Source: Antarcticibacterium flavum
Lineage (GTDB): Bacteria > Bacteroidota > Bacteroidia > Flavobacteriales > Flavobacteriaceae
Direction of reading: 5' to 3'
NCBI RefSeq assembly: GCF_006159205.1
Contig: NZ_CP040812.1
Coordinates: forward strand, 2,728,001 to 2,792,000
DNA length: 64,000 nt
Both the position numbers and the translations under genes were made by a program. Shown in pieces: positions 1 through 64,000 of this stretch. The notes under the pieces are model-generated. The model was not told the DNA's origin and ran no database searches. It was given only the letters and a program-made list of their open reading frames with translations. How positions within the stretch are numbered: position 1 is the first letter of the stretch; each line of letters starts with the position of its first letter.

Positions 1-931
1 TTATGCTGAAGAGCGCGAGGAAAGCGCCAATGATGAGCAGAAGGTTCATAAGAAGCACTGTAATACCCAGGAGCTTCGCGAAACTGCTCTTGTAGGCCGA
101 TGTTTTCGCTGCCCAGCGAATACGTTGGGAAATAAGAGCGTAAAAATCGGGCTGGGGTTTGGTAAGAATTATGGCTTCTTTGGCTTTTAAGAATTCTAAT
201 TGGAGCCCGGCTGCCGCGAATTTCTGCAGGAGGAAAACATCGTCACCGCTGGAGATATGATCATTTCCCTCAAAACCTCCTACCTCATAAAAAGCTTGTT
301 TGGAATAACAAAGATTGGCGCCGTTGCACATAAAGGGCTGATCGAGTCCGAAGCCGCCTGCACCGGCTGCCTGCAGGCTCAGGAAATCCATCTCCTGGAA
401 ATGCCGGAAATATTTCCTTCCGGTTTTTTCCCGTACAGGAAAAAAAGCCACGGGTCCTGCGACCAGTTGTGCGCTAGTTTCGGCTATTTTTTCGTTATAA
501 GCCTGTAGCCAGGTTTCGGGTACGATACAGTCGGCATCTGTGGTAAGGAGATATTCAAATTGGGCGTTTTTGAGAGCGGTTAAAATCGCATCTTTTTTTG
601 GGGAGGAGGTGATCCGCTCATTTTCGAGCAGGTGGATATTTAGATCGGGATTTGCATCCTTGTATTGTGAACATATCTCCCGGGAAGCATCTTCAGAAGC
701 ATCGTTGACCAACAGGATCTCGAAATGTGAAGCAGGATACTTCAGCAGGGAAAGAGAGTTCAAAAGGTCCGGCAGATTTTCAGCTTCATTGCGGTAAGGA
801 ACTACGATGGAAAATCGAATTTCGGGAGGCTTTCCGCTTAAAACATATTCAGGAATTTTTCTCCACCCAAAAATTAAAGTGCCGGTGAGAAAGACGTAGG
901 CCAGGCTTACAATTATGAGGAGGATTATCAT
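1..931 (-). CDS. Glycosyltransferase family 2, partial (C-terminus outside window)
   Basis: Reading the minus strand from the ATG at 931 gives an open frame to the window edge that begins with a membrane anchor (MIILLIIVSLAYVFLTG). A GT-A glycosyltransferase domain follows. The sequence shows IRFSIVVPYRNEAENL, then a VNDASEDAS stretch, a DADC that fits the DxD metal/nucleotide-sugar site, an SSGDD acidic segment and a QRIRW motif (the QxxRW of processive and membrane GT2 enzymes). Hydrophobic residues near the edge (ITVLLMNLLLIIGAF) look like the first C-terminal membrane helix. The family transfers sugars from nucleotide-sugar donors at the inner membrane. The acceptor cannot be told here. 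About 310 residues are visible. Confidence 0.85.
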   Translation of the reverse strand, partial: MIILLIIVSLAYVFLTGTLIFGWRKIPEYVLSGKPPEIRFSIVVPYRNEAENLPDLLNSLSLLKYPASHFEILLVNDASEDASREICSQYKDANPDLNIHLLENERITSSPKKDAILTALKNAQFEYLLTTDADCIVPETWLQAYNEKIAETSAQLVAGPVAFFPVREKTGRKYFRHFQEMDFLSLQAAGAGGFGLDQPFMCNGANLCYSKQAFYEVGGFEGNDHISSGDDVFLLQKFAAAGLQLEFLKAKEAIILTKPQPDFYALISQRIRWAAKTSAYKSSFAKLLGITVLLMNLLLIIGAFLALFSI

Positions 932-1043
932 TTTTCAAAAGTTTGTAAAGCATTCCCGGCTGCGCAGAAATGCTTAGCTTTGTAATGTAAGGGCCAAGTT
1001 ACCAATTTTTTCAGCAGGTCCCGTAAAACCTACAGTTAAGCCA

Positions 1044-1679
1044 TTGAACAAGGAAAGGATCATTTTAGGAATAGACCCGGGGACCACGATTATGGGCTTT
1101 GGGCTTATCAAGGTGGAAAATAAAAAAATGCATTTCCTGCAGCTTAACGAGTTGCAGCTTAGCAAATACAGCGATCCTTATATTAAGCTGAAACTTATTT
1201 TTGAACGCACCATTGAACTCATTGACACTTATAATCCCGATGAGATCGCGATCGAGGCCCCTTTCTTCGGAAAGAATGTGCAGTCCATGCTCAAACTGGG
1301 ACGCGCCCAGGGAGTAGCCATGGCCGCCGGACTTTCACGCCAGATCCCCATCACAGAATACCTTCCGAAGAAAATAAAAATGGCCATTACCGGCAACGGA
1401 AATGCCAGCAAGGAACAGGTGGCGAAGATGCTTCAAAGTCTTTTAAATCTTAAAACCCTTCCGAAGAACCTGGATTCCACGGATGGGCTCGCGGCTGCGG
1501 TTTGCCATTTTTACAATTCGGGAAGGGTGGAAGTGGGAAAAAGCTATTCCGGCTGGGATTCCTTTGTGAAACAGAATCAAGATAAAATAAGCCCCCTAAC
1601 CCCAAAGGGGGAAAGCCCCCTAGCCCCCAACGGGGGAACTAAAAAAATAATAAATGAAAGATCAATCTCAACATCCTAA
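1044..1679 (+). CDS. ruvC: Crossover junction endodeoxyribonuclease RuvC
   Basis: RuvC resolves Holliday junctions together with RuvAB. The N-terminus IILGIDPGT carries the first catalytic Asp (residue 11). IAIEAPFFGKN carries the Glu, and STDGLAAAVCH holds the distal acidic residues. The start is a TTG at 1044; no ATG lies in frame upstream, and this start places IDPGT where it sits in relatives. The conserved protein ends near WDSFVKQ. The last 35 or so residues (SPLTPKGESPLAPNGG and on) are read from a GC-rich palindromic repeat and are probably not part of the ancestral protein. The frame overlaps hemW by 26 bases. Confidence 0.93.
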   Translation: MNKERIILGIDPGTTIMGFGLIKVENKKMHFLQLNELQLSKYSDPYIKLKLIFERTIELIDTYNPDEIAIEAPFFGKNVQSMLKLGRAQGVAMAAGLSRQIPITEYLPKKIKMAITGNGNASKEQVAKMLQSLLNLKTLPKNLDSTDGLAAAVCHFYNSGRVEVGKSYSGWDSFVKQNQDKISPLTPKGESPLAPNGGTKKIINERSISTS

Positions 1680-1713
1680 CCAACTCCTCCCCTTTGGGGA
1701 GGCGGGGAGGGGA
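1590..1713. repeat. REP-like palindromic repeat at the ruvC/hemW junction
   Basis: This segment contains CCCCCTAACCCCAAAGGGGG, then CCCCCTAGCCCCCAACGGGGG-type sequence, and around 1684-1713 CTCCCCTTTGGGGAGG followed by a second GGGGAGGGG block. These are self-complementary GC-rich units in otherwise ordinary DNA. They are read in frame as the C-terminal tail of RuvC and as the N-terminal about 20 residues of HemW. Repeats of this look are common between flavobacterial genes (general knowledge). Confidence 0.7.
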
Positions 1714-2847
1714 GCTGGGGCTTTGTACATCCACATCCCATTTTGCAAGCAGGCCTGTCATTACTGTGATTTTCATTTTTCGACTTCGATGAAGAAGAAG
1801 GACGAGTTGGTAGCGATGTTGTGCAGGGAGATCGTGCTGCGGAAGGGGGAACTGCCGGCCGGGGAGTTGCAGACTATCTATTTTGGAGGAGGAACCCCTT
1901 CACTACTTTCTTCGGAAGAACTGAAACTGATATTCGACACCATCTATGAGCATTTCACTGTTGCCGAAGATGCCGAAATAACCCTCGAAGCCAATCCAGA
2001 TGATCTCTCACGCGAAAAGGTGGAGGTGCTGAAAGCTGCGGGCATCAACAGGTTAAGCATTGGGGTGCAGTCTTTTTTTGAAGAGGACCTGCGCATGATG
2101 AACAGGGCCCACAATGAGGTGGAGGCGCTGGAATGCCTTCAAATGGCAAAGGAATATTTTGACAATATTTCCCTCGACCTTATTTACGGCATCCCGGGAA
2201 TGAGCGAAGAGCGGTGGAAGGAGAATATCAGTATTGCACTGCAGCTGGAACTTCCGCATTTTTCCTGTTATGCGCTTACGGTAGAGCCGAATACCGCGCT
2301 TAAGAAATTTATTGAAAAAGGAGTTATAAAGCCTGTGGATGATGATGCCGCCAGTGCCCATTTTGAGATTTTGGTGAGGACTTTAAAGGAAGCCGGGTAT
2401 GTGCATTATGAATTCTCAAATTTCGGGAAGCCCGGTTATTTTTCAAAAAACAATACGGCATACTGGACAGGAAAACCTTACCTGGGAATAGGCCCCTCTG
2501 CACATTCCTTTGATGGGAAAAAACGAAAGTGGAATGTGAGTAATAATTCGCTTTACATAAAGGCAATACAAAAGGAGGAGCTGCCTTATGAGGAGGAGGA
2601 ATTAAGCACAACCGACAGATATAATGAACACGTCATGACCCGCTTACGCACCATGTGGGGAATTTCCCTTGAAGAGGTGGAAAAGGAATTTGGAAGCAGC
2701 TATAAGGAGTATTTACTGGAGCAGGCGAAGCCTTTGCTGCAGGATAATATGTTGGAGTTGACCCACAACAGGCTGCACGTCACGGCAAAAGGAAAATTTC
2801 TGAGCGACGGTATAGCGGCGGAGTTGTTTTTGGTAAATTTGGAGTAA
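1654..2847 (+). CDS. hemW: HemW-like radical SAM protein (putative heme chaperone)
   Basis: A radical SAM enzyme with the CKQACHYC cluster motif (CxxxCxxC, residues 31-38), followed by the GGGTPS motif and the HemW C-terminal domain (YNEHVMTRLRTMWGIS). HemW proteins resemble coproporphyrinogen oxidase HemN but act in heme trafficking. This copy lacks the fourth Cys of the HemN motif (compare hemN at 56360). With the ATG at 1654 the first 22 residues (MKDQSQHPNQLLPFGEAGRG) come from the REP-like repeat. Relatives begin just before YIHIPFC, so translation may really start at the TTG at 1723. Length is 397 residues, a little over the usual 375-380 for this reason. Confidence 0.88.
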   Translation: MKDQSQHPNQLLPFGEAGRGAGALYIHIPFCKQACHYCDFHFSTSMKKKDELVAMLCREIVLRKGELPAGELQTIYFGGGTPSLLSSEELKLIFDTIYEHFTVAEDAEITLEANPDDLSREKVEVLKAAGINRLSIGVQSFFEEDLRMMNRAHNEVEALECLQMAKEYFDNISLDLIYGIPGMSEERWKENISIALQLELPHFSCYALTVEPNTALKKFIEKGVIKPVDDDAASAHFEILVRTLKEAGYVHYEFSNFGKPGYFSKNNTAYWTGKPYLGIGPSAHSFDGKKRKWNVSNNSLYIKAIQKEELPYEEEELSTTDRYNEHVMTRLRTMWGISLEEVEKEFGSSYKEYLLEQAKPLLQDNMLELTHNRLHVTAKGKFLSDGIAAELFLVNLE

Positions 2848-2887
2848 GGAAAAATTTTTTTTATCAATAGGAGGGCCTTTTACCTGC

Positions 2888-3239
2888 CGTCACCCTGAGA
2901 CCCTGATAAATTTTATGATAGTGGGGATATTATATTATGGGAGGATCGTCAAAAAAAGTTAGTTTTTTGTTTGGAAGTCTTTTCCGGCCTACGAAAGCTT
3001 ATCGTAAAATTTGAAATGAGAGGGGCGTTAAGAATTTTAGGCTGTTTGAGCGAAACGAATTAAACTCGCTAAAATTAATATTCCCGCGAGTTCCTAAAAT
3101 TTAGCCACCGAATGAAAAATTTAGAGAAGCTTTCGTAAGCCTAGACTTTTTTGGTTCTTTTTCTTGCAACCGACGACCAGAGGGAGAGGATTGCAGCAAA
3201 AAAGAACAAACGGTCCTATGAAATGGAATTAGACTCGCC
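2888..3239. repeat. Dispersed MITE-like element, copy A
   Basis: This noncoding stretch fills most of the gap between hemW and the next gene. It matches a second copy at 5399-5726 over most of its length. The core (2976-3147) is bounded by imperfect inverted ends: GGCCTACGAAAGCTT near 2986 and AAGCTTTCGTAAGCC near 3127. An inner inverted pair, AATTTTAGG/CCTAAAATT, lies within. A downstream arm pair GTTCTTTTT/AAAAAAGAAC flanks an insert of about 35 bases not found in copy B. No open frame of note is seen. The remaining bases 3240-3400 hold nothing recognised. Confidence 0.75.
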
Positions 3240-3400
3240 ACCAATATTTGAAAATATAATTAGCTTATTAGATGCGTTAAGGAAATTTAGTTTCGGGTTG
3301 TAATGGTTTAGAACGATGTAACTGGTTAATCGGTTGGTATACAAGAGTATGGTAGATGCTAGACGAGTAGAAGCAAATAATATATAAATTTATAGCAGGA

Positions 3401-4153
3401 ATGCTAATGAAAGCACAAATAAACCACAATAATAAAACTTATAACATCGATCTCTCGCATCCTTTCGACATTTCTATTAGTCTGCGTGGAGACAATAAAA
3501 ACCCTGTTGCCTGGTACCTGGAGGCACCAAAGATACAGCCGGTACGGCAGGGAGATTTTGTCGGTAAGGTAAGTGAAGGTGCTTCTACCAATTTCAATAA
3601 TATTCAGTTTAATCCGCACGCCCATGGGACCCATACGGAGTGTGTAGGGCATATCACCCGGGAATTCCACAGCATCAATGAAGTTTTAAAAACATTTTTC
3701 TTTACGGCAAAACTGATTTCCATAGAGCCGATAAAAAAAGGAGAAGACCAGGTGATCACGGAAGAGCAGGTGAGGAGCAAGATCCAAAAAGGGGAGGTAG
3801 AGGCCGTGGTCATTAGAACCCTTCCAAACTACATCGAAAAACGCTCCCGGCATTATTCCCATACCAACTGGCCGTATCTGGAAGAGTCGGCAGCAAGATA
3901 TCTGCGGGTATGCGGAGTGAAACACTTGCTCATCGACCTGCCTTCTATAGACCGTGAAAAAGATGAAGGAAAGCTGCTAGCGCATAAGGCCTTTTGGGAT
4001 CACCCCAAAAATACAAGGATGGATGCTACCATTACGGAAATGATCTACGTGCCCAATAAGGTTGAGGATGGGGATTATATTTTGGATTTGCAGGTTGCTT
4101 CTTTTGAGAATGATGCTGCGCCTTCGAGGCCGGTGTTGTATAAGCTGGAATAG
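3401..4153 (+). CDS. Cyclase / kynurenine formamidase-like metal hydrolase
   Basis: The protein has the HGTHTE motif (HxGTHxD/E, about residue 76) of the metal-dependent cyclase family (PF04199), which includes kynurenine formamidase and polyketide cyclases. LSHPFDISISL near the start and LLIDLPSIDRE plus HKAFWDHP in the C-terminal half also fit the family. The enzymes hydrolyse or cyclise amides and esters at a Zn or Mn centre in the cytoplasm. The start could be the ATG at 3401 or the one at 3407. Neighbours are repeats and a DUF4260 protein, so context gives no substrate. No kynurenine pathway genes are nearby. Confidence 0.8.
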   Translation: MLMKAQINHNNKTYNIDLSHPFDISISLRGDNKNPVAWYLEAPKIQPVRQGDFVGKVSEGASTNFNNIQFNPHAHGTHTECVGHITREFHSINEVLKTFFFTAKLISIEPIKKGEDQVITEEQVRSKIQKGEVEAVVIRTLPNYIEKRSRHYSHTNWPYLEESAARYLRVCGVKHLLIDLPSIDREKDEGKLLAHKAFWDHPKNTRMDATITEMIYVPNKVEDGDYILDLQVASFENDAAPSRPVLYKLE

Positions 4154-4816
4154 AGCAGCAGCTTCGCATCGCGCGGTCCTTCCGATGCCCTTCCGCTGCG
4201 CGAAGTCTTTAGATTTTGAGCTAAACCAAACGTTTAAAAACCTCGATCTTTCCCAACGTCTCCTGCCGTTGAAACGAATTATGAAATACCACGAAACCCG
4301 CAGGTTCTAACCAAATTGGAATAAGAAGTCTGGAGACTTCGAGGAGCTTTCTGGGTTTTTGGTATTTGAAGGAGGCGCGAGGTCATGAGACCTCACGCAG
4401 CGGAAGGAGAATAAGTTAGACACGCAACCTCCCCGTCCGCGAAGCGGCCACCCCTCCTTGAAAAAAGCAGGGGAGCTTTTGATTTTACTGAAAATGAAAT
4501 TTTGAGTTCATTATATGAATTTAACCAAAAACGACAGCACCTTCCCTTTTTTCAAGGGAAGGTGGATTGAGCGGACAAAATTTTCTTTTTCAGCAGGATC
4601 ATTCTACCGCTCAAGACGGAAGGGTTCCTTGGTTCGTATAATTAAAATATTCAGGATAATCTTAAAAGGTAGTTTGTATCTCTTATGTGGGAACTGACGG
4701 ATTCTTTTATAAGGGAAGGGTAGCGCGAGGTCGGGAGACCTCACGCAGCGTTGTCAATTTATTTGTAACAAATTCCTGAAAGATGGATCTAATAATAAAT
4801 ATTAATCTTTTCGATA
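4154..4816. repeat. Gene-free region with clustered palindromic repeats
   Basis: No convincing gene is seen in these 660 bases. A 28-base unit occurs twice (4375-4402 and 4723-4750), reading GCGCGAGGTC, then a two-base difference, then GAGACCTCACGCAGCG; its centre GAGGTC/GACCTC is self-complementary. A perfect hairpin CACCTTCCCTT/AAGGGAAGGTG lies at 4538-4564. Around 4445-4480 is a CACCCCTCCTTG...GCAGGGGAG palindrome, with a relative at 5301-5335. Short frames read here are repeat-derived. Confidence 0.7.
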
Positions 4817-5182
4817 ATGAGCAAGATCTTAAAGCTGGAGGAACTGGCCATGTTCCTGGTAGGTATTTTTGCCTTTAGCTTTTTGCCGCTTGAATGGTGG
4901 TGGTTCCCGTTGCTCCTTTTTGTACCTGATATCGGGATGCTTGGTTATTTGTATGGAAATAAAACCGGTGCAATGATCTATAATCTTTGGCATCATAAAG
5001 GGCTGGCTATCTTACTTTCGGTATCCGGATTTTATCTGAACGATCTTTATCTTCAGGTAGCCGGTATTATATTGTTTTCGCATGCCTCTCTTGACAGGTT
5101 GCTAGGGTATGGATTGAAGTATGACAGTGGGTTTAAGTTTACCCATTTGGGTGAGATTGGAAAGAAGAAGGTGGTTTCCTGA
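4817..5182 (+). CDS. DUF4260 family small membrane protein
   Basis: A 121-residue protein with about three to four hydrophobic segments (LAMFLVGIFAF, WWFPLLLFVPDIGMLGYL, GLAILLSVSGFYL, AGIILFSHASLDR). The PDIGMLGYL and HASLDRLLGYGLKY signatures match the DUF4260 family (PF14079), whose function is unknown. It is isolated between repeat regions with no clear operon partner. Confidence 0.8.
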   Translation: MSKILKLEELAMFLVGIFAFSFLPLEWWWFPLLLFVPDIGMLGYLYGNKTGAMIYNLWHHKGLAILLSVSGFYLNDLYLQVAGIILFSHASLDRLLGYGLKYDSGFKFTHLGEIGKKKVVS

Positions 5183-5398
5183 TTAAACCGGTCCCGAAGC
5201 TGGTACAGGTTACGAGTTTAATTTTTCTCCGCCAGAACCCTTCCGTCTTGATTGGCTGGGGAGTTTAAGGTGCGACAACAAATGTTTAAGCCAATCAAGC
5301 CACCTTCCCTTGAAAAAAGGGATGGAGCTTTTAATTCTATTATACGTAGGATTAATACTGCGAAGGCGCTTGAGGAAAGAAGCATTTTATAAACCTCT

Positions 5399-5726
5399 AC
5401 CGTCAGTTCGAGACCCCGATAAAATATTTTATTAGCGTGAGGTAATGACGTAGGAGAATTATCACTTCGAGTCAGCTTTTTGTTAGAAGGTCTTTTCCGG
5501 CCTACGAAAGTTTGTCGTAAAATTTGAAATGAGAGGGGCGTTAAGAATTTTAGGCTGTCTGAGCGAAACGGATTAAACTCGCGAGAATGGATTTACCCGC
5601 GAGTTCCTAAAATTTAGCCACCGAATGATAAATTTAGATAAGCTTTCGTAAGCCTAGACTTTTTTGGTTCTTTTTTGGGCGATGCAAAAAAGAACAAACG
5701 GTCCTATGAAATGCAGATAACCTCGC
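5399..5726. repeat. Dispersed MITE-like element, copy B
   Basis: Second copy of the element at 2888-3239, same orientation. Inverted ends GGCCTACGAAAG (about 5499) and CTTTCGTAAGCC (about 5643) bracket the core, with the inner AATTTTAGG/CCTAAAATT pair kept. The 3' end is a perfect ten-base inverted pair GTTCTTTTTT...AAAAAAGAAC with a nine-base loop, which would also work as a terminator-like hairpin. The leading part (5399-5455) has its own palindromic character and resembles the minus strand of 7404-7462. Bases 5183-5398 hold further palindromic fragments and no gene. Confidence 0.75.
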
Positions 5727-5748
5727 CTGGATGATGTAAGAAAAATAG

Positions 5749-5894
5749 AATACGTCAATGGTAGTGTTTTTTCTGTAGCGATAGCGGAAGAAAAAATGTA
5801 TCGAGAACCCTCGGATAGTTCAGTACTCCGAAGAGTTCTCGATACAAATTTCTTCTCCCTACCGGTCGAAAAAATTCACTACCATTGACGTATT
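5749..5894. repeat. Long-hairpin repeat, copy 1 (abuts the IS110 element)
   Basis: Perfect 18-base inverted ends (AATACGTCAATGGTAGTG at 5749-5766 and its complement at 5877-5894) enclose a second near-perfect stem, GAAGAAAAAATGTATCGAGA against TCTCGATACAAATTTCTTC, around an apical loop. The whole unit folds on itself. The inner part recurs at 7503-7642, on the other side of the IS110 transposase. The right end is 3 bases from the transposase stop codon. Confidence 0.85.
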
Positions 5895-5896
5895 TT

Positions 5897-7213
5897 TTAA
5901 CTAGCTGTATTATAGCTAATTACCATCCCAAGCTCTTTCGCCATTTTTCTTACACTTCTTTCTTTGTTGAGGTTAATTTTCTCTTCATAATCTTTTATTC
6001 CTTTTTCTATATAATCTAAACCTCTAACAAATAACTTCCAGTAAAGTTCTGCCAGTTTTCTGGCCATTGCTTTTATAGCGTGGCTCGGTCCCTTTCTGGC
6101 TCTTAGTTTTCTGCCGAAGGCACCTAGTGCAATTTTTTTGCTGTTGAGAAGGCTTGTGGCCACTTGTTTGAAGATTAATCCTGCTTTGGGCTGACCTTTT
6201 GATTTATGGTTTTTCCTCATTTTGCCGGAGTGGTGCTGTTTTGGAGCAAGGCCAAGCCAGGAAGTAAAATGTTTTTCTGTTGCCCATTTCTTCATATCTG
6301 TACCTACCTCGGCAAGGAGTTGCATCCAGGTATAATCTGTTATTCCAGGCAGAACAGTGGCATCCCTATGGTTAAATACACTTAGTAGATAGCGGTCGAG
6401 GTTTTTAATCTTGGGTTTGTGATGCCTTATAGGCTTCCTTGTTTTTTTCTTGCCGGGTTTTAGGGATGCATCACCATTCTCTCCGCTCATCTTCTTAAGA
6501 ACTTCATCCAATTTTTCATCACACCGCACTATTTGTACCTGATAAAAATCATAGCAAGCAACTGCCTGCTCCAGTGCGAATAGACCTGCCTGAGTGTAGT
6601 GCCCTTTTAGAGATTTTATTACCAGTTCCCTTTTTGTTTTTAAAATGCTTTTTTCGCATAACTCCACCAGGACTTTCGGGTTTCTTTCTCCTTTGAGAAT
6701 AGCTCTGATTACCCTCAATCCACTGGCTCCATGTACTTGACTTAAAACTTCTTTTAAGCGGATGTTCATCATGGTGAGGGCTTTTTGCATATGATTTATA
6801 TGCATTGCCGCACTGCGAATGTGATCTTCCCGAAGGCGTTGATATTCCCGAAGTTCCTGGACAAGATCTTCTGCTACAAAACATCTGCTAAGAAGACCAT
6901 GGCTATGTAACTGTTGTATCCACTGGCAATCCTTTACATCTGTTTTTCTGCCGGGAACTTGTTTAGTACTTCTCCCATCTACCAACCAGACATCGATTCC
7001 TCTGGCCTGTAGAATATCAAAGAGAATAACCCAATAAACTCCAGTGGCTTCCAAAGCAACAGTTTCGATATTATTATCGATCAAATAATCCGCTGCCATT
7101 TCCAAATCCTCAGTAAAAGTCTCGAAGCTTTTTACTTCTCTCCCTTCAAGACCTACAAAAATTTTGCGGGCTCCAATATCAATGCCCGCAGCATGGTTGT
7201 GAATTTTCTTCAT
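5897..7213 (-). CDS. IS110 family transposase (DEDD RuvC-like recombinase)
   Basis: The N-terminal RuvC-like domain shows GIDIG (Asp12), ALEATGVYW (Glu55) and TDVKDCQW (Asp92 and Asp95), the DEDD catalytic set. The C-terminal Tnp_20 domain has VLPGITDYTWMQLLAEVG and SWLGLAPKQHHSGK, with candidate catalytic Ser. At 438 residues it is full length and uninterrupted. Members of this family are guided by a bridge RNA made from the element's noncoding end, pairing with target and donor DNA. The upstream noncoding part (7214-7404) is the place to look for that RNA. Confidence 0.93.
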   Translation of the reverse strand: MKKIHNHAAGIDIGARKIFVGLEGREVKSFETFTEDLEMAADYLIDNNIETVALEATGVYWVILFDILQARGIDVWLVDGRSTKQVPGRKTDVKDCQWIQQLHSHGLLSRCFVAEDLVQELREYQRLREDHIRSAAMHINHMQKALTMMNIRLKEVLSQVHGASGLRVIRAILKGERNPKVLVELCEKSILKTKRELVIKSLKGHYTQAGLFALEQAVACYDFYQVQIVRCDEKLDEVLKKMSGENGDASLKPGKKKTRKPIRHHKPKIKNLDRYLLSVFNHRDATVLPGITDYTWMQLLAEVGTDMKKWATEKHFTSWLGLAPKQHHSGKMRKNHKSKGQPKAGLIFKQVATSLLNSKKIALGAFGRKLRARKGPSHAIKAMARKLAELYWKLFVRGLDYIEKGIKDYEEKINLNKERSVRKMAKELGMVISYNTAS

Positions 7214-7404
7214 AATAGAAAAAGTTTAAAAACCACATCGGAGAATTCTAAAGCAGTAAGACTACCATGCGGGCATCAATACGAAGTTGAGCACCAAAAT
7301 CGCTACCATTATTTTCCGAAAACCATACTCGAACACAGGTAAAAAACACTATGTGTATATCGGCCAAATTGTGGTTTAAATTCCCTTATAAAAATACAAT
7401 CCCC
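7214..7404 (-). ncRNA. Possible bridge RNA region of the IS110 element
   Basis: No gene is present in this leader, which lies upstream of the transposase start as in the IS110 subgroup. In RNA sense (minus strand) it contains AATGGTAG (7310-7303) and ATGGTAGT (7268-7261), about 40 bases apart. The DNA just past the transposase end reads CGTCAATGGTAGTG on the same strand (5890-5877), so both segments match the flank. That is what guide loops would look like, but folding was not computed and eight-base matches can arise by chance. Confidence 0.4.
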
Positions 7405-7502
7405 TACGTCAATATTCTTCGCTAGATAAAATTTTTTTTATCTCAAATCTCGAACTGACGATTACGTTTAGGAATAGAAGTGCTATTTTAATTTAACCTC
7501 TA

Positions 7503-7642
7503 CCGTAAGTTCGAGTGTTTTTTCTGTAGCGATAGCGGAAGAAAGAATGTATCGAGAACCCTCGGATAGTTCAGTATTCCCAAGAGTTTTCGATACAAAT
7601 TTCTTCTCCCTACCGGTCGAAAAAATTCACTTGAACTGACGG
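7503..7642. repeat. Long-hairpin repeat, copy 2
   Basis: The inner 100 bases nearly match copy 1 (5767-5876), including TGTAGCGATAGCGGAAGAAA and CCTACCGGTCGAAAAAATTC. The outer arms differ in sequence (CCGTAAGTTCGAGTG here) yet still pair with their own partner (CACTTGAACTGACGG, with a few mismatches). The flanking stretch 7404-7462 is a separate palindromic unit related to 5399-5455 on the other strand. Confidence 0.8.
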
Positions 7643-7744
7643 CTTTCGTTTCCTGGGAAAGTGGATTCCTTATTAAGCTTCTGGCAAATCTAAGATGAGG
7701 GATCAGAAAAACTGACATATTTCTATACTATCAGAGTACTCCAC

Positions 7745-7778
7745 AAAAAAAGCCGCTTCAGCTAAGAAACGGCTTTTC
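7745..7778 (-). terminator. Rho-independent terminator of the rplM-tsf operon
   Basis: AAAAGCCG...CGGCTTTT stem with a loop of about 14 bases, 32 bases past the tsf stop codon. On the minus strand the stem is followed by a run of T. Confidence 0.85.
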
Positions 7779-7809
7779 ATAAATTCTGAAAATCTTTCAG
7801 AAAAAATTA

Positions 7810-8634
7810 TTATCCAAGAGCTACTCTTTCAAAAGCAACGATCTCAAGATCTTTATCTAAAGTCTTCACATAAGCAGAAACGCTCATTTTGTTATCTTTG
7901 ATGTAATCCTGGTTCACAAGAGTATTGTCCTTGAAGAATCTCTTGATCTTACCTTTTGCGATATTGTCAAGCATTTCCTCAGGCTTACCTTCTTCTCTTA
8001 ATTGATCTTTAGCGATCTCGATCTCCTTGTCGATCACTGTTTGGTCTACACCTTCTTCATTAAGTGCAACCGGGTTCATTGCGGCAGCCTGCATAGAAAC
8101 ATTCTTTGCAACTTCCTCAGCTCCGTCTGCTTTCTTGGAAAGACCTGTTAGAACGGCAATTTTATTACCCGCGTGGATGTAAGAACCTACGAAAGGAGCT
8201 TCCAAAGTACGGTAGTCACCAATCTCGATCTTTTCTCCAATAACACCTGTTTGCTCAGTCAATTTATCCTGAACAGAGATCCCTTTATAATCTGCAGCAA
8301 GTAATTCATCTTTTGAAGAAGTAGTTAGAGCAAGATCTGCAAGTTCCTCAGCCAATTGGATGAAAGAATCATTTTTTGCAACGAAGTCTGTTTCACAGTT
8401 AAGAGAGATGATCACCCCACGGGTTGAATCTTCGTTTACTCTCGCGATTGCAGCACCTTCACTAGACTCTCTGTCGGCACGGTTGGCAGCAACTTTTTGT
8501 CCTTTTTTTCTAAGGATCTCAATTGCTTTATCGTAATCACCTTCAGCTTCCACTAAAGCTTTTTTACAATCCATCATACCGGCACCGGTAGACTTTCTTA
8601 ATTTATTTACTTCTGCGGCGGTTATATTTGCCAT
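7810..8634 (-). CDS. tsf: Translation elongation factor Ts
   Basis: EF-Ts reloads EF-Tu by removing GDP. The N-terminal UBA-like domain (ITAAEVNKLRKSTGAGMMDCKKAL) is intact, followed by the signature ISLNCETDFVAKNDSF and the dimerisation region with MQAAAMNPVAL. Length 274 residues, typical for Bacteroidota. It is the last gene of rplM-rpsI-rpsB-tsf and is preceded by a strong hairpin (8666-8703). Confidence 0.97.
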   Translation of the reverse strand: MANITAAEVNKLRKSTGAGMMDCKKALVEAEGDYDKAIEILRKKGQKVAANRADRESSEGAAIARVNEDSTRGVIISLNCETDFVAKNDSFIQLAEELADLALTTSSKDELLAADYKGISVQDKLTEQTGVIGEKIEIGDYRTLEAPFVGSYIHAGNKIAVLTGLSKKADGAEEVAKNVSMQAAAMNPVALNEEGVDQTVIDKEIEIAKDQLREEGKPEEMLDNIAKGKIKRFFKDNTLVNQDYIKDNKMSVSAYVKTLDKDLEIVAFERVALG

Positions 8635-8665
8635 GATGTTAAATGTTTTTGGTTTGTAAAAAACA

Positions 8666-8703
8666 AGTCGTTTAGTTTTTTATTGAAAAAGAACTAAACG
8701 ACT
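8666..8703 (-). terminator. Terminator-like hairpin between rpsB and tsf
   Basis: A perfect 12-base stem, AGTCGTTTAGTT/AACTAAACGACT, is followed on the minus strand by TGTTTTTTAC. It sits in the 91-base rpsB-tsf gap and would allow partial termination, setting S2 above EF-Ts. No tsf-specific promoter was identified. Confidence 0.7.
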
Positions 8704-8725
8704 CATTATAATTATTCAAAATATT

Positions 8726-9631
8726 TTATTCTTCTTCCTGGTTGTCTTTTGAAGCTTTAGCCAAAGTCTCTTTTTTAGACTCCAACTTCACATCTTCTTT
8801 AGACTCTTCCATAGCTTTTACATCCTGAGGATCTTTAGAAGGAACTTCTACATCTTCTTTGGATTTCTTAGCTTTTGGAGCTCTTGTCTTTGTTTCTTTT
8901 CCTTCGTTAGAATCGTCTTCTTTGTCAGAATCTTTAGTATTCTTTCTTTCAGAAAGACCTTCTATAATAGAATCGGCAACATAAGAAACCACTTTGCTAA
9001 TAGATTTTGATGCATCATCGTTAGATGGGATCACGTAATCTACTTCACGCGGGTCTGAGTTGGTATCTACCATCGCAAAGATTGGAATGTTTAATTTTTG
9101 TGCTTCTTTAACAGCAATGTGTTCACGGGTGATATCTACAATAAATAATGCAGCCGGAAGACGGCTCATATCTGCAATAGAACCTAAGTTTTTCTCCAAC
9201 TTAGCCCTTAAACGGTCAACCTGCAAACGCTCTTTTTTAGAAAGAGTGTTGAAAGTTCCGTCTTTTTTCATCCTGTCAATAGAAGCCATTTTTTTAACGG
9301 CTTTACGAATGGTGATAAAATTTGTAAGCATCCCGCCCGGCCATCTTTCTGTGATGTAAGGCATGTTTGCTCTCTCTGCCTGCTCGGTTACGATTTCTTT
9401 TGCCTGTTTCTTGGTAGCTACGAAGAGTATTTTTCTACCACTGGCTGCGATCTTTTTAAGGGCCTCACCGGCCTCCTGCATTTTCGCAGCACTTTTATAT
9501 AGGTTGATGATGTGGATCCCGTTGCGCTCCATATAGATATATGGGGCCATGTTTGGGTTCCATCTTCTTGTAAGGTGTCCAAAATGTACACCTGCATCAA
9601 GTAATTCTTTTACTTCTACTTTGTTTGCCAT
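8726..9631 (-). CDS. rpsB: 30S ribosomal protein S2
   Basis: S2 is recognised from VKELLDAGVHFGHLTRRWNPNM at the start (positions 7 on) and the later PGGMLTNF and AIFAMVDTNSDP segments. The S2 core ends near residue 228. About 70 further residues are rich in Lys, Glu, Asp and Ser (from SERKNTKDSDKEDD on) and are likely disordered. Such tails on S2 are frequent in Flavobacteriia. Third gene of the ribosomal operon. Confidence 0.97.
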   Translation of the reverse strand: MANKVEVKELLDAGVHFGHLTRRWNPNMAPYIYMERNGIHIINLYKSAAKMQEAGEALKKIAASGRKILFVATKKQAKEIVTEQAERANMPYITERWPGGMLTNFITIRKAVKKMASIDRMKKDGTFNTLSKKERLQVDRLRAKLEKNLGSIADMSRLPAALFIVDITREHIAVKEAQKLNIPIFAMVDTNSDPREVDYVIPSNDDASKSISKVVSYVADSIIEGLSERKNTKDSDKEDDSNEGKETKTRAPKAKKSKEDVEVPSKDPQDVKAMEESKEDVKLESKKETLAKASKDNQEEE

Positions 9632-9722
9632 TTTTGTAATAGTTTACGTTCTGTTGAGATAGCAACAACCAAGTGGCTATTTTAATTAAAATACGGCCTT
9701 GATCGTTTAGATGCTAAACTAA

Positions 9723-9763
9723 CTTCATTGTCACACTAAGCTTGTCGAAGTGTTTTCAATGAA
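9723..9763. repeat. Short palindromic repeat between rpsI and rpsB
   Basis: TTCATTG/CAATGAA arms enclose CACACTAAGCTTGTCGAAGTG, itself CAC...GTG paired, similar to the TTCGAG/CTTGTCGAAG repeat units common in flavobacterial intergenic DNA. It lies in the 181-base gap between the two ribosomal genes, so it is transcribed. Confidence 0.5.
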
Positions 9764-9812
9764 TAACAACATATAATTTTTAAATGAACTTGTGGGCAAT
9801 GCCCAATAAATA

Positions 9813-10199
9813 TTAACGCTTAGAGAACTGGAATTTCTTACGGGCTTTCTTTTGACCGAATTTCTTACGCTCTACCATTCTAGGATCTCTTGTCATTAAA
9901 CCTTCCGGCTTAAGAATCGCACGATTCTCTGGATCAAGTTCTACCATAGCTCTGGAAAGTGCAAGACGAATAGCCTCTGCCTGTCCTGTAATACCACCAC
10001 CGTAAACGTTTACTTTAATGTCAAAGCTCTCTTCGTTCCCGGTCATGTTAAGAGGTTGCATCACTTTAAAAAGTAATGGCCCGGTAGTAAAGTAATCTTT
10101 GAAATCTTTTTTGTTGATAGTAATGTTACCACTTCCCTGGTTAACATATACCCTTGCAACAGCCGTTTTTCTACGGCCAATTTTGTGAATAACGTCCAT
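9813..10199 (-). CDS. rpsI: 30S ribosomal protein S9
   Basis: IGRRKTAVARVYVNQGSGNITIN at the start and the canonical KKARKKFQFSKR end identify S9; the C-terminal SKR reaches the ribosomal P site. Length 128 residues, normal. Its ATG overlaps the rplM stop codon by one base (TAATG), showing translational coupling. Confidence 0.97.
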   Translation of the reverse strand: MDVIHKIGRRKTAVARVYVNQGSGNITINKKDFKDYFTTGPLLFKVMQPLNMTGNEESFDIKVNVYGGGITGQAEAIRLALSRAMVELDPENRAILKPEGLMTRDPRMVERKKFGQKKARKKFQFSKR

Positions 10200-10654
10200 T
10201 ACTTAAGATCGTTTAAGTTAATAGTTTTAGGCTTTTGAGCAGATTGATCGTGTTCAGATCCTGCATATACCTTTAAGTTACGGAAAATTGCTGCTCCTAA
10301 TTTATTTTTAGGAAGCATTCCCTTTACCGCATTTTCAATAAGTCTCTCTGGAGCTTTACTGAATAATTCATTTGCAGTTAAACTGCGTTGACCCCCAGGA
10401 TAGCCGGTGTGGCGAATGTATTCTTTAGAATCCCATTTCTTTCCTGTTAAGTTGATCTTGCTGGCGTTTGTTACAATTACATTGTCACCGCAATCAACGT
10501 GTGGGGTGAAGTTAGGCTTATACTTACCTCTAAGAAGTTTTGCAACTCCTGAAGCAAGACGACCTAAAGTCTCTCCGTCAGCATCTACGTGCACCCAATC
10601 CTTAGTCACGGTAGCCTTGTTGGCAGATACTGTTTTGTAGCTTAATGTGTCCAC
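10199..10654 (-). CDS. rplM: 50S ribosomal protein L13
   Basis: L13 signatures are WVHVDADGETLGRLAS, the HVDCGDNVIVTNA segment and VKGMLPKNKLG. Length 151 residues. First gene of the operon, preceded by a structured leader with its own promoter (10690-10734). Confidence 0.97.
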   Translation of the reverse strand: MDTLSYKTVSANKATVTKDWVHVDADGETLGRLASGVAKLLRGKYKPNFTPHVDCGDNVIVTNASKINLTGKKWDSKEYIRHTGYPGGQRSLTANELFSKAPERLIENAVKGMLPKNKLGAAIFRNLKVYAGSEHDQSAQKPKTINLNDLK

Positions 10655-10689
10655 ACTAATTAAATTTACTTGTTATTAAACATTCCATT

Positions 10690-10724
10690 CCCTGTGACAC
10701 GAATTTAAATCGTGAAAACAGGGG
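10690..10724 (-). promoter_or_regulatory. Structured leader hairpin of the rplM operon
   Basis: On the minus strand CCCTGT/ACAGGG forms an outer stem and CACGA/TCGTG an inner stem, with a small internal loop. The hairpin begins within about 5-10 bases of the expected transcription start, so it is the 5' end of the mRNA. Ribosomal protein leaders that bind their own product (an L13 leader has been proposed in Bacteroidia) make autoregulation likely, but no match to a specific family could be tested. Confidence 0.55.
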
Positions 10725-10726
10725 TG

Positions 10727-10734
10727 CAAATGTA
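10727..10734 (-). promoter_or_regulatory. Bacteroidota -7 promoter element of rplM
   Basis: Minus strand TACATTTG is an exact TAnnTTTG, the -7 consensus of the Bacteroidota housekeeping sigma factor. It is placed so that the RNA would begin right at the leader hairpin. Confidence 0.65.
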
Positions 10735-10991
10735 CAATTATAAATTCATAATGCAAATAGCAGTTTCATTAATTTATGGAGTCTAAATGGTCTGGTTTTC
10801 AAAGCCTTTTAAAATGCTGTGAACTAGATTTAATAAAGATTAAAATTGGACCGCTCTTTTAGTCTAGAGCAAATAATTAAAATTATATATCTGGCGGGGT
10901 GTAAAACGCAAGGTAATCGACGAAAAGCGTTTTAAACTGATTAACGGCACTATAAATGTTAATTATGTCATAAAATTCCTTCAATATAAAG

Positions 10992-10999
10992 TATCTTTG
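10992..10999 (+). promoter_or_regulatory. -7 promoter element of the lipoprotein gene
   Basis: TATCTTTG matches TAnnTTTG. The RNA would start near 11004-11006, which argues for the ATG at 11027 as the translation start rather than the upstream TTG (10997) or ATG (11009). The 10655-10996 gap otherwise holds only the rplM control region. Confidence 0.55.
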
Positions 11000-11026
11000 C
11001 TGCTGCAAATGATAAAAGAGAAAACT

Positions 11027-11602
11027 ATGGAATTCAAAATTACAAAAGCTTTACTTGCTTTGTGCATGTGTGGGATGCTGTTTTCCTGTGGTGGGGAAGA
11101 CCTGGATGATACCGGCGAACCCGTTTTTAAAAGCAGTAATCTTACTGCTGATATTTCCAGCGCAGACCTTCTTGGCAAATGGGAGCTAATAGGTATGGAA
11201 GGCGACCGGGAGGTTGACTTTAATGGCGACGGGATTGGCAGCATTGATATGCTTTCTGAAACTTCCTGCTTCAATATCATGTATTATGAGTTTTTTGATA
11301 ATGGAGTGGTTGAAACAGGGCAGGCAAGATTATGGTTTGACAGTAGCGGAAACTTTACATGTTTGTCTGGGGAATATGCTGCTACTTATTCAATTAGCCA
11401 GGATATCCTCAGGGTGGATTTTAATCTTAATGGCTCTCCTATGACCGAGGAGAAGCAAATTGCTTTAACCAGTGATGCGACAGGGGATTATCTTCATGTC
11501 ACCCTTAGTGATCTGGAGGCTGCGGCTTATGTAAATGATCCCGGCACTACCAACGCTTCACATTTAAGCCTCATAAAAATGGTTTATAAGAAAGAATTAT
11601 AA
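11027..11602 (+). CDS. Lipocalin-like lipoprotein
   Basis: The N-terminus MEFKITKALLALCMCGMLFSCGG is a lipoprotein signal peptide with the lipobox ending at a Cys. The mature part starts with an acidic linker (EDLDDTGEP) and then LLGKWELIGMEGD, the strand pattern of small lipocalin-like domains common in Flavobacteriia. It is expected to sit on a membrane surface outside the cytoplasm; the ligand is unknown. The frame is open 30 bases further upstream, but the promoter position and the signal peptide support this start. A strong terminator follows. Confidence 0.75.
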   Translation: MEFKITKALLALCMCGMLFSCGGEDLDDTGEPVFKSSNLTADISSADLLGKWELIGMEGDREVDFNGDGIGSIDMLSETSCFNIMYYEFFDNGVVETGQARLWFDSSGNFTCLSGEYAATYSISQDILRVDFNLNGSPMTEEKQIALTSDATGDYLHVTLSDLEAAAYVNDPGTTNASHLSLIKMVYKKEL

Positions 11603-11628
11603 AAAAATAAAGCTTTTTCAGCATTTTC

Positions 11629-11662
11629 AAAAACCCAAAACTTAATCGTTTTGGGTTTTTTT
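11629..11662 (+). terminator. Rho-independent terminator after the lipoprotein gene
   Basis: AAAAACCCAAAAC and GTTTTGGGTTTTTTT pair around a six-base loop and end in a T run. The region from here to the susC-like gene (11663-11910) is very AT-rich with no gene. Confidence 0.88.
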
Positions 11663-11870
11663 GTTAACACCAGAATGAAATATTATGCTTGCACAAGAAT
11701 TTTTCAGGGTAAAAAATATTAAAAAAACAAATAAATGCCTTTTTTCAGGTGAAATATTTAAAAAAATGAAATTTCCACCTGGGAAAATTTCATTTTTAAT
11801 AAAAGTTAACAAATGATAAAAAATTCTTAAAAAAGTTAAATTTTCTATAACATTCTATTGATAAAAAAAT

Positions 11871-11878
11871 TAGTTTTG
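11871..11878 (+). promoter_or_regulatory. -7 promoter element of the susCD operon
   Basis: TAGTTTTG fits TAnnTTTG and lies 33 bases before the susC start codon. A clear -33 TTG at the usual spacing was not seen. No ECF sigma/anti-sigma pair or hybrid sensor adjoins. Confidence 0.45.
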
Positions 11879-11910
11879 AAAGTAATTAACATTAACATCA
11901 AACTAACTTT

Positions 11911-14900
11911 ATGAAAAGAACATTACAGGTCTTTTTCCTGTTGCTGTTTATATTCCAATCGGGGTATTCGCAGGAGAGAACAATCACAGGTACGGTAACA
12001 GATGCCGCAGGTTTACCACTTCCCGGGGTAAACGTGACTGTAAGGAACACCAATAGAGGTGCCCAAACAGATTTTGACGGGAATTACACCATTAATGCAG
12101 CTCCCAATGAAGTCCTGGTCTTTACCTTCGTTGGTTTAAGCAGGGTGGAACGTGCTGTGGGAACAGCTTCTGTCATTAATGTAACAATGGAGGAAGATTC
12201 GCAGGCACTTGACGAGGTGGTTGTTGTTGGATATGGTGTTCAATCCAAGAGGGAAGTTACGGGTGCTATCTCCCAGGTAAAAGGAGAGGAAATTGCAAAC
12301 CTTGTAACTCCAAGCTTCGAGGCCCAGCTGGCAGGTAGAGCTGCCGGGGTGCAGGTAACTACCCAAAGTGGTATTATTGGAGAAACGCCTCGTTTCAGGA
12401 TTAGGGGTATTGCCTCTATTACTTCAGGGACCTATCCCCTTATTGTGGTGGATGGTATTCCAATTTACACAGGGGATCTTGGTGGTTATGCCAGTAACAA
12501 TGCCCTGGGTGATATTAACCCAGCCGATATTGAGTCCATTGAGATACTTAAAGATGGTTCTGCTACTGCCATCTATGGTTCCAGGGCTGCAAATGGGGTG
12601 GTTTTGATCACTACAAAATCTGGTAAAGAAGGTAGAATGACAATTAACGCAAACACTACTGTTGGTTGGGCTTCTCCAATTGAAACATTTGACCTTTTAC
12701 AAACGCCAGATTTCATTACTATTTCCAATGAAAAAAGGTCTAACAGGGGCCAGGAAGACTGGGCAGCAGGTTCACAGTTTAATACAGACTGGCAGGATGC
12801 GGTGCTAAAAAGCGGGGCTTTACAGCAGGATCACAACCTTTCCTTTAGTGGAGGAACTGCAAGCACTAATTATTATCTTTCTTTAGGGTATACAGACCAG
12901 GAAAGTGTTGCAAGGCCTAATGATATGACAAGATATTCCTTTAGGTCCAATATTGATCAAAAGATAAAAGACTGGTTGAGTGTAGGTGTAAATGCTGGTT
13001 TAACCAGGACAGAGTATAACGGTCTTAACACCGGTACAAACTCCCTGTCTGGTAACATCTTTAATGCTACAAGACAACATCCTAACGTGCCAATTTACAA
13101 TCCCGAGCACCCAACAGGGTATAATATCGATTTTGAATTTGACAACCTGGTAGGTAGAGGCAGCAACATTGGTTTAATTGGGGATAACCTTCCTAACCTT
13201 ATGTATGCAATTGAGAATAATAACTATTATTCAAAGATCAACAGGATCATATCAAATGTGTATGCAGACGTGAAGCCTATCAATTCTGTGAACTTTAGAA
13301 CCCAGGTAAGTGTGGACCAGGCTAACACCACAGGTTTCCTTTACTGGAGTCCTGTTCATGGTGACGGGCAGGGTTCAAACGGTCGTGTGCAGAACAACAA
13401 CACCGATCTTACCCGTTGGAACTGGCAAAATATTCTTAGCTATAATGATACATTTGCTGATGCTCACACCGTTGGTGTAACTCTAATTAGTGAATACCAA
13501 AAACAAAGAAACCAGAGTTTCTTCGCCACAGGTACAGACCTTTCCAACGAATTCTTCAACAAGAACCTTATAAGTAACTCTTACGGAGTACCCGGGTCTG
13601 GTGGTGGATTGACAGAGAATGGGTTTATTTCCTATGCAGGAAGGGTGAACTATAATTATAAGAACCGTTATTTCCTTCAGGGGACTTTACGACGTGATGG
13701 TCTTTCTTCACTTCCTGAGGCTAATAGATATGGAACTTTCCCGGGTGCATCTGCAGGATGGACAATTTCTGAAGAAGCTTTCATGAGAGATGTAACAGCT
13801 ATTAATGACTTCAAAATAAGGGGTTCATATGGTAAAGTAGGGAACGTTTCTATTGGAGATTATCCTTATCTTGGTCTTTATGGTGCTGCAAAATATGGGG
13901 ATGCCAACGGGATTGGATATGCCCAGTTTGGTAACGACCAGTTAAGATGGGAAACCTCTACAAAGTATGATATTGGTTTTGATCTTAGGATGTTCAATAA
14001 CAGGTTTACTTTCAATGCCGATTATTTTATCAATGATACAGATGACTTGATCCTGGATCTTGAAACACCTATGTCATTGGGTATTCCTGGAAACAGCTAC
14101 AGCTCAAACATTGGAGCCATAAAAAACACCGGTATTGAACTTGCTGCTGAAGGTAGGTTGATACAAGGTCCAAACTTCAACTGGACAGTAAATGCCAACA
14201 TTTCGTTCATTGACAATGAGGTTGTTTCGCTTGTAGCGGGACAGGACAGGATCAATGCTAACAACTACACAATTTCAAGAGAGGGAGAGCCTATTAACTC
14301 TATCTATGGATTCAGGTATTGGGGAACAAACCCGGCAAACGGTAACCCCGTTTATTACAAAGCCGATGGTTCATTGGTACAGGGTAACATAGCTACCAGT
14401 AACTACAGGGTTTTTGATCCTGCCAACCCATCAGATGTTTCGCAGGCTTCCTCATTAAGTTCTGCAACAGACAGGGTGATATTAGGACAAACCCTTCCAA
14501 AATACTTTGGAGGTTTAAGCTCAAGTATGAACTATAAAGGATTTGACTTTGGATTCCTTTTCAGGTTTAGTGGTGGCAACAAGATCTTTAATGCAACTAG
14601 AAGGGATCTATTGAACCAAAACTTTACCAATAACAGCACAGAGATCCTTGGAAGATGGCAAAGTGAGGCAAACCCTGGTGATGGTTGGACACCAAGACTA
14701 TGGGCTGCTGGTAATACCTTTGTTAACCTAACCTCAAGTGCAACTTCTCGTTTCGTTGAGGATGCAGACTTTATTAAACTTGAAAACATGACCCTTGGAT
14801 ATTCACTTTCCAAAGACGTGGCAGAGCGTATAGGTATGAGCAAGTTAAGAGTGTATGTGCAGGGTCAAAACCTATGGATAATCACAGACTATTCAGGATT

Positions 14901-14988
14901 AGATCCGGAAATGGAAATAGGTGGTGTAGATCTTAACTTAACCCCGAGATCTTCCATTGTATCATTGGGACTAAACATCGGACTATAA
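11911..14988 (+). CDS. SusC/RagA family TonB-dependent outer-membrane transporter
   Basis: The signal peptide MKRTLQVFFLLLFIFQSGYSQ is followed by a carboxypeptidase-regulatory-like domain (ITGTVTDAAGLPLPGVNVTV, about residues 24-100), a TonB-box/plug start (LDEVVVVGYGVQ) and a plug domain with the SusC hallmark DGSATAIYGSRAANGVVLITTK. A 22-strand barrel ends near SLGLNIGL. At 1025 residues it is full length. With the SusD partner 12 bases downstream it forms a gated outer-membrane importer for glycans, peptides or other oligomers. It has no STN domain, so it does not signal to an ECF sigma factor. No degradative enzymes are nearby, so the substrate is open. Confidence 0.93.
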   Translation: MKRTLQVFFLLLFIFQSGYSQERTITGTVTDAAGLPLPGVNVTVRNTNRGAQTDFDGNYTINAAPNEVLVFTFVGLSRVERAVGTASVINVTMEEDSQALDEVVVVGYGVQSKREVTGAISQVKGEEIANLVTPSFEAQLAGRAAGVQVTTQSGIIGETPRFRIRGIASITSGTYPLIVVDGIPIYTGDLGGYASNNALGDINPADIESIEILKDGSATAIYGSRAANGVVLITTKSGKEGRMTINANTTVGWASPIETFDLLQTPDFITISNEKRSNRGQEDWAAGSQFNTDWQDAVLKSGALQQDHNLSFSGGTASTNYYLSLGYTDQESVARPNDMTRYSFRSNIDQKIKDWLSVGVNAGLTRTEYNGLNTGTNSLSGNIFNATRQHPNVPIYNPEHPTGYNIDFEFDNLVGRGSNIGLIGDNLPNLMYAIENNNYYSKINRIISNVYADVKPINSVNFRTQVSVDQANTTGFLYWSPVHGDGQGSNGRVQNNNTDLTRWNWQNILSYNDTFADAHTVGVTLISEYQKQRNQSFFATGTDLSNEFFNKNLISNSYGVPGSGGGLTENGFISYAGRVNYNYKNRYFLQGTLRRDGLSSLPEANRYGTFPGASAGWTISEEAFMRDVTAINDFKIRGSYGKVGNVSIGDYPYLGLYGAAKYGDANGIGYAQFGNDQLRWETSTKYDIGFDLRMFNNRFTFNADYFINDTDDLILDLETPMSLGIPGNSYSSNIGAIKNTGIELAAEGRLIQGPNFNWTVNANISFIDNEVVSLVAGQDRINANNYTISREGEPINSIYGFRYWGTNPANGNPVYYKADGSLVQGNIATSNYRVFDPANPSDVSQASSLSSATDRVILGQTLPKYFGGLSSSMNYKGFDFGFLFRFSGGNKIFNATRRDLLNQNFTNNSTEILGRWQSEANPGDGWTPRLWAAGNTFVNLTSSATSRFVEDADFIKLENMTLGYSLSKDVAERIGMSKLRVYVQGQNLWIITDYSGLDPEMEIGGVDLNLTPRSSIVSLGLNIGL

Positions 14989-15000
14989 TTTAAAAAGGAT

Positions 15001-16572
15001 ATGAAAATAAAATTAATAGAAACAAAAAGAATGAATACAATTGCTAAAGGCGTTGTGTTTGTAATGGGCCTTTCTCTCTTTACAGCGTGTACAGAGGAGA
15101 ATGTTCTGGAGCTGGAACCGTTCAACCAGATCTCTGAAGATGCTGCATTCTCTACCCCAGATCTTATCGAACTTTCGGTAACAGGGATGTACCAGGCAGC
15201 ACAAAGAGGAGATTATGTTGGTAACTTAAGAGGATATCCCTTTGGAGCTGCATTTGTGCAGCAAGGGGATAACCGTGGTGAGGATGTAGTGAATGTGGCC
15301 ACCTTTTACCAGTTGACCTATACTGCAACTTATGATCCAACTACCGCAAATAACGTTTATTACTGGAGTGATACCTACAGGTTGATCAACCGTACAAACA
15401 TGGTTATTGAAGGTGTTGAAGGTGCGGTGGCAGATGGGATCATCACCCAGGAAGTGGCAGATGATTATATTGGACAGGCAAAGTTCCTTAGAGCAATTTC
15501 TCATCTTGAATTGCTTTTTCACTTCGCCAGACCATATGACCATACTGCAGATGCCGGTCACCCCGGTATTCCTTACAGGGAGATCCCTTTTACTACAGAA
15601 GGTAATATAGAACTTGGTCTTGCGCAGGGAAGAAACACGGTTGCTGATTCTTACTCTAAAGTTATTGCCGACCTTACTGATGCCGAGAACCTTTTACAAA
15701 CTAAAACAGAAAGAGGAGGAACCCTTGGGATCATTAGAGCTACTAAGGAATCTGCAATTGCATTCAAGACCAGAGCCTATCTTCACATGAACCGTTGGGA
15801 TATGGTGATCCAGGAAGGTGAAAAAATCCTTGGAGATTATTCGCTTACTTCCAATCCAAATGATGTTTTTGAAAATGGATACTCAAATTCAGAGTCTGTT
15901 TTCTCAATTGAGAATACAGAGAACAACAACCCGGGTGTAAACGCAGCACTGGCTTCTCAATATAACCGCAGAGGCCTGGTAGTAATTAGCCCAATCGTAT
16001 GGAGAAATGAGTACTGGCTGGCAGATGACCAAAGACGTGAAGAAGACGTTATGGTTGATACCAGGGGAGGCATAAAATATACATTAAAGTATAAGGATGA
16101 TGTGAACTATACAGATCCTGCACCGGTAATGCGTTTTGCTGAAGTATTGCTGAATATGGCTGAAGCTCACGCCCGCCTTGATAATACAGATGAGGCTTTG
16201 GACCTTCTTAATGAAGTGAGAGATCGTTCCCTGGCAAATCCTGCAGCTCAAAGCTATACAGGTTTCGCCAGCCAGGATGCTTTAGTTGAAGCTATTATTG
16301 CTGAAAGAAGGATCGAATTTGTTATGGAAGGAAGACGTTGGCCAGATATCCACAGGTTGCAAAATGATGAGTTCATAAACTATGACGGGATTCCTGCAAA
16401 AGTAGCCAACGGTGCACCACCGGCAGAGGCTTACGAATTAGGAACTCCATACTCTGGCCCTTATGGAGTTGAGCCAATTCCTTATGATGATTACAGGTTC
16501 TTATGGCCTATCCCGCAACAGGAAGTGAATAACAACCCTACCCTGGCCGGGCAACAAAATCCAGGATGGTAA
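15001..16572 (+). CDS. SusD/RagB family nutrient-binding outer-membrane lipoprotein
   Basis: A lipoprotein signal peptide (GVVFVMGLSLFTAC) precedes the SusD fold: the N-terminal SusD-like part with ISEDAAFSTPDLIELSVTGMYQAAQ, TPR helices (GQAKFLRAISHLELLFHFARPYD) and the C-terminal RagB part (RFAEVLLNMAEAHARL, IIAERRIEFVMEGRRWPDIHR, ending in NNPTLAGQQNPGW). The protein caps the SusC barrel from the cell surface. The start could also be the second Met at 15031, which gives a tidier signal peptide. Length 523 residues. Confidence 0.92.
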   Translation: MKIKLIETKRMNTIAKGVVFVMGLSLFTACTEENVLELEPFNQISEDAAFSTPDLIELSVTGMYQAAQRGDYVGNLRGYPFGAAFVQQGDNRGEDVVNVATFYQLTYTATYDPTTANNVYYWSDTYRLINRTNMVIEGVEGAVADGIITQEVADDYIGQAKFLRAISHLELLFHFARPYDHTADAGHPGIPYREIPFTTEGNIELGLAQGRNTVADSYSKVIADLTDAENLLQTKTERGGTLGIIRATKESAIAFKTRAYLHMNRWDMVIQEGEKILGDYSLTSNPNDVFENGYSNSESVFSIENTENNNPGVNAALASQYNRRGLVVISPIVWRNEYWLADDQRREEDVMVDTRGGIKYTLKYKDDVNYTDPAPVMRFAEVLLNMAEAHARLDNTDEALDLLNEVRDRSLANPAAQSYTGFASQDALVEAIIAERRIEFVMEGRRWPDIHRLQNDEFINYDGIPAKVANGAPPAEAYELGTPYSGPYGVEPIPYDDYRFLWPIPQQEVNNNPTLAGQQNPGW

Positions 16573-16606
16573 AATCCTATTTAAATTAAAAGTTGAATTA
16601 GCCATG

Positions 16607-16640
16607 AAAAAGCCGGTGAAGGTATCCTTCACCGGCTTTT
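16607..16640 (+). terminator. Bidirectional terminator after susD
   Basis: A 15-base perfect stem (AAAAGCCGGTGAAGG with its complement) around a four-base loop; A and T runs on either side let it serve both the susCD operon and the convergent permease gene. Confidence 0.9.
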
Positions 16641-16739
16641 GCTTTATTCTATTTTTGAAAACTCCGGCATAATAATTTACCTGGAAAATCTCCTTCTGCC
16701 AGTATTTGGCAACAGGAGGCCCCAGATAAAATTCTCTAT

Positions 16740-17771
16740 TTATTCCTCCCGGTTAATCCGTTTTATATATAGCTCCTGCACAAGGATTATGACCATTAAA
16801 ACCAAAGGTGTGGCAAGGATCACTCCCCATATCCCGCTAAGGGCCCCAATAAGTAATTGTGAAATGATGATAAGAGCAGGAGGGATCTTTATGAGTTTCT
16901 TCTGAGCCTGCGGATTAATAATACTGCTTTCCAAAAGCTGGATTGCTATATACATAATGGCGATGATCAAAGCAGTAGTAGGATTTACTGCAAGGCCTAC
17001 AAGTACAGCCGGGATCATTGCAGCCAAAGGTCCAAAATTGGGTACAAAATTAAGAAGGCCTGCGAGCAATGCCAGGGTGAGCCACATTGGAATTCCAATG
17101 ATGACAAGGCCAATAGCGGTGAGGATAAAAACTGCAAACATGGCGATAAATTTTCCTGCAAGCCATTTTTTAAGACCCGTTGCAAGTCTTTTTTGTACTG
17201 CCTCAGCCTTAGGCCTTCCCCGGGGTGGTACCAATTGAGTGATGCCGTTCTTATATAATTGCGGGGATGCGGTAAAAAAGATCCCAATAATAAGGATGAT
17301 ATAAAAATCTCCAAGGAAACCAAAGGTCGTGGCAAAGAACCGGGAAATATATGTGGTCATTTCCCCCGAATTTCTAACCTCCTCAATTTTCTCTACCAAT
17401 TCCTGCCCCACAGCAGTTTGCCTTAAAGATGCCTCTACATCTTCGGCAATGGCCGGCAATGTTTCCTCCAGTTGAGCAGCCTGGGAGCCAACCGTGGCAC
17501 CAATAAGCCAAAACAAACCAATGACCAGCAAAAAACTGCCTACAGTGGAAATGCTCAATGTGATCCAGGAGGGCCAGCCTGTTTTTTTTCTTATAAAATG
17601 GCTTATCCCTCTAAAATATGAAGCGATGAGGATACCTGCAAAAATGAGAATAAGCACATTAAAGGTAGCCTCAAATAGCAGAAGTAAAATAACTATTAAA
17701 GCAGTAATTCCTCCAACGATCCAAACTTTTTGAACAAACGTATATTCTCTGTCTACTGGTTTTTCCGGCAT
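16740..17771 (-). CDS. AI-2E family transporter (PerM/YdiK-like permease)
   Basis: About eight membrane segments in the family layout: two near the N-terminus (VWIVGGITALIVILLLLFEATF, VLILIFAGILIASYF), a soluble amphipathic middle (about residues 95-150, QAAQLEETLPAIAEDVEAS) and the C-terminal block with the conserved LLNFVPNFGPLAAMIPAVLVG and IINPQAQKK segments (PF01594). Family members export autoinducer-2 or act as Na+/H+ antiporters; which applies here is unknown. Length 343, normal. Likely transcribed alone. Confidence 0.88.
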   Translation of the reverse strand: MPEKPVDREYTFVQKVWIVGGITALIVILLLLFEATFNVLILIFAGILIASYFRGISHFIRKKTGWPSWITLSISTVGSFLLVIGLFWLIGATVGSQAAQLEETLPAIAEDVEASLRQTAVGQELVEKIEEVRNSGEMTTYISRFFATTFGFLGDFYIILIIGIFFTASPQLYKNGITQLVPPRGRPKAEAVQKRLATGLKKWLAGKFIAMFAVFILTAIGLVIIGIPMWLTLALLAGLLNFVPNFGPLAAMIPAVLVGLAVNPTTALIIAIMYIAIQLLESSIINPQAQKKLIKIPPALIIISQLLIGALSGIWGVILATPLVLMVIILVQELYIKRINREE

Positions 17772-17839
17772 AGGTGATTGGTTAGGAAGCTTAAGTTACT
17801 AAAGTTTTTACCCGGAGTTTCTTAAGGAGGTGATAAAAA

Positions 17840-17940
17840 AAGACCCGCTGCGCTGTTAGGATCAAGAGTCAGGACCGCTGCGCTGCAAGACTTTTTTGTT
17901 GTCAGTTGTCAGTTATCGGTTGTCAGTTGTAGTTAAAAAA
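17840..17940. repeat. Degenerate short tandem repeats before the IS110-like gene
   Basis: Two CCGCTGCGCTG words spaced by AGAGTCAGGA, then TTGTCAGTTGTCAGTTATCG and more GTTGTCAG units. The same word families recur at 19520-19570, 26410-26475 and 51556-51598. Confidence 0.6.
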
Positions 17941-17952
17941 GTGGAGAGGTCC

Positions 17953-17960
17953 TATGTTTG
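17953..17960 (+). promoter_or_regulatory. Possible -7 element for the IS110-like transposase
   Basis: TATGTTTG fits TAnnTTTG, 70 bases before the transposase start codon. Confidence 0.35.
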
Positions 17961-18030
17961 TATAAAAAAGCACAAGTTTCAGAAAAGTAGAGTAATTTAA
18001 AAGTGATAACTAACTCTAAAACTGAAACTT

Positions 18031-19098
18031 ATGCAAAAGCAAGTTACAAAATTAGACTATACGGGCAAAGATATTTTTGTGGGCATTGACACTCATAAAA
18101 AGAGCTGGAATATTACGACAATGATGGGGCTATTTTCCAAAACCTTTAATGCACCTGCAAGTCCAGAGACTCTCCGGCATTATTTGGACAAGAAATTTCC
18201 CGGAGGAAACTATTTTAGTGCCTATGAAGCTGGATTTGCTGGATTTTGGCCTCATTATCAACTTCTTAAATTAGGGATTAATTCTATTGTGGTCAATGCA
18301 GCTGATATCCCTACGACCATTAAAGAGAAGGTTCAGAAGACAGATGTAAGGGACAGTAGAAAAATTGCAAAATCCTTGCAGAATAGAGATCTTACTCCCA
18401 TCTATGTTCCCTCCCAGGAGTGTTTAGATGACAGAAGTCTCTGCAGGTATAGAAATACTGTTGTAAAGGAATTATCCAGAACAAAAAACAGAATAAGATC
18501 GTTTATCAATTTAAATGGCCTCAAAGTACCAGAAGATATCCCAGAAGGGAGGTGGCCGAAAAGATTGATAAATTGGTTAAAAGAAATTGACTTGAGTTTG
18601 TCTCTACGGCTAACTTTAAATGGATTGCTGGAGGATTATGAGCGACTAGCTGAGAAAAAAAAATGCATTACAAAACAAATAACTGAACTCTCCAGAACCA
18701 GCAGATATGAACAAGATGTGAAACTGCTTCGGAGTGTACCAGGAATCGGACTGGTAATAGCTATGGCCTTTTTAACTGAATTAGAGAATATGAATCGGTT
18801 TAAAACTTTTGATCAACTTTGCAGTTTTATAGGCTTTGTTCCTTCCACAAAATCCTCTGGAGAAAAAGAAAGTGTTGGCGAAATTACCTCACGAGCTCAG
18901 GTTATTTTAAGACCACTTTTAATAGAGGCTTCCTAGATAGCGGTTCAAAAGGATCCTGCATTAGCTTGCAGATATGCCGAATTATGTCACAAAGGTCTAA
19001 TGCCAAATAAAGCAATCATTAGAATTGCAAAAAAGCTATTAAGAAGAATACGATTTGTTCTAAAGAACAAAGAACTATATAAATTAGAAGTTGTATAA
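18031..19098 (+). pseudogene. IS110-family transposase interrupted by an amber codon
   Basis: The frame starts at the ATG at 18031 with a RuvC-like domain (IFVGIDTHKKSW, AYEAGFAGFW, VQKTDVRDSRKIAK: the DEDD set) and a Tnp_20 part (LLRSVPGIGLVIAMAFLTELEN, FIGFVPSTKSSGEKE). A TAG at 18934-18936 stops it after 301 residues. Past this codon the same frame continues for 53 residues (IAVQKDPALACRYAELCHKG and on) to TAA at 19096-19098, a normal IS110 C-terminus; the site is a Trp (TGG) in the usual EAAWVAV motif. One substitution therefore explains the break. The element is a different subgroup from the one at 5897. Ends cannot be placed. Confidence 0.85.
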
Positions 19099-19978
19099 TC
19101 TCTATAAAATTTCAATCCAATGAGACCGTTCACTTTCCACTGCAGCGATTTTGCGACTGTTATCGGAGAGACTACGGCTCATTATTCTTTAATGCTGAAC
19201 AAGACACTGCAGCGATAAATCGACTGCTCATAGAAGGCTGTTTTATAGAATTACAACATCCGGGCACCCCAGGTAAGCTATGAAGACCGTGAGTTTTCTT
19301 AGCCATACCCGACATTGAATAATTGTAAAACCCCTTAACAAGAAGGGGCTCTACTTTTTTCATCGTCATAAACCCTATTGCTGTTGAGTTGCTCTCCAGC
19401 AGAGCTCAATTCCTCTTCGGATTTATGACTTAAATTTATGAAATTTTTAGCTTCTGGAACTTGGTTTACAACATAGAAGTGGAAATTGGAGAGTGGATAG
19501 TTAGGGCGTGTTAAAGAAGGTCCGCTGCGATGCTGGAGTCCAGAATCTGGACCGCTTCGTTGCAGGACTTTTCCACCCTTCTTGTCATTCTTAAGAGCGC
19601 TTTTTCGAGCGATGAAGGATCTCTGGCGGGGAATGGGCATTGTGATTTACATTATTTTTATGCGCATGGAGAAGCTAGTTCGCGGGTTTTTGAGGTTGAA
19701 GGGCAACTCCTTCACTTTTGGCTACTAACCCTTCCCACTGCACCGGGGATTGGGATTCTTCACTGCGCTCAGAATGACAAGAGTGGGCTATCGCGATAAA
19801 GAAAAAAGAAGGAATTATCCTTTTTCGAAAAACCCTTCTCTTCTCTCTTCTCTCTATTCTTTTTTCCTCTTGTACCTAAGTCTTGTCTCCTGTTTGTTGT
19901 TTCTTGTCTCTTGATTCTTGCCTCTTGGTTCATTTGTCCAGCCTCCAGACTCTAGCCTCCATCCTCCAGCCTCTCCTT
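19099..19978. other. Gene-free 880-base region with repeat debris
   Basis: No credible gene is seen on either strand. The first 250 bases may still belong to the IS110-like element, whose noncoding end is downstream in some subgroups. Next come the CCGCTGCGATG/GGAGTCCAGAATCTGGAC words (about 19520-19560), a GATTCTTCACTGCGCTCAGA repeat word (about 19754) and pyrimidine-rich word repeats such as CTTGTCTCTTGATTCTTG and CCAGCCTCCAGACTCTAG (19860-19975). Confidence 0.6.
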
Positions 19979-22804
19979 TTAATGTGCCTCCAGCCAGTTC
20001 TCGCCTACACCCAGTTCTACATCCAGGGGAACATCCATTTTAAAGGCATTCTCCATTTCGCTCTTGATCATTTTCTGAACTTTTTCAAGTTCATCTTTGT
20101 GGGCATCGAACACAAGTTCATCATGCACCTGCAGGAGCATTTTGGTTTTGTAGTTGCCTTCTTTGAGTTTGCGATGAATGTTGATCATCGCGATCTTGAT
20201 AATATCTGCCGCACTTCCCTGGATAGGAGCATTTACCGCATTTCTTTCTGCAGCACCACGGACTACCGCGTTCTGGGAGTTAATGTCTTTTAAATAGCGT
20301 CTTCTTCCGAGGACAGTTTGCACATAGCCATGCTCCCGGGCATAATCAATTTGTTCACTTATATAATCCCGAAGTTGAGGGTAGGTAGTATAATAAGTGT
20401 CAATAAGTTCTTTAGCTTCAGACCTGGAAAGATTGGTCTGGTTGCTCAATCCAAAGGCCGAAACCCCGTAAATGATCCCGAAGTTCACGGTTTTCGCATT
20501 GCTTCGCTGCTCCCTGGTAACCTCATCAATAGGAACATTAAAAACTTTTGCGGCAGTAGAGGCGTGAATATCCTCCCCGCTTTGGAAGGCTTTGATCATA
20601 TTCTCCTCCTTGCTAAGGGCTGCTATAATGCGTAGCTCTATCTGCGAATAATCTGCCGCCAGAAGCACGTAATTCTCATCCCTGGGAACAAAAGCCTTTC
20701 TTACTTCGCGTCCTCTTTCAGTTCTTATAGGTATATTCTGAAGGTTGGGATTATTGGAGCTTAATCTCCCTGTTGCTGCCACGGTTTGCATATAATCTGT
20801 ATGCACCCTGCCTGTGGTTTTTTCTACCTGGGTAGGAAGTGCATCTATATAGGTGTTCTTCAGTTTTACAAGTCCGCGGTAATCGAGAACGCACCTCACT
20901 ATTTCGTGCTCATTCGCCAGGACTGAAAGTACATCCTCACCCGTTGAATATTGCCCTGTCTTGGTCTTCTTCGGTTTTTTTACAAGCTGAAGTTTTTCAA
21001 AAAGAATGATCCCCAGTTGTTTTGGAGAACCTATATTGAATTCCTCTCCGGCTTCCTTATAGATATTCTCTTCAAGTTCTTTGATGTCATTTTCCAGTGC
21101 TGCTGAAAGTGATTGCAGGAATTTTTCATCCAGCCGTATCCCTTCCAGTTCCATATCTGCCAGCACCTGTACCAGCGGAATTTCTATTTCTTTGAAAAGT
21201 TTCTCTGTATTAGCTTCTTTAAGTTCGGGTTCAAAATGTTTTTTTAGCTGAAGGGTGATATCTGCATCTTCCACAGCATATTCGGTTTGTTGTTCCAGCG
21301 GAACGTCCCGCATATTGCCCTGATTCTTCCCTTTTTTGCCGATAAGCTCGGTTATTGGTTGTGGGGAATAATTAAGGTATGTCTCCGCCAGCACGTCCAT
21401 ATTATGGCGCATATCTGGATTTATCAGGTAGTGCGCGATCATTGTGTCAAATAAAGGGCCTTTCAGTTCTACCCCATATTTCGCTAATACCTTGATGTCA
21501 TATTTTAAATTCTGGCCCACCTTTTCAACATCTTCAGCTTCAAAGAATGGTTTCAGTTCAGCAATTAATTTTCCGGCTTCCTTTTCATCTTCAGGAAAGG
21601 GGATATAAAATCCCTTCCCTGCTTCCCAGGAAAATGCGATCCCAACCAGCTGTGCCTCGAGCGGATTCAAACTGGTAGTTTCAGTATCAAAACATACGCT
21701 TTTCTGTTTCTTTAAATTCTGAAGAAAAAGGCTCATAGCCATTCCCGGCGCCACACTTTGATAAACGTGAGAGGTGTCTTTTAAAGTTTTACGGCCGGAG
21801 GTAACTTCTATTTTTTCAGCATCCCCGCCAAAAAGTGAGAATTGACCGGCACCTGCGGTAGAGGCCTGTGCCTTTGCAGTGGCTGTACCGGTAACCTGCG
21901 TTGGCGTGGAAGTGTCCTCGCCAGACCAGAGTTTGATAAATTGATCCCTTAATCTACGGAACTCCAGCTCCTCGAAGATCTCCTGTACCTTTTCTGCATC
22001 GGGTTGTGAAAGTTCAAAATCCTTTGCATCGAATTTTACATCGCAGTCACACTTTATGGTTGCCAGCTTCTTGGACATAAGGCCCTGCTCTGCATGCTCC
22101 TCCACTTTTTCCCGCATTTTACCTTTCAGCTTATCTGTATTAGCGAGCAGGTTTTCCATGCTTCCAAATTCCTTGAGAAACTTCATTGCGGTTTTTTCTC
22201 CTACTCCCGGTAAGCCGGGAATATTATCTGATGCGTCCCCCATCATCCCAAGGAAGTCAATGACCTGGTCGGGGCTTTCTACCCCGAATTTTTTCTTTAC
22301 TTCCGGAATTCCTAAAATTTCAATCCCATTCCCCATTCTCGCGGGACGGTACATAAATATATTTTCAGAGACCAGCTGGGCAAAATCCTTGTCCGGGGTA
22401 ACCATGAATACTTTATAATCTTCTTTTTCTGCCTGTTTTGCAAGGGTCCCAATCACATCATCTGCCTCACAGCCCGGAAGAACTACTACCGGAATGTGCA
22501 TAGCTTTAAGAATATCCTGAATATACGGGATTGCCTGTAAGATTGGTTCCGGGGTGGCATCACGGTTAGCCTTGTATTCGCTGAACATTTCTGTGCGCTC
22601 CGTACTCCCGTCCTTATCAAAACAAACAGCAAGATGATCCGGCTTTTCCCTTCGAATCACATCAAAAAGGGAGTTGGTAAACCCCATGATTGCCGAGGTG
22701 TCCAGGCCTTTGGAGTTGATCCTGGGATTTTTTATAAAGGCATAATAGCCTCTAAAGATCAATGCGTATGCGTCCAGAAGGAATAAGCGTTTTTGTTCAG
22801 CCAT
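19979..22804 (-). CDS. polA: DNA polymerase I
   Basis: The protein has the three Pol I parts. The 5' nuclease (about 1-290) shows LFLLDAYALIFRGYYAF and the Asp-rich PGCEADDVIGTLA. The 3'-5' exonuclease (about 330-530) keeps the DTETTS motif, so proofreading is probably active. The polymerase has motif A DYSQIELRI, motif B RSNAKTVNFGIIYG and motif C VHDELV. The start is set at the ATG at 22804 (MAEQKRLFLLD); the frame is open to another ATG at 22825, which only adds MHFKKLQ. Length 941 residues. It fills gaps in DNA repair and replaces Okazaki primers. Confidence 0.96.
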   Translation of the reverse strand: MAEQKRLFLLDAYALIFRGYYAFIKNPRINSKGLDTSAIMGFTNSLFDVIRREKPDHLAVCFDKDGSTERTEMFSEYKANRDATPEPILQAIPYIQDILKAMHIPVVVLPGCEADDVIGTLAKQAEKEDYKVFMVTPDKDFAQLVSENIFMYRPARMGNGIEILGIPEVKKKFGVESPDQVIDFLGMMGDASDNIPGLPGVGEKTAMKFLKEFGSMENLLANTDKLKGKMREKVEEHAEQGLMSKKLATIKCDCDVKFDAKDFELSQPDAEKVQEIFEELEFRRLRDQFIKLWSGEDTSTPTQVTGTATAKAQASTAGAGQFSLFGGDAEKIEVTSGRKTLKDTSHVYQSVAPGMAMSLFLQNLKKQKSVCFDTETTSLNPLEAQLVGIAFSWEAGKGFYIPFPEDEKEAGKLIAELKPFFEAEDVEKVGQNLKYDIKVLAKYGVELKGPLFDTMIAHYLINPDMRHNMDVLAETYLNYSPQPITELIGKKGKNQGNMRDVPLEQQTEYAVEDADITLQLKKHFEPELKEANTEKLFKEIEIPLVQVLADMELEGIRLDEKFLQSLSAALENDIKELEENIYKEAGEEFNIGSPKQLGIILFEKLQLVKKPKKTKTGQYSTGEDVLSVLANEHEIVRCVLDYRGLVKLKNTYIDALPTQVEKTTGRVHTDYMQTVAATGRLSSNNPNLQNIPIRTERGREVRKAFVPRDENYVLLAADYSQIELRIIAALSKEENMIKAFQSGEDIHASTAAKVFNVPIDEVTREQRSNAKTVNFGIIYGVSAFGLSNQTNLSRSEAKELIDTYYTTYPQLRDYISEQIDYAREHGYVQTVLGRRRYLKDINSQNAVVRGAAERNAVNAPIQGSAADIIKIAMINIHRKLKEGNYKTKMLLQVHDELVFDAHKDELEKVQKMIKSEMENAFKMDVPLDVELGVGENWLEAH

Positions 22805-22879
22805 TTGAAGTTTCTTAAAGTGCATAAAACTACGAAACTTATAGCTGTGTTTAAAATGGATTTTTGCAGATATGGGACA

Positions 22880-22945
22880 TTAGTATTGAGATATGAGTAT
22901 TGAGTATTGAGTTTTGAGTTTTGAATATTGAGATGTGAGAGATAG
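22880..22945. repeat. Short word repeats upstream of polA
   Basis: Repeated TATTGAG and TTTTGAG words (ATGAGTATTGAGTATTGAGT and so on). The complement of this word, ACTCAATACT, forms another patch at 63322-63358. Confidence 0.6.
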
Positions 22946-23073
22946 CCAGACCAGAGTTCTCCAGTCTGCGGTTTCCTCTCTGCTCCCTGTTCTTTATTCT
23001 CTGGGGATCAATATTTTTCAAACAGAAAAATTTCTTTCTTCAAATAAAAATTTTAACTTTAATCAAAGAATAT

Positions 23074-23307
23074 ATGAAAATTAGGACAAGGAATAAGTCA
23101 AATTGGTATGACAGCAGGAGTCTTGTTGAGATTTTGTTGTTTATGCTGCCTCCCCTGGGCCTTTATGCTTTGTACAGGAACAATAGCATAAGATCTCAAA
23201 ATATCAGGATCCTCTACGCCACAATAGGAATTCTTACAGGGGTTTTCATGCTAATGATCCTTTTTAATAATTTCAGTAAGCTTTCTACGCCTTTTCTTTC
23301 TTATTAA
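23074..23307 (+). CDS. Small hypothetical membrane protein
   Basis: 77 residues: a basic N-terminus (MKIRTRNKSNW), a hydrophobic segment (LVEILLFMLPPLGLYALY), then RNNSIRSQNIR and a second helix (LYATIGILTGVFMLMILF). Two-helix hairpin topology is likely. No family recognised. It lies alone between polA and a convergent gene. The composition and the helix pattern argue for a real gene, but nothing else supports it. Confidence 0.5.
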   Translation: MKIRTRNKSNWYDSRSLVEILLFMLPPLGLYALYRNNSIRSQNIRILYATIGILTGVFMLMILFNNFSKLSTPFLSY

Positions 23308-23335
23308 AACCGTCTCATTACTCAATTCTCACTAC

Positions 23336-24334
23336 TCAATTCTCCATAAAATATCCGCTCTCCACATTCTCATTTTTACCCTGCTGATATTTTACATAGG
23401 AAAACCCTTTCTGAATACAATAAGATCCAATTTCTCCTTTTTTGTTCAGCGTGATAAAAGCTGCCTGGAATTCCCTGTAATTAGGATTGCGGGCAATGAT
23501 CCTTTTTATAGCTTCCTCACAGGCTTCCTGGGGAGATTTTCCCTGTCGCATAAGTTCGACAATAAGGAAACTACCCACACTTTTCATAATGGCCTCTCCC
23601 ATACCCGTGGCAACGGCACCTCCAACTTCATTATCCAGAAATAAACCCGAACCTATAATTGGCGAATCACCCACCCGGCCGTTCATTTTATAGGAAAGTC
23701 CACTACTGGTACAGGCCCCGGCAATATCCCCGTTTTGATCAATACATAACATCCCGATGGTGTCGTGGTTCTCAATATTAATTATAGGCTTGTATTCTTT
23801 CTTTTTCAGCCATTCCTTATAGGCTTTTTCAGATTCCGGAGTGAGCAGGTTTTCCTGTTTAAATCCCTGTTCCCGCGCAAATTGGTCGGCTCCTTCTCCT
23901 GCCAGCATCACGTGCGGGGTTTCTTCCATGACTTTCCTGGCAACAGAAACTGCGTGAGTGTTGTTTTTTAAATAAACTACTGCTCCCGCATCCCCGGTAG
24001 GCGCCATAATGCAGGCATCAAGAGTGACATTGCCATCCCTGTCTGGCGCGCCGCCTTTTCCCACGGTTGTGTTTTTTAGATTGGCTTCTTCTACCATTAC
24101 TCCCTGCTCCACAGCATCCAATGCAGTTGCTCCATTTTCAAGCATTTCGCCGGCCATGATGCTGGCATTTGGGAAGTTCCAGGTGGCGATGGTTATAGGG
24201 AAAGGTTTGCTTACTTTATTCGTCATATTAAGAGTGGTTTTATTTGCAAGGGAATTAAGTGGGAGTATCCCGGCCGACAGGAGGAGCCCACTCCCTGAAA
24301 ACAGGCTTTGCGATATGAATTTTCTTCTTTTCAT
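23336..24334 (-). CDS. N-terminal nucleophile asparaginase / glycosylasparaginase family protein
   Basis: Ntn hydrolase with ATWNFPNASIMAGEMLENGATALDAV at the start of the mature part and the autocleavage site NHDTIGML, whose Thr becomes the N-terminal nucleophile. GRVGDSPIIGSGLFLDNEVGG and ATGMGEAI match the beta-subunit substrate loops of glycosylasparaginase. I place the start at the ATG at 24334: MKRRKFISQSLFSGSGLLLSAG is a signal sequence with a Tat-like RRKFI. The frame is open 38 codons further upstream without homology-like sequence. It likely removes Asn-linked GlcNAc or aspartyl groups outside the cytoplasm. Confidence 0.85.
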   Translation of the reverse strand: MKRRKFISQSLFSGSGLLLSAGILPLNSLANKTTLNMTNKVSKPFPITIATWNFPNASIMAGEMLENGATALDAVEQGVMVEEANLKNTTVGKGGAPDRDGNVTLDACIMAPTGDAGAVVYLKNNTHAVSVARKVMEETPHVMLAGEGADQFAREQGFKQENLLTPESEKAYKEWLKKKEYKPIINIENHDTIGMLCIDQNGDIAGACTSSGLSYKMNGRVGDSPIIGSGLFLDNEVGGAVATGMGEAIMKSVGSFLIVELMRQGKSPQEACEEAIKRIIARNPNYREFQAAFITLNKKGEIGSYCIQKGFSYVKYQQGKNENVESGYFMEN

Positions 24335-24539
24335 TAGAAATGGAGATAAAGGTTTCCGGATACCGTATCCAAGGATACTATCAACCTGACAAATTTTTAA
24401 GCTGGCACAATTCCTGAAGTAAAATCCAATCGACATTACCAGGTGCATTTTACTGCTTTAACAGTCGTTAAATTAGGGATAATTTTAAAGTAATAGATGC
24501 TACAAGCAGTAACTTCGCCAAAAAAAGAAAAAATCGCCA

Positions 24540-25766
24540 ATGCGCTGGATCATATTTATTGTTTTATACCTGCTTCTTAATATCTACGCCTTCCAGGCGG
24601 TTCGAACACTAAGCAAAACCTACTGGGCTATTACGCCTTATATTTTAATCTCACTTGGAATTCTGGCTTTCTTTCTTTATGAATGGAATCAGCCAAATCC
24701 CGATGGAGGCTTTACCGGTGGCAGGGCATATTCTCTTGGCCTGGTGCTCGCCATCATGGCAGCAAACCTAATCCTTACCCTGTTTATGTTTGGAGAAGAT
24801 ATTGTGAGGCTCCTTATGGCCGGGTATAATAAATTGTTCACCACCTCTGGCCAATTTGACCTGCCTTCCCGGAGAAAATTCCTGAGCCAGGTGGCACTGG
24901 GGATTGCTGCCATTCCATTTGCTTCGTTGCTGTATGGTATGTACCAGGGAAAATATAACTACAAGGTGTTGAAATATACACTTCATTTTGATGACCTGCC
25001 AGACGCTTTTGATGGATACAGGATCACGCAAATTAGTGATATACACAGTGGGAGTTTTGATAATAAGGAAAAGATAGAATATGCCATTGATCTCATCAAT
25101 GAGCAGGAAAGCGACAGCGTATTTTTTACCGGTGACCTGGTGAATAACCTTGCTGCCGAGATGACTCCCTGGACCTCGACCTTTTCAAAAATAAAGGCTC
25201 GTGACGGGGTTTACTCTGTTCTTGGAAATCATGATTATGGAGATTATGTGAGCTGGGATAGTGACAGGGAGAAGCTAGCCAATCTGGAAGCTATGAAAGG
25301 GGTTCATTCTCAAATGGGATGGAACCTGTTACTCAATGAACACAAGCTTGTTGAAAAGAATGGAGAAAGAATAGCCTTTGTGGGGGTTGAGAACTGGGGC
25401 GCCGGCGGCTTTAAAAAGAAAGGTGACCTTGACAAAGCAGGGCAGGGACTTACAGATAAAGATTTCAAAGTCCTGCTAAGTCACGACCCTTCATACTGGC
25501 AGGAAAAGATCAAGAATGATCCAAAGAATTATCAATTAACTTTAAGCGGACATACGCATGGGATGCAGTTTGGGATTGAGATCCCGGGCTGGTTCAAGTG
25601 GAGCCCCGTCCAATACCGATATGAAAATTGGGCCGGTATTTACGAGGAATTTGGGAGATATATCAATGTGAACCGCGGCTTTGGTTACCTGGCTTACCCG
25701 GGAAGGGTGGGTATTTGGCCGGAAATTAGTGTGATCGAATTACGAAAAGGCCCAAAGCCCGCATAA
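24540..25766 (+). CDS. Membrane-anchored metallophosphoesterase
   Basis: Three to four N-terminal membrane helices (IIFIVLYLLLNIYAF, ITPYILISLGILAFFLY, SLGLVLAIMAANLILTLFMF, a fourth near residue 120) precede a calcineurin-like domain. Its metal motifs are ISDIHSG, FTGDLVN, LGNHDYG, LSHDPSYW and SGHTHGMQFG, in family order (YaeI-like). YaeI relatives hydrolyse UDP-diacylglucosamine or other phosphoesters at the membrane. The domain should face the periplasm or the cytoplasm depending on helix number, which I cannot fix. Length 408. Confidence 0.88.
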   Translation: MRWIIFIVLYLLLNIYAFQAVRTLSKTYWAITPYILISLGILAFFLYEWNQPNPDGGFTGGRAYSLGLVLAIMAANLILTLFMFGEDIVRLLMAGYNKLFTTSGQFDLPSRRKFLSQVALGIAAIPFASLLYGMYQGKYNYKVLKYTLHFDDLPDAFDGYRITQISDIHSGSFDNKEKIEYAIDLINEQESDSVFFTGDLVNNLAAEMTPWTSTFSKIKARDGVYSVLGNHDYGDYVSWDSDREKLANLEAMKGVHSQMGWNLLLNEHKLVEKNGERIAFVGVENWGAGGFKKKGDLDKAGQGLTDKDFKVLLSHDPSYWQEKIKNDPKNYQLTLSGHTHGMQFGIEIPGWFKWSPVQYRYENWAGIYEEFGRYINVNRGFGYLAYPGRVGIWPEISVIELRKGPKPA

Positions 25767-25841
25767 TTCAAAGAAATTACTATCTTTGATATACATATAT
25801 TTAGTGGTATAAAAATCTAATCTAAATTTAGCTTTTAGCAT

Positions 25842-26138
25842 ATGTCAAAATTTGGGGAATTAATTGATCTTAACATTCCGGTGTTGTTGGATTTTTATAC
25901 CGAATGGAATGAGGCTTCCAATGCTATGCATCCTGTGTTAAGGGATGTTGCAGCTGCCCTTGGCGATAAAGCAAAGGTCATCAAGATCGACGTGGATAAA
26001 AACACTCAGCTGGCAGAAGCCCTGCGCGTAAAAGGGCTTCCAACCCTTATGATCTACAAGGATGGGGAAATGAAATGGAGGCAAAGTGGGGAACAGGATG
26101 CCAATACCCTCATAGGTTTGCTCAAGGAATACACCTAG
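25842..26138 (+). CDS. Thioredoxin-fold protein lacking all cysteines
   Basis: 98 residues with the thioredoxin pattern: VLLDFYTEWNEASNAMHPVL, VIKIDVDKNTQLAEALRVKGLPTLMIYKDG and a final helix. The cis-proline is kept (GLPTLM). The redox site that should read WCGPC is WNEAS, and the protein has no Cys anywhere, so it cannot act as a dithiol oxidoreductase. A binding or chaperone role is more likely. Its stop codon overlaps the stop of the convergent deacetylase gene by a few bases. Confidence 0.85.
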   Translation: MSKFGELIDLNIPVLLDFYTEWNEASNAMHPVLRDVAAALGDKAKVIKIDVDKNTQLAEALRVKGLPTLMIYKDGEMKWRQSGEQDANTLIGLLKEYT

Positions 26139-26892
26139 AGCGCCTTAAAATTATATCCTTTATTCTTAAAGTATTCCAGGATCCCCGGCAGGATCTTTTT
26201 TAAGTTTCCGGAGGCTTTGATGCTGTCATGGAATACAATAATACTGCCCGGACCGGCCTGGGAAATCACCTGGTCATAACAATACTCAAAATTTTTATTG
26301 TTGTCATAATCCTCACTTACAATTTCCCACATCACTATCTCGTAACCTAATTTTTTTACTTTTTTCATTTGACCGGGAGTGATCTTCCCAAAGGGGGGCG
26401 AAAGAGTTTTCGATTTTCAGTTGTCGGTTGTCGGTTGTGAGTTGTCGGTTGTCGGTTGTGGGTTGTGGGTTGGGTATAGGGGCTGGCAGTTGATTCTTGG
26501 TTTTTTTTTGGTGGATGTGAGGGGTGTTCGCTGGAGCCTGTTAGGAGGTTTTGCTGAATTATTTTTCCGGCTCTAAGAACGTTTTCAATATAGATATCGG
26601 TGGAGGTTTTCCAGCCGTTTAAATGGTTATGAGTGTGATTCCCGATGCTGTGACCTTCAGCTAAAATCGCTTTAAAGATTTCAGGATATTTCTTCACATT
26701 TTCTCCTATACAGAAAAATGTAGCTTTTGCATTGTAATCCTTCAGCAGGGATAATACCCAGGGAGTGATCCCGGGAATTGGGCCGTCATCAAAAGTTAGA
26801 TAAAGTGTCTTTTGCTCCCCCGGCATATTCCACAGCAGCGAAGGAAATAACAGTTTCCCTGCTGCTGTAATATGCTTTAATGGAAGAACCAT
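26135..26892 (-). pseudogene. Polysaccharide deacetylase (NodB) with frameshift and repeat insertion
   Basis: The N-terminal part (26365-26892) has the NodB motifs YLTFDDGPIPG and EGHSIGNHTHNH. The C-terminal part (26135-26368) continues with KKLGYEIVMWEIVSEDYD and SIIVFHDSIKAS. They are in different frames. Reading FRPPFGKITPGQMKK across the join needs one more base in the G6 run at 26393-26398 (plus strand), so a one-base deletion explains the split. Just before it, about 35 residues (HPSHPPKKNQ, QPTTHNRQPTTHNRQ) come from an inserted low-complexity repeat (26405-26520). The first frame stops in an ATGA overlap with the second. It is 3 bases downstream of the DUF2723 gene. Confidence 0.85.
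26405..26520. repeat. Low-complexity insertion inside the deacetylase gene
   Basis: Repeated GTTGTCGGTTGTGAGTTGTC-type words (eight or more units) followed by a T9 run and G/T-rich sequence. Related to the GTTGTCAG patch at 17890-17935. It replaces a loop between two NodB motifs. Confidence 0.75.
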
Positions 26893-26895
26893 TTC

Positions 26896-29800
26896 TTATT
26901 GAATAAGGGTGCTGTCCAGGGAGTCTACCTGTTCAGGATTTCTTAATTCCCTGTCTATGGCCTCATTCGTAGGCTCTGGGACATCTATAATTTCCTCTTC
27001 CTCCTGATAAAAACTTGGATAAAGGCTTAAATACGTGTTGAACTCTTCTGCTTTTGCCCTGGCATACTCCTGTTCCCCGTGCCTGAACAACAGGTCAACC
27101 AGGGAGCGATATCGTTCCATATCTGTAATAATATTATCGGCATAATTAAATTGCCTGTCCACATCCCAGCCGCTGTAATACCTTAAGTTTTCCTGATATT
27201 TAAAAGCAACCTGTTCCCATAATTCCCGCGCCTTTTCGGGCTCACCTACTTCGAAATAACCACTTATAAAAGGTTCCAGCAAGGTGTAATAGCCGTAGAA
27301 GTCTACCGGCATTTTTTCCATTGCCAGGTCGATGATCTCTTCTGCCCTTTCTTTGTCACCTTCATTGAGCAAAGCCTCGCTAAGGCGGGCAAGATTGCTC
27401 CTGTAGGTGATGGAGTTTTTACGGGTTTCCGGATCATGATAAATGTTGGGATCTTCCATATTACCCCAATCCCAGCCTTTGACGATATCATACATTTTAT
27501 CTGTATCTATCCTTCCCATATCAAATGGGTTTCTTGGGTTTACAGGAGTTTGAACGGGTACAAGTTTATAAGTTACCCCATCCAGTTGCAAATAATCCTT
27601 CATCCACAGGTAATCATCATTTCCAAAACTTCCGCCTGTGAAATAAATTGGCCGTTTCCAGTCATTATTGGCAATGATATCGAGCATTAGCAGCCTGTTC
27701 TTATAGATCACATTTCCTTCAAGCTGCAGGAAGATATTATCTACAATGAGATCTTCATCTTCGGGCTTTACAATCCCATATTGAAGAACATTGTTCTTAT
27801 TCACAGGTACTCGTATAGATTTTGTCGGAAAGGTATTTACAACCTGCCCGCTTTGAAGCTCGCCTTTAGTGCCCGGATTATCACTGGCTATCCAGTTCAT
27901 CCAGTTTTTAATGGCCATTGTGTCTGTGGTCACTTGCTGGTGGATCACAAATTCATTTGTTCCAGCCCTGTATTGATGATGTTCCAGCTGTGAGGGGATA
28001 GGGTCACTGGTCCATGCCTTGCTTTTCATTTGATCGATATACCAGTCGGTCGCAAAGAGGCTGGTGTTCACGATGCGCACATCCCTCCTGTATCCCTCTA
28101 TTTGCTGTGCATACCATAGCGCAAAAGTATCATTGTCCCCTATGGTAAACAGGATTGCATTTTCATCTACAGAGTCCAGGTACATCTTGGCCATTGCCAG
28201 GGCGGTATAGCGGTTGGACCTGTCGTGGTCATCCCAGTTCTCTGATGCCATAAGCACGGGAGCGGCCAGAAGTGAAACTACTATTGCTACGGGGGCTGCT
28301 ACTGTTGGTTTTATCTTCCGTCTTAAATAATCAAAAATGGCATATACGCCAAATCCTATCCATATAGCAAAGACATAGAAGGAACCAACCAGGGCGTAAT
28401 CCCTTTCACGTGGTTCAAAAGGCCTCTCATTTAAATAGATCTTTAAGGCAATCCCGGTGAAAAGAAAAAACACTGTAAGGATCCAGAAGCCTTTGATATC
28501 CCGGTTGTAATGGAAGAAGATACCAATGATTCCCAGGATGAAAGGCAGGAAGAAATAAGTGTTGCGTGCCTTATTATTTTTCATGTCTGAAGGCAGGTCG
28601 TCCTGTGATCCCAGCCTCCACTCATCGATAAATTTAATCCCACTAAGCCAGTTCCCGTTGAGATCTGTCATTTGACCCTGATTGTCATTTTGCCTTCCGG
28701 TAAAATTCCACATAAAATAGCGCCAGTACATATAACCCATCTGGTATTCAAACAAGTACCCCAGATTGGATCCAAAAGAGGGTTTTTGCACATCGAGATA
28801 CTGACTGAATTGAGAGAGAAAACTGTGATAATCCTCGTAATCCAGCCTTCCCTGGGCATAATTCCTCCTGAATTCTGTAATCGCGGCCAGTAGCTGCTCC
28901 TCATTTTGATATTCAGGTTTTACTGTGAAGTCCAGCGGCCCCGTGAATTGCATATAATTGGTTGCGTGTTGAGTACTCCACATTCTTGGCAGGAAATCCT
29001 TATGCCTGTCATCCAGGTTTTGCCTGGCGTTCTTATAGTCATTAACTATGATATATTTCCCGGTGGCTTCGTCCTTTTCGTAATTAGGTTTGTCGTCCCT
29101 ATATGGATTATCGGGGTCAAGCCCTGCATACATTTCGGTGAACTGGGGGCCGTAGAAAAGATGTGTTTCCCCATACTGTTCCCGGTTGTAATAAGCCAGC
29201 AACTCCCGTGCATTGTCGGGGCTGTTCTCATTGATCACCGTATTGGCATTTGCTCTTATAGGAAGCATCGTCCAGCTGGAAAATCCTATAAGTATAAAAA
29301 GTATACACAGAAACAGCGTGTTAAGCTGGTAGTAATGTTTTTTGCGCGTATACTGGATAGCATAGTAAAAGGCAGCTATGATAAGCACGGCTGCTATGAT
29401 GGTTCCGGAGTTGAATGGAAGACCAAAAGTGTTAGTAAAGAATACCTCAGAGTATCCAAAGAATGTTAGGGTGTATGGAAGGAGGAACTTGAAGATGAAC
29501 ATAAGCACGGCTACCACCGCGATGTTTGCAATTATAAAGTTCTTTACTGTGACCTTTTGGTAATTCTTGAAGAAATATAAAAAGCCTATTGCAGGGATGG
29601 TAAGTAGTCCCATGAAATGTACTCCAAAGGAGAGTCCAACGATTAGAGATATCAAGATCACCCAGCGGTTTCCGCGGGGTTTGAACATGTCTCTTTCCCA
29701 TAGCAACCCAAGATAGAAGAGCAAGGCCATTATGCAGGCAGCCATGGCGTAAACTTCAGCTTCCACAGCACTAAACCAAAAGCTATCTGTGAAAGTAAAG

Positions 29801-30192
29801 GCAAGGGAGCCTACCAAGGCGCTTCCCAGGACAGCGATCTTCTTACCGGGGGTAAGGGTTTCCCTGGGGCCGGTAACTTTTAAAAGCAGGAGCACGATGG
29901 ACCAGAACATAAATAAAATGGCAAAGGCACTGGCCAGGCCAGACATGAAGTTCACCATCAATGCTACCTGGCTACTATCTGCAGCAAAGGTGGAAAAGAA
30001 TGCCCCCATCATTTGATAGAGCGGTGCCCCTGGCGGGTGACCTACTTCGAGATTGGCAGATGTTGCAATGTATTCTCCTGCATCCCAAAAACTGGCGGTG
30101 GGTTCCAGGGTAAGCGTATAAGTGGTAAGGGAGATAACAAATACCAGCCATCCCAGTATTTGGTTCCATTTACCAAAGCTAAAATTGGTCAT
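26896..30192 (-). CDS. DUF2723 family membrane protein (TMEM260-like GT-C glycosyltransferase)
   Basis: A 1098-residue protein. The N-terminal half is a multi-spanning DUF2723 domain (PF11028) with SFWDAGEYIATSANLEVGHPPG, including acidic residues in the first outer loop as in GT-C enzymes. After about 12 membrane helices comes a large soluble C-terminal part with TPR-like helices (EALLNEGDKERAEEIIDLAMEK). The human relative TMEM260 is a protein O-mannosyltransferase, and Bacteroidota O-glycosylate many exported proteins, so this may be an O-glycosylation enzyme (inference). Full length, first gene of a two-gene unit with the deacetylase. Confidence 0.88.
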   Translation of the reverse strand: MTNFSFGKWNQILGWLVFVISLTTYTLTLEPTASFWDAGEYIATSANLEVGHPPGAPLYQMMGAFFSTFAADSSQVALMVNFMSGLASAFAILFMFWSIVLLLLKVTGPRETLTPGKKIAVLGSALVGSLAFTFTDSFWFSAVEAEVYAMAACIMALLFYLGLLWERDMFKPRGNRWVILISLIVGLSFGVHFMGLLTIPAIGFLYFFKNYQKVTVKNFIIANIAVVAVLMFIFKFLLPYTLTFFGYSEVFFTNTFGLPFNSGTIIAAVLIIAAFYYAIQYTRKKHYYQLNTLFLCILFILIGFSSWTMLPIRANANTVINENSPDNARELLAYYNREQYGETHLFYGPQFTEMYAGLDPDNPYRDDKPNYEKDEATGKYIIVNDYKNARQNLDDRHKDFLPRMWSTQHATNYMQFTGPLDFTVKPEYQNEEQLLAAITEFRRNYAQGRLDYEDYHSFLSQFSQYLDVQKPSFGSNLGYLFEYQMGYMYWRYFMWNFTGRQNDNQGQMTDLNGNWLSGIKFIDEWRLGSQDDLPSDMKNNKARNTYFFLPFILGIIGIFFHYNRDIKGFWILTVFFLFTGIALKIYLNERPFEPRERDYALVGSFYVFAIWIGFGVYAIFDYLRRKIKPTVAAPVAIVVSLLAAPVLMASENWDDHDRSNRYTALAMAKMYLDSVDENAILFTIGDNDTFALWYAQQIEGYRRDVRIVNTSLFATDWYIDQMKSKAWTSDPIPSQLEHHQYRAGTNEFVIHQQVTTDTMAIKNWMNWIASDNPGTKGELQSGQVVNTFPTKSIRVPVNKNNVLQYGIVKPEDEDLIVDNIFLQLEGNVIYKNRLLMLDIIANNDWKRPIYFTGGSFGNDDYLWMKDYLQLDGVTYKLVPVQTPVNPRNPFDMGRIDTDKMYDIVKGWDWGNMEDPNIYHDPETRKNSITYRSNLARLSEALLNEGDKERAEEIIDLAMEKMPVDFYGYYTLLEPFISGYFEVGEPEKARELWEQVAFKYQENLRYYSGWDVDRQFNYADNIITDMERYRSLVDLLFRHGEQEYARAKAEEFNTYLSLYPSFYQEEEEIIDVPEPTNEAIDRELRNPEQVDSLDSTLIQ

Positions 30193-30338
30193 ATTTTGCT
30201 CTTAAGTATATAAGTGGTGGCGAATTTAAGAAATATTTAAAGGATAGGTTTTAAAACGGGCTTATAAAGAAAATATTTTCCTGAAAACCTGAATTTGAAC
30301 GGGTAGGAAAATAACCTGATAAAAAATCAAAAAAATAT

Positions 30339-30368
30339 TTGTGTAGAATAAACTTTGTTTTAAATTTG
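30339..30368 (+). promoter_or_regulatory. Promoter of tRNA-Gln
   Basis: TTG at 30339-30341, 19 bases, then TAAATTTG at 30361-30368: a textbook Bacteroidota -33/-7 promoter. RNA would start about 10 bases before the mature tRNA. Confidence 0.7.
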
Positions 30369-30385
30369 CATCCGCATTGAAACGC

Positions 30386-30458
30386 TGGCCTATGGTGTAA
30401 CTGGCAACACGTCTGGTTTTGGTCCAGAAGAGTCTAGGTTCGAGCCCTAGTAGGCCAA
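30386..30458 (+). tRNA. tRNA-Gln (anticodon TTG)
   Basis: Acceptor arms TGGCCTA/TAGGCCA pair over seven bases. The anticodon stem TCTGG/CCAGA holds the loop TTTTGGT, anticodon TTG. The T arm CTAGG-TTCGAGC-CCTAG is normal. CCA is not encoded: after the discriminator A the sequence reads CA. Followed by its own terminator. The 3' part of the gene is duplicated at 32202. Confidence 0.95.
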
Positions 30459-30523
30459 CAAGAATGTTAAAAACCGAATTGTGAAAACAGTTCGGTTTTT
30501 TGTTTTAAGGGATGTAGGCGAGA
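30445..30523. repeat. Direct repeat, copy 1 (tRNA-Gln 3' end plus terminator)
   Basis: 79 bases from the last 14 bases of tRNA-Gln through the terminator to GGCGAGA. Repeated at 32202-32280 with about three mismatches and no gaps. Confidence 0.85.
30469..30501 (+). terminator. Terminator of tRNA-Gln
   Basis: AAAAACCGAA and TTCGGTTTTTT pair around a 12-base loop. Confidence 0.85.
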
Positions 30524-32177
30524 TCCCGATAGCTCCTAAAATCCGCATCTCTCTTTAAAATTGATCTTTTTTATAGGTTCATAATAAAAATGTTTTCCAT
30601 TATTTTGTTTCCGAGGAATTATCCAGGCACATTTTATTTTTTATTATTGAGATGTTTACTATTTGAGGTTTGAAAAGCTAATTTTTTTGAATTAAGACAA
30701 TAATAGCTCATCCCTGGTGTAGGATTATTTTTGCAGATATTAGATTTCCTTTCTACTCTTTCTGTTGTTGTTACTATGTTTGATAATGGTTGTATGAATA
30801 AATCCTTAATTTGAGTTGGCGGCTTTGTTTGATCCATTTAGCAGGTAATATGATAAATCTGAAAATGAATTTTTTCATCCTGTAAGTGGGTTTTAGATAC
30901 CTGTTCGTTTTAGAAAAATGCTGGATTATCTTATTGTAGAGATTCCGGCATATTGCCGTAAAGTATAAGAAGACAAGATTTTTGTTCAAGGATGAGAAAG
31001 GCATATTGTTCCAACCAAAATCATTTTTAAGTATATCAAACTGGCGCTCCATATTTCCTCTTTGGTTGTAAAACGCTGCAACACCTTTGGTATCCAGATC
31101 AAAATCATTTGTTATTATGGCTCTATAATCATAAATATCTTGAGTAATCAAGTCTATCTGCCTATCTTTTTTTGGTTTTCTTTTTACAACGAGTCTATAT
31201 GTTTGTGCCTTATTTGATGGGGACTGTCGTTTAAAGGGGGTTATCTCAATAGATCCTACTTCCATGGTCCCATCTTCACACTTCATTTCTTCCCACTGGC
31301 CAACTTGGGAAAAATATTTTTCAACATAGCTGTTCCTGCATCCTATGTAAAAATTATCAACCTTACTTTGTAAGAAGGAAATGACATCATATTGGTATGA
31401 TGCCGCATCGGCTCTGAAATTATGGACTTTTTTGATCTTTTGGGAATCCAATAAATCAAATACTCTTTTAAGGGTGTCTAGCTGAAAAGATTTTGCATCC
31501 GAGTTTCCGTTCCGGTTTTCAATATATAGGATGTTCTCTTCATTTATGGTACATACTCCGGGCTGATATCCATAATTCCTTTTATACGTCATCTTACTAT
31601 CTTCCTTTTCATTGAAAATAATCGTGTTGTCGTAATCAATAGTAAGCTTGTCAGACTTAAAAACTCCAAGCTTTTTAAGAATATCTATATTCAGACTTTC
31701 TAATTTTGAGTTTGTACAATATTGATGAGTTACAACACCTCGCTTGGTTTTACAAGATTGAGTTTGCTCGGAAAGTTGAGATAGTCTTCTTAAAACAGTG
31801 TCAGGACTTGCTAGTTTTACAAAAGGATTATTAGTGAAATGGGGTTTCAAATGTGCTTGTAAATCTTCGATATAATCTCCTCCACAGAGGTAGACTGATT
31901 TCAAAGAATAGAAAATGTCTTTCCAGGAATATTTACTTTGATTGACCATTGGAGGAAGCCTGTCATTACAAATTTGATCGATGTTCATCTTGTTCAAATA
32001 GTCAAAAACAAAATTTGCTCCTCCGAAAGCGGAGATCGGATTGGATTTTATTATCTTCACGGCTGTAGTATTGTGCAACACTAATTTAAGTGAATATTAC
32101 GTAGCTGCAAAGCCCCATTAAATAAGGTTTTGCAGCTTTTTTATTATAAGACTTACGGATTTTAGGAGCTATCGGGA
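30524..32177 (-). mobile_element. IS1380-family insertion within 22-base inverted repeats
   Basis: A perfect 22-base inverted pair (TCCCGATAGCTCC... at 30524-30545 and its complement at 32156-32177) encloses the transposase and two AT-rich flanks. The length of 1.65 kb suits IS1380. Whether the 22-base arms are the true IS ends or a palindromic target unit split by the IS is not settled. Bases 32104-32142 form a hairpin (GCTGCAAA/TTTGCAGC-type), a likely block against transcription into the IS. Confidence 0.7.
30774..32081 (-). CDS. IS1380 family transposase
   Basis: 435 residues. The DDE set is visible: LTIDYDNTIIFNEKEDS (first Asp), NFRADAASYQYD (second Asp) and FYNQRGNMERQFDILKNDFGWNNMP (Glu, in the YxxR-x-E context of IS1380). 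KMTYKRNYGYQPGVCTI also matches the family. No interruption is seen, so the element could still move. GC content is lower than in the neighbouring chromosomal genes. Confidence 0.9.
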   Translation of the reverse strand: MLHNTTAVKIIKSNPISAFGGANFVFDYLNKMNIDQICNDRLPPMVNQSKYSWKDIFYSLKSVYLCGGDYIEDLQAHLKPHFTNNPFVKLASPDTVLRRLSQLSEQTQSCKTKRGVVTHQYCTNSKLESLNIDILKKLGVFKSDKLTIDYDNTIIFNEKEDSKMTYKRNYGYQPGVCTINEENILYIENRNGNSDAKSFQLDTLKRVFDLLDSQKIKKVHNFRADAASYQYDVISFLQSKVDNFYIGCRNSYVEKYFSQVGQWEEMKCEDGTMEVGSIEITPFKRQSPSNKAQTYRLVVKRKPKKDRQIDLITQDIYDYRAIITNDFDLDTKGVAAFYNQRGNMERQFDILKNDFGWNNMPFSSLNKNLVFLYFTAICRNLYNKIIQHFSKTNRYLKPTYRMKKFIFRFIILPAKWIKQSRQLKLRIYSYNHYQT

Positions 32178-32201
32178 GTCCCGAGCGAAGTCGAGGGTAG
32201 T

Positions 32202-32280
32202 CCCTAGTAGGCCAACAAGAATGTTAAAAACCGAATTGTGAAAGCAGTTTGGTTTTTTGTTTTAAGGGATTTAGGCGAGA
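32202..32280. repeat. Direct repeat, copy 2 (tRNA-Gln 3' end and terminator fragment)
   Basis: Repeats CCCTAGTAGGCCAACAAG and the following terminator (with CAGTTTGG for CAGTTCGG). There is no complete tRNA here: the sequence upstream is GAGCGAAGTCGAGGGTAGT. Confidence 0.85.
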
Positions 32281-32354
32281 AGCCATCCCTGAGCCCTAAC
32301 TCTCTTGTACAACCTCTTTTTAATCTATAATTTTTTTGCAATTTCCTCATTTGC

Positions 32355-32366
32355 TGATTATTATCA
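32355..32366. promoter_or_regulatory. FNR-like palindrome TGAT-TATT-ATCA
   Basis: Matches TTGAT-N4-ATCAA of Crp/FNR-type regulators at the eight core positions. 139 bases before a small membrane ORF. Confidence 0.45.
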
Positions 32367-32505
32367 TCTATTTACTCCTTGGCGCGTTATAATTTTGTAA
32401 AACTGCACGTTATTTCCGGGGGGTTATAATTGACATTCTATCCTGCTAAAAGCAGAAATCTTAGGCGTGTTTTTATGCGAGCCTATAGATCTAAAGAGTA
32501 AGCTT

Positions 32506-32643
32506 ATGATAAGGTGGTATTCGATCTTTGGTTTTTTCGAAGAGTTCAGGTTCAAATCTGAATTTTTTATCATTGGAGGTATTATAACGGTGGGTGTGGC
32601 CGCGGTTTATTGGTATAGGATTCTTTCCCGGGATAAAGACTGA
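32506..32643 (+). CDS. Possible 45-residue membrane microprotein
   Basis: ATG at 32506 opens MIRWYSIFGFFEEFRFKSEF, then one helix (FIIGGIITVGVAAVYWY) and a charged end RILSRDKD. Single-pass topology with a positively charged tail. It follows the FNR-like site at 32355 and precedes the one at 32794, at the left edge of the nitrate island. No family recognised; could be chance. Confidence 0.35.
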   Translation: MIRWYSIFGFFEEFRFKSEFFIIGGIITVGVAAVYWYRILSRDKD

Positions 32644-32793
32644 AGATAGTACAGAAATCTCGCGGGATTTTTTCCTTATCACCATTTAATTAAGGTATTC
32701 CCGGGGCCAGATGTTTTGCGAATCTTCCAATGTTGATCTTATATTTCTAAGAATACTTGCTCTTGATGTGCCAGTGTGGAAGTTGGACAAAAG

Positions 32794-32805
32794 TGATGAT
32801 TATCA
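32794..32805. promoter_or_regulatory. FNR-like palindrome TGAT-GATT-ATCA upstream of uspA
   Basis: The palindrome sits 66 bases before the uspA start codon, a distance that allows activation at a promoter in between. Confidence 0.55.
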
Positions 32806-32871
32806 TTTTTCAATGCTTGTACTTAGATTAGGTTTGCCAAGGTAAAAAATTAGGGCAATTACTTCATTTCT

Positions 32872-33675
32872 ATGAACGTACTTATTTTGACAGATCTTTC
32901 TGAGGTCGCAAAGAATGCCGGTAGTTATGCTGTGCAGTTCCTGGGAGATATTCCGGTTAATTTCCATATGCTTAATATTGAATTATTTAACCCAGAGGCC
33001 AACCTGGCAAAGGAAAAGAAAGATTTAGCCGTCAAGAAGCTTAAGCAAAGAATGGAAGAGCTGAAGGCAATAAGCAAAAACGAGAAACATACATTTATAT
33101 CGCATTATTCTGAAAGTGATCTTGTAAGCGCTACAAGAAAATATGCCCAGGAACTTAAGATAGATCTTATAGTGATGGGTGCTGCCAATAGAGGGCATTC
33201 CCCATTTACGATCATTGGTAATCATACCTATGAAGTGATTAAGAAGATACGTTGTAATATTCTTGCGGTAGCAGAGAAAAGCCAGTTCCGGCCTGTAAAA
33301 AAGATTATTTTTCCCATAGATTATTCGGCATCGCTGGACGAGAATATTTTTAAGTTCTTTACCCGTCATGGTGTAGCTCCAGAAGCTGCACTTAGCATTG
33401 TTGAAATGCAGGTAACCAGGGAGGGCGCAGAGGCGGGAGCCGGTATAAATCATATCTCCCGTATTAGTAATCGAAAGGTAGATGTAGTGCCCGGGGAGAA
33501 TAAGTATCTTTTTACCGATGTTAACTTAAAGAAGATCCAGAACCGGTTTGATATGATCGTGATGTTGGGTAAGAATATCGGGATCTGTGACAAATTCCTG
33601 CATACGAAGCATGGGATCTATTCCAAAGTGACAAATTCCCTTCCTATCCTGGTTCTTCATGGCAAGGAAAGATAA
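32872..33675 (+). CDS. Universal stress protein (UspA) with two Usp domains
   Basis: 267 residues, two UspA-like halves. The first has LILTDLSEVAKNAGSYAVQFL and the ATP-loop IDLIVMGAANRGHSPFTIIGNHTYEVIKKIRCNILAV (GAxxRGxx(9)G pattern). The second (from KKIIFPIDYSASLDENI) keeps the start but its nucleotide loop is degraded. Usp proteins are often part of anaerobic FNR regulons, which agrees with the upstream palindrome and the nitrate genes to the right. Confidence 0.88.
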   Translation: MNVLILTDLSEVAKNAGSYAVQFLGDIPVNFHMLNIELFNPEANLAKEKKDLAVKKLKQRMEELKAISKNEKHTFISHYSESDLVSATRKYAQELKIDLIVMGAANRGHSPFTIIGNHTYEVIKKIRCNILAVAEKSQFRPVKKIIFPIDYSASLDENIFKFFTRHGVAPEAALSIVEMQVTREGAEAGAGINHISRISNRKVDVVPGENKYLFTDVNLKKIQNRFDMIVMLGKNIGICDKFLHTKHGIYSKVTNSLPILVLHGKER

Positions 33676-33703
33676 CGACTAGGATATTAAAGATTTTCTT
33701 TTC

Positions 33704-33751
33704 CCTTCCTTCCTTCCTTCCTTCCTTCCTTCCTTCCTTCCTTCCTTCCTT
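33704..33751. repeat. Tetranucleotide repeat (CCTT) x 12
   Basis: Twelve uninterrupted CCTT units between uspA and ric. Such perfect arrays change length by slippage. It is in the ric leader/promoter region, about 215 bases before the start codon. Confidence 0.95.
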
Positions 33752-33967
33752 CGCGATTATAGAATTTTCCTCTAACGAGGGCGGGTTCATATCCCGCAAA
33801 AACGGAGCTTTAAATCATACATGTTTCAACAACTTTTCCTGTTCAAAGAAGGAAGAAGAAACCTTTATTTTGAAGCAAAATAAAGGAGCTCAGGACTATA
33901 TGATTTGCCTCATATTATTTCCATGCAAAAATCTTCATTTTTGATCTTATTAATAAAAACGGGAATA

Positions 33968-34690
33968 ATGGAAGAATTAGAAAAAATGACTGTAGCGTCC
34001 CTGGTGACAGAAAATATTAAGACGGCCCATGTTTTTAAAAAATACGGGATAGACTTTTGCTGTGGTGGAGGAGTAACTATAAAAAAAGCTGCTGAAAAAG
34101 CTAAATTAGATTATAAGGTTCTGGAATCGGAGTTGAAGAACCTTAACACCTCTATCGCCGGTAATTATGATTATAATAAATGGTCTCTTGATTTTCTAGT
34201 AGATCATATTATAATTATTCATCACGCATTTGTAATAGAGAACATTCCCCTGGTGATAGCTTATGCTTCAAGGGTGGTGCAGGTTCACTCGGTGAATTAT
34301 CCAGAGCTTATTCAAATTCAACGCCTGTTCTCTGAATTGTCAATTGAACTCTCCGGCCATCTTAAAAAGGAGGAAAACATTGTATTTCCATATATTAAAA
34401 AATTGGTAGAAGCTGCCAAGGAAGGAACTGCGCCTGCAAAACCTGATTTTGATAAGATCTATAATCCCATTAAAATTATGGAAGAGGACCACGAAGAGGC
34501 GGGGGCAATTTTTAAACGAATAGCAAAGCTAAGTAATAACTATGTCCCTCCCCCAGGGGCGTGTCATACTTACAGGGCTTTTTATTCCAAGCTTGAAGAG
34601 TTTGAAAAGGACCTTCATACTCATGTGCATCTGGAAAATAATATTCTTTTTCCTAAAGCTATTGCTTTGGAAAAAAAATTGAATAGATAA
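33968..34690 (+). CDS. ric: Iron-sulfur cluster repair di-iron protein Ric (ScdA/YtfE)
   Basis: The DUF542 domain is at the start (MTVASLVTENIKTAHVFKKYGIDFCCGGG, with the Cys pair), then a hemerythrin-like domain with His/Glu ligands (LVDHIIIIHHAF, LSGHLKKEENIVFP, MEEDHEEAG, LHTHVHLENNILFP). Ric repairs FeS clusters damaged by nitric oxide and oxidants and may release NO-bound iron. The start is the ATG at 33968; an upstream TTG frame (33905) adds residues without family likeness. A degenerate FNR-like site (TGAT-TTGC-CTCA, 33901) lies upstream. Confidence 0.92.
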   Translation: MEELEKMTVASLVTENIKTAHVFKKYGIDFCCGGGVTIKKAAEKAKLDYKVLESELKNLNTSIAGNYDYNKWSLDFLVDHIIIIHHAFVIENIPLVIAYASRVVQVHSVNYPELIQIQRLFSELSIELSGHLKKEENIVFPYIKKLVEAAKEGTAPAKPDFDKIYNPIKIMEEDHEEAGAIFKRIAKLSNNYVPPPGACHTYRAFYSKLEEFEKDLHTHVHLENNILFPKAIALEKKLNR

Positions 34691-34871
34691 TTTTATTTAG
34701 ATTCTTATTCCCTGAAATGTGAGCCGTAGTATAATATAATTAACTTCTGTTTAGACCAGAAATAAATATGATATGGATTGAGCTCAAAATTAAAAGCTTA
34801 TATTAAGCATTTAGTATTGTGGGATGAAATATCCCTTCTTTATTCTTTAAGGGGAATGATAAAAAACAAAA

Positions 34872-35336
34872 ATGAAAAAACCAATAAAACGACACGAAGC
34901 ATTAAAACCTTTAAGCCGGGAGCATCATCATGGATTACTGTTATGCTGGAAAATTAGACAGGGTGTAAAACTGGATGTGAATATGGCGAGAATTAAGTCA
35001 TATACTGATTGGTTTAGGAGACACTACCTGGACCCACATTTTGAGGCAGAGGAGAAATATATTTTTCCTGTTTTAGGAAATGATCATGAACTGGTGAAAA
35101 GGGCGCTTGCAGAACATCGCCGACTTAAAAGATTGTTTAACCAGGAAGCTGATCTTGCTATTGCAATGAATAGTATTGAGGAAGAGCTGGATAGCCATAT
35201 AAGATTTGAGGAAAGAGTCCTTTTTAATGAGATCCAGGCGGTTGCTACCGAAGAGCAGCTCGCTGATATTGAAAAACATCACAATGGGATACAATTTTCT
35301 GATGATGACTGGAAGGACCATTTCTGGCAAAACTGA
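34872..35336 (+). CDS. Hemerythrin-domain protein, copy 1
   Basis: 154 residues with the HHE pattern: LSREHHHGLLLCWKIRQG, DPHFEAEEKYIFPVL, EHRRLKRLF and DSHIRFEERVLFNEI give the His/Glu ligands of a di-iron site. It resembles the next gene along its full length (KPLSREHHHG against KPVMQEHEQA; IRFEERVLF against IRFEENVLF), so the pair is a tandem duplication. Likely binds O2 or NO. Ends with WKDHFWQN, shared with copy 2 (WEDRFWQA). Confidence 0.85.
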   Translation: MKKPIKRHEALKPLSREHHHGLLLCWKIRQGVKLDVNMARIKSYTDWFRRHYLDPHFEAEEKYIFPVLGNDHELVKRALAEHRRLKRLFNQEADLAIAMNSIEEELDSHIRFEERVLFNEIQAVATEEQLADIEKHHNGIQFSDDDWKDHFWQN

Positions 35337-35404
35337 AATCCGGAAAAAACCTGAAGTAATATATTTCAACCTGCTTAGGATCCAGGGTTAAAATTGTTTA
35401 TCAA

Positions 35405-35869
35405 ATGACTTATAATTCCAAAATAACAGCTAAGACCTCCTCCTTCCTGAAGCCTGTTATGCAAGAGCATGAGCAGGCGCTACAATTATGTGAGCGTATA
35501 CGTATGGGTTTAAGGAATGAGGTAGACCTGCTTCGAATAAGAGCTTATACAGATTGGTTTCTTACTACCTATCTCGAACCTCATTTTGAGATAGAGGAAA
35601 AGTATATTTTTCCAATATTGGGAAGTAATGCAAGGGTTAAGCGGGCGCTGGCCAACCATCGGCGTATAAGAAAATTGTTGAGCTGTAGCTGTGAAAACGA
35701 AAAGGTCCTGAACCTGCTGGAGGAGGAACTTGCCTCTCATATAAGGTTTGAAGAAAACGTCCTATTCCGGGAAATCTCCAGAGCAGGAAAGCTTGTAGAG
35801 ATCAAAAAGCTACACCAGGCTGCAGTTTCTCCTAATGAGGAATGGGAAGACCGTTTCTGGCAGGCTTAA
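35405..35869 (+). CDS. Hemerythrin-domain protein, copy 2
   Basis: Same length (154) and layout as the gene 68 bases upstream. Ligand segments: MQEHEQALQLCERI, EPHFEIEEKYIFPIL, NHRRIRKLL, ASHIRFEENVLFREI. The first site has EHEQA where copy 1 has EHHHG, so the two iron sites may differ. It also carries three Cys in the middle (LSCSCE) that copy 1 lacks. Confidence 0.85.
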   Translation: MTYNSKITAKTSSFLKPVMQEHEQALQLCERIRMGLRNEVDLLRIRAYTDWFLTTYLEPHFEIEEKYIFPILGSNARVKRALANHRRIRKLLSCSCENEKVLNLLEEELASHIRFEENVLFREISRAGKLVEIKKLHQAAVSPNEEWEDRFWQA

Positions 35870-35884
35870 AATATTATGAAACTT

Positions 35885-36361
35885 TCAAATAAAATATAGA
35901 CCATGACTGCCGGCAACTGCTCCAATTATGGTGATGATACTTAAAATTAAAAGGATCCAGTGAGCGGTGTGAATATATTTGTACGTTTTCTCCGGGTGCG
36001 TTAAAGCATATTTTTGAAATAATTTGTGAAGAACAAAAGGCTCAAGAATAAATAGTATAATAGTAAAGAGGAACCAAACCAACACCATGGCGTGCAGCCA
36101 CCAGAATTGAATGTAAAGGAACCTTTCCCAGCCATTCATATAATCTATCATATAAAATCCGCTAAGGCCGGTTAACACCGTCGTTATTTTAGCCTGCAAA
36201 GCAAACCTGCCTTCAATGGTTTCGAAGGTGTTGAGCATGTCCTCCCTTGACATCATTCTTTTTACTGCAGGTAAGATCACAGTAGTCACCATAGCCACTC
36301 CTCCAATCCACAATACCACCGCGACAACGTGTATTACCCTGGCAATTGTAAAGCTATCCAT
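35885..36361 (-). CDS. CopD-like four-helix membrane protein
   Basis: 158 residues, four membrane helices. FTIARVIHVVAVVLWIGGVAMV with its His and WIGG matches the CopD/heme-binding four-helix families (PF05425-like), and further helices carry WWLHAMVLVWFLF and YIHTAHWILLIL His residues that could bind heme b. Role unproven. It is 10 bases downstream of the ClC gene on the same strand, so the two are probably one operon. Confidence 0.6.
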   Translation of the reverse strand: MDSFTIARVIHVVAVVLWIGGVAMVTTVILPAVKRMMSREDMLNTFETIEGRFALQAKITTVLTGLSGFYMIDYMNGWERFLYIQFWWLHAMVLVWFLFTIILFILEPFVLHKLFQKYALTHPEKTYKYIHTAHWILLILSIITIIGAVAGSHGLYFI

Positions 36362-36371
36362 ACTTATTTTT

Positions 36372-37646
36372 TTATTTGTTGTCCTCTCCCATTTGAGAGG
36401 AAATAAAAGGAATTCTCGGGGCCAGGAAATATCCGGTTAGGCTGGCAAAAAGAATCGGAATAAAATAACCAAAACCGGTCAAGGTGGCTAGTAATATAGT
36501 GGTACTCATAGGGGTCCTTGTTACGCAGGCATTAATAGCCGCCATGCAGGTAATCACTGCCAGTGAAAGGTTAGTAGTTGGAAAAAGCTGATGAATTATC
36601 AATCCAAGGGTGGCACCCACAAAAAATAGAGGAATTATGAAACCGCCTCGCCAGCCTGAGGTAACTGTAATTGAAATTGCCAGGATCTTCATTATCAAAA
36701 CCGCTGTTAGAAATTCCAGGCTAAGGTCATTCAATAAAAGATCGTTGATCTCGTGGTGGCCAAAATACCTGGTAATAGGAAAATAAAAAGCAATAACGCC
36801 AAGGATGATCCCTCCCAGAAAAGTTTTGTAGTAAATAGGGAATTTAAGCCTGTAAAAAGCTGACTTAAAAAACCTGGTGCAAAAAATAAAGAGCCACCCA
36901 AGAAAGGTGCCTGCCACCCCAAATATGACAGCATAGGCAAAATCAAATTTATCTTCCATAATATAGGAAGGTAAATCCCATATAGGCCCCAGTCCCAGGT
37001 GAATAATAAGGGCAAAAATGATGTAGCTGAAAGAACTTGCTACAAAAGCAGGAATAATAGCTTTATAATATTGCACAGCATGTTTATGGTGCAGGATCTC
37101 AAGTGAGAAAAGGCTGCCTCCCAGGGGTGCACCAAAGAGAGCGGTAAATCCTGAAGCCATTCCGGCTATGCTTAAGGATCTCAATTCTTCCCCCTTTAAC
37201 CTTAACATTTTTCCAAGCCAGCTCCCGGTAGAACCGGTTACCTGCACAAGAGGTGCTTCAGGGCCTAAGCTCCCCCCAGATCCCACACAAAGCAGGGAAG
37301 ATAATACCATGGACAGGTTATTCTTTGGATCCAGTTTTCCCTTATTGAACCTAATGTTATTTACAATAAGCTGTATTTCCCCGGGATCCCCGATAAAATG
37401 TATGATCAACCCCGCCAGCAATCCTGCAAAAGCCATTGTGGGGATCACCTGCCAGCCATCAAACAAAGCCAGCCCGTGCATCAGCATTTCCAAAATGATC
37501 CAGTAAACCCCTGCAATTAACCCACCTGCAATTCCCAAAATAGCCCACAGGAAAAAGTTGCGGCTGAATACAAATGGATTAAATCTTAATGGCTTATCCA
37601 GGACATCAAGGTAGGTGATAAGTTTTCTTTTAGTCTTTATTTTCAC
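36372..37646 (-). CDS. ClC-family chloride channel/antiporter
   Basis: 424 residues. GSGGSLGPEAPLVQ is the selectivity/gating motif with the gating Glu, GMASGFTALFGAPLGGSLFSLEI follows, and GWRGGFIIPLFFVGATLG is the third conserved motif. C-terminal CBS domains are absent. Members exchange Cl-, F- or NO3- against H+. Beside two NarK genes, a nitrate or acid-response role is possible (inference). It is divergent from narK across a 344-base region with an FNR-like site. Confidence 0.9.
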   Translation of the reverse strand: MKIKTKRKLITYLDVLDKPLRFNPFVFSRNFFLWAILGIAGGLIAGVYWIILEMLMHGLALFDGWQVIPTMAFAGLLAGLIIHFIGDPGEIQLIVNNIRFNKGKLDPKNNLSMVLSSLLCVGSGGSLGPEAPLVQVTGSTGSWLGKMLRLKGEELRSLSIAGMASGFTALFGAPLGGSLFSLEILHHKHAVQYYKAIIPAFVASSFSYIIFALIIHLGLGPIWDLPSYIMEDKFDFAYAVIFGVAGTFLGWLFIFCTRFFKSAFYRLKFPIYYKTFLGGIILGVIAFYFPITRYFGHHEINDLLLNDLSLEFLTAVLIMKILAISITVTSGWRGGFIIPLFFVGATLGLIIHQLFPTTNLSLAVITCMAAINACVTRTPMSTTILLATLTGFGYFIPILFASLTGYFLAPRIPFISSQMGEDNK

Positions 37647-37862
37647 TGCTTTTGTTCCGTTTTGTTATATATAGGGGCCACTATAGAATTATATATATTC
37701 TTCAGAATTTCGGCTAAACTAATAGTTTTATTGTTTTTTCATTCCGGAAAAGGTGTTTTTTCTCAGATTCAGAAAATTTCTATCTTGTAAGGAGGTAATA
37801 TAAAAATCGCATTACCGGTTTAATTTATATTCTCCAAAAATGGAAAGAAATTTACCATATCC

Positions 37863-37874
37863 TGATAATCATCA
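37863..37874. promoter_or_regulatory. FNR-like palindrome TGAT-AATC-ATCA upstream of narK
   Basis: In the ClC/narK divergent region, 117 bases before narK. Could act on either gene. The rest of 37647-37990 is AT-rich with no gene. Confidence 0.55.
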
Positions 37875-37990
37875 TTTTTACCGCTTGTTGAAAATGTGAA
37901 GTTTGCAGCGTAAAAAATAGAATTGAGAATCCAGGCAACTATTGTTACATCTAATTGATTTAAGTATAAAATTGATAAACTTACTTTAAT

Positions 37991-39484
37991 ATGAGCAAAC
38001 CATCTTCTACGGCCCACAAAATGTTATTTTTAAATACCCTAGCCTTTACTATATGTTTTGCAGTCTGGATGTTTAATGGGGTTACAGTTACTTTTCTTGT
38101 GGATAATGGAGCTTATGACTGGAATTCTGTTCAAATTGGATGGCTCCTGGGAATACCAGTACTTACGGGCTCAATTTTTAGACTGCCCGTGGGGATCATG
38201 ACCGATAAGTTTGGAGGGAAATGGGTCTTTGGAGGATTATTACTGATAAGTGCAATTCCTATGTTCCTGTTACAGTATGTAGATTCTTTCCTGGGGTTTG
38301 CTTTATGCAGTTTTGGTTATGGCCTTACCGGGGCAGGATTTGCGGTAGGAATCGCCTACACTTCTGTATGGTATGAGAAAGACTGGCAGGGCCGGGCTCT
38401 TGGGATCTTTGGTGCCGGTAATGCAGGTGCTGCATTAACCACCTTACTTGCGCCCACGATACTTCAAAACCTCACCAATGACGGGACAGAAATGGAGAAC
38501 TGGAGAGTGCTGCCGGTAATTTATGCTGCCGTACTTGTTCTTATGGCTGTGATTTTCCTGGTCTTCGCAAAGAACAGGAAACCTGAAACACAACGAACTA
38601 TTAAAAAACTTATGCTTCCCCTCAAAAGCCTGAGGGTTTGGAGATTTGGTCTTTATTACTTCCTGGTATTTGGGTGTTTTGTGGCCTTCTCCCAATGGCT
38701 GGTTCCTTATTATGTGAATGTTTATTACCTACCCCTTGTGACGGCAGGGATCCTGGCAGCAGCATTTAGTTTTCCGTCAGGGGTAATTCGTGCCCTGGGA
38801 GGGTGGATGAGTGACAAGTGGGGAGCTCGTAAAGTGATGTACTGGGTTTTAGGAACCTCTTTAGTTATTAGTTTTTTACTGATATTTCCAAAAATGGATA
38901 TTTACTCTCCCGGAAACGGAATTATGGCAAAACAAGCCGGGGAGGTTACAGAAGTATCAGAAACCAGGATCGTGGCAGCAGGTATAGAATATCCGGTGGC
39001 CGCCAGGGACGCCGGCCATGAAGAGACTGTAGAGGGGGATTTTGTTTTTCCCAAAAAAGAAACCTGGCAGGAGCCGGTAGTGCAGGAAGGACAAATGGTT
39101 GAGAAGCGGGAATTACTTGCAAGCGGGGAAACCCGGATCTTTTTTCAGGCCAATGTATGGGTGTTTACCTTCCTGGTAATTATTCTGGGCAGTATTTGGG
39201 GAATTGGTAAAGCCGCCGTCTATAAACATATTCCAGAATATTTTCCAGATGAGGTTGGAGTGGTAGGAGGAATGGTAGGCGTTCTTGGTGGTCTTGGAGG
39301 TTTTGTGTGCCCTATCATCTTTGGTTATCTCCTGAATGGCACCGGGCTATGGACCAGTGCATGGATGTTCACTCTTATTATATCTGCTATTTGCCTTTGG
39401 TGGATGCACAGGACAATACAGAAAATGATGCACCGGGAGCATCCCAAATTAATGCGCCAAATTGAATCGAAAAAAGAGAATTAA
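37991..39484 (+). CDS. narK: NarK-family nitrate/nitrite transporter, first copy
   Basis: A 497-residue MFS protein. SIFRLPVGIMTDKFGGK is the MFS A motif, FGAGNAGAALTTLLAP the nitrate signature and GVLGGLGGFVCP its second-half partner, with Arg residues (RLP, RALGG) expected to bind the anion. Between helices of the second half is an insertion of about 70 residues (about 312-380, QAGEVTEVSETRIVAAG to KRELLASGETR) that standard NarK lacks. It looks like a small beta domain. Likely the nitrate importer or the nitrate/nitrite exchanger for the reductase downstream. 21 bases separate it from the next narK. Confidence 0.9.
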   Translation: MSKPSSTAHKMLFLNTLAFTICFAVWMFNGVTVTFLVDNGAYDWNSVQIGWLLGIPVLTGSIFRLPVGIMTDKFGGKWVFGGLLLISAIPMFLLQYVDSFLGFALCSFGYGLTGAGFAVGIAYTSVWYEKDWQGRALGIFGAGNAGAALTTLLAPTILQNLTNDGTEMENWRVLPVIYAAVLVLMAVIFLVFAKNRKPETQRTIKKLMLPLKSLRVWRFGLYYFLVFGCFVAFSQWLVPYYVNVYYLPLVTAGILAAAFSFPSGVIRALGGWMSDKWGARKVMYWVLGTSLVISFLLIFPKMDIYSPGNGIMAKQAGEVTEVSETRIVAAGIEYPVAARDAGHEETVEGDFVFPKKETWQEPVVQEGQMVEKRELLASGETRIFFQANVWVFTFLVIILGSIWGIGKAAVYKHIPEYFPDEVGVVGGMVGVLGGLGGFVCPIIFGYLLNGTGLWTSAWMFTLIISAICLWWMHRTIQKMMHREHPKLMRQIESKKEN

Positions 39485-39505
39485 ACATAGCAAATCCTGA
39501 ATATT

Positions 39506-41101
39506 ATGAAGACTAACTTAGAAGAATGGAATGTTGAAGATCCGGTTTTTTGGGAACAAAAAGGTAAAAAGATAGCCTACAGAAACCTTTGGCTTTCCAT
39601 CCCGGCCCTGTTACTTTCTTTTGCTGTGTGGATGATGTGGAGTATTATTACCACCAAAATGAAAGAATTCAACTTCCATTTTGGAATGATCACTCCGGAT
39701 ATGAGTGAAGAAATGGTGAAGGAACAATTGGCGGTCATCAATAATTTATACTATACTTTGCCAGCTATAGCAGGTTTGGCAGGGGCTACCCTTAGGATCC
39801 CCAATTCATTTCTTATAGCGCTTGGCGGTGGTCGTAATGTGGTCTTCACTACTACTGTGTTGTTGTTGGTGCCGGCCTTTGGGGTAGGTTTTGCGTTGGC
39901 AGATCAAAATACGTCCTATCTTACCTTTGCGGTCCTCGCGCTTTTGTCGGGATTTGGAGGAGGGAATTTTGCCTCTTCTATGAGTAATATAAGTTACTTC
40001 TTTCCTAAGAGGATGCAGGGAACTTCACTGGGGCTTAATGCCGGTATAGGAAACCTGGGAGTGGGGATAATGCAAAAGATGATCCCGTTTGTAATAGGGA
40101 TTTTCCTTTTTTCAGCTGTTGGCAGCAGCGGAGAGGTGGTGGAGGACCAGCCGCTGGCAGGCTTGCAAAATGCGGGTTGGATCTGGATCCCTATTGTAAT
40201 TGCTGCTGTGGGTGCCTTTTTTGGAATGAACAACGTGATAACGGGAACACCAAAATTACCTACTACCATTCAGGGTATCTCCAAGACACTATTTATGGTA
40301 GGGATTGGAATTATAACTGCCGCAGTGGGATCATATTTATTGGTGGGACTGGAGATCAATATGTGGATAGTTCTCCCGGTGGTGGTGATTCTCACCCTGC
40401 TTCTTATGAAATACCTAAGTCCTAAGGACATAAAGCAAAGCCTTAATAAGCAATTTTCAATACTTAATGATAAGCATAACTGGATCATGACTATAATATA
40501 TACCATGACCTTTGGCTCATTCATAGGATTCTCGGCTGCCTTTCCAAAACTTTGCCAGGATATATTCGTGTATACAGACCCTGCAAACCCTCAATATGTA
40601 AACCCCAATGCCCCCGATTTCCTTACCTGGGTATTTATAGGCCCTATGCTTGGGGCTTTGGTGAGACCGGCGGGAGGCTGGTTAAGTGATAAAATAAACA
40701 GCGGGTCTAGGGTAACAACTTATAGTACAATAGTAACTGTAATAGCTACAATGGCAGTTGCTTATTTTGTGGTACAGGCAAGGGATAGTGCTACTCCAGA
40801 GGTCTACTGGTGGCCATTCTTTGCAGGTTTTATGGTCCTGTTCGTCACTACCGGAATTGGAAATGGTTCTACCTTTAGAAGTATACCATACATCTTCAGC
40901 AAGGAAAAAGCAGGTCCTGTGCTGGGCTGGACATCTGCAATTGCAGCATATGGAGCTTTTATTATTCCGCAGGTATTTGGGGAACAGATCCAGATGGGTA
41001 CACCAGAATATGCCTTATATGGCTTTGGCATTTACTATGTCATATGCCTGGGACTTAACTGGTGGTATTATGACCGGTCAAATTCCGGGATCGAATGTTG
41101 A
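39506..41101 (+). CDS. narK: NarK-family nitrate/nitrite transporter, second copy
   Basis: 531 residues, 12 helices. TLRIPNSFLIALGGGRNV, GFGGGNFASSMSNISYFFPKRMQGTSLGLNAGIGNLGVG (nitrate signature in the middle) and VRPAGGWLSDKINSG identify it. It differs from the first copy in the first loop, which has a long insert (MKEFNFHFGMITPDMSEEMVKEQ). Two unlike NarK proteins in tandem often split nitrate/H+ symport and nitrate/nitrite antiport. A strong terminator follows. Confidence 0.9.
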   Translation: MKTNLEEWNVEDPVFWEQKGKKIAYRNLWLSIPALLLSFAVWMMWSIITTKMKEFNFHFGMITPDMSEEMVKEQLAVINNLYYTLPAIAGLAGATLRIPNSFLIALGGGRNVVFTTTVLLLVPAFGVGFALADQNTSYLTFAVLALLSGFGGGNFASSMSNISYFFPKRMQGTSLGLNAGIGNLGVGIMQKMIPFVIGIFLFSAVGSSGEVVEDQPLAGLQNAGWIWIPIVIAAVGAFFGMNNVITGTPKLPTTIQGISKTLFMVGIGIITAAVGSYLLVGLEINMWIVLPVVVILTLLLMKYLSPKDIKQSLNKQFSILNDKHNWIMTIIYTMTFGSFIGFSAAFPKLCQDIFVYTDPANPQYVNPNAPDFLTWVFIGPMLGALVRPAGGWLSDKINSGSRVTTYSTIVTVIATMAVAYFVVQARDSATPEVYWWPFFAGFMVLFVTTGIGNGSTFRSIPYIFSKEKAGPVLGWTSAIAAYGAFIIPQVFGEQIQMGTPEYALYGFGIYYVICLGLNWWYYDRSNSGIEC

Positions 41102-41120
41102 TCTAATTATATACTGAACA

Positions 41121-41154
41121 AAAAAAGCCTTTGCAGTTTTGCAAAGGCTTTTTT
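41121..41154 (+). terminator. Terminator after the narK pair
   Basis: AAAAAAGCCTTTGCA/TGCAAAGGCTTTTTT, perfect 15-base stem, four-base loop. It separates the transport genes from the reductase cluster, which needs its own promoter. Confidence 0.92.
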
Positions 41155-41210
41155 ATACAATTTGTCTGCTTATTTAGCACAGCTCTAAATTAGCTACAAC
41201 ACCTGAAAAC

Positions 41211-41222
41211 TGATTTTAATCA
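41211..41222. promoter_or_regulatory. FNR-like palindrome TGAT-TTTA-ATCA upstream of the reductase cluster
   Basis: The palindrome is past the narK terminator and 229 bases before the cytochrome b gene. The rest of 41155-41450 holds no gene. Confidence 0.5.
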
Positions 41223-41450
41223 TATTTTCCCAGATCCTCAGGGAGCATTTTTGCAGCTCGTTCCAGTGAAGTTTGAAAAAGTATTTTAAGACTGTTTTTT
41301 ACCTATGTGATTAGGGGTATTGATCCATTATATCTTATTTAGACTCACTTTAAATTGCTAGAGATCAGGATGAGGAGCTTTTATCACTCCTCTGTAAATC
41401 CTTATATTTATGTTTCACTCAAATTTATGAACTGTTAATGCCTGCTTATT

Positions 41451-42506
41451 ATGTACAGACTCTTTAAAACCTTAAATCGGCTGGCCCTAATCAAGGCAAC
41501 TATAGCAGCGGTACTCACAATTATCCTCGTGCTAATTGGTTCCCGGAATTTGCAAAATTTTGACCCCGCACTTATCGCCTATTTGATAGGAACAGTTTTC
41601 GCCATTTTTGGGATCGCCTACCGCTATTCGGTTTGGATCCAAAGGCCACCAACCAAGCTTTACTGGCGCAGGAGTATGCAGTTCCTATTTAGCAGGTATT
41701 TCTTTCCATACCTGTGGCGCTCTATTAAATTATTTTTCAGGAATATTCTTTTTCAAAGGTTCATAGCATATAGAAGCAGGACCCGCTGGATAGGGCATTT
41801 CCTGCTTGCCACGGGGTGTCTAATAGCCTTTGCTATCACTGTTCCTTTAACTTTTGGCTGGATACATTTTGTGCTCAAGCCGGGAGATGAAACTACATAT
41901 TATGCCCTCTTATTTGGATTTGAGGCCGGATCTTTTAGCTTGGGTTCCCCTATTGCTTTTATAGCTTTCCACGGCCTGGTATGGTGTTCGGTTCTGGTGA
42001 CTATTGGTGCCATTATGATGATGAATAGAAGGTTTACAGACGGGGGATTGATCGCTACCCAAAGTTTTGAGAATGACTGGTTGCCTTTGATCCTGCTTAT
42101 TGCAATTTCAGTGACCGGACTGGGTATTTCATATGATTATACTTTTTTGGAAGGTAAGACTTACCAGTTTATGGCGGTTACCCACGCAATTACAGTGATC
42201 CTTTTCCTGGTGTGGTTGCCTTTTGGAAAGTTCTTCCATATTTATCAGCGACTCGCCCAGTTGGGTGCAAATCTTTATAAAACCGAAGGGAAACGAAGGG
42301 GGATGGCAACCTGTCCGCACACTAAAAAGGAATTTGCCACCCAAACTCATATCAATGATCTTAAGGTTGTATCTAAAGATCTCGGTTTTAATTATGACAA
42401 GCAGGATGGAACCAATCATATGGACCTAAGCCCTGAAGGTAAGCGCTCTGCATTAGCCATGGCCCATTTGAAGGCACGAAAGGAAGGCGGAAAATTATTC
42501 GGTTAA
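41451..42506 (+). CDS. NarI/DsrM-like cytochrome b membrane subunit
   Basis: 351 residues, about six helices. His residues within or at the edge of helices (H116 in RWIGHFLLATG, H174 in IAFHGLVW, H245 in AVTHAITVILFLVWLPFG, H263 in KFFHIYQRL) could ligate two b hemes, as in NarI and DsrM/HmeC. LPFGKFFHI is close to the LPFTKLxH end of that family. The first 60 residues form two extra helices, and the last 80 (from CPHTKKEF) form a cytoplasmic tail. Likely takes electrons from quinol and passes them to the FeS protein. It is 21 bases from the catalytic subunit gene. Confidence 0.7.
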   Translation: MYRLFKTLNRLALIKATIAAVLTIILVLIGSRNLQNFDPALIAYLIGTVFAIFGIAYRYSVWIQRPPTKLYWRRSMQFLFSRYFFPYLWRSIKLFFRNILFQRFIAYRSRTRWIGHFLLATGCLIAFAITVPLTFGWIHFVLKPGDETTYYALLFGFEAGSFSLGSPIAFIAFHGLVWCSVLVTIGAIMMMNRRFTDGGLIATQSFENDWLPLILLIAISVTGLGISYDYTFLEGKTYQFMAVTHAITVILFLVWLPFGKFFHIYQRLAQLGANLYKTEGKRRGMATCPHTKKEFATQTHINDLKVVSKDLGFNYDKQDGTNHMDLSPEGKRSALAMAHLKARKEGGKLFG

Positions 42507-42527
42507 AAACAGAAAAAGAAAAAGAAA

Positions 42528-44747
42528 ATGGCAAAACTTCCAGTTTCAGTAGATAAGATCATAGAGAACTATGGCCCTCATAAGGCATATGCTCCACAGG
42601 TAGGATTTCATGGGAATAAGGAGCCGGACAAGCTGGTGAAAACCCATTGTTGCTATTGTGGTATGCAATGCGGTATTAAGCTGAAGGTTAAGGATAATAA
42701 GATCGCAGGTTTTGAGCCCTGGGAGGAATTCCCATTCAATGAGGGGCGGCTTTGTCCAAAAGGGGTTATGCGATATATGCAAAATAACCATCCGGACAGG
42801 CTTATGGATCCTATTGAGCGGGTGGAAGGGAAAGGCTTTAAACCCGTATCCTGGGACCACGCCATGAGCAGGACGGTAAATGAGATAAAAAGAATCCAGG
42901 AGAAATATGGCAAAGATTCCTTTGCAATGCTATCGGGCGTTTCACTCACCAACGAGAAAAGCTATATGATAGGGAAGTTTGCAAGGGTAGCCCTTAAAAC
43001 AGCCAATCTTGATTATAATGGCCGGTTGTGCATGGTTAGTGCAGGTGGAGGAAACAAAAAAGCATTTGGACTGGACAGGACCTCCAACAGTTGGGCCGAT
43101 CTTAAACATGCCGAGGTCATCCTTATAGCCGGGGCCAACGTTAGTGAAACCTTCCCCACCCTTACACATTATATCTGGCAGGCGAGGGACAACGGCGCTA
43201 AATTAATAGTAGTAGACCCAAGGATGATCCCATTGGCCAGAACGGCAGATCTTCATTTGCCAATTAGGCCGGGAGGAGATTCAGCGTTATTTGGAGCCAT
43301 CCTTAAAATAATGGTAGATAATGATTGGCTAGACCATGAATTCATTGAAAATCATACTTCAGGATTCCAGGAAACCATTGATGCCGTAAAGGATTATGAT
43401 CTTGACTGGGCAGAGGAGCATACCGGGATATCAAAGGATTTGATTTACCAGGCTGCAGAAATGTGGGGGAAAGCAAATACAAGCTTCCTGCTGCACGCCC
43501 GTGGGATCGAGCACCATACAAAAGGGGTGGAAAATGTACTTAGCTGTATAAATATTGTCTTGGCGTCGGGACGATTAGGAAAACCTTATTGCGGCTATGG
43601 CACGATCACAGGACAGGGTAACGGCCAGGGAGGCCGGGAGCACGGTCATAAATGTGATCAATTGCCGGGTAACCGTGATATCACTAATCCCGAGCATAGG
43701 AAATATATTGCAGGGGTTTGGGGTATAGATGAAAAGGATATGCCCGGTAAGGGACTTTCAGCCTATGAGCAAATTGAGGCGATACACCGCGGGGAGATCA
43801 AAGGAATGATAAGTATTTGTTTTAATCCGCTGGTATCCTTACCCAATAATAATTTTGTGCGGGAAGCCCTTGAAAAACTTGAATTTTATATTTGTATAGA
43901 TACCTTCCTTAGTGAAACTGCACGCCATGCCGATATAATAATGGCGGGCTCCCTGCACGAGGAGGAGGAAGGTACGGTGACTACTGCTGAAGGTAGGGTG
44001 GTGAAGATCAATGAAGCCATTACTCCGCCTAAGAATACAAGGAGGGATGGACAGATCCTCATGGAACTTGCTGCCCGCCTGGGTGAAAAAGAAAAATTCG
44101 ATTACCCTACCAGTGAAGATATCTTCAATGAATTAAGGGTTGCATCCAAAGGGGGTACGGCAGATTATTACGGAATTACCTATAAAAAAGTCGTAGATAA
44201 TATGGGGATCTTCTGGCCCTGTCCTTCTGAAGATCACCCGGGAACCCCGCGTTTGTGGGAAGATAGGAAATTTAAAACACCGGATGGGAAAGCGCACTTT
44301 AATCCTGTAAGATATCGTGCAGCTTCAGAAATGCCGAATAAGGAATATCCGGTAGTGTTGACCACAGGAAGGGTCGTCTCGCAATATCTAAGCGGAACCT
44401 CTACCCGAAGGATTGGAAAGTTACTGGATCAATATCCTGAACCTTTACTGGAAATACACCCAAAACTGGCCTTCCAGTATGGAATAGAAAATCATGACCT
44501 TATTAAAGTAAAAACCAGAAGGGGAGAAGCAGAATTTCCGGCCCATGTGGTGGAAACAATTCGAGAGGATACGGTGTTCATTCCTTATCATTGGGGAGGA
44601 AAACATTCAGCCAACCAATTAACAATAGATAATTTAGATCCTGTTTCCAAGATTCCTGAATTTAAGGTTTGTGCCTGCCAGCTGGAGAAAACCGGGAGAA
44701 AAGGATCACAACATAGAACAGATACTGCGTATCAAAGTTCGCTTTAG
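42528..44747 (+). CDS. Molybdopterin nitrate reductase catalytic subunit (NasA/NarB/NapA type)
   Basis: 739 residues. The N-terminal [4Fe-4S] motif is C41-x2-C44-x3-C48 and C76 (LCPKGV). NGRLCMVSA places Cys168 as the likely Mo ligand, the hallmark of the NasA/NarB/NapA branch (respiratory NarG uses Asp). [20 protein letters not shown] and [17 protein letters not shown] are pterin-binding segments, and the C-terminal barrel domain has [14 protein letters not shown]. There is no signal peptide or twin-arginine motif, so the enzyme is cytoplasmic. Together with NarK, the cytochrome b, the ferredoxin and the Moco genes it is best read as a quinol-linked nitrate reductase. Formate dehydrogenase is the other branch, but that has Sec/Cys in another context. 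Confidence 0.85.
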
Positions 44748-44754
44748 AATAAGA

Positions 44755-44940
44755 ACCAGGAAACAAGAGTCAAGAAACAAGAAACAAGAGAAGAGAGAAG
44801 TGCGGAATTTAAAAATACAGAAGCAGCAGTCCCGGATAGAACAATAAAATATTCGTGCATTCGTGGCTAACTTTTTTAATTCAAACAGAGAACGGAGAAC
44901 GGAGAACAGAGAACAGAGAACAGAGAACGAAATTTAAAAC
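44755..44940. repeat. Degenerate tandem repeats inside the reductase operon
   Basis: Two patches: AAACAAGA/GTCAAGAAAC words (44757-44795) and GAGAACG/GAGAACA seven-base units, about six copies (44886-44931). Between them is ordinary sequence. The 214-base gap breaks an otherwise tight operon. The AAACAAG words are the complement of CTTGTTT words at 19885-19915. Confidence 0.8.
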
Positions 44941-44961
44941 CTAACCTTTAAAATTAAAATT

Positions 44962-45531
44962 ATGCCGGAAACAAATTATGATCAGGAAATGGCTTTTTTC
45001 GTAGACATGCAACGTTGTATTGGTTGTCATGCCTGTGAAATGGCCTGTGCTGAATGCGAAACGAATGGCCAGGAAAGTATGATCCACGTAAATTATGTAG
45101 ACAGGGAAAAAAGCCCTCAAACTACGGTACAGGTATGTATGCATTGCGAAGATCCTACCTGTGCAAATGTTTGTCCGGCAGATGCCATACACCAGGATGA
45201 ATTTGGAGTGGTACACTCTGCCAACACCTCAAGGTGCATTGGGTGTTCCAACTGTGTTTTAGCCTGTCCATTTGGTGTTCCAAAGAAAATGGAAGAGGCA
45301 GAGTTGATGATGAAATGCAATATGTGCTATGACAGGACAAGTGCCGGGAAAAAGCCTATGTGCGCAACGGTTTGTCCAAGCCAGGCCCTTTATTACGGGA
45401 CACGGGAAGAAATTGAAAGGATGAGGCCAGATAGTGAGCCGGTAAACTCTTTCCTTTTTGGACAACAAGAGGTAAATACCAAAGTAAATATTATGATGCC
45501 TAAAGGCACACACCAGTTAATTATACCATAA
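44962..45531 (+). CDS. Four-cluster ferredoxin subunit (NrfC/DmsB/PhsB-like)
   Basis: 189 residues with 16 Cys in four clusters: C19/22/25/29, C59/62/67/71, C92/95/98/102 and C119/122/134/138, the DmsB/NrfC pattern. There is no Tat signal peptide, so it stays in the cytoplasm, the same side as the catalytic subunit. It should wire the membrane cytochrome b to the Mo enzyme. Confidence 0.88.
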
Positions 45532-45543
45532 CTTTTAAATACG

Positions 45544-46062
45544 ATGGCAAAAGAAGATTCTGAAAGAGAACCAAGCTGGAAAAGTGATTTTCCAATAGAG
45601 ACCAGGCGCGGGACGCACGTAAGCCGAAGGGAATTTGCCAAATTCCTGGGCTTATTATCAGGGGCTTTTGCCCTTAGCAACGGCTTTATAGTCATTAGAG
45701 CAATAGCTTTTCCTGCAGAAAAACTGGAAGGAGAACACTTTGTTGTGAATGAAGATGAGGTTGCAGTGGGGGAAATGTTTCAGTTTGAGATACATGGAGA
45801 TAAGCACATTCCGTATATCTTAATTCACCTGGAAGAAAATGAATGGCGCGCTTTTGAACAAAAATGCACTCATTTGACTTGTGCGGTGAGATATCGTAAG
45901 GATGAGAATAAGATCGAATGCCCCTGCCATAATGGATGGTTTAGTGCAGATACCGGCGCGGTACTGCAGGGACCACCACCACGGCCTTTACCTCAACTGG
46001 AGGTAGTAGTGAGAGACGGCAAGGTATATGTGAAAGAAAAAAGTAAGGATCAAAATGCATAA
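45544..46062 (+). CDS. Rieske [2Fe-2S] protein with Tat-type anchor
   Basis: 172 residues. VSRREFAKFLGLLSGAFAL (residues 26-44) is a twin-arginine motif with a helix that may remain as an anchor. The Rieske site is C108-T-H110 and C126-P-C-H129. The extra C113 and C128 are placed as the disulfide of bc1/b6f-type Rieske proteins (CTHLGC...CPCHGS), which goes with a high redox potential and an oxidising compartment. The dioxygenase-type ferredoxins lack these. It should face the periplasm, opposite to the catalytic subunit. It is 12 bases from the ferredoxin gene. Confidence 0.88.
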   Translation: MAKEDSEREPSWKSDFPIETRRGTHVSRREFAKFLGLLSGAFALSNGFIVIRAIAFPAEKLEGEHFVVNEDEVAVGEMFQFEIHGDKHIPYILIHLEENEWRAFEQKCTHLTCAVRYRKDENKIECPCHNGWFSADTGAVLQGPPPRPLPQLEVVVRDGKVYVKEKSKDQNA

Positions 46063-46064
46063 TC

Positions 46065-46349
46065 ATGAGTGATTTTAGAACATCCCAGAACGAAGCACAT
46101 CCCAATAAAACCAATACTATCATGACAGGGATCATCCTGTTACAAATACTTTTTGTAAGTATACAGGTATGGTTCTTATTCGGTGCTTTAAATAACGCGC
46201 TTGAGGGTAATATCTTCTTTGCAATCACTACCTTTATAGGATCCCTTATCATGGCCATAGGCTCATTTTGGGTGCTACGCTATTTACCGGAACCATTGAA
46301 GAAGAAACCAGACAAAAGACCAAGAGTGAATGTTAGTAGACAGCCATAA
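46065..46349 (+). CDS. Small two-helix membrane protein of the reductase operon
   Basis: 94 residues: hydrophilic start, helix 1 (IMTGIILLQILFVSIQVWFLFGAL), a short loop, helix 2 (IFFAITTFIGSLIMAIGSFWVL), and a basic proline-rich tail (RYLPEPLKKKPDKRPR). It is between the Rieske and moaA genes with a 2-base gap and a 20-base overlap, so it is cotranslated. No function known; an assembly or anchoring subunit is a fair guess. It may belong to DUF6755, which I cannot confirm. Confidence 0.7.
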   Translation: MSDFRTSQNEAHPNKTNTIMTGIILLQILFVSIQVWFLFGALNNALEGNIFFAITTFIGSLIMAIGSFWVLRYLPEPLKKKPDKRPRVNVSRQP

Positions 46350-47310
46350 AAGAATTCACGATTATCTAAGGATCTCCCTTACAGATAGCTGCAACTTTCG
46401 TTGCCAGTACTGTATGCCAGATGAGAATATCCAGTGCCTGCCCAATAAACACCTTATGCAGGTAGATGAAATTGAGCAAATTGCTGCAAAATTTGTAGAG
46501 CTGGGTGTAAATAAAATAAGATTAACGGGAGGGGAACCTATGGTTCGAAAGGAATTCCCCGAGATCCTGGAAAAGATCTCGAAATTACCGGTGGAATTAA
46601 GCCTTACAACCAATGCAGTCCTCGCTCATAAATACATAGAAAACTTAAAAGCAGCCGGGGTACGATCACTTAATATAAGCCTGGATACCCTCAATCCTGA
46701 AACTTTTAAAAGAATAACTAAAAGGGATCAATTTCAAAGAGTTTGGGATAATATCCTTCTTATGCTCAGTGAAGGTTTTCGTGTGAAGATCAATTGCGTG
46801 GGGATTGAAGGGGTTATTGAAAAAGAGATCCTGGATTTTGTTGCCATAACAAAGGACCTTCCCCTACATGTGAGGATCATAGAATTCATGCCTTTTGAAG
46901 GGAATCACTGGAATAGCAAGAAAGTGGTTACGGCAGGACAAATGCTTAAATGGGTAGAGGAGGAGTATGATATGGTAAAGCTGAAGGATGAACCACATGC
47001 CACCGCTAAGAAATATAAAGCGATAGGCCACGAAGGTACCTTTGCTTTTATCACCACTATGACCGAGCATTTTTGTGGGGACTGTAACAGGATGAGGATC
47101 ACAGCAGATGGGAAGATGAAGAATTGCCTTTTTGGAAGTGAAGAAATGGACCTGCTGGGCACCCTGAGAAAAGGAGAGGATATTGAGCCGTTAATAAGAA
47201 CTTCTGTCATAAGGAAATATAAAGTGATGGGAGGCCAGTTTTCCAAATCCTATAAGGGTGCAGAGGCCAGTGAATTGAAAAATCGAAGTATGATCAAAAT
47301 TGGAGGATGA
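46330..47310 (+). CDS. moaA: GTP 3',8-cyclase MoaA
   Basis: The first step of molybdenum cofactor synthesis (GTP to 3',8-cyclo-dihydro-GTP). The N-terminal radical SAM motif is C21-NFR-C25-QY-C28, with IRLTGGEP after it. The C-terminal second cluster is FCGDCNRMRITADGKMKNC. The end GG (MIKIGG) needed for activity is present. 326 residues. Overlaps both neighbours by a few bases (its start lies inside the membrane protein gene; its TGA overlaps the moeA ATG). Confidence 0.95.
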   Translation: MLVDSHKRIHDYLRISLTDSCNFRCQYCMPDENIQCLPNKHLMQVDEIEQIAAKFVELGVNKIRLTGGEPMVRKEFPEILEKISKLPVELSLTTNAVLAHKYIENLKAAGVRSLNISLDTLNPETFKRITKRDQFQRVWDNILLMLSEGFRVKINCVGIEGVIEKEILDFVAITKDLPLHVRIIEFMPFEGNHWNSKKVVTAGQMLKWVEEEYDMVKLKDEPHATAKKYKAIGHEGTFAFITTMTEHFCGDCNRMRITADGKMKNCLFGSEEMDLLGTLRKGEDIEPLIRTSVIRKYKVMGGQFSKSYKGAEASELKNRSMIKIGG

Positions 47311-48487
47311 TCTCAGTTAATGATGCCCGCCGTATTCTTTCAGAAAACCTTGAAAGAGCCAAATCAAAAAATATTTCCCTGAATGACAGCCTGGGACTTA
47401 TCCTGGCTGTAGATGTATATTCTCCCATTGATGTACCATCTTTCGATAATTCAGCCATGGATGGTTATGCCATGAAATTTGACAGCAGCAGGAATAGCTG
47501 GGAATCTGGCAGCGTGATACAGGCCGGGGATACCAATGCATATAAGGTGAAGGAAGGTACTGCCGCCCGAATATTTACCGGAGCTAAAATTCCGCAGGGA
47601 GTGGATACAGTTATTCCGCAGGAGCTCATTGAACGGGATGAAGCTACAGGTCGAATATCCTATGATCAGGATAAGATACAAACCGGAAGCAATATTCGCT
47701 TAAAAGGTTCCCAATGTAAAAAAGAAGAATTGATCGCAGAAAAAGGTACCCCTGTTACTCCCGGTCTTATAGGACTATTGGCATCTGTTGGATTGAATAA
47801 AGTGGAGGTATATACTCCTGCTACTGTGACCTATATTATCACCGGCGATGAGTTAAAAGAGGCAGGTACAGCCCTTAAGGAAGGCGAGATCTATAACTCC
47901 AATGGGCCAATGCTGGAGGCTTTGCTAAAAAACGCCGGTATAAAAGAAATCTCTGGTCTTAAAGCTACAGATGATAAGGAGGAGCTGCAGGAAAAGATCA
48001 ATAAGGCACTGGCAGCGTCAAACGTGCTAATAATTAGTGGGGGATCTCTGTGGGGGATTATGATTTTGTGAAGGAATGCCTGGAAAAAGCAGGAGTAAAA
48101 GAACTATTTTATAAAATAAAGCAACGCCCCGGCAAACCTATGTATGCCGGGAGAAAGGGAGATAAATATATTTTTGCTTTACCGGGAAATCCGGCTTCGG
48201 TTTTAAGTTGTTTTAACCAATATGTCAAACCCAGCCTTAAATATCTTGCAGGAAAGGAAAAGGTATGGGAGGCAGATGCGGTCCTTTCCCTGGCTGCCGA
48301 CCAAAAGAAAAAAGAAGGGCTTACTTTCTTTCTTAAGGGAAGAATGGAACAAGATGAGGTAATTATCCCTGGAGGACAGCAATCTTTCAATTTACTGGCC
48401 TTTAGCACCGCAAATTGCCTGGTGGAGCTGGAGGAAGATAAAGAGGAAATAAAAGCGAGGACTCCTGTGAATGTTTTTTATCTTTAA
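47307..48487 (+). pseudogene. moeA: Molybdopterin molybdenumtransferase MoeA, split by a -1 frameshift
   Basis: MoeA inserts molybdate into adenylylated molybdopterin. The first frame (47307-48071) carries SFDNSAMDGYAM, AARIFTGAKIPQGVDTVIPQE and YIITGDEL. It then reads SGGSLWGIMIL and stops. The second frame (48050-48487) continues with GDYDFVKECLEKAG, KPGKPMYAG-like IKQRPGKPMYAG and FALPGNPASVLSCF. Restoring SGGISVGDYDFV needs one G in the G5 run at 48039-48043, so a single-base deletion explains the split. Nothing else is damaged. If real it would block the last step of Moco synthesis and inactivate the reductase; an assembly error is at least as likely. Confidence 0.9.
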
Positions 48488-48489
48488 GA

Positions 48490-49227
48490 ATGCCTGGAGA
48501 TTTAATTCTATATGCGCTTTTATTGTTGCCGGTGGCAGCATTCTTCTATGCCTCTGTAGGACATGGAGGGGCAAGCAGCTATTTAATGATCCTGGCGCTT
48601 ACAGGATTTGCTCCTGAGGAAATAAGGCCTACCGCTCTTACCCTTAATATAATCGTTTCTTTTGTTGCATTCTTAAATCACAGGAAAAGCTGTGATTTTC
48701 CCAATAAATTATTCTGGCAACTTGCCATATTCTCGATACCTGCAGCCTTTATAGGAGGGGTGATCGTTGTGAACACGGCTATATATATGAATATCCTGGG
48801 AATACTGCTTTTATTTCCAATTCTGCAGTTCCTGGGAGTATTCCCAAAGAATAAATTCCATTATATTCAAAAAAATTTCTGGTTGCCGCCGGTAATCGGG
48901 ATCCTTATTGGCTTCCTCTCAGGGCTTATAGGAATAGGTGGAGGAATTATCCTGTCTCCCTTACTTCTTATGCTTGGCTGGACCAACATTAGGCAAACAG
49001 CAGCACTTAGCGCCCTTTTTATTTTTGTGAATTCTGTTGCAGGATATATAGGGACAGTAGGAATGGATCTTTCCTTTAACAAGACCCTCTGGATCTTCAT
49101 ACCACCTACGATTGTAGCAGGGATGCTTGGGAGTTATTACGGTGCGAGAAAATTCAATGTAACGATCGTAAAGAACCTGCTTACCCTGGTTCTTGCCGGC
49201 GCCGCGATTAAATTGATTTTGACGTGA
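48490..49227 (+). CDS. TSUP family permease (TauE/SafE-like)
   Basis: 245 residues, about seven to eight helices in two repeats; GFLSGLIGIGGGIILSPLLLMLGW is the family signature, and an early FYASVGHGGASSYLMILAL is its N-terminal mirror. TSUP proteins move sulfite, sulfonates or other small anions. Its place inside the Moco operon (2 bases after moeA, stop overlapping the mobA start) suggests an anion tied to the cofactor or the enzyme: molybdate, sulfite or nitrite (inference). Confidence 0.85.
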   Translation: MPGDLILYALLLLPVAAFFYASVGHGGASSYLMILALTGFAPEEIRPTALTLNIIVSFVAFLNHRKSCDFPNKLFWQLAIFSIPAAFIGGVIVVNTAIYMNILGILLLFPILQFLGVFPKNKFHYIQKNFWLPPVIGILIGFLSGLIGIGGGIILSPLLLMLGWTNIRQTAALSALFIFVNSVAGYIGTVGMDLSFNKTLWIFIPPTIVAGMLGSYYGARKFNVTIVKNLLTLVLAGAAIKLILT

Positions 49228-49814
49228 AGAAGGCAGTTGAGGTGGAAGCGTTTGTTCTTGCCGGGGGTAAGAGCAGCAGGATGGGCCGGGATAAAGGCCT
49301 TACTCTTCTAAATGGCCGGCCAATGGTTTCATATGTGCTGAAGGCTTTGAGTAAAACAAAGATTCCGGTCAAAATTATTGCAAATGACAGGGAATACGAG
49401 AATTTTAATATTCCTGTGTATTCTGATATAGTTGCTGAAAAAGGACCAATGGGCGGATTATTTACCGCACTCTCCCATACAAAGGCTGAAGCGGTTTTTT
49501 TGATAAGCTGTGATATGCCATTGGTTACTGCTGAAGCTATTGTACAGCTCCTGGAATTTTCAGGTAAAGAGCGTATCGTAGCCGTCACGGTACAGGGTAG
49601 GATCAATCCTTTATTCGCTATATATCCCGTGATCTTAAAGGAAGAAGTGGAAAAAAGGATCAGGGAAGGGAACTTAAAAATGACCGATTTTATTTTAGAA
49701 AACAAGCACACTTTAGTACCTTCCATCGTAGAAAAATTTCCGGAAATTTTTCAAAATGTCAATACCCCGGAAGAACTTAAAATGACAGAGAAAAAATGGA
49801 AAGATTTAAGATAA
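49224..49814 (+). CDS. mobA: Molybdenum cofactor guanylyltransferase MobA
   Basis: FVLAGGKSSRMGRDKGLTLLNGRPM is the nucleotidyltransferase signature, with SCDMPLV the metal-binding Asp. It joins GMP to Mo-molybdopterin, making the bis-MGD form used by NasA/NapA-type enzymes. Start is GTG at 49224 in a GTGA overlap with the TSUP stop. 196 residues. Overlaps moaD by 19 bases. Confidence 0.92.
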   Translation: MKKAVEVEAFVLAGGKSSRMGRDKGLTLLNGRPMVSYVLKALSKTKIPVKIIANDREYENFNIPVYSDIVAEKGPMGGLFTALSHTKAEAVFLISCDMPLVTAEAIVQLLEFSGKERIVAVTVQGRINPLFAIYPVILKEEVEKRIREGNLKMTDFILENKHTLVPSIVEKFPEIFQNVNTPEELKMTEKKWKDLR

Positions 49815-50032
49815 AGGCTTTTGGAATGCTGGCCGAGAAGCTTCCCTCAGGCGAATTTGAATTCCCTGTGTATGGGGATACCCGGGAACTTTTGGATAGG
49901 CTGGAGCAGGAGTTTCCTCAACTTAAGGACGCTAAATATACCCTCGCCGTGGATAAACAGGTTGTACACGATAAACAGGCTTTGAACGGTAATGAGGAGA
50001 TCGCCTTATTACCACCATTTTCGGGAGGATGA
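49796..50032 (+). CDS. moaD: Molybdopterin synthase sulfur carrier subunit MoaD
   Basis: 78 residues with a beta-grasp pattern and the essential C-terminal GG (PPFSGG), which MoeB adenylates and which then carries the thiocarboxylate sulfur. Its stop overlaps the moeB start as ATGA. Confidence 0.93.
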   Translation: MERFKIKAFGMLAEKLPSGEFEFPVYGDTRELLDRLEQEFPQLKDAKYTLAVDKQVVHDKQALNGNEEIALLPPFSGG

Positions 50033-51129
50033 GCAGATTTGAAAGACAACATATTTTGCCGGAATTTGGCACCTCAGGACAAAAAAAACTAAAAAAGGCC
50101 CGTATCCTTGTAGTTGGAGCCGGGGGTCTTGGTTGTCCTGCCCTGCTTTACCTGGCTGCTGCCGGGGTGGGAACTATTGGTATTGCAGACGGGGACACCG
50201 TAAGCCTGTCTAATTTAAACAGGCAAACTTTATTTGGTTATGGGGACCTTGAAAAATTGAAAGCGATAGCTGCAGGCGAAGTGCTTAATCAAAAATACCC
50301 CGACATAAATATTGAAACAATAAACGAATATCTCACTCCGGATAATATCCTGGAAATTATGGAAAAATATGACCTGGTGCTTGATGGGTCTGATAACTTT
50401 GGAACCAGGTATATGGTCAATGACGCCTGTGTCCTTCGCGGTAAACCTTTAATTATGGGGGCTATTTACCAATATGAAGGCCAGGTGACGGTTTTTAATT
50501 ATGGTGAGGAACCGGTGAATTACAGGGACCTCTATCCCGTACCACCTTCTGCAGACGAAATCCCTAACTGTAGTGAAACCGGAGTGCTGGGAGTATTGCC
50601 AGGAATAATTGGCACCCTGATGGCAGCTGAAGCAATAAAGGTAATTTCAGGATTGGGTAAAGTCCTGGCGAATAAGGTTCTTTTTTATGATCTTTTAAAT
50701 TCCGGGTTTTATGAGGTGAGCTTAAAGCCAAATTTATCATCTGGAAAGAATATTCCTGAAAATGAAGTAGCTTTCAGAAATACAGATTACAACATCACCT
50801 GTGGCGTTGTGGAAAAAATAACCTGGGAAAACGCCCTTCACTGGACCTGTCAAGCAGAGAATTCAATAGTCATCGATATCAGGGAGCCAAATGAAGAACC
50901 AGAATTTAGTAGTCATACAATTTTAAAAATTCCGATGAATGATTTGCTCAAAGATCCCGGTATATTAGAGGAGGTAGACACCGTTATGCTATTCTGTAAA
51001 TCTGGCCAGCGAAGTATGCAGGCAGCCAAAGAGCTAAGGCAAAGATTTCCTGAAAAGGAAATACGCTCTGTGGAAGGGGGACTTCAACATCCTTCCTCAC
51101 CTTTAAATAATCAAAACAATGAATCGTAA
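50029..51129 (+). CDS. moeB: MoeB/ThiF-type adenylyltransferase fused to a rhodanese domain
   Basis: 366 residues. Residues 1-240 are the E1-like domain: RILVVGAGGLGCPALLYLAAAGVG (nucleotide loop), LSNLNRQTLF, LVLDGSDNF and the PNCSETGVLG Cys loop. Residues about 270-355 are a rhodanese domain with the active Cys in LFCKSGQRS. It activates MoaD and can supply its sulfur, like fungal/animal MOCS3. The CxxC zinc pairs of E. coli MoeB are not evident. Confidence 0.9.
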   Translation: MSRFERQHILPEFGTSGQKKLKKARILVVGAGGLGCPALLYLAAAGVGTIGIADGDTVSLSNLNRQTLFGYGDLEKLKAIAAGEVLNQKYPDINIETINEYLTPDNILEIMEKYDLVLDGSDNFGTRYMVNDACVLRGKPLIMGAIYQYEGQVTVFNYGEEPVNYRDLYPVPPSADEIPNCSETGVLGVLPGIIGTLMAAEAIKVISGLGKVLANKVLFYDLLNSGFYEVSLKPNLSSGKNIPENEVAFRNTDYNITCGVVEKITWENALHWTCQAENSIVIDIREPNEEPEFSSHTILKIPMNDLLKDPGILEEVDTVMLFCKSGQRSMQAAKELRQRFPEKEIRSVEGGLQHPSSPLNNQNNES

Positions 51130-51556
51130 ACCAAAAAATATATTTGTACAGGGGCCAATCTCCAGTGAGAAGATCGCCCAATCCATTCAAAACCACAGCA
51201 CGAAAACCAATATAGGTGCCCATTCCATTTTCCTTGGGCAGGTGCGGGCAGATGAGAAGGAGGGCAGCACTGTAACTGCGATTGAATACACCACTTACGA
51301 AGAAATGGCGCTGCAGAAGGCTTTCGAAATTAGAGAAGCCATCTTTGCAAAATATGACCTCACCTGTATGCATATCTATCACAGCCTGGGAGAGGTGAAA
51401 GTGGGAGAGATTTGCCTGTTCGTCTTCACCTCCTCCAAACACCGCAAAATGGCGATAGATGCCTGTGAAGAACTGGTGGAGCGAATTAAGAAGGAACTGC
51501 CGGTGTGGGGAAAGGAATTAATGGAGAATGGGGAAAGCTGGAAGGTTAATACTTAG
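51119..51556 (+). CDS. moaE: Molybdopterin synthase catalytic subunit MoaE
   Basis: 145 residues. AHSIFLGQVRADEKEGSTVTAIEYTTYEEMA is the MoaE start, IYHSLGEVKVGEICLFV the core and IKKELPVWGKELMENG the active-site Lys region. With MoaD it converts cPMP to molybdopterin. Overlaps moeB by 11 bases. Confidence 0.94.
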   Translation: MNRKPKNIFVQGPISSEKIAQSIQNHSTKTNIGAHSIFLGQVRADEKEGSTVTAIEYTTYEEMALQKAFEIREAIFAKYDLTCMHIYHSLGEVKVGEICLFVFTSSKHRKMAIDACEELVERIKKELPVWGKELMENGESWKVNT

Positions 51557-51617
51557 GAGTCTGGACCGCTACGCTGCTGGAGTCTAGAGTCTGGACTAAA
51601 ATAAAAAAAAGAAATAA
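51556..51617. repeat. Word-type repeat between moaE and moaCB
   Basis: GGAGTCTGGACCGCTACGC then TGGAGTCTAGAGTCTGGAC. Same family as 17850-17880 and 19520-19560. Confidence 0.5.
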
Positions 51618-52532
51618 ATGGTAAATATCACTCATAAAAGTAATACCCTTCGTAAGGCAACAGCACAGGCGGTGGTGCGGGTTAGCAGTCCTGAAACAAT
51701 AAAAGCTGTTGAGGAGAAAAAAGTACCCAAGGGCGATGTGTTTGAAATGTCTAAAACCGCAGGCCTGTTTGCGGCAAAAAGGACGAGTGATATGATCCCC
51801 GATTGCCATCCCCTGCCTATTGAATTTACCGAAATTAAATTCCGGATAAAGGGGCTGGATATTTTTGTGAGTGTGGAGGTTCATACCATATATAAAACCG
51901 GGGTGGAAGTAGAGGCTATGCATGCAGCTTCGGTTGTTGCTATCACGATGTATGATATGCTTAAGCCAATTGATAAGGGAATAAGCATTGAGAATATTAA
52001 ACTCCTTGAGAAAAAAGGTGGTAAAACAGATTACCGGAAGGTGGTAGAGGAGAACCAAATATCAGCTACTGTGATCGTGTGTTCAGATTCTATTTCGGCC
52101 GGGGAAAAGGAGGATCGCGCAGGGAAGGTGATCATTGAGAAACTGGAGGCGCACCAGGTTGGGGTGGAGGATTATGTTATTATTCCAGATGAAAAAGAGA
52201 GAATACAGGAGCTGGTGAAAACTAAATGTGAGGCCGGGGTGAACCTTATCATTCTAACCGGGGGTACAGGCCTTTCTCCCAGAGATGTCACGCCAGAGGC
52301 TATCCTGCCGCTTCTCGAGCGCCCTATTCCGGGGATAGAAGAGGCAATAAGAAATTACGGGCAGCAAAGAACACCTTATTCTATGCTATCTAGATCTGTT
52401 TCCGGATTGATTGGGGAAACTTTGGTCCTTGCCCTGCCGGGATCTACAAAAGGGGCAGGGGAATCCATGGATGCAGTGTTTCCTGCAGTGATGCATATCT
52501 TCAGGGTTCTGGCTGCTTTTAAACATGATTAG
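51618..52532 (+). CDS. moaCB: Bifunctional MoaC-MoaB (cPMP synthase fused to molybdopterin adenylyltransferase)
   Basis: 304 residues, two domains. Residues 1-150 are Moa[46 protein letters not shown] and [24 protein letters not shown]. Residues 155-304 are MoaB/Mog[24 protein letters not shown] and [19 protein letters not shown]. MoaC makes cPMP, and the second domain adenylates molybdopterin before MoeA acts. The fusion is usual in Bacteroidota. Confidence 0.93.
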
Positions 52533-52591
52533 ACCGCAAGTGAAACTATTTTCTTTATAAGCCTTTAGGAAAAATCAAAAAAGCTTTTTCC

Positions 52592-52603
52592 TGATCAGGG
52601 TCA
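52592..52603. promoter_or_regulatory. Degenerate FNR-like site TGAT-CAGG-GTCA upstream of nadA
   Basis: One mismatch from TGAT-N4-ATCA, 117 bases before nadA. A small hairpin (ACCGAA/TTCGGT, 52651-52668) followed by T-rich sequence lies between and may end the Moco operon RNA or form a leader. Confidence 0.35.
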
Positions 52604-52719
52604 TAAAATAAGGGAAGCTATCATTCTACTTTTGTTCTGAAAATTAATGCACCGAAAGATCCTTCGGTACAGTTTGATGTTTTTTGAATTCAGAATTAAT
52701 CTTTCAAAGATCAAGTAGA

Positions 52720-53661
52720 ATGAGTGTAGTCCAGGAAGAGCTTAGCCTGAAAGACCGGGTCCTTCAGCTTAAAAAAGAAAAGAATGCGGTGATCCTTGCA
52801 CATTACTACCAGGAACCGGAAATACAGGAGGTGGCAGATTTTATTGGTGACAGCCTGGAGCTGGCGAAGAAAGCCGCTGCAACTACAGCCGATATCATAG
52901 TTTTTGCCGGGGTGCATTTTATGGCAGAGACTGCAAAAATCCTGAATCCTACAAAAAAAGTACTTTTGCCGGACCTTAAAGCCGGGTGTTCCCTGGCAGA
53001 AAGCTGCCCGCCGGAAGCATTTCAGAAATTAAAGGACCAATATCCCGACCACGTGGTGGTCACGTATATCAACTGCTCTGCAGAGATTAAGGCCATGAGC
53101 GATCTTGTATGTACTTCCTCAAACGCAGAGAAGATCATAAATTCGATTCCTGCAGATAGAAAGATCATTTTCGCACCCGATAAGAATCTAGGAAAATACC
53201 TTATTGACGTTACCGGCAGGGAGATGCTGCTGTGGGATGGTGCATGTATCGTACACGAGGCATTTTCTCTTGATAAGCTTATAGACCTTTCCATAGAATA
53301 CCCAAAGGCAAAGATCATTGCCCATCCGGAATCTGAAAGTCATATCCTGCAGGTCGCCAATTATATTGGTTCTACCTCGGGGATGCTTAATTATGTAAAA
53401 ACAAGTGATTATGACACCTTCATAGTTGCAACAGAAGCGGGGATCCTGCACCAGATGCAGCTGGACGTTCCTCACAAAACCCTCATTCCTGCCCCGGCAA
53501 AAGAAGATAATTCCTGTGCCTGCAGTGAATGTGCATTTATGAAGATGAATACCTTAAAGAAACTTTACGATTGCCTGGAAAAGGAAGGGCCTGAGATACG
53601 ATTGGAGGAAGAACTTATTGAAAAGGCACTGGTTCCTATAAAGCGTATGCTGGAGGTTTAA
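52720..53661 (+). CDS. nadA: Quinolinate synthase A
   Basis: Condenses iminoaspartate with dihydroxyacetone phosphate to quinolinate using an oxygen-sensitive [4Fe-4S] cluster. [27 protein letters not shown] is the start of the first repeat. The cluster Cys are in [10 protein letters not shown], in TYINCS or VCTSSN, and in [14 protein letters not shown]. The start is the ATG at 52720 (MSVVQEELS); an upstream TTG at 52684 adds only 12 residues. 313 residues. Confidence 0.95.
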
Positions 53662-53715
53662 AAATTAAAAAGAGATGATGAGGTGGATAATACGTTCCAC
53701 AAAAAAATATAACCT

Positions 53716-55275
53716 ATGAATACAGATGTTCTTGTAATAGGATCTGGCATCGCCGGATTGTCCTTTGCCATAAAAACAGCCATCGCCCGGCCCGATGCTG
53801 CGGTGGTAGTGCTCACTAAAAGCAGTAGTGATGTATGCAGTTCTTCCCGCGCCCAGGGAGGTATCGCAGTGGTACTGGACAGGGTGCGTGACAGTTTTGA
53901 ACAACACATAGAAGACACGATGAAGGCGGGCAGAGGGGTGAATGATCCGTATATAGTTGAAATGGTAATTTCGCAGGCGCCGGAAAGGCTGCAGGAGCTT
54001 ATTGACTGGGGTACCAGTTTTGATGCAAATGAATTGGGAGAACTTGAACTCGGGCTGGAAGGTGGCCACTCCCAAAAGCGAATAGTACACCACCGGGACC
54101 TTACCGGAAAAGAAATGGTTACTAAACTTCTTCAAAAAGCAGCTTCCCTGGAAAATATCACTTTTTACGATCATTATTTTGTTACAGACCTGCTTCTGAA
54201 TAAAACCGGGACAAAATCGACCTGCGTCGGGGTAGAAGCACTCGATAACAACAGCGGTAAGTTGATAGATATAAATTCCAGGATCACCTATCTCGCAACA
54301 GGAGGAAGCGGAAGGATCTTCAGCAATACCACCAATCCTTCCGTTGCTACGGGAGACGGGGTTGCGATGGCGATGCGTGCAGGAGCGAAGGTCTCCGGAA
54401 TGAATTATATACAATTTCATCCCACTGCTCTATACTCCAAAGATTCCCATGCGCTGTTCCTTATTTCTGAAGCAGTGAGAGGTTATGGAGCCCATCTGGT
54501 GAATCACGAGGGAAAACGATTTGTATTCAAATATGATCCCCGTGGAGAATTGGCAACCCGGGATATAGTTTCTGAAGCTATAGCTGAAGAGTTAAAAGCG
54601 ACTGGGGAAGAGTATGTTTTTTTGGATTGCAGGCACCTGGATGAGAGTTCATTTAAAGAACATTTTCCTACCATAGTACAACATTGTACCTCTGTAGGGC
54701 TAGATGTGATGACCGATCTTATTCCTGTTGTTCCTGCCGCCCACTACCAATGTGGAGGAATAGAGGTAAACGAATTTTCCAGGACATCTATCGGCAATCT
54801 TTATGCTGCAGGGGAATGTGCGCAAACCGGCCTGCATGGTTCAAACCGGCTGGCTTCCAACTCCCTTCTGGAGGCACTGGTATTCTCCCACCAGGCTGCC
54901 GGGGTGGTGGTAAGGGAGCTTAATTTTATTCCTTCGCCTAAAACGGGTGAGGAGGAAAAGGTACTTGTAAAAGGCTTTGGAGCCGATAAGTTTACACTGC
55001 AGGAAATAAGGAGTAGTCTTAATAAATTAATGACATACGGCCTGCTGCATGCATCAGGAGTGAACGAGAAAGAGAGGGCGCTGGATAATATAAAAGCTTT
55101 ACAAACCAAATTGAATATGTTCCCTCATAGCGGGAATTTGGCTTATTTTGAATTAAAGAACATGCTGCAGGCTGCACAGCTTATTGTGGAACAGGCAGTA
55201 GAAGCATCTGTAACCCGGAGCTATGGGGAGACCATGAAATCCTTTCGTAAATTATCCATTCCAGAACCGGCTTAA
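53716..55275 (+). CDS. nadB: L-aspartate oxidase
   Basis: FAD flavoprotein of the succinate dehydrogenase/fumarate reductase fold that makes iminoaspartate for NadA. VLVIGSGIAGLSFAIKTA is the FAD loop, SSSRAQGGIAVV and YIQFHPTAL / ISEAVRGYGAHLVN the active-site segments, and ECAQTGLHGSNRLASNSLLEAL the flavin C-terminal motif. Fumarate is an acceptor under anoxia, in line with the neighbours. 519 residues, 54 bases from nadA. Confidence 0.95.
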   Translation: MNTDVLVIGSGIAGLSFAIKTAIARPDAAVVVLTKSSSDVCSSSRAQGGIAVVLDRVRDSFEQHIEDTMKAGRGVNDPYIVEMVISQAPERLQELIDWGTSFDANELGELELGLEGGHSQKRIVHHRDLTGKEMVTKLLQKAASLENITFYDHYFVTDLLLNKTGTKSTCVGVEALDNNSGKLIDINSRITYLATGGSGRIFSNTTNPSVATGDGVAMAMRAGAKVSGMNYIQFHPTALYSKDSHALFLISEAVRGYGAHLVNHEGKRFVFKYDPRGELATRDIVSEAIAEELKATGEEYVFLDCRHLDESSFKEHFPTIVQHCTSVGLDVMTDLIPVVPAAHYQCGGIEVNEFSRTSIGNLYAAGECAQTGLHGSNRLASNSLLEALVFSHQAAGVVVRELNFIPSPKTGEEEKVLVKGFGADKFTLQEIRSSLNKLMTYGLLHASGVNEKERALDNIKALQTKLNMFPHSGNLAYFELKNMLQAAQLIVEQAVEASVTRSYGETMKSFRKLSIPEPA

Positions 55276-55299
55276 TAATTAACTCATAAATAATAGGAT

Positions 55300-55641
55300 A
55301 TGAAATTAGCATCGCTTACTAAAGACCTTGAATATAACGAGAATAAACCTGCAGTAAAAGTATTAATGGATACAGACAGCAGCAGGGAGATTCGAATTAC
55401 AATGAAAAAAGGGCAGGTTATGAAAGAGCATAAGACTCCTTTTCCAATTGTGGTAGAGATCTTTGAAGGTGAAATAAAATTTGGAGTCAAAGGAGAAAGC
55501 CATTTTCTTGTTAAAGGCGATCTTGTTCAGCTTGATGGCGATGTGCCGCACGACCTGGAAGCCCAGGCCGATAGTACCGTAAGGCTTACATTGTCCAAAT
55601 TTGATACCGCAGAGCGTGTAAAAGGGGTGGCAAACTCGTAG
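55300..55641 (+). CDS. Cupin-domain protein
   Basis: 113 residues, a single small cupin barrel: MKKGQVMKEHKTPFPIVVEIFEGEIKFGVKG and LVKGDLVQLDGDVPHDLEAQAD contain the metal-binding His/Glu candidates (EHKTPFPIVVEIFEGE, HD). Function not assignable. 24 bases after nadB, likely cotranscribed. Confidence 0.82.
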   Translation: MKLASLTKDLEYNENKPAVKVLMDTDSSREIRITMKKGQVMKEHKTPFPIVVEIFEGEIKFGVKGESHFLVKGDLVQLDGDVPHDLEAQADSTVRLTLSKFDTAERVKGVANS

Positions 55642-55738
55642 TTAATTGCCTGCCGGCTTATGCAAGTTGGATAGTTTGATCTCCTTAAGAACCCGGGTGC
55701 AGTAACCTGGAAGAAATTTATATTGAAAAGATCCTTAC

Positions 55739-56161
55739 TTACCAGGGGGAAATTGCCATTTGGTAGGTGAGGGCAAAGATCAACACCCCGGCAACCACGA
55801 TCCCTGCAGGTATAAGGACAGAGAGAGTTTTGTTATGCGGATTTATTTCATCAATTGACCCCTCCTCCAGCTTTATTTTAACCTGATTGTCGGGTAAATT
55901 TCCGGGTACGATATCATTTGCAAAATGCCGTGCAGGTCTTGAATTTTTAAAAGCGATCCCGTAGATACCGGTTTCATCTTTTTCAAGTCTCCTAAAGGAA
56001 TACTGTTTTTGAGTCGCGGTTTTGATCCTCACCTTTTTTTGCGATTCAACAGCCTCCGCCACACTTATATCAGCTGAACGGTAAACGGTACAGCTGTGGT
56101 TTAAAAGACCCAGGCAAAGTACGCAAAATATGACTTTGAATAACCTAAACCCAGTTTCCAT
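55739..56161 (-). CDS. Putative lipoprotein with C-terminal membrane helix
   Basis: 140 residues. The signal peptide ends at a Cys (LCLGLLNHSCTVYRS), the CTVYRS start being common in Bacteroidota lipoproteins. Mid-region charged, then a helix near the C-terminus (LSVLIPAGIVVAGVLIFALTY). No family recognised. It is convergent with the cupin gene and divergent from hemN, alone on its strand. Confidence 0.55.
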   Translation of the reverse strand: METGFRLFKVIFCVLCLGLLNHSCTVYRSADISVAEAVESQKKVRIKTATQKQYSFRRLEKDETGIYGIAFKNSRPARHFANDIVPGNLPDNQVKIKLEEGSIDEINPHNKTLSVLIPAGIVVAGVLIFALTYQMAISPW

Positions 56162-56297
56162 AATTTTGAGTTTTGAGATGGCCGGGGAGTTATAATTAAA
56201 GATAAATAAAAATTCTTAGTGGTTGATTTTTAGGTTAATATAAATTTAAGCCGTGTCTTAATACTAAGTGCTTTTAACGTTTTTATAGCCTGTTTAA

Positions 56298-56309
56298 TGA
56301 TCCATATCA
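56298..56309. promoter_or_regulatory. FNR-like palindrome TGAT-CCAT-ATCA upstream of hemN
   Basis: 51 bases before hemN, an oxygen-independent enzyme that is FNR-controlled in many bacteria. This is the best-supported site of the set. Confidence 0.6.
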
Positions 56310-56359
56310 TATTATAGAGGTGAGGGCATTAGTATTTTTGCTTCATAAATTGAAATACT

Positions 56360-57724
56360 ATGAATGAAAATTTGATCCAGAAGTACAATGTTGCAGGTCC
56401 AAGATACACGAGTTATCCTACGGTGCCATATTGGAATACCGGTCATTTTTCAGTTGAAAAATATAAGGAAAGACTGGTGGATTCTTTTGCTGCCAGTAAC
56501 AGCGAAGAAGGAATTAGCCTTTATATCCATCTGCCGTTTTGCGAAAGCCTTTGCACCTTCTGTGGGTGTAATAAACGTATAACCAAAAGGCACGAGGTGG
56601 AATCTCCATATATCACCGCTGTTTTAAAGGAGTGGGATCTATATACATCAATATTCAGTGAACGGCCATTAATAAGGGAGATACATCTTGGCGGGGGTAC
56701 CCCCACATTTTTCTCTCCCGAAAATCTAAAAATGCTTATAGATGGTCTCTTCAAAAAAGCCGACAGGGCCAAAGATCACGATTTCAGTTTTGAAGGACAT
56801 CCCAATAACACCAAAATAGAGCACCTGCAGGTGCTGAATGAGCTTGGGTTCACCCGCGTGAGCTATGGCGTGCAGGATTATAACCTGGAGGTGCAGCTGG
56901 CAATTCACAGGTTTCAGCCTTTTAAAAATGTAAAAGATGCTACAGATAATGCCCGAAAAGCAGGCTATACCTCTGTAGGACATGATATCATATTTGGTTT
57001 ACCCTTTCAAACGGTGGAACATATTCGTACCACGATAGCCAAAACTAAAGAGCTGATGCCGGACAGGATCGCCTTTTACAGCTATGCGCACGTGCCGTGG
57101 ATCAAAGGAAACGGGCAACGTGGCTTTAAAGATACCGACCTTCCAAGTGCAGATGTAAAGCGTGAAATGTACGAAACAGGGAAGCAACTCCTTGCAGAAG
57201 CCGGTTATGTGGAAATAGGAATGGACCACTTTGCCCTAAAATCGGACTCGCTATATAAAGCGGTAGAGGAAAAGAAACTTCATCGCAATTTTATGGGCTA
57301 TACCACTTCAAAAACTAAAGTTATGATAGGCCTTGGGGTATCTGCAATTAGTGACAGCTGGACAGGATTTGCACAAAATGAGAAAAAGATAGAGGATTAT
57401 TATGACAGGCTGGAAGCAAATGAATTACCGCTCTACCGTGGCCATATTTTAACTGAAGAGGATGAGGTAATACGCCAACATATCCTCAATCTTATGTGCA
57501 GGCTTACCACTTCCTGGGAGGATGATAAACTAAAATTCCCCGAAATACCAGATGTGCTTATTAAGCTGAAGGAAATGGAAGCAGATGGCCTGGTAGTCAT
57601 TAAAGATAAAGGGATAGATATCACTGAGGAAGGACGCCCCTATGTGAGGAATGTATGTATGGCTCTGGACCTGCTCCTGCAAAGGAATCAGCCGGATACG
57701 CAATTGTTCTCAATGACAATATAA
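56360..57724 (+). CDS. hemN: Oxygen-independent coproporphyrinogen III dehydrogenase
   Basis: 454 residues. The radical SAM motif C61-ESL-C65-TF-C68-G-C70 has the extra fourth Cys typical of HemN. YNVAGPRYTSYPTVPYW at the N-terminus, EIHLGGGTPTFFSPE and DRIAFYSYAHVPW also match. It makes protoporphyrinogen precursor without O2, supplying heme for the anaerobic cytochromes. Confidence 0.96.
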   Translation: MNENLIQKYNVAGPRYTSYPTVPYWNTGHFSVEKYKERLVDSFAASNSEEGISLYIHLPFCESLCTFCGCNKRITKRHEVESPYITAVLKEWDLYTSIFSERPLIREIHLGGGTPTFFSPENLKMLIDGLFKKADRAKDHDFSFEGHPNNTKIEHLQVLNELGFTRVSYGVQDYNLEVQLAIHRFQPFKNVKDATDNARKAGYTSVGHDIIFGLPFQTVEHIRTTIAKTKELMPDRIAFYSYAHVPWIKGNGQRGFKDTDLPSADVKREMYETGKQLLAEAGYVEIGMDHFALKSDSLYKAVEEKKLHRNFMGYTTSKTKVMIGLGVSAISDSWTGFAQNEKKIEDYYDRLEANELPLYRGHILTEEDEVIRQHILNLMCRLTTSWEDDKLKFPEIPDVLIKLKEMEADGLVVIKDKGIDITEEGRPYVRNVCMALDLLLQRNQPDTQLFSMTI

Positions 57725-57729
57725 AAAAT

Positions 57730-57754
57730 GCCACCCCGGTAAAATTGGGGTGGC
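57730..57754 (-). terminator. Terminator between hemN and a small basic gene
   Basis: GCCACCCC/GGGGTGGC stem, nine-base loop. On the minus strand it is followed by A and TTTTTT, so it ends the 57788-57907 gene well; on the plus strand the T run is missing. Confidence 0.7.
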
Positions 57755-57787
57755 TGGTTAAACAATGAAAGGCAATTTAAAATATTC

Positions 57788-57907
57788 TTAGACTTTTTTA
57801 AGCTTTCTTTTCTTCATCCTTTTTTCTTCCTGTTTCTTAAGTGCTTTTTCCTGTTTTCTGGCTTTTAGCTCCTTTTTAATTTCAGAGGGGCTTTTTTTAT
57901 TGATCAT
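57788..57907 (-). CDS. Small basic coiled protein (39 residues)
   Basis: MINKKSPSEIKKELKARKQE and then KALKKQEEKRMKKRKLKKV: over half Lys/Arg/Glu, helix-forming throughout. The terminator right after its stop (57754-57730) supports a transcribed gene. No family recognised. Confidence 0.45.
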   Translation of the reverse strand: MINKKSPSEIKKELKARKQEKALKKQEEKRMKKRKLKKV

Positions 57908-58079
57908 TTTAATTTTAATTAGGATTCGACATTTCTCAACATTCTTTGCAGAATAATCCTAATGAAATAAGCTTAACGGGTTTTGTTTGATAAAGCTATA
58001 GGATTATTTTCCAGCACCCCCGCAGGTGCTTTTAAATTCAGGAAGATCTTATTGCTTGACATTTTTCTTGATTTTAAGT

Positions 58080-58499
58080 TTAAAGGAATTTTTTTATACC
58101 CGTTTTCATATAGGAATAGATCAGGTTCTTCACATACCTGTTCTTATGAAAGTGATTTTCCATATCAACTTTAAATTGTTGATAATTGTTGAGGTAATAG
58201 GTGTCACATTGAACATCATCACATTCCATCATCCCCTCAAGTTCATTGTAAAATACCAGGATCCTGTCCAGGCAGCTTGTATTGGATTTGTCCAGGCTTT
58301 CTAGTTCCTGAATAAGGAAATTTATATCCTGCTGGTTTATCTCTGTAACATCAATAAGCTTCGATTTGAACAGCATTGCATAGAACCTGTTTTCCACCTC
58401 AATGAGGCTTAGTTCAGATTTCCAGTTATTAACATCTGTACATAAATTTATTCTTTGGATATCCTCATCCTGGTAATGTGGTTTTACTATTTCCTTCAT
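58080..58499 (-). CDS. Hypothetical protein coupled to a Rnk-like gene
   Basis: 139 residues, soluble, mixed charge, several Cys (LCTDVNN, TSCLDR, MMECDDVQCD). The start overlaps the stop of the gene upstream (ATGA-type). No family recognised. The gene partner suggests a role linked to transcription. Confidence 0.6.
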   Translation of the reverse strand: MKEIVKPHYQDEDIQRINLCTDVNNWKSELSLIEVENRFYAMLFKSKLIDVTEINQQDINFLIQELESLDKSNTSCLDRILVFYNELEGMMECDDVQCDTYYLNNYQQFKVDMENHFHKNRYVKNLIYSYMKTGIKKFL

Positions 58500-58912
58500 A
58501 ATTCATTTGCTTTTAAACTCATTGCGGGCTGTCTTACTTTTGTTATTTCAATTGCCTTTTCTCCTGCCGGGAATTGCCACTGGATCTCATCTCCTTCAGC
58601 ATAACCAAAAAGTGCAAGGCCCATAGGCGCAAGTACAGATATCATATTCTTTCTTATGTCACTTTTATCAGGTGTTACTATTTGATAGGTCTTCTCTACA
58701 TTAAAGGGTGTCTTAATGGTAACCGTGCTGTTCATTCTCACCACATCAACGGGCATGTCCATATTCCTGACTATCCTGGCATTAAGCAGTTCATTTCTCA
58801 ATTTTTCTACAGAAAGTTTATAGGTTTGATCCTTGTATTCCTGGGATAATCCAATAAACCTTCTAAGCAATTCATGCTCTTTTTCTTCAATTACTACTAC
58901 GCCGTATTTCAT
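58496..58912 (-). CDS. Rnk/GreA-like transcription elongation factor
   Basis: 138 residues. The C-terminal GreA/GreB FKBP-like domain is clear: VRMNSTVTIKTPFNVEKTYQIVTPDKSD, then ISVLAPMGLALFGYAEGDEIQWQFPAGEK. The N-terminal half is a short coil (EHELLRRFIGLSQEYKDQTYKLSVEKLRNEL) as in Rnk. Acts at the RNA polymerase secondary channel or as regulator of nucleoside diphosphate kinase. Confidence 0.85.
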   Translation of the reverse strand: MKYGVVVIEEKEHELLRRFIGLSQEYKDQTYKLSVEKLRNELLNARIVRNMDMPVDVVRMNSTVTIKTPFNVEKTYQIVTPDKSDIRKNMISVLAPMGLALFGYAEGDEIQWQFPAGEKAIEITKVRQPAMSLKANEL

Positions 58913-59079
58913 AATAAAATCTTTTACTAATTTGTTAATTCTGCTTTCATAAATCCCGAATGAAAACCGGAGATCTTCAGGCAGTAATAATTTAGCTGCC
59001 CATCAAAGTTTCCTTCATGGAACAAAGTAGTTTACGCTTAATATTGTTGTGGAAACTTCTTTGGGCAGCAGTTAATTAT

Positions 59080-60360
59080 CTATGGGAAAATTCCTCGCTG
59101 TACATAAGCTGTTTCAATTCTTGAAATGGCTATGATATAGGCCGCGGTTCTCCAGTCTGTATCCCTTTCTCTCACTTCTCTTTCTACTTTTTTGAAGGCT
59201 TCAAAAAGTTTTTTCTCCAGCTTGGCCATCACTTCCTCTAGTTGCCATAACTCTCCATTTCTGTTTTGCAGCCATTCAAAATAACTTCCTATCACCCCAC
59301 CGCTGTTACAAAGTATATCGGGGATTATAGTAATACCTTTTTCCAACAGGATCCTTTCTCCCTCATTATCTGTAGGCCCGTTGGCACCCTCAGCAACTAT
59401 CTTTGCTTTTATTTTAAAGGCGTTTTCTGCAGTGATTTGATTTCCTAAAGCTGCAGGAACAAAAATGTCGCAATCCAGTCCAAAGAACTCTTCAGGATCA
59501 ATTTCCTTTGCTCCTGTAAAGCCCTCGATAGAACCTTTTCTTGGGCTGGAATGAACGAACAGATCATCTACAGAGATTCCTTCTTCATTATACAAAGTAG
59601 CATGTGCATCCTGCACAGCAAGTAATATGGCACCGTCTTCTACAAGGAATTTAGAGGTCCAGTAACCTACATTGCCAAATCCCTGCACGATAAAGGTTTG
59701 TTTGTTTAAACTTTTTCCGCGACTTTCATATAGGAATTTGATCGTGAGATATACCCCATATCCTGTAGCTCTGTCCCTTCCTTCAAGTCCACCCGAACCT
59801 ACCGGCTTACCGGTTACTACATGCTGATTCTGCGACCGTTCAGATGTTGATTTGGTGGACATGTAAGTATCTGCTATCCACGCCATCGTTTGAGAATTGG
59901 TATTCACATCTGGCGCAGGAATGTCATGTTCCGGCCCAATATTTTCACCAAGAGCATAGGTGAACCTCCGGGTGATACGTTCCAGTTCAGATAGCGAATA
60001 ATTCCTGGGATCCAGTTGAATTCCGCCTTTAGCTCCCCCGTAAGGCAGCCCGGCAAGAGAAGCTTTCCAGGACATCCACATAGCCAAAGCCTTTGCATCC
60101 TCCACGTCTACAGATGGATGATATCTTAGCCCTCCTTTATAAGGCCCCAGGGCATTGTTATGCTGCACACGATATCCTGTGAAAACCTCCACCTCGCCAT
60201 TGTCCATTTTTACGGGGAAATGTACAATGATCTCATTATTTGTAATTCCAAGGATCTTCCTGATATTGGGATTGAGATTAATGATATTGGCTGTGGCATT
60301 AAATTGCTGCATCACCGTTTCATACATTCCTTGTTTTTTCTTTTCTACTAAAGTTGTCAT
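59080..60360 (-). CDS. gdhA: Glutamate dehydrogenase
   Basis: 426 residues, hexameric class. GPYKGGLRYHPSV and PYGGAKGGI carry the substrate Lys residues, and FIVQGFGNVGYWTSKFLVEDG the nucleotide loop. Links 2-oxoglutarate and ammonium to glutamate. Preceded by an NtrC-type regulatory pair transcribed in the same direction further upstream and by a possible sigma-54 promoter (60479-60494). Confidence 0.95.
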   Translation of the reverse strand: MTTLVEKKKQGMYETVMQQFNATANIINLNPNIRKILGITNNEIIVHFPVKMDNGEVEVFTGYRVQHNNALGPYKGGLRYHPSVDVEDAKALAMWMSWKASLAGLPYGGAKGGIQLDPRNYSLSELERITRRFTYALGENIGPEHDIPAPDVNTNSQTMAWIADTYMSTKSTSERSQNQHVVTGKPVGSGGLEGRDRATGYGVYLTIKFLYESRGKSLNKQTFIVQGFGNVGYWTSKFLVEDGAILLAVQDAHATLYNEEGISVDDLFVHSSPRKGSIEGFTGAKEIDPEEFFGLDCDIFVPAALGNQITAENAFKIKAKIVAEGANGPTDNEGERILLEKGITIIPDILCNSGGVIGSYFEWLQNRNGELWQLEEVMAKLEKKLFEAFKKVEREVRERDTDWRTAAYIIAISRIETAYVQRGIFP

Positions 60361-60366
60361 AATTTC

Positions 60367-60495
60367 TTATTGATAATGTTCACAGTAAATTTTCTTATTT
60401 TCCAGCCATACGCAATGCGACTTGTTTTCGCAGGTAATGCATGTTCCTTCCGCTACTGTTTCTTTCTTCGGTACAGGATACAATGTTGGTGCCAC
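60367..60495 (-). CDS. Candidate cysteine-rich microprotein just upstream of gdhA
   Basis: With a GTG start at 60495 the minus strand reads MAPTLYPVPKKETVAEG, then TCITCENKSHCVWLENKKIYCEHYQ-type sequence: four Cys in CxxC-x5-C-x9-C spacing plus His, like a small metal-binding domain. It ends six bases before gdhA. An ATG at 60533 (MIKDVLVRNPSRG) is in frame only if one G is missing from the G5 run at 60495-60499, the same kind of error as in moeA and the deacetylase. Unproven. Confidence 0.4.
   Translation of the reverse strand: MAPTLYPVPKKETVAEGTCITCENKSHCVWLENKKIYCEHYQ
60479..60494 (-). promoter_or_regulatory. Sigma-54-type -24/-12 element upstream of gdhA
   Basis: Minus strand TGGCAC-CAACA-TTGTA: the GG and TG elements have the correct spacing of TGGCAC-N5-TTGC (last C is T). 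It lies about 120 bases before gdhA and near the genes of an NtrC-type activator, but it overlaps the candidate Cys-rich ORF. Confidence 0.4.
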
Positions 60496-60736
60496 CCCCG
60501 GGAAGGATTGCGCACGAGAACGTCCTTTATCATAATGTTTTAATTAAGTTTAAAACCCACATTTGCAGGTGATATCATTTAGACAAACTGTGTGCCCTGT
60601 GAATTGAAAAAACCGGCTTGTAGCCATAAGATATTGTCATACAGGTAGTTGAGGATGATTTTATTTTCTTCTATGGAAAAGAGGCGGGGAGGAATTACCC
60701 GGTAAAGAAAAAACTACCCGGTTGGGACAGGGAATA

Positions 60737-62062
60737 TTATTTAAGTTTTTGACGCAGGGTTTTCCTGTCGATCTGAAGGATCTCAGCAGCTTTTGTTTTG
60801 TTATGATCTACGGCTGCAAGGACCTTTTGAATATGGGATTTTTCAAAATCTTTCAGGGATTGCTCCAGAATATTTTCTTTGGGAGCTGGATATTTTAAAT
60901 ATTCGGGAAGGTCTTTTACAGTAATGCTATCTTCGCTCATGATTATCATACGCTGTATAATATTCTCCAGTTCCCGTACGTTTCCCGGCCAGGAATGTCG
61001 CATAAGGATCTCCAGGGCCTTGCCGTCTATCTTCATTTCGGGTTTGTTGTATTCCCGGGAGTATTTTTTAAGCAGGTTGGCAGCAATAGGAATGATATCT
61101 TTTTTTCTGTCCCTCAATGGAGGGACTTCAATGTTAACGACGTTAAGCCTGTAGAAAAGATCTTCCCGAAAAGTTCCCTTTCCTACCATTTCGTATAAAT
61201 TGGCGTTGGTTGCGGCGATTATCCTTAGGTTTAACTTTTGTGAAGTTTGAGAGCCAATCCTGCGCACTTCTTTTTCCTGTAATACCCGTAACAACCTTGT
61301 TTGAACAGTCGCGGGAGCTGTTCCTATTTCATCAAGAAATATAGTGCCCCTGTTGGCGGCCTGGAAAAATCCGTCCCGGGTTTCGTTTGCACCTGTGAAT
61401 GCACCTTTCACATACCCAAACAATTCTGCTTCCAGTAAGTTTTCGGGGATAGCTCCACAGTTTACTGCGATAAAAGGATTACCTGCAAAGCTTCCCTTGT
61501 AATGGATTGCCCTGGCAACAAGCTCCTTTCCCGTACCGCTTTCTCCCTGTATCAATACAGTTGCCCTGTTGTTCCTTACCCTTTCAATCACATCTATAAG
61601 TTGTGCAATTTCCTTCGATTGTCCTACAATGCCGGCATAGACAATACTGTTGGATTCTACTGCACTTTCCTTTGGATGAATTTTAATTTCCCTGTTTTCC
61701 AGTGATCTGTCCACGGCCTTTTTTAACTCGGCAGTAGTGAATGGTTTTACAAGATAATCCAGGGCTCCAGACTTAACAGCGTCTATTGCCCCGCCTACAG
61801 AAGGAAACCCCGTAATTACCAGTTTCGGGATGTGGGGGAAATGTTCCTCTACATACTTTATCAATTCTATCCCGTTAATTCCCGGCATTTGAAGATCTGT
61901 GATCAAAAGGTCTATGGGAGAATACTTCAGGATATTCATTGCTTCAATAACAGATGATGCCTTATAGGTATGAAAATTCCAGCTTTTGAGGTTGCGTTGC
62001 AGTACCTCGAGCATATCAAAATTGTCATCTACTATTAGAATATTTTCCTTTTTAAGTGGCAT
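60737..62062 (-). CDS. Sigma-54-dependent response regulator (NtrC family)
   Basis: 441 residues in three parts. The receiver domain (1-120) has the phospho-acceptor Asp56 (LLITDLQMPG). The AAA+ domain has GESGTGKELVARA, the sigma-54 contact loop GAFTGA and LFYRLNVVNIEVPPLRDR. The C-terminal Fis-type helix-turn-helix is AAEILQIDRKTLRQKLK. It activates sigma-54 promoters after phosphorylation by the sensor encoded upstream. Confidence 0.93.
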   Translation of the reverse strand: MPLKKENILIVDDNFDMLEVLQRNLKSWNFHTYKASSVIEAMNILKYSPIDLLITDLQMPGINGIELIKYVEEHFPHIPKLVITGFPSVGGAIDAVKSGALDYLVKPFTTAELKKAVDRSLENREIKIHPKESAVESNSIVYAGIVGQSKEIAQLIDVIERVRNNRATVLIQGESGTGKELVARAIHYKGSFAGNPFIAVNCGAIPENLLEAELFGYVKGAFTGANETRDGFFQAANRGTIFLDEIGTAPATVQTRLLRVLQEKEVRRIGSQTSQKLNLRIIAATNANLYEMVGKGTFREDLFYRLNVVNIEVPPLRDRKKDIIPIAANLLKKYSREYNKPEMKIDGKALEILMRHSWPGNVRELENIIQRMIIMSEDSITVKDLPEYLKYPAPKENILEQSLKDFEKSHIQKVLAAVDHNKTKAAEILQIDRKTLRQKLK

Positions 62063-62064
62063 AC

Positions 62065-63162
62065 TTAGTTTGTTAAGGGTAATTGGATTTGGAATATTGT
62101 GCCTCCCGATTCCCTATTAATGGCTTTGATATTTCCTTTGTGACTTTTAATGATCCCATGGACCACACTTAACCCTAAACCGGAACCTTCACCCAGGGGT
62201 TTGGTGGTGAAAAAGGGTTCAAATATCCTGGATCTTAGACCCTCCGGAATCCCGGGACCTTCGTCACTTATTTCGATAAAAAAGTGATCTTCAAGACTGG
62301 TTACCTTAATCTCAATTGTCGAGTTTTTGGGAGAAGCATAGATCGCGTTTATAAGGATATTAAATAGGACCTGACTTAACTGTATGTTATCAAGCCTGGC
62401 TTTGAGGTTCTTATCCTCCATTATGAATTTTGGATCTATGCCTGCTTTTTTAAAATTTGGACCCAGAAGGGAGAGAACCTGTCTAATCACCGGCTCAATT
62501 TTTATGAGACTCATATTTTGGGGCATTTCGCAGGCAAAGAACATGAGCTTTTTCACCACTTCCCGGGAAAATATTGCCGATTTAATTATCTTGGTAATAT
62601 CTTCTTTTACCTGCTTATCCCTTGTCCTGGAGGAAATAAGCTCTGCAAAACCAAGAATGTTGCCCAGGGGGGTGTTCAATTCGTGTGCAATACCAGCAGT
62701 TATTTCTCCTAAGATCGCGAGCCTGTCTGTACGCTGAGCACTGCGTTGCAATACTTCCTCTCTTTCCTTGTTCAACTCTTTCTCATAAAAAGAACCCAGC
62801 TCAAAAGATACCTTGTCCAGGAGTTTTTGCTCTTCCTGCATAAAGTGAGCGGCAGAAAATTCTGCTTTAGGATAATGAACTTTTATAAAGCCAACTATGC
62901 TACCTGCCGAATAGATCTTTGCTTCCTGGAAGATAGTTTTGACGGTGAGGTTTGCAGTGGCCATATAGGCTTCAAGTAACTTGATCTCGACAATGGCTGC
63001 TGCCGAATATCTCCAGGCCTGTCTTACGATCTCCCCAATTTGCACCAGGGTTTCTTCAAAGGAACCCCGGCGTGACGAGAGACAATGCGAGATATCGTAT
63101 AGGCAGGTTAATTCCTTAATCCTCTCCTGTAGTTTCTCTTCTGTAGAAATTGTGGAAGGCAT
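62065..63162 (-). CDS. Soluble sensor histidine kinase partner of the NtrC-type regulator
   Basis: 365 residues, no membrane helix. An N-terminal GAF-like sensor (about 10-130), then the H box (EITAGIAHELNTPLGN, His160) and the ATPase domain (NILINAIYASPK, DEGPGIPEGLRSRIFEPFFTTK, GSGLGLSVVHGI). Its stop and the regulator start are two bases apart, so they are cotranslated. Cytoplasmic sensing of a small molecule, possibly nitrogen- or redox-linked, is inferred from neighbours only. Confidence 0.9.
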   Translation of the reverse strand: MPSTISTEEKLQERIKELTCLYDISHCLSSRRGSFEETLVQIGEIVRQAWRYSAAAIVEIKLLEAYMATANLTVKTIFQEAKIYSAGSIVGFIKVHYPKAEFSAAHFMQEEQKLLDKVSFELGSFYEKELNKEREEVLQRSAQRTDRLAILGEITAGIAHELNTPLGNILGFAELISSRTRDKQVKEDITKIIKSAIFSREVVKKLMFFACEMPQNMSLIKIEPVIRQVLSLLGPNFKKAGIDPKFIMEDKNLKARLDNIQLSQVLFNILINAIYASPKNSTIEIKVTSLEDHFFIEISDEGPGIPEGLRSRIFEPFFTTKPLGEGSGLGLSVVHGIIKSHKGNIKAINRESGGTIFQIQLPLTN

Positions 63163-63321
63163 ATCTATTCATATTAAAAGCTGAAATGCTTCGGCAGAAT
63201 TAATATGTAAAGATAGTCCAAATTCCGAATTGAAAATCGTGCGCATATGTATTCAGGAAGGGGAGATAGTTGGCAGGTGCCTATTTTATTTAAATTAAAA
63301 AGAATACAAGAAGAGGTATAT

Positions 63322-63358
63322 CTCAATACTCAATACTAACTACTCAATACTAACTACT
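63322..63358. repeat. Word repeat ACTCAATACT / AACTACT
   Basis: About five copies of CTCAATACTAACTA-type words immediately before the globin stop codon; complement of the patch at 22880-22945. Confidence 0.65.
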
Positions 63359-63743
63359 ACCTCCCCCTGCTCATATACATATTCATAAAAATATTATGTG
63401 CCATATTCCTTGCACGGTTCTTAGCAATATTTGCTCTTTCCCCTTCAAACATTTCATCTATGGTTTGGTACCACATATTTAGCCATTCCCCAAAATGTTT
63501 CTGTTCAATGGTATGATCAAAAGTGCGGTCCACCATCTTATGGGCGCGCATAGGGTTACCCTTGAACTTGCTCACCATAAACAGGTTGGATTCCCAAAAA
63601 TCTGTTAGTTTCTCCAGGTGCTCTGGCCAATCGTGAATCGTTTCATTGAAAAAGGCTCCAATCTCTTTATTGGCTCTCACTTTTGTATAAAATGCAGAAA
63701 CAAGGGCGAATACATCACCCCTGTTTTGGATATCTTCTTTCAT
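63357..63743 (-). CDS. Group III truncated hemoglobin
   Basis: 128 residues, a TrHbIII (GlbP/Ctb-like) globin. VSAFYTKVRANKEIGAFFN is the N-terminal helix with Tyr at B10, FWESNLFMVSKFKGNPMRAHKMV includes the proximal region, and MWYQTIDEMFEGERANIAKNRARNMA the C-terminal helices. TrHbIII globins bind or detoxify NO/O2 under low oxygen and fit the NO-defence genes on the island. Confidence 0.9.
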   Translation of the reverse strand: MKEDIQNRGDVFALVSAFYTKVRANKEIGAFFNETIHDWPEHLEKLTDFWESNLFMVSKFKGNPMRAHKMVDRTFDHTIEQKHFGEWLNMWYQTIDEMFEGERANIAKNRARNMAHNIFMNMYMSRGR

Positions 63744-63816
63744 TGCTTCTTATCTCATCTAGAACTCCTCCACGAAAATACCATATTTTCCTGAGGAAGC
63801 TTCTTTCGCTGTTTTG

Positions 63817-63999
63817 TTATAACTGGTATCTAAGGTAGACGTTATAAATTATAAGCAGGGTACTTACAACAAGGCTTATAATAAGGGAATTAAAAACAAT
63901 TTTTGCTTTAAGTTGAGCAAGGACAGTAGCATTGTAGGTCATACATACCACCACTACAAGGAAAAGTTGCGCCATTTGAAAAACATCGTGACCATTCAT
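63817..63999 (-). CDS. Small membrane protein, start near or beyond the window edge
   Basis: 60 residues are visible: MNGHDVFQMAQLFLVVVVCM, a second helix (FNSLIISLVVSTLLIIYNVYL), ending at RYQL. Two-helix topology. The first Met is at the last bases of the window, so a longer N-terminus cannot be excluded. No family recognised. It is upstream of the globin gene on the same strand, separated by 73 bases. Confidence 0.5.
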   Translation of the reverse strand: MNGHDVFQMAQLFLVVVVCMTYNATVLAQLKAKIVFNSLIISLVVSTLLIIYNVYLRYQL

Positions 64000-64000
64000 A

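Follow-up and report, generated by a model that had tools for sequence, protein, structure and literature searches.

Five consecutive genes of Antarcticibacterium flavum look like those of an uncharacterised, nitrate-breathing membrane enzyme, with parts that usually belong to different systems. We propose, at a probability of about 0.68, that their products form a single membrane-bound enzyme of nitrate respiration, which faces the cytoplasm, takes its electrons from menaquinol and serves denitrification. The proposal is built, from sequence analysis, on the gene set, its conservation, the clade of the catalytic subunit, residue motifs and the absence of alternatives; from these we infer the complex itself, its quinol donor, the direction of electron flow and the topology. 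The window is the whole analysed stretch of 64,000 nucleotides, and positions count from its first letter (Table 1).

Table 1. Features of the window around the five-gene set
Feature	Position	Strand	Length	Remarks
YtfE/RIC iron-sulfur repair protein	33905-34690	+		TIGR03652 235.7 bits, over cut-off 204.7
NarK-family nitrate/nitrite transporter	37991-39484	+		TIGR00886 179.5 bits, below cut-off 311.7; MFS_1
Second NarK-family transporter	39506-41101	+		TIGR00886 262.4 bits (cut-off 311.7) and NarU model 301.4 (cut-off 836), both below
Terminator-like hairpin and T run, between narK2 and cytb	~41120-41154	+		seen by eye, unscored
NarI-like cytochrome b	41451-42506	+	351 aa	
Catalytic Mo-bisPGD subunit, NasC branch	42528-44747	+	739 aa	no signal sequence; Cys168 in LCM motif
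Ferredoxin, four predicted [4Fe-4S] clusters, DmsB/FdhB-like	44962-45531	+	189 aa	PF13247 and others; no signal
Rieske [2Fe-2S] protein	45544-46062	+	172 aa	PF00355; twin-Arg motif, one N-terminal helix
DUF6755 protein (two-helix)	46065-46349	+	94 aa	PF20540; two predicted membrane helices
moaA (Moco synthesis)	46330-47310	+		Radical_SAM, Mob_synth_C
moeA, split	47307-48487	+		two overlapping ORFs, 47307-48071 and 48050-48487
moeB, moaE, moaCB (rest of Moco cluster)	50029-52532	+		

Gene set and neighbourhood

All five reading frames that the preliminary description had placed side by side were found at these positions, consecutive and on one strand; no NarJ chaperone gene is among them. The same description joined the set to two narK genes and a Moco operon. 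Both are indeed neighbours, but narK and the five genes need not form a single operon, as the putative terminator hairpin lies between, and moeA is split, its two frames aligning to residues 2-248 and 252-399 of a single MoeA model. Elsewhere in the Moco cluster, the MoeB model scores 328.5 bits, below its cut-off of 449, and MoaC/MoaB 402 bits, over its cut-off of 285; the moaE label is presumptive. YtfE/RIC is usually a nitric-oxide stress gene. Rfam at gathering cut-offs gave nothing but one tRNA.

Conservation

Searching genomes for co-occurrence of the five genes, as had been suggested, we found all five in order at 73 of 78 related loci; the exceptions are three loci on contigs that stop too soon and two that are missing DUF6755 only. 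The cytochrome b gene is present at every locus (78/78) and the Rieske gene at 75, the remaining three contigs ending before its position, so no relative with enough sequence lacks either. Within the phylum, 7 of 296 genomes (this one included) have a close relative of the catalytic subunit. All seven carry the set, and DUF6755 is present in exactly those seven. Three Deinococcus plasmids examined also carry the set, as does Flavobacterium johnsoniae CI04. Because the gene order is kept across Bacteroidota, Ignavibacteriota, Deinococcota and, with no DUF6755 match, Myxococcota, the set is more than a chance arrangement. It perhaps extends to Chloroflexota, where one candidate locus breaks off early in the ferredoxin gene. 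Distance-matrix correlations among the five genes are high (0.83-0.90, 74 rows) but prove little, since the linked control moaA reaches 0.85 (51 rows).

Catalytic subunit

Pfam recognises three MopB domains (PF00384, PF01568, PF04879) in the catalytic subunit. As first described, it lacks a signal or any hydrophobic segment by hydropathy and carries Cys168, which is kept in 79 of 79 alignment rows. Neither of two family models claims it: the NasC NCBIfam model scores 846 bits against a cut-off of 1100, and the formate dehydrogenase (FDH) model 606 against 666. The Mo-ligand motif and the tree both group it with nitrate reductases and not with formate dehydrogenases. The motif is CM in all 21 operon rows, whereas FDH-labelled rows have CH (or Sec-H) in four of five and CQ in the fifth. 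In the tree, the catalytic subunits of the set form a single clade whose sister is the NirB-linked NasC, separate from formate dehydrogenase and from NapA, whose rows make up their own starred clade. On motif and tree, a formate dehydrogenase identity was rejected. Kinship with arsenite oxidase was also rejected: AioA forms a separate long branch, tentatively placed. In the genome, the NarG model TIGR01580 matches only the catalytic gene itself, which reaches 25.8 bits where the cut-off is 1084.

Membrane and electron-transfer subunits

The cytochrome b is predicted to have six transmembrane helices and a cytoplasmic C-terminal domain, with a large positively charged face on the inside. Its four candidate haem histidines, noted earlier, are well conserved: H116, H245 and H263 in 89 of 89 chosen homologues and H174 in 84. 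No Pfam family matches the protein. A fold search returned NarI and EtfD as best matches; bc1 cytochrome b is not among the matches listed, which leave families outside the list possible, so that this absence excludes nothing. Foldseek on its own returned nothing below E 0.001, with mostly receptors among the 50 rows listed, and a profile search against PDB chains gave one meaningless match (E 0.22). A NarI-like identity is favoured. Databases often label this protein 'MFS transporter', a name that the present analysis corrects.

The ferredoxin was described as a 16-Cys protein without signal; it has 17 conserved cysteines, 16 of them in the cluster motifs plus C32, and no hydrophobic segment. 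The two-helix protein is likewise borne out by hydropathy and matches DUF6755 at 31.7 bits (cut-off 27).

In the Rieske protein, C108, H110, C113, C126, C128 and H129 occur in 76 of 76 rows, so the cluster ligands and the C113/C128 disulfide pair reported earlier, both as in bc1/b6f, are invariant. A conserved W[KRS]xDF motif precedes the N-terminal helix, and a periplasmic location is favoured. Fold does not decide the type of Rieske, since the structure model (pLDDT 82.9) resembles dioxygenase ferredoxins, b6f Rieske and AioB alike; by score, Rieskes of bc complexes reach 50 bits at best and AioB 25. At the bc1 cluster, a Ser and a Tyr are hydrogen-bond donors that raise the potential. Here all 76 rows have G131 and F133 instead, substitutions that should lower it; in yeast Rieske mutants at Ser/Tyr the shifts are -130 and -65 mV (PMC12954380). 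A Kuenenia Rieske with Phe for Tyr, but Ser kept, is still at +335 mV, which means that the potential cannot be read from such residues alone.

Proposed enzyme and alternative readings

In the enzyme we propose, the NasC-type catalytic subunit would pair with the four-cluster ferredoxin in a cytoplasmic dimer docked on the inner face of the NarI-like cytochrome b. Menaquinol would be oxidised near the outer face of the cytochrome, and electrons would cross the membrane through haem b, from H174/H245 outside to H116/H263 inside, and pass over the ferredoxin clusters to the [4Fe-4S] and Mo centres, where imported nitrate would be reduced to nitrite. Quinol protons would be released outside, so energy would be conserved as in NarGHI. 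NarK-type carriers would bring nitrate in and take nitrite out, to NirK. The Rieske and DUF6755 proteins would be subunits on the outer side; our guess is that the Rieske protein feeds the outer haem, either from within the quinol-oxidation site or by acting as a relay, with all electrons ending on nitrate. A possible but doubtful extension is that this is a second, independent Rieske/cytochrome b complex, in which a Rieske and a NarI-family cytochrome b, standing in for that of bc1, make a new low-potential menaquinol-oxidising site; this would drive a respiratory nitrate reductase of the NasC type and have DUF6755 as its specific membrane subunit.

The preliminary description had suggested a bc-like split, in which quinol is oxidised outside, one electron moves inward over haem b towards nitrate and the second enters a Rieske branch, which would lead to a separate periplasmic acceptor. 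A Rieske with the disulfide and a Tat-type anchor is found at all 75 loci long enough to show one, and the cbb3 oxidase genes and NirK-cytochrome c fusion of this genome could accept electrons. However, the evidence on the whole makes a split unlikely. Besides the NarI and EtfD fold matches of a cytochrome b unknown to Pfam and the missing Ser/Tyr, bc1-type cytochrome b (PF00033) has no match in the genome (control matches in 8 of 14), and no cytochrome c (CXXCH) gene is conserved within 6 kb of the 78 loci, the largest group covering 3 loci. Bifurcation by homology to bc1 was discarded on these last two results. An NrfD-family match further suggests an alternative complex III that would already feed cytochrome c and, with nitrate (about +0.43 V) as acceptor, diverting one electron would bring no obvious gain.

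The Rieske protein could also stand outside quinol oxidation, as a side port exchanging electrons with a soluble periplasmic carrier. G131/F133, with their expected effect on potential, would suit such a role, but no carrier gene is conserved nearby and the Kuenenia value warns against the argument; we regard it as improbable.

The enzyme might instead face outward. Arsenite oxidase AioAB is exported through its Rieske Tat signal, as a hitchhiker, and here neither the catalytic subunit nor the ferredoxin has its own signal, while the Rieske bears the twin-Arg motif; the active site would then lie outside, as in haloarchaeal pNar. Against this, NarK-like genes occur at 58 of 78 loci, a nitrate/nitrite transporter directly follows DUF6755 in Deinococcus wulumuqiensis, the charged face of the cytochrome b is predicted inside and the Rieske retains its motif before the helix. 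A cytoplasmic catalytic side is favoured, and we consider export quite improbable.

An assimilatory nitrate reductase with unusual partners, which the NasC sister clade might suggest, is very improbable and was rejected, as profile searches of the genome found no siroheme reductase (PF01077, 0 matches; control 11/14) and no NrfA, yet nirK, 12 kb beyond the window, and a nosZ domain are present. Those searches also found no NarG, and the best NirB match scored 168.6 against 578 bits over only positions 1-332 of 794.

If the respiratory reading is right, the set represents a lineage of respiratory nitrate reductases that the usual markers narG and napA do not cover, spread over Bacteroidota, Ignavibacteriota, Deinococcota, Myxococcota and perhaps Chloroflexota. 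Denitrifier surveys would then underestimate the first step. DUF6755 would gain a place of work. Electron exchange between the Rieske and a NarI-type cytochrome b, if real, would mean that coupling of these two kinds of protein arose outside the bc1 fold.

Comparison with known systems

We found no description of the five-gene set in the portions of the literature searched (subscription journals and preprints were outside its scope). The earlier statement that no such complex is characterised thus stands for this set, but the combination of nitrate reductase, Rieske and cytochrome b is published for haloarchaea and Caldithrix. A single haloarchaeal operon (PMC2483277) encodes the nitrate reductase Nar together with the Rieske NarB and the cytochrome b NarC. 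It resembles our set in this grouping; however, its NarG-type subunit faces outside and NarC, of 486 aa, is discussed as a partner in a Rieske/cytochrome b complex that runs a Q-cycle, while our catalytic subunit has neither export signal nor hydrophobic segment. In Caldithrix abyssi, Rieske and cytochrome b genes lie beside the Nap cluster (PMC5317091); there, NapA is periplasmic and comes with NapGH and NapM, and the Rieske/cytochrome b pair is described as bc1-like.

NarGHI is similar in its cytoplasmic Mo subunit and four-cluster Fe-S subunit and, partly by inference, in the NarI-like cytochrome b, nearby NarK carriers and respiratory role. It differs in that our catalytic subunit belongs to the NasC branch with a Cys ligand, and the set has an extra Rieske and DUF6755 and a 351-aa cytochrome b that has a C-terminal domain and carries one candidate His on TM4. 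AioAB shares a MopB subunit with a Rieske partner, but AioA branches elsewhere and no ferredoxin or cytochrome b gene is annotated beside the two AioAB loci examined.

The assimilatory NasC of Bacillota, Actinomycetota and some Deinococcus is the sister clade and shares Cys-Met at the Mo ligand. Three annotated NasC loci differ in having nirB and no annotated cytochrome b or four-cluster ferredoxin. The catalytic subunit falls in a branch that the relevant passages of Wells et al. (2020; PMC7331816) describe as exclusively assimilatory, with no member associated with four-cluster or membrane-anchor subunits. In Flavobacterium columnare, nitrate is reported to improve anaerobic growth, and a 'soluble cytoplasmic nitrate reductase' is named (PMC5395568).

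Conservation of the gene set

All five open reading frames of the preliminary description were found where it had placed them (table below). Pfam assigned MopB domains to the catalytic protein, several Fer4 families to the ferredoxin, and Rieske and DUF6755 domains to the fourth and fifth proteins. The same search returned no match for the cytochrome b, whose NCBIfam kin are weak (QmoC 25 bits, TmcC 21 bits, both far under cut-off). Literature searched for the word DUF6755 yielded no mention of it. The host genome, which contains the window, is a single contig of 4.35 Mb; Salegentibacter and Salinimicrobium supply the closest relatives of the catalytic protein that carry a name.

Features in the window and in L096, the stretch of the same genome that reaches past the window end
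Feature	Location	Strand	Remark
tRNA-Gln	30386-30459
IS1380 family transposase	30774-32081		near tRNA-Gln, upstream of nitrate region
YtfE/RIC repair protein, hemerythrin-family protein, similar ORF	33905-35869		upstream of narK
Five-gene set	41451-46349	+
Catalytic-ferredoxin spacer	44748-44961		214 bases, GAGAACA-like repeats; median in 77 relatives 18 bases
moeA	47307-48487		two overlapping ORFs matching successive stretches of a single MoeA model
Fused cbb3 oxidase subunit I/II	L096:9573-11767	-	two ORFs, model positions 3-286 and 285-709
NirK with cytochrome c domain	L096:12148-13605		12 kb beyond window, adjoining cbb3 oxidase genes
FGE-sulfatase-domain gene	L096:13624-14403		next gene after NirK-cytochrome c fusion

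The co-occurrence that the preliminary description had proposed checking is conserved. Genome contigs were scanned with the catalytic protein, using peptide patterns from the window that bias the resulting 78 loci to close relatives; 73 of these carry all five genes in order (cytochrome b 78, ferredoxin 77, Rieske 75, DUF6755 73). At L051, L067 and L071 the contig ends ahead of the Rieske position, and two Polyangiaceae loci (L065, L075) have the Rieske gene but no DUF6755 match. A second sample, of 296 genomes of the phylum with the host's own among them, may share species with the 78 loci (L113 and L079 are identical in the tree). It gave 48 MopB matches below 1e-100 in 40 genomes: 7 at 73-100% identity (own included) and 41 at 30-39%. 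All five genes occur at 6/6 of the other close matches; none of the four partners was found within 1.5 kb flanks at the 23 distant loci examined. PF20540 alone matched the same 7 genomes, at the set's own position.

Among plasmids, the Rieske protein matched four records from Deinococcus and, weakly, one from Rubrobacter. The three Deinococcus records examined have cytochrome b, catalytic, ferredoxin, Rieske, DUF6755 and transporter genes in a row, with the cytochrome b annotated 'MFS transporter' (three records, two translated), a label carried by many named cytochrome b relatives in NCBI records. Close to a Deinococcus copy, too, are hemerythrin-domain and FmdE genes.

The split in moeA is probably a frameshift or sequencing error; the similarly split cbb3 gene hints at indel errors in the assembly.

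Affiliation of the catalytic subunit

The catalytic protein scored 846 bits with the NasC model (cut-off 1100) and 606 bits with the formate dehydrogenase model (cut-off 666). In a careful 38-row tree, the 15 rows of the set, including the cut-off locus L071, form one clade (100/99). Its sister, joined at 100/100, comprises five NasC-like proteins from Paenibacillus, Mycobacterium, Streptantibioticus, Arthrobacter and Deinococcus gobiensis. Together they stand apart from NapA, fused Bacteroidota Nas and formate dehydrogenases, and a quick 48-row tree concurs. The grouping with formate dehydrogenases that the preliminary description had named as fatal to its reading thus does not occur. Among the five NasC-like loci, all three annotated ones have nirB adjoining or one small gene off. 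The Mo ligand motif is Cys-Met in 21/21 set rows and in the Nas and Nap rows bar cyanobacterial L142 (Cys-Thr); five rows labelled formate dehydrogenase have Cys- or Sec-His (four) or Cys-Gln (one).

Host nitrogen metabolism

In its own genome nirK is over cut-off, as is the nosZ propeller, which had no match in control genomes. The only trace of NarG is the set's catalytic gene itself. Own-genome searches found no NrfA (control 1/14) and no PF01077 siroheme reductase (11/14), a partial NirB match of 168.6 bits only, and one NrfD-family match. By gene content, the host can probably convert nitrite to NO and N2O to N2, and the tested routes to ammonium appear to be missing; this therefore points to a set serving respiration, not assimilation.

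Rieske protein, cytochrome b and electron path

Rieske ligands and disulfide are present in 76/76 rows, as is the W[KRS]xDF motif; 73 rows have a strict twin-Arg RRxF. The bc1 Ser and Tyr positions are Gly and Phe in all 76. Because loss of this Ser and Tyr lowers the potential of the yeast protein by 130 and 65 mV, as reported in PMC12954380, the Rieske of the set likely has a lower potential that would suit menaquinol; the +335 mV given in the same source for a Rieske that has Phe (and Ser) warns against sequence-derived potentials. The best solved relatives by phmmer are Rieskes of the Kuenenia and Thermus bc-type complexes (~50 bits), and fold matches are mixed (dioxygenase ferredoxins, b6f Rieske, AioB).

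The cytochrome b relatives L042, L051, L057, L079 and P0210 lack H174, the proposed outer haem ligand, which has thus been lost or replaced in some proteins that are alike in other respects. The C-terminal domain (residues 264-351) has two zinc-ribbon-like CxxC motifs in 43/89 homologues and none in the window protein. Relatives P0121-P0240 of the cytochrome b, at 67-95% to L071, make up a large group of their own; those named by source are mostly Ktedonobacteria.

A NarI-like reading requires no Rieske, yet one is present at 75/75 loci with enough sequence. The Rieske may complete the outer quinol site or relay electrons into the outer haem, and all electrons would end on nitrate. A real rival for sidedness would have the enzyme exported by hitchhiking, as arsenite oxidase is, with its active site outside; it fits badly with NarK-like genes at 58/78 loci and with the predicted inner docking face. 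The earlier bc-like split, sending one quinol electron inward and the other through the Rieske to a separate acceptor, is possible but unsupported: no cytochrome c gene is conserved within 6 kb across the 78 loci, the own genome has no bc1 cytochrome b (PF00033; control 8/14), and we infer no energetic need.

Comparison with known systems

The relevant passages of Wells et al. (2020; PMC7331816) associate four-cluster and membrane-anchor subunits with no member of the NasC/AioA/NapA/FDH branch, to which the present set is an exception. They give NasA/NasC an assimilatory role only, and here too we infer an exception. In Bacillus bataviensis, nasC is reported to adjoin hcp and another Rieske-type protein (PMC3475470). 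Haloarchaeal nar operons, as described in PMC2483277, contain a Rieske (narB) and a cytochrome b (narC), with an antimycin-sensitive link as cited in PMC4683180; Caldithrix is described with a Rieske/cytochrome b within its Nap cluster (PMC5317091). Both likewise combine these two proteins with a nitrate reductase. We class the set among membrane-bound quinol-linked nitrate reductases, as a variant of these whose possible novelty would rest on the Rieske/NarI pairing.
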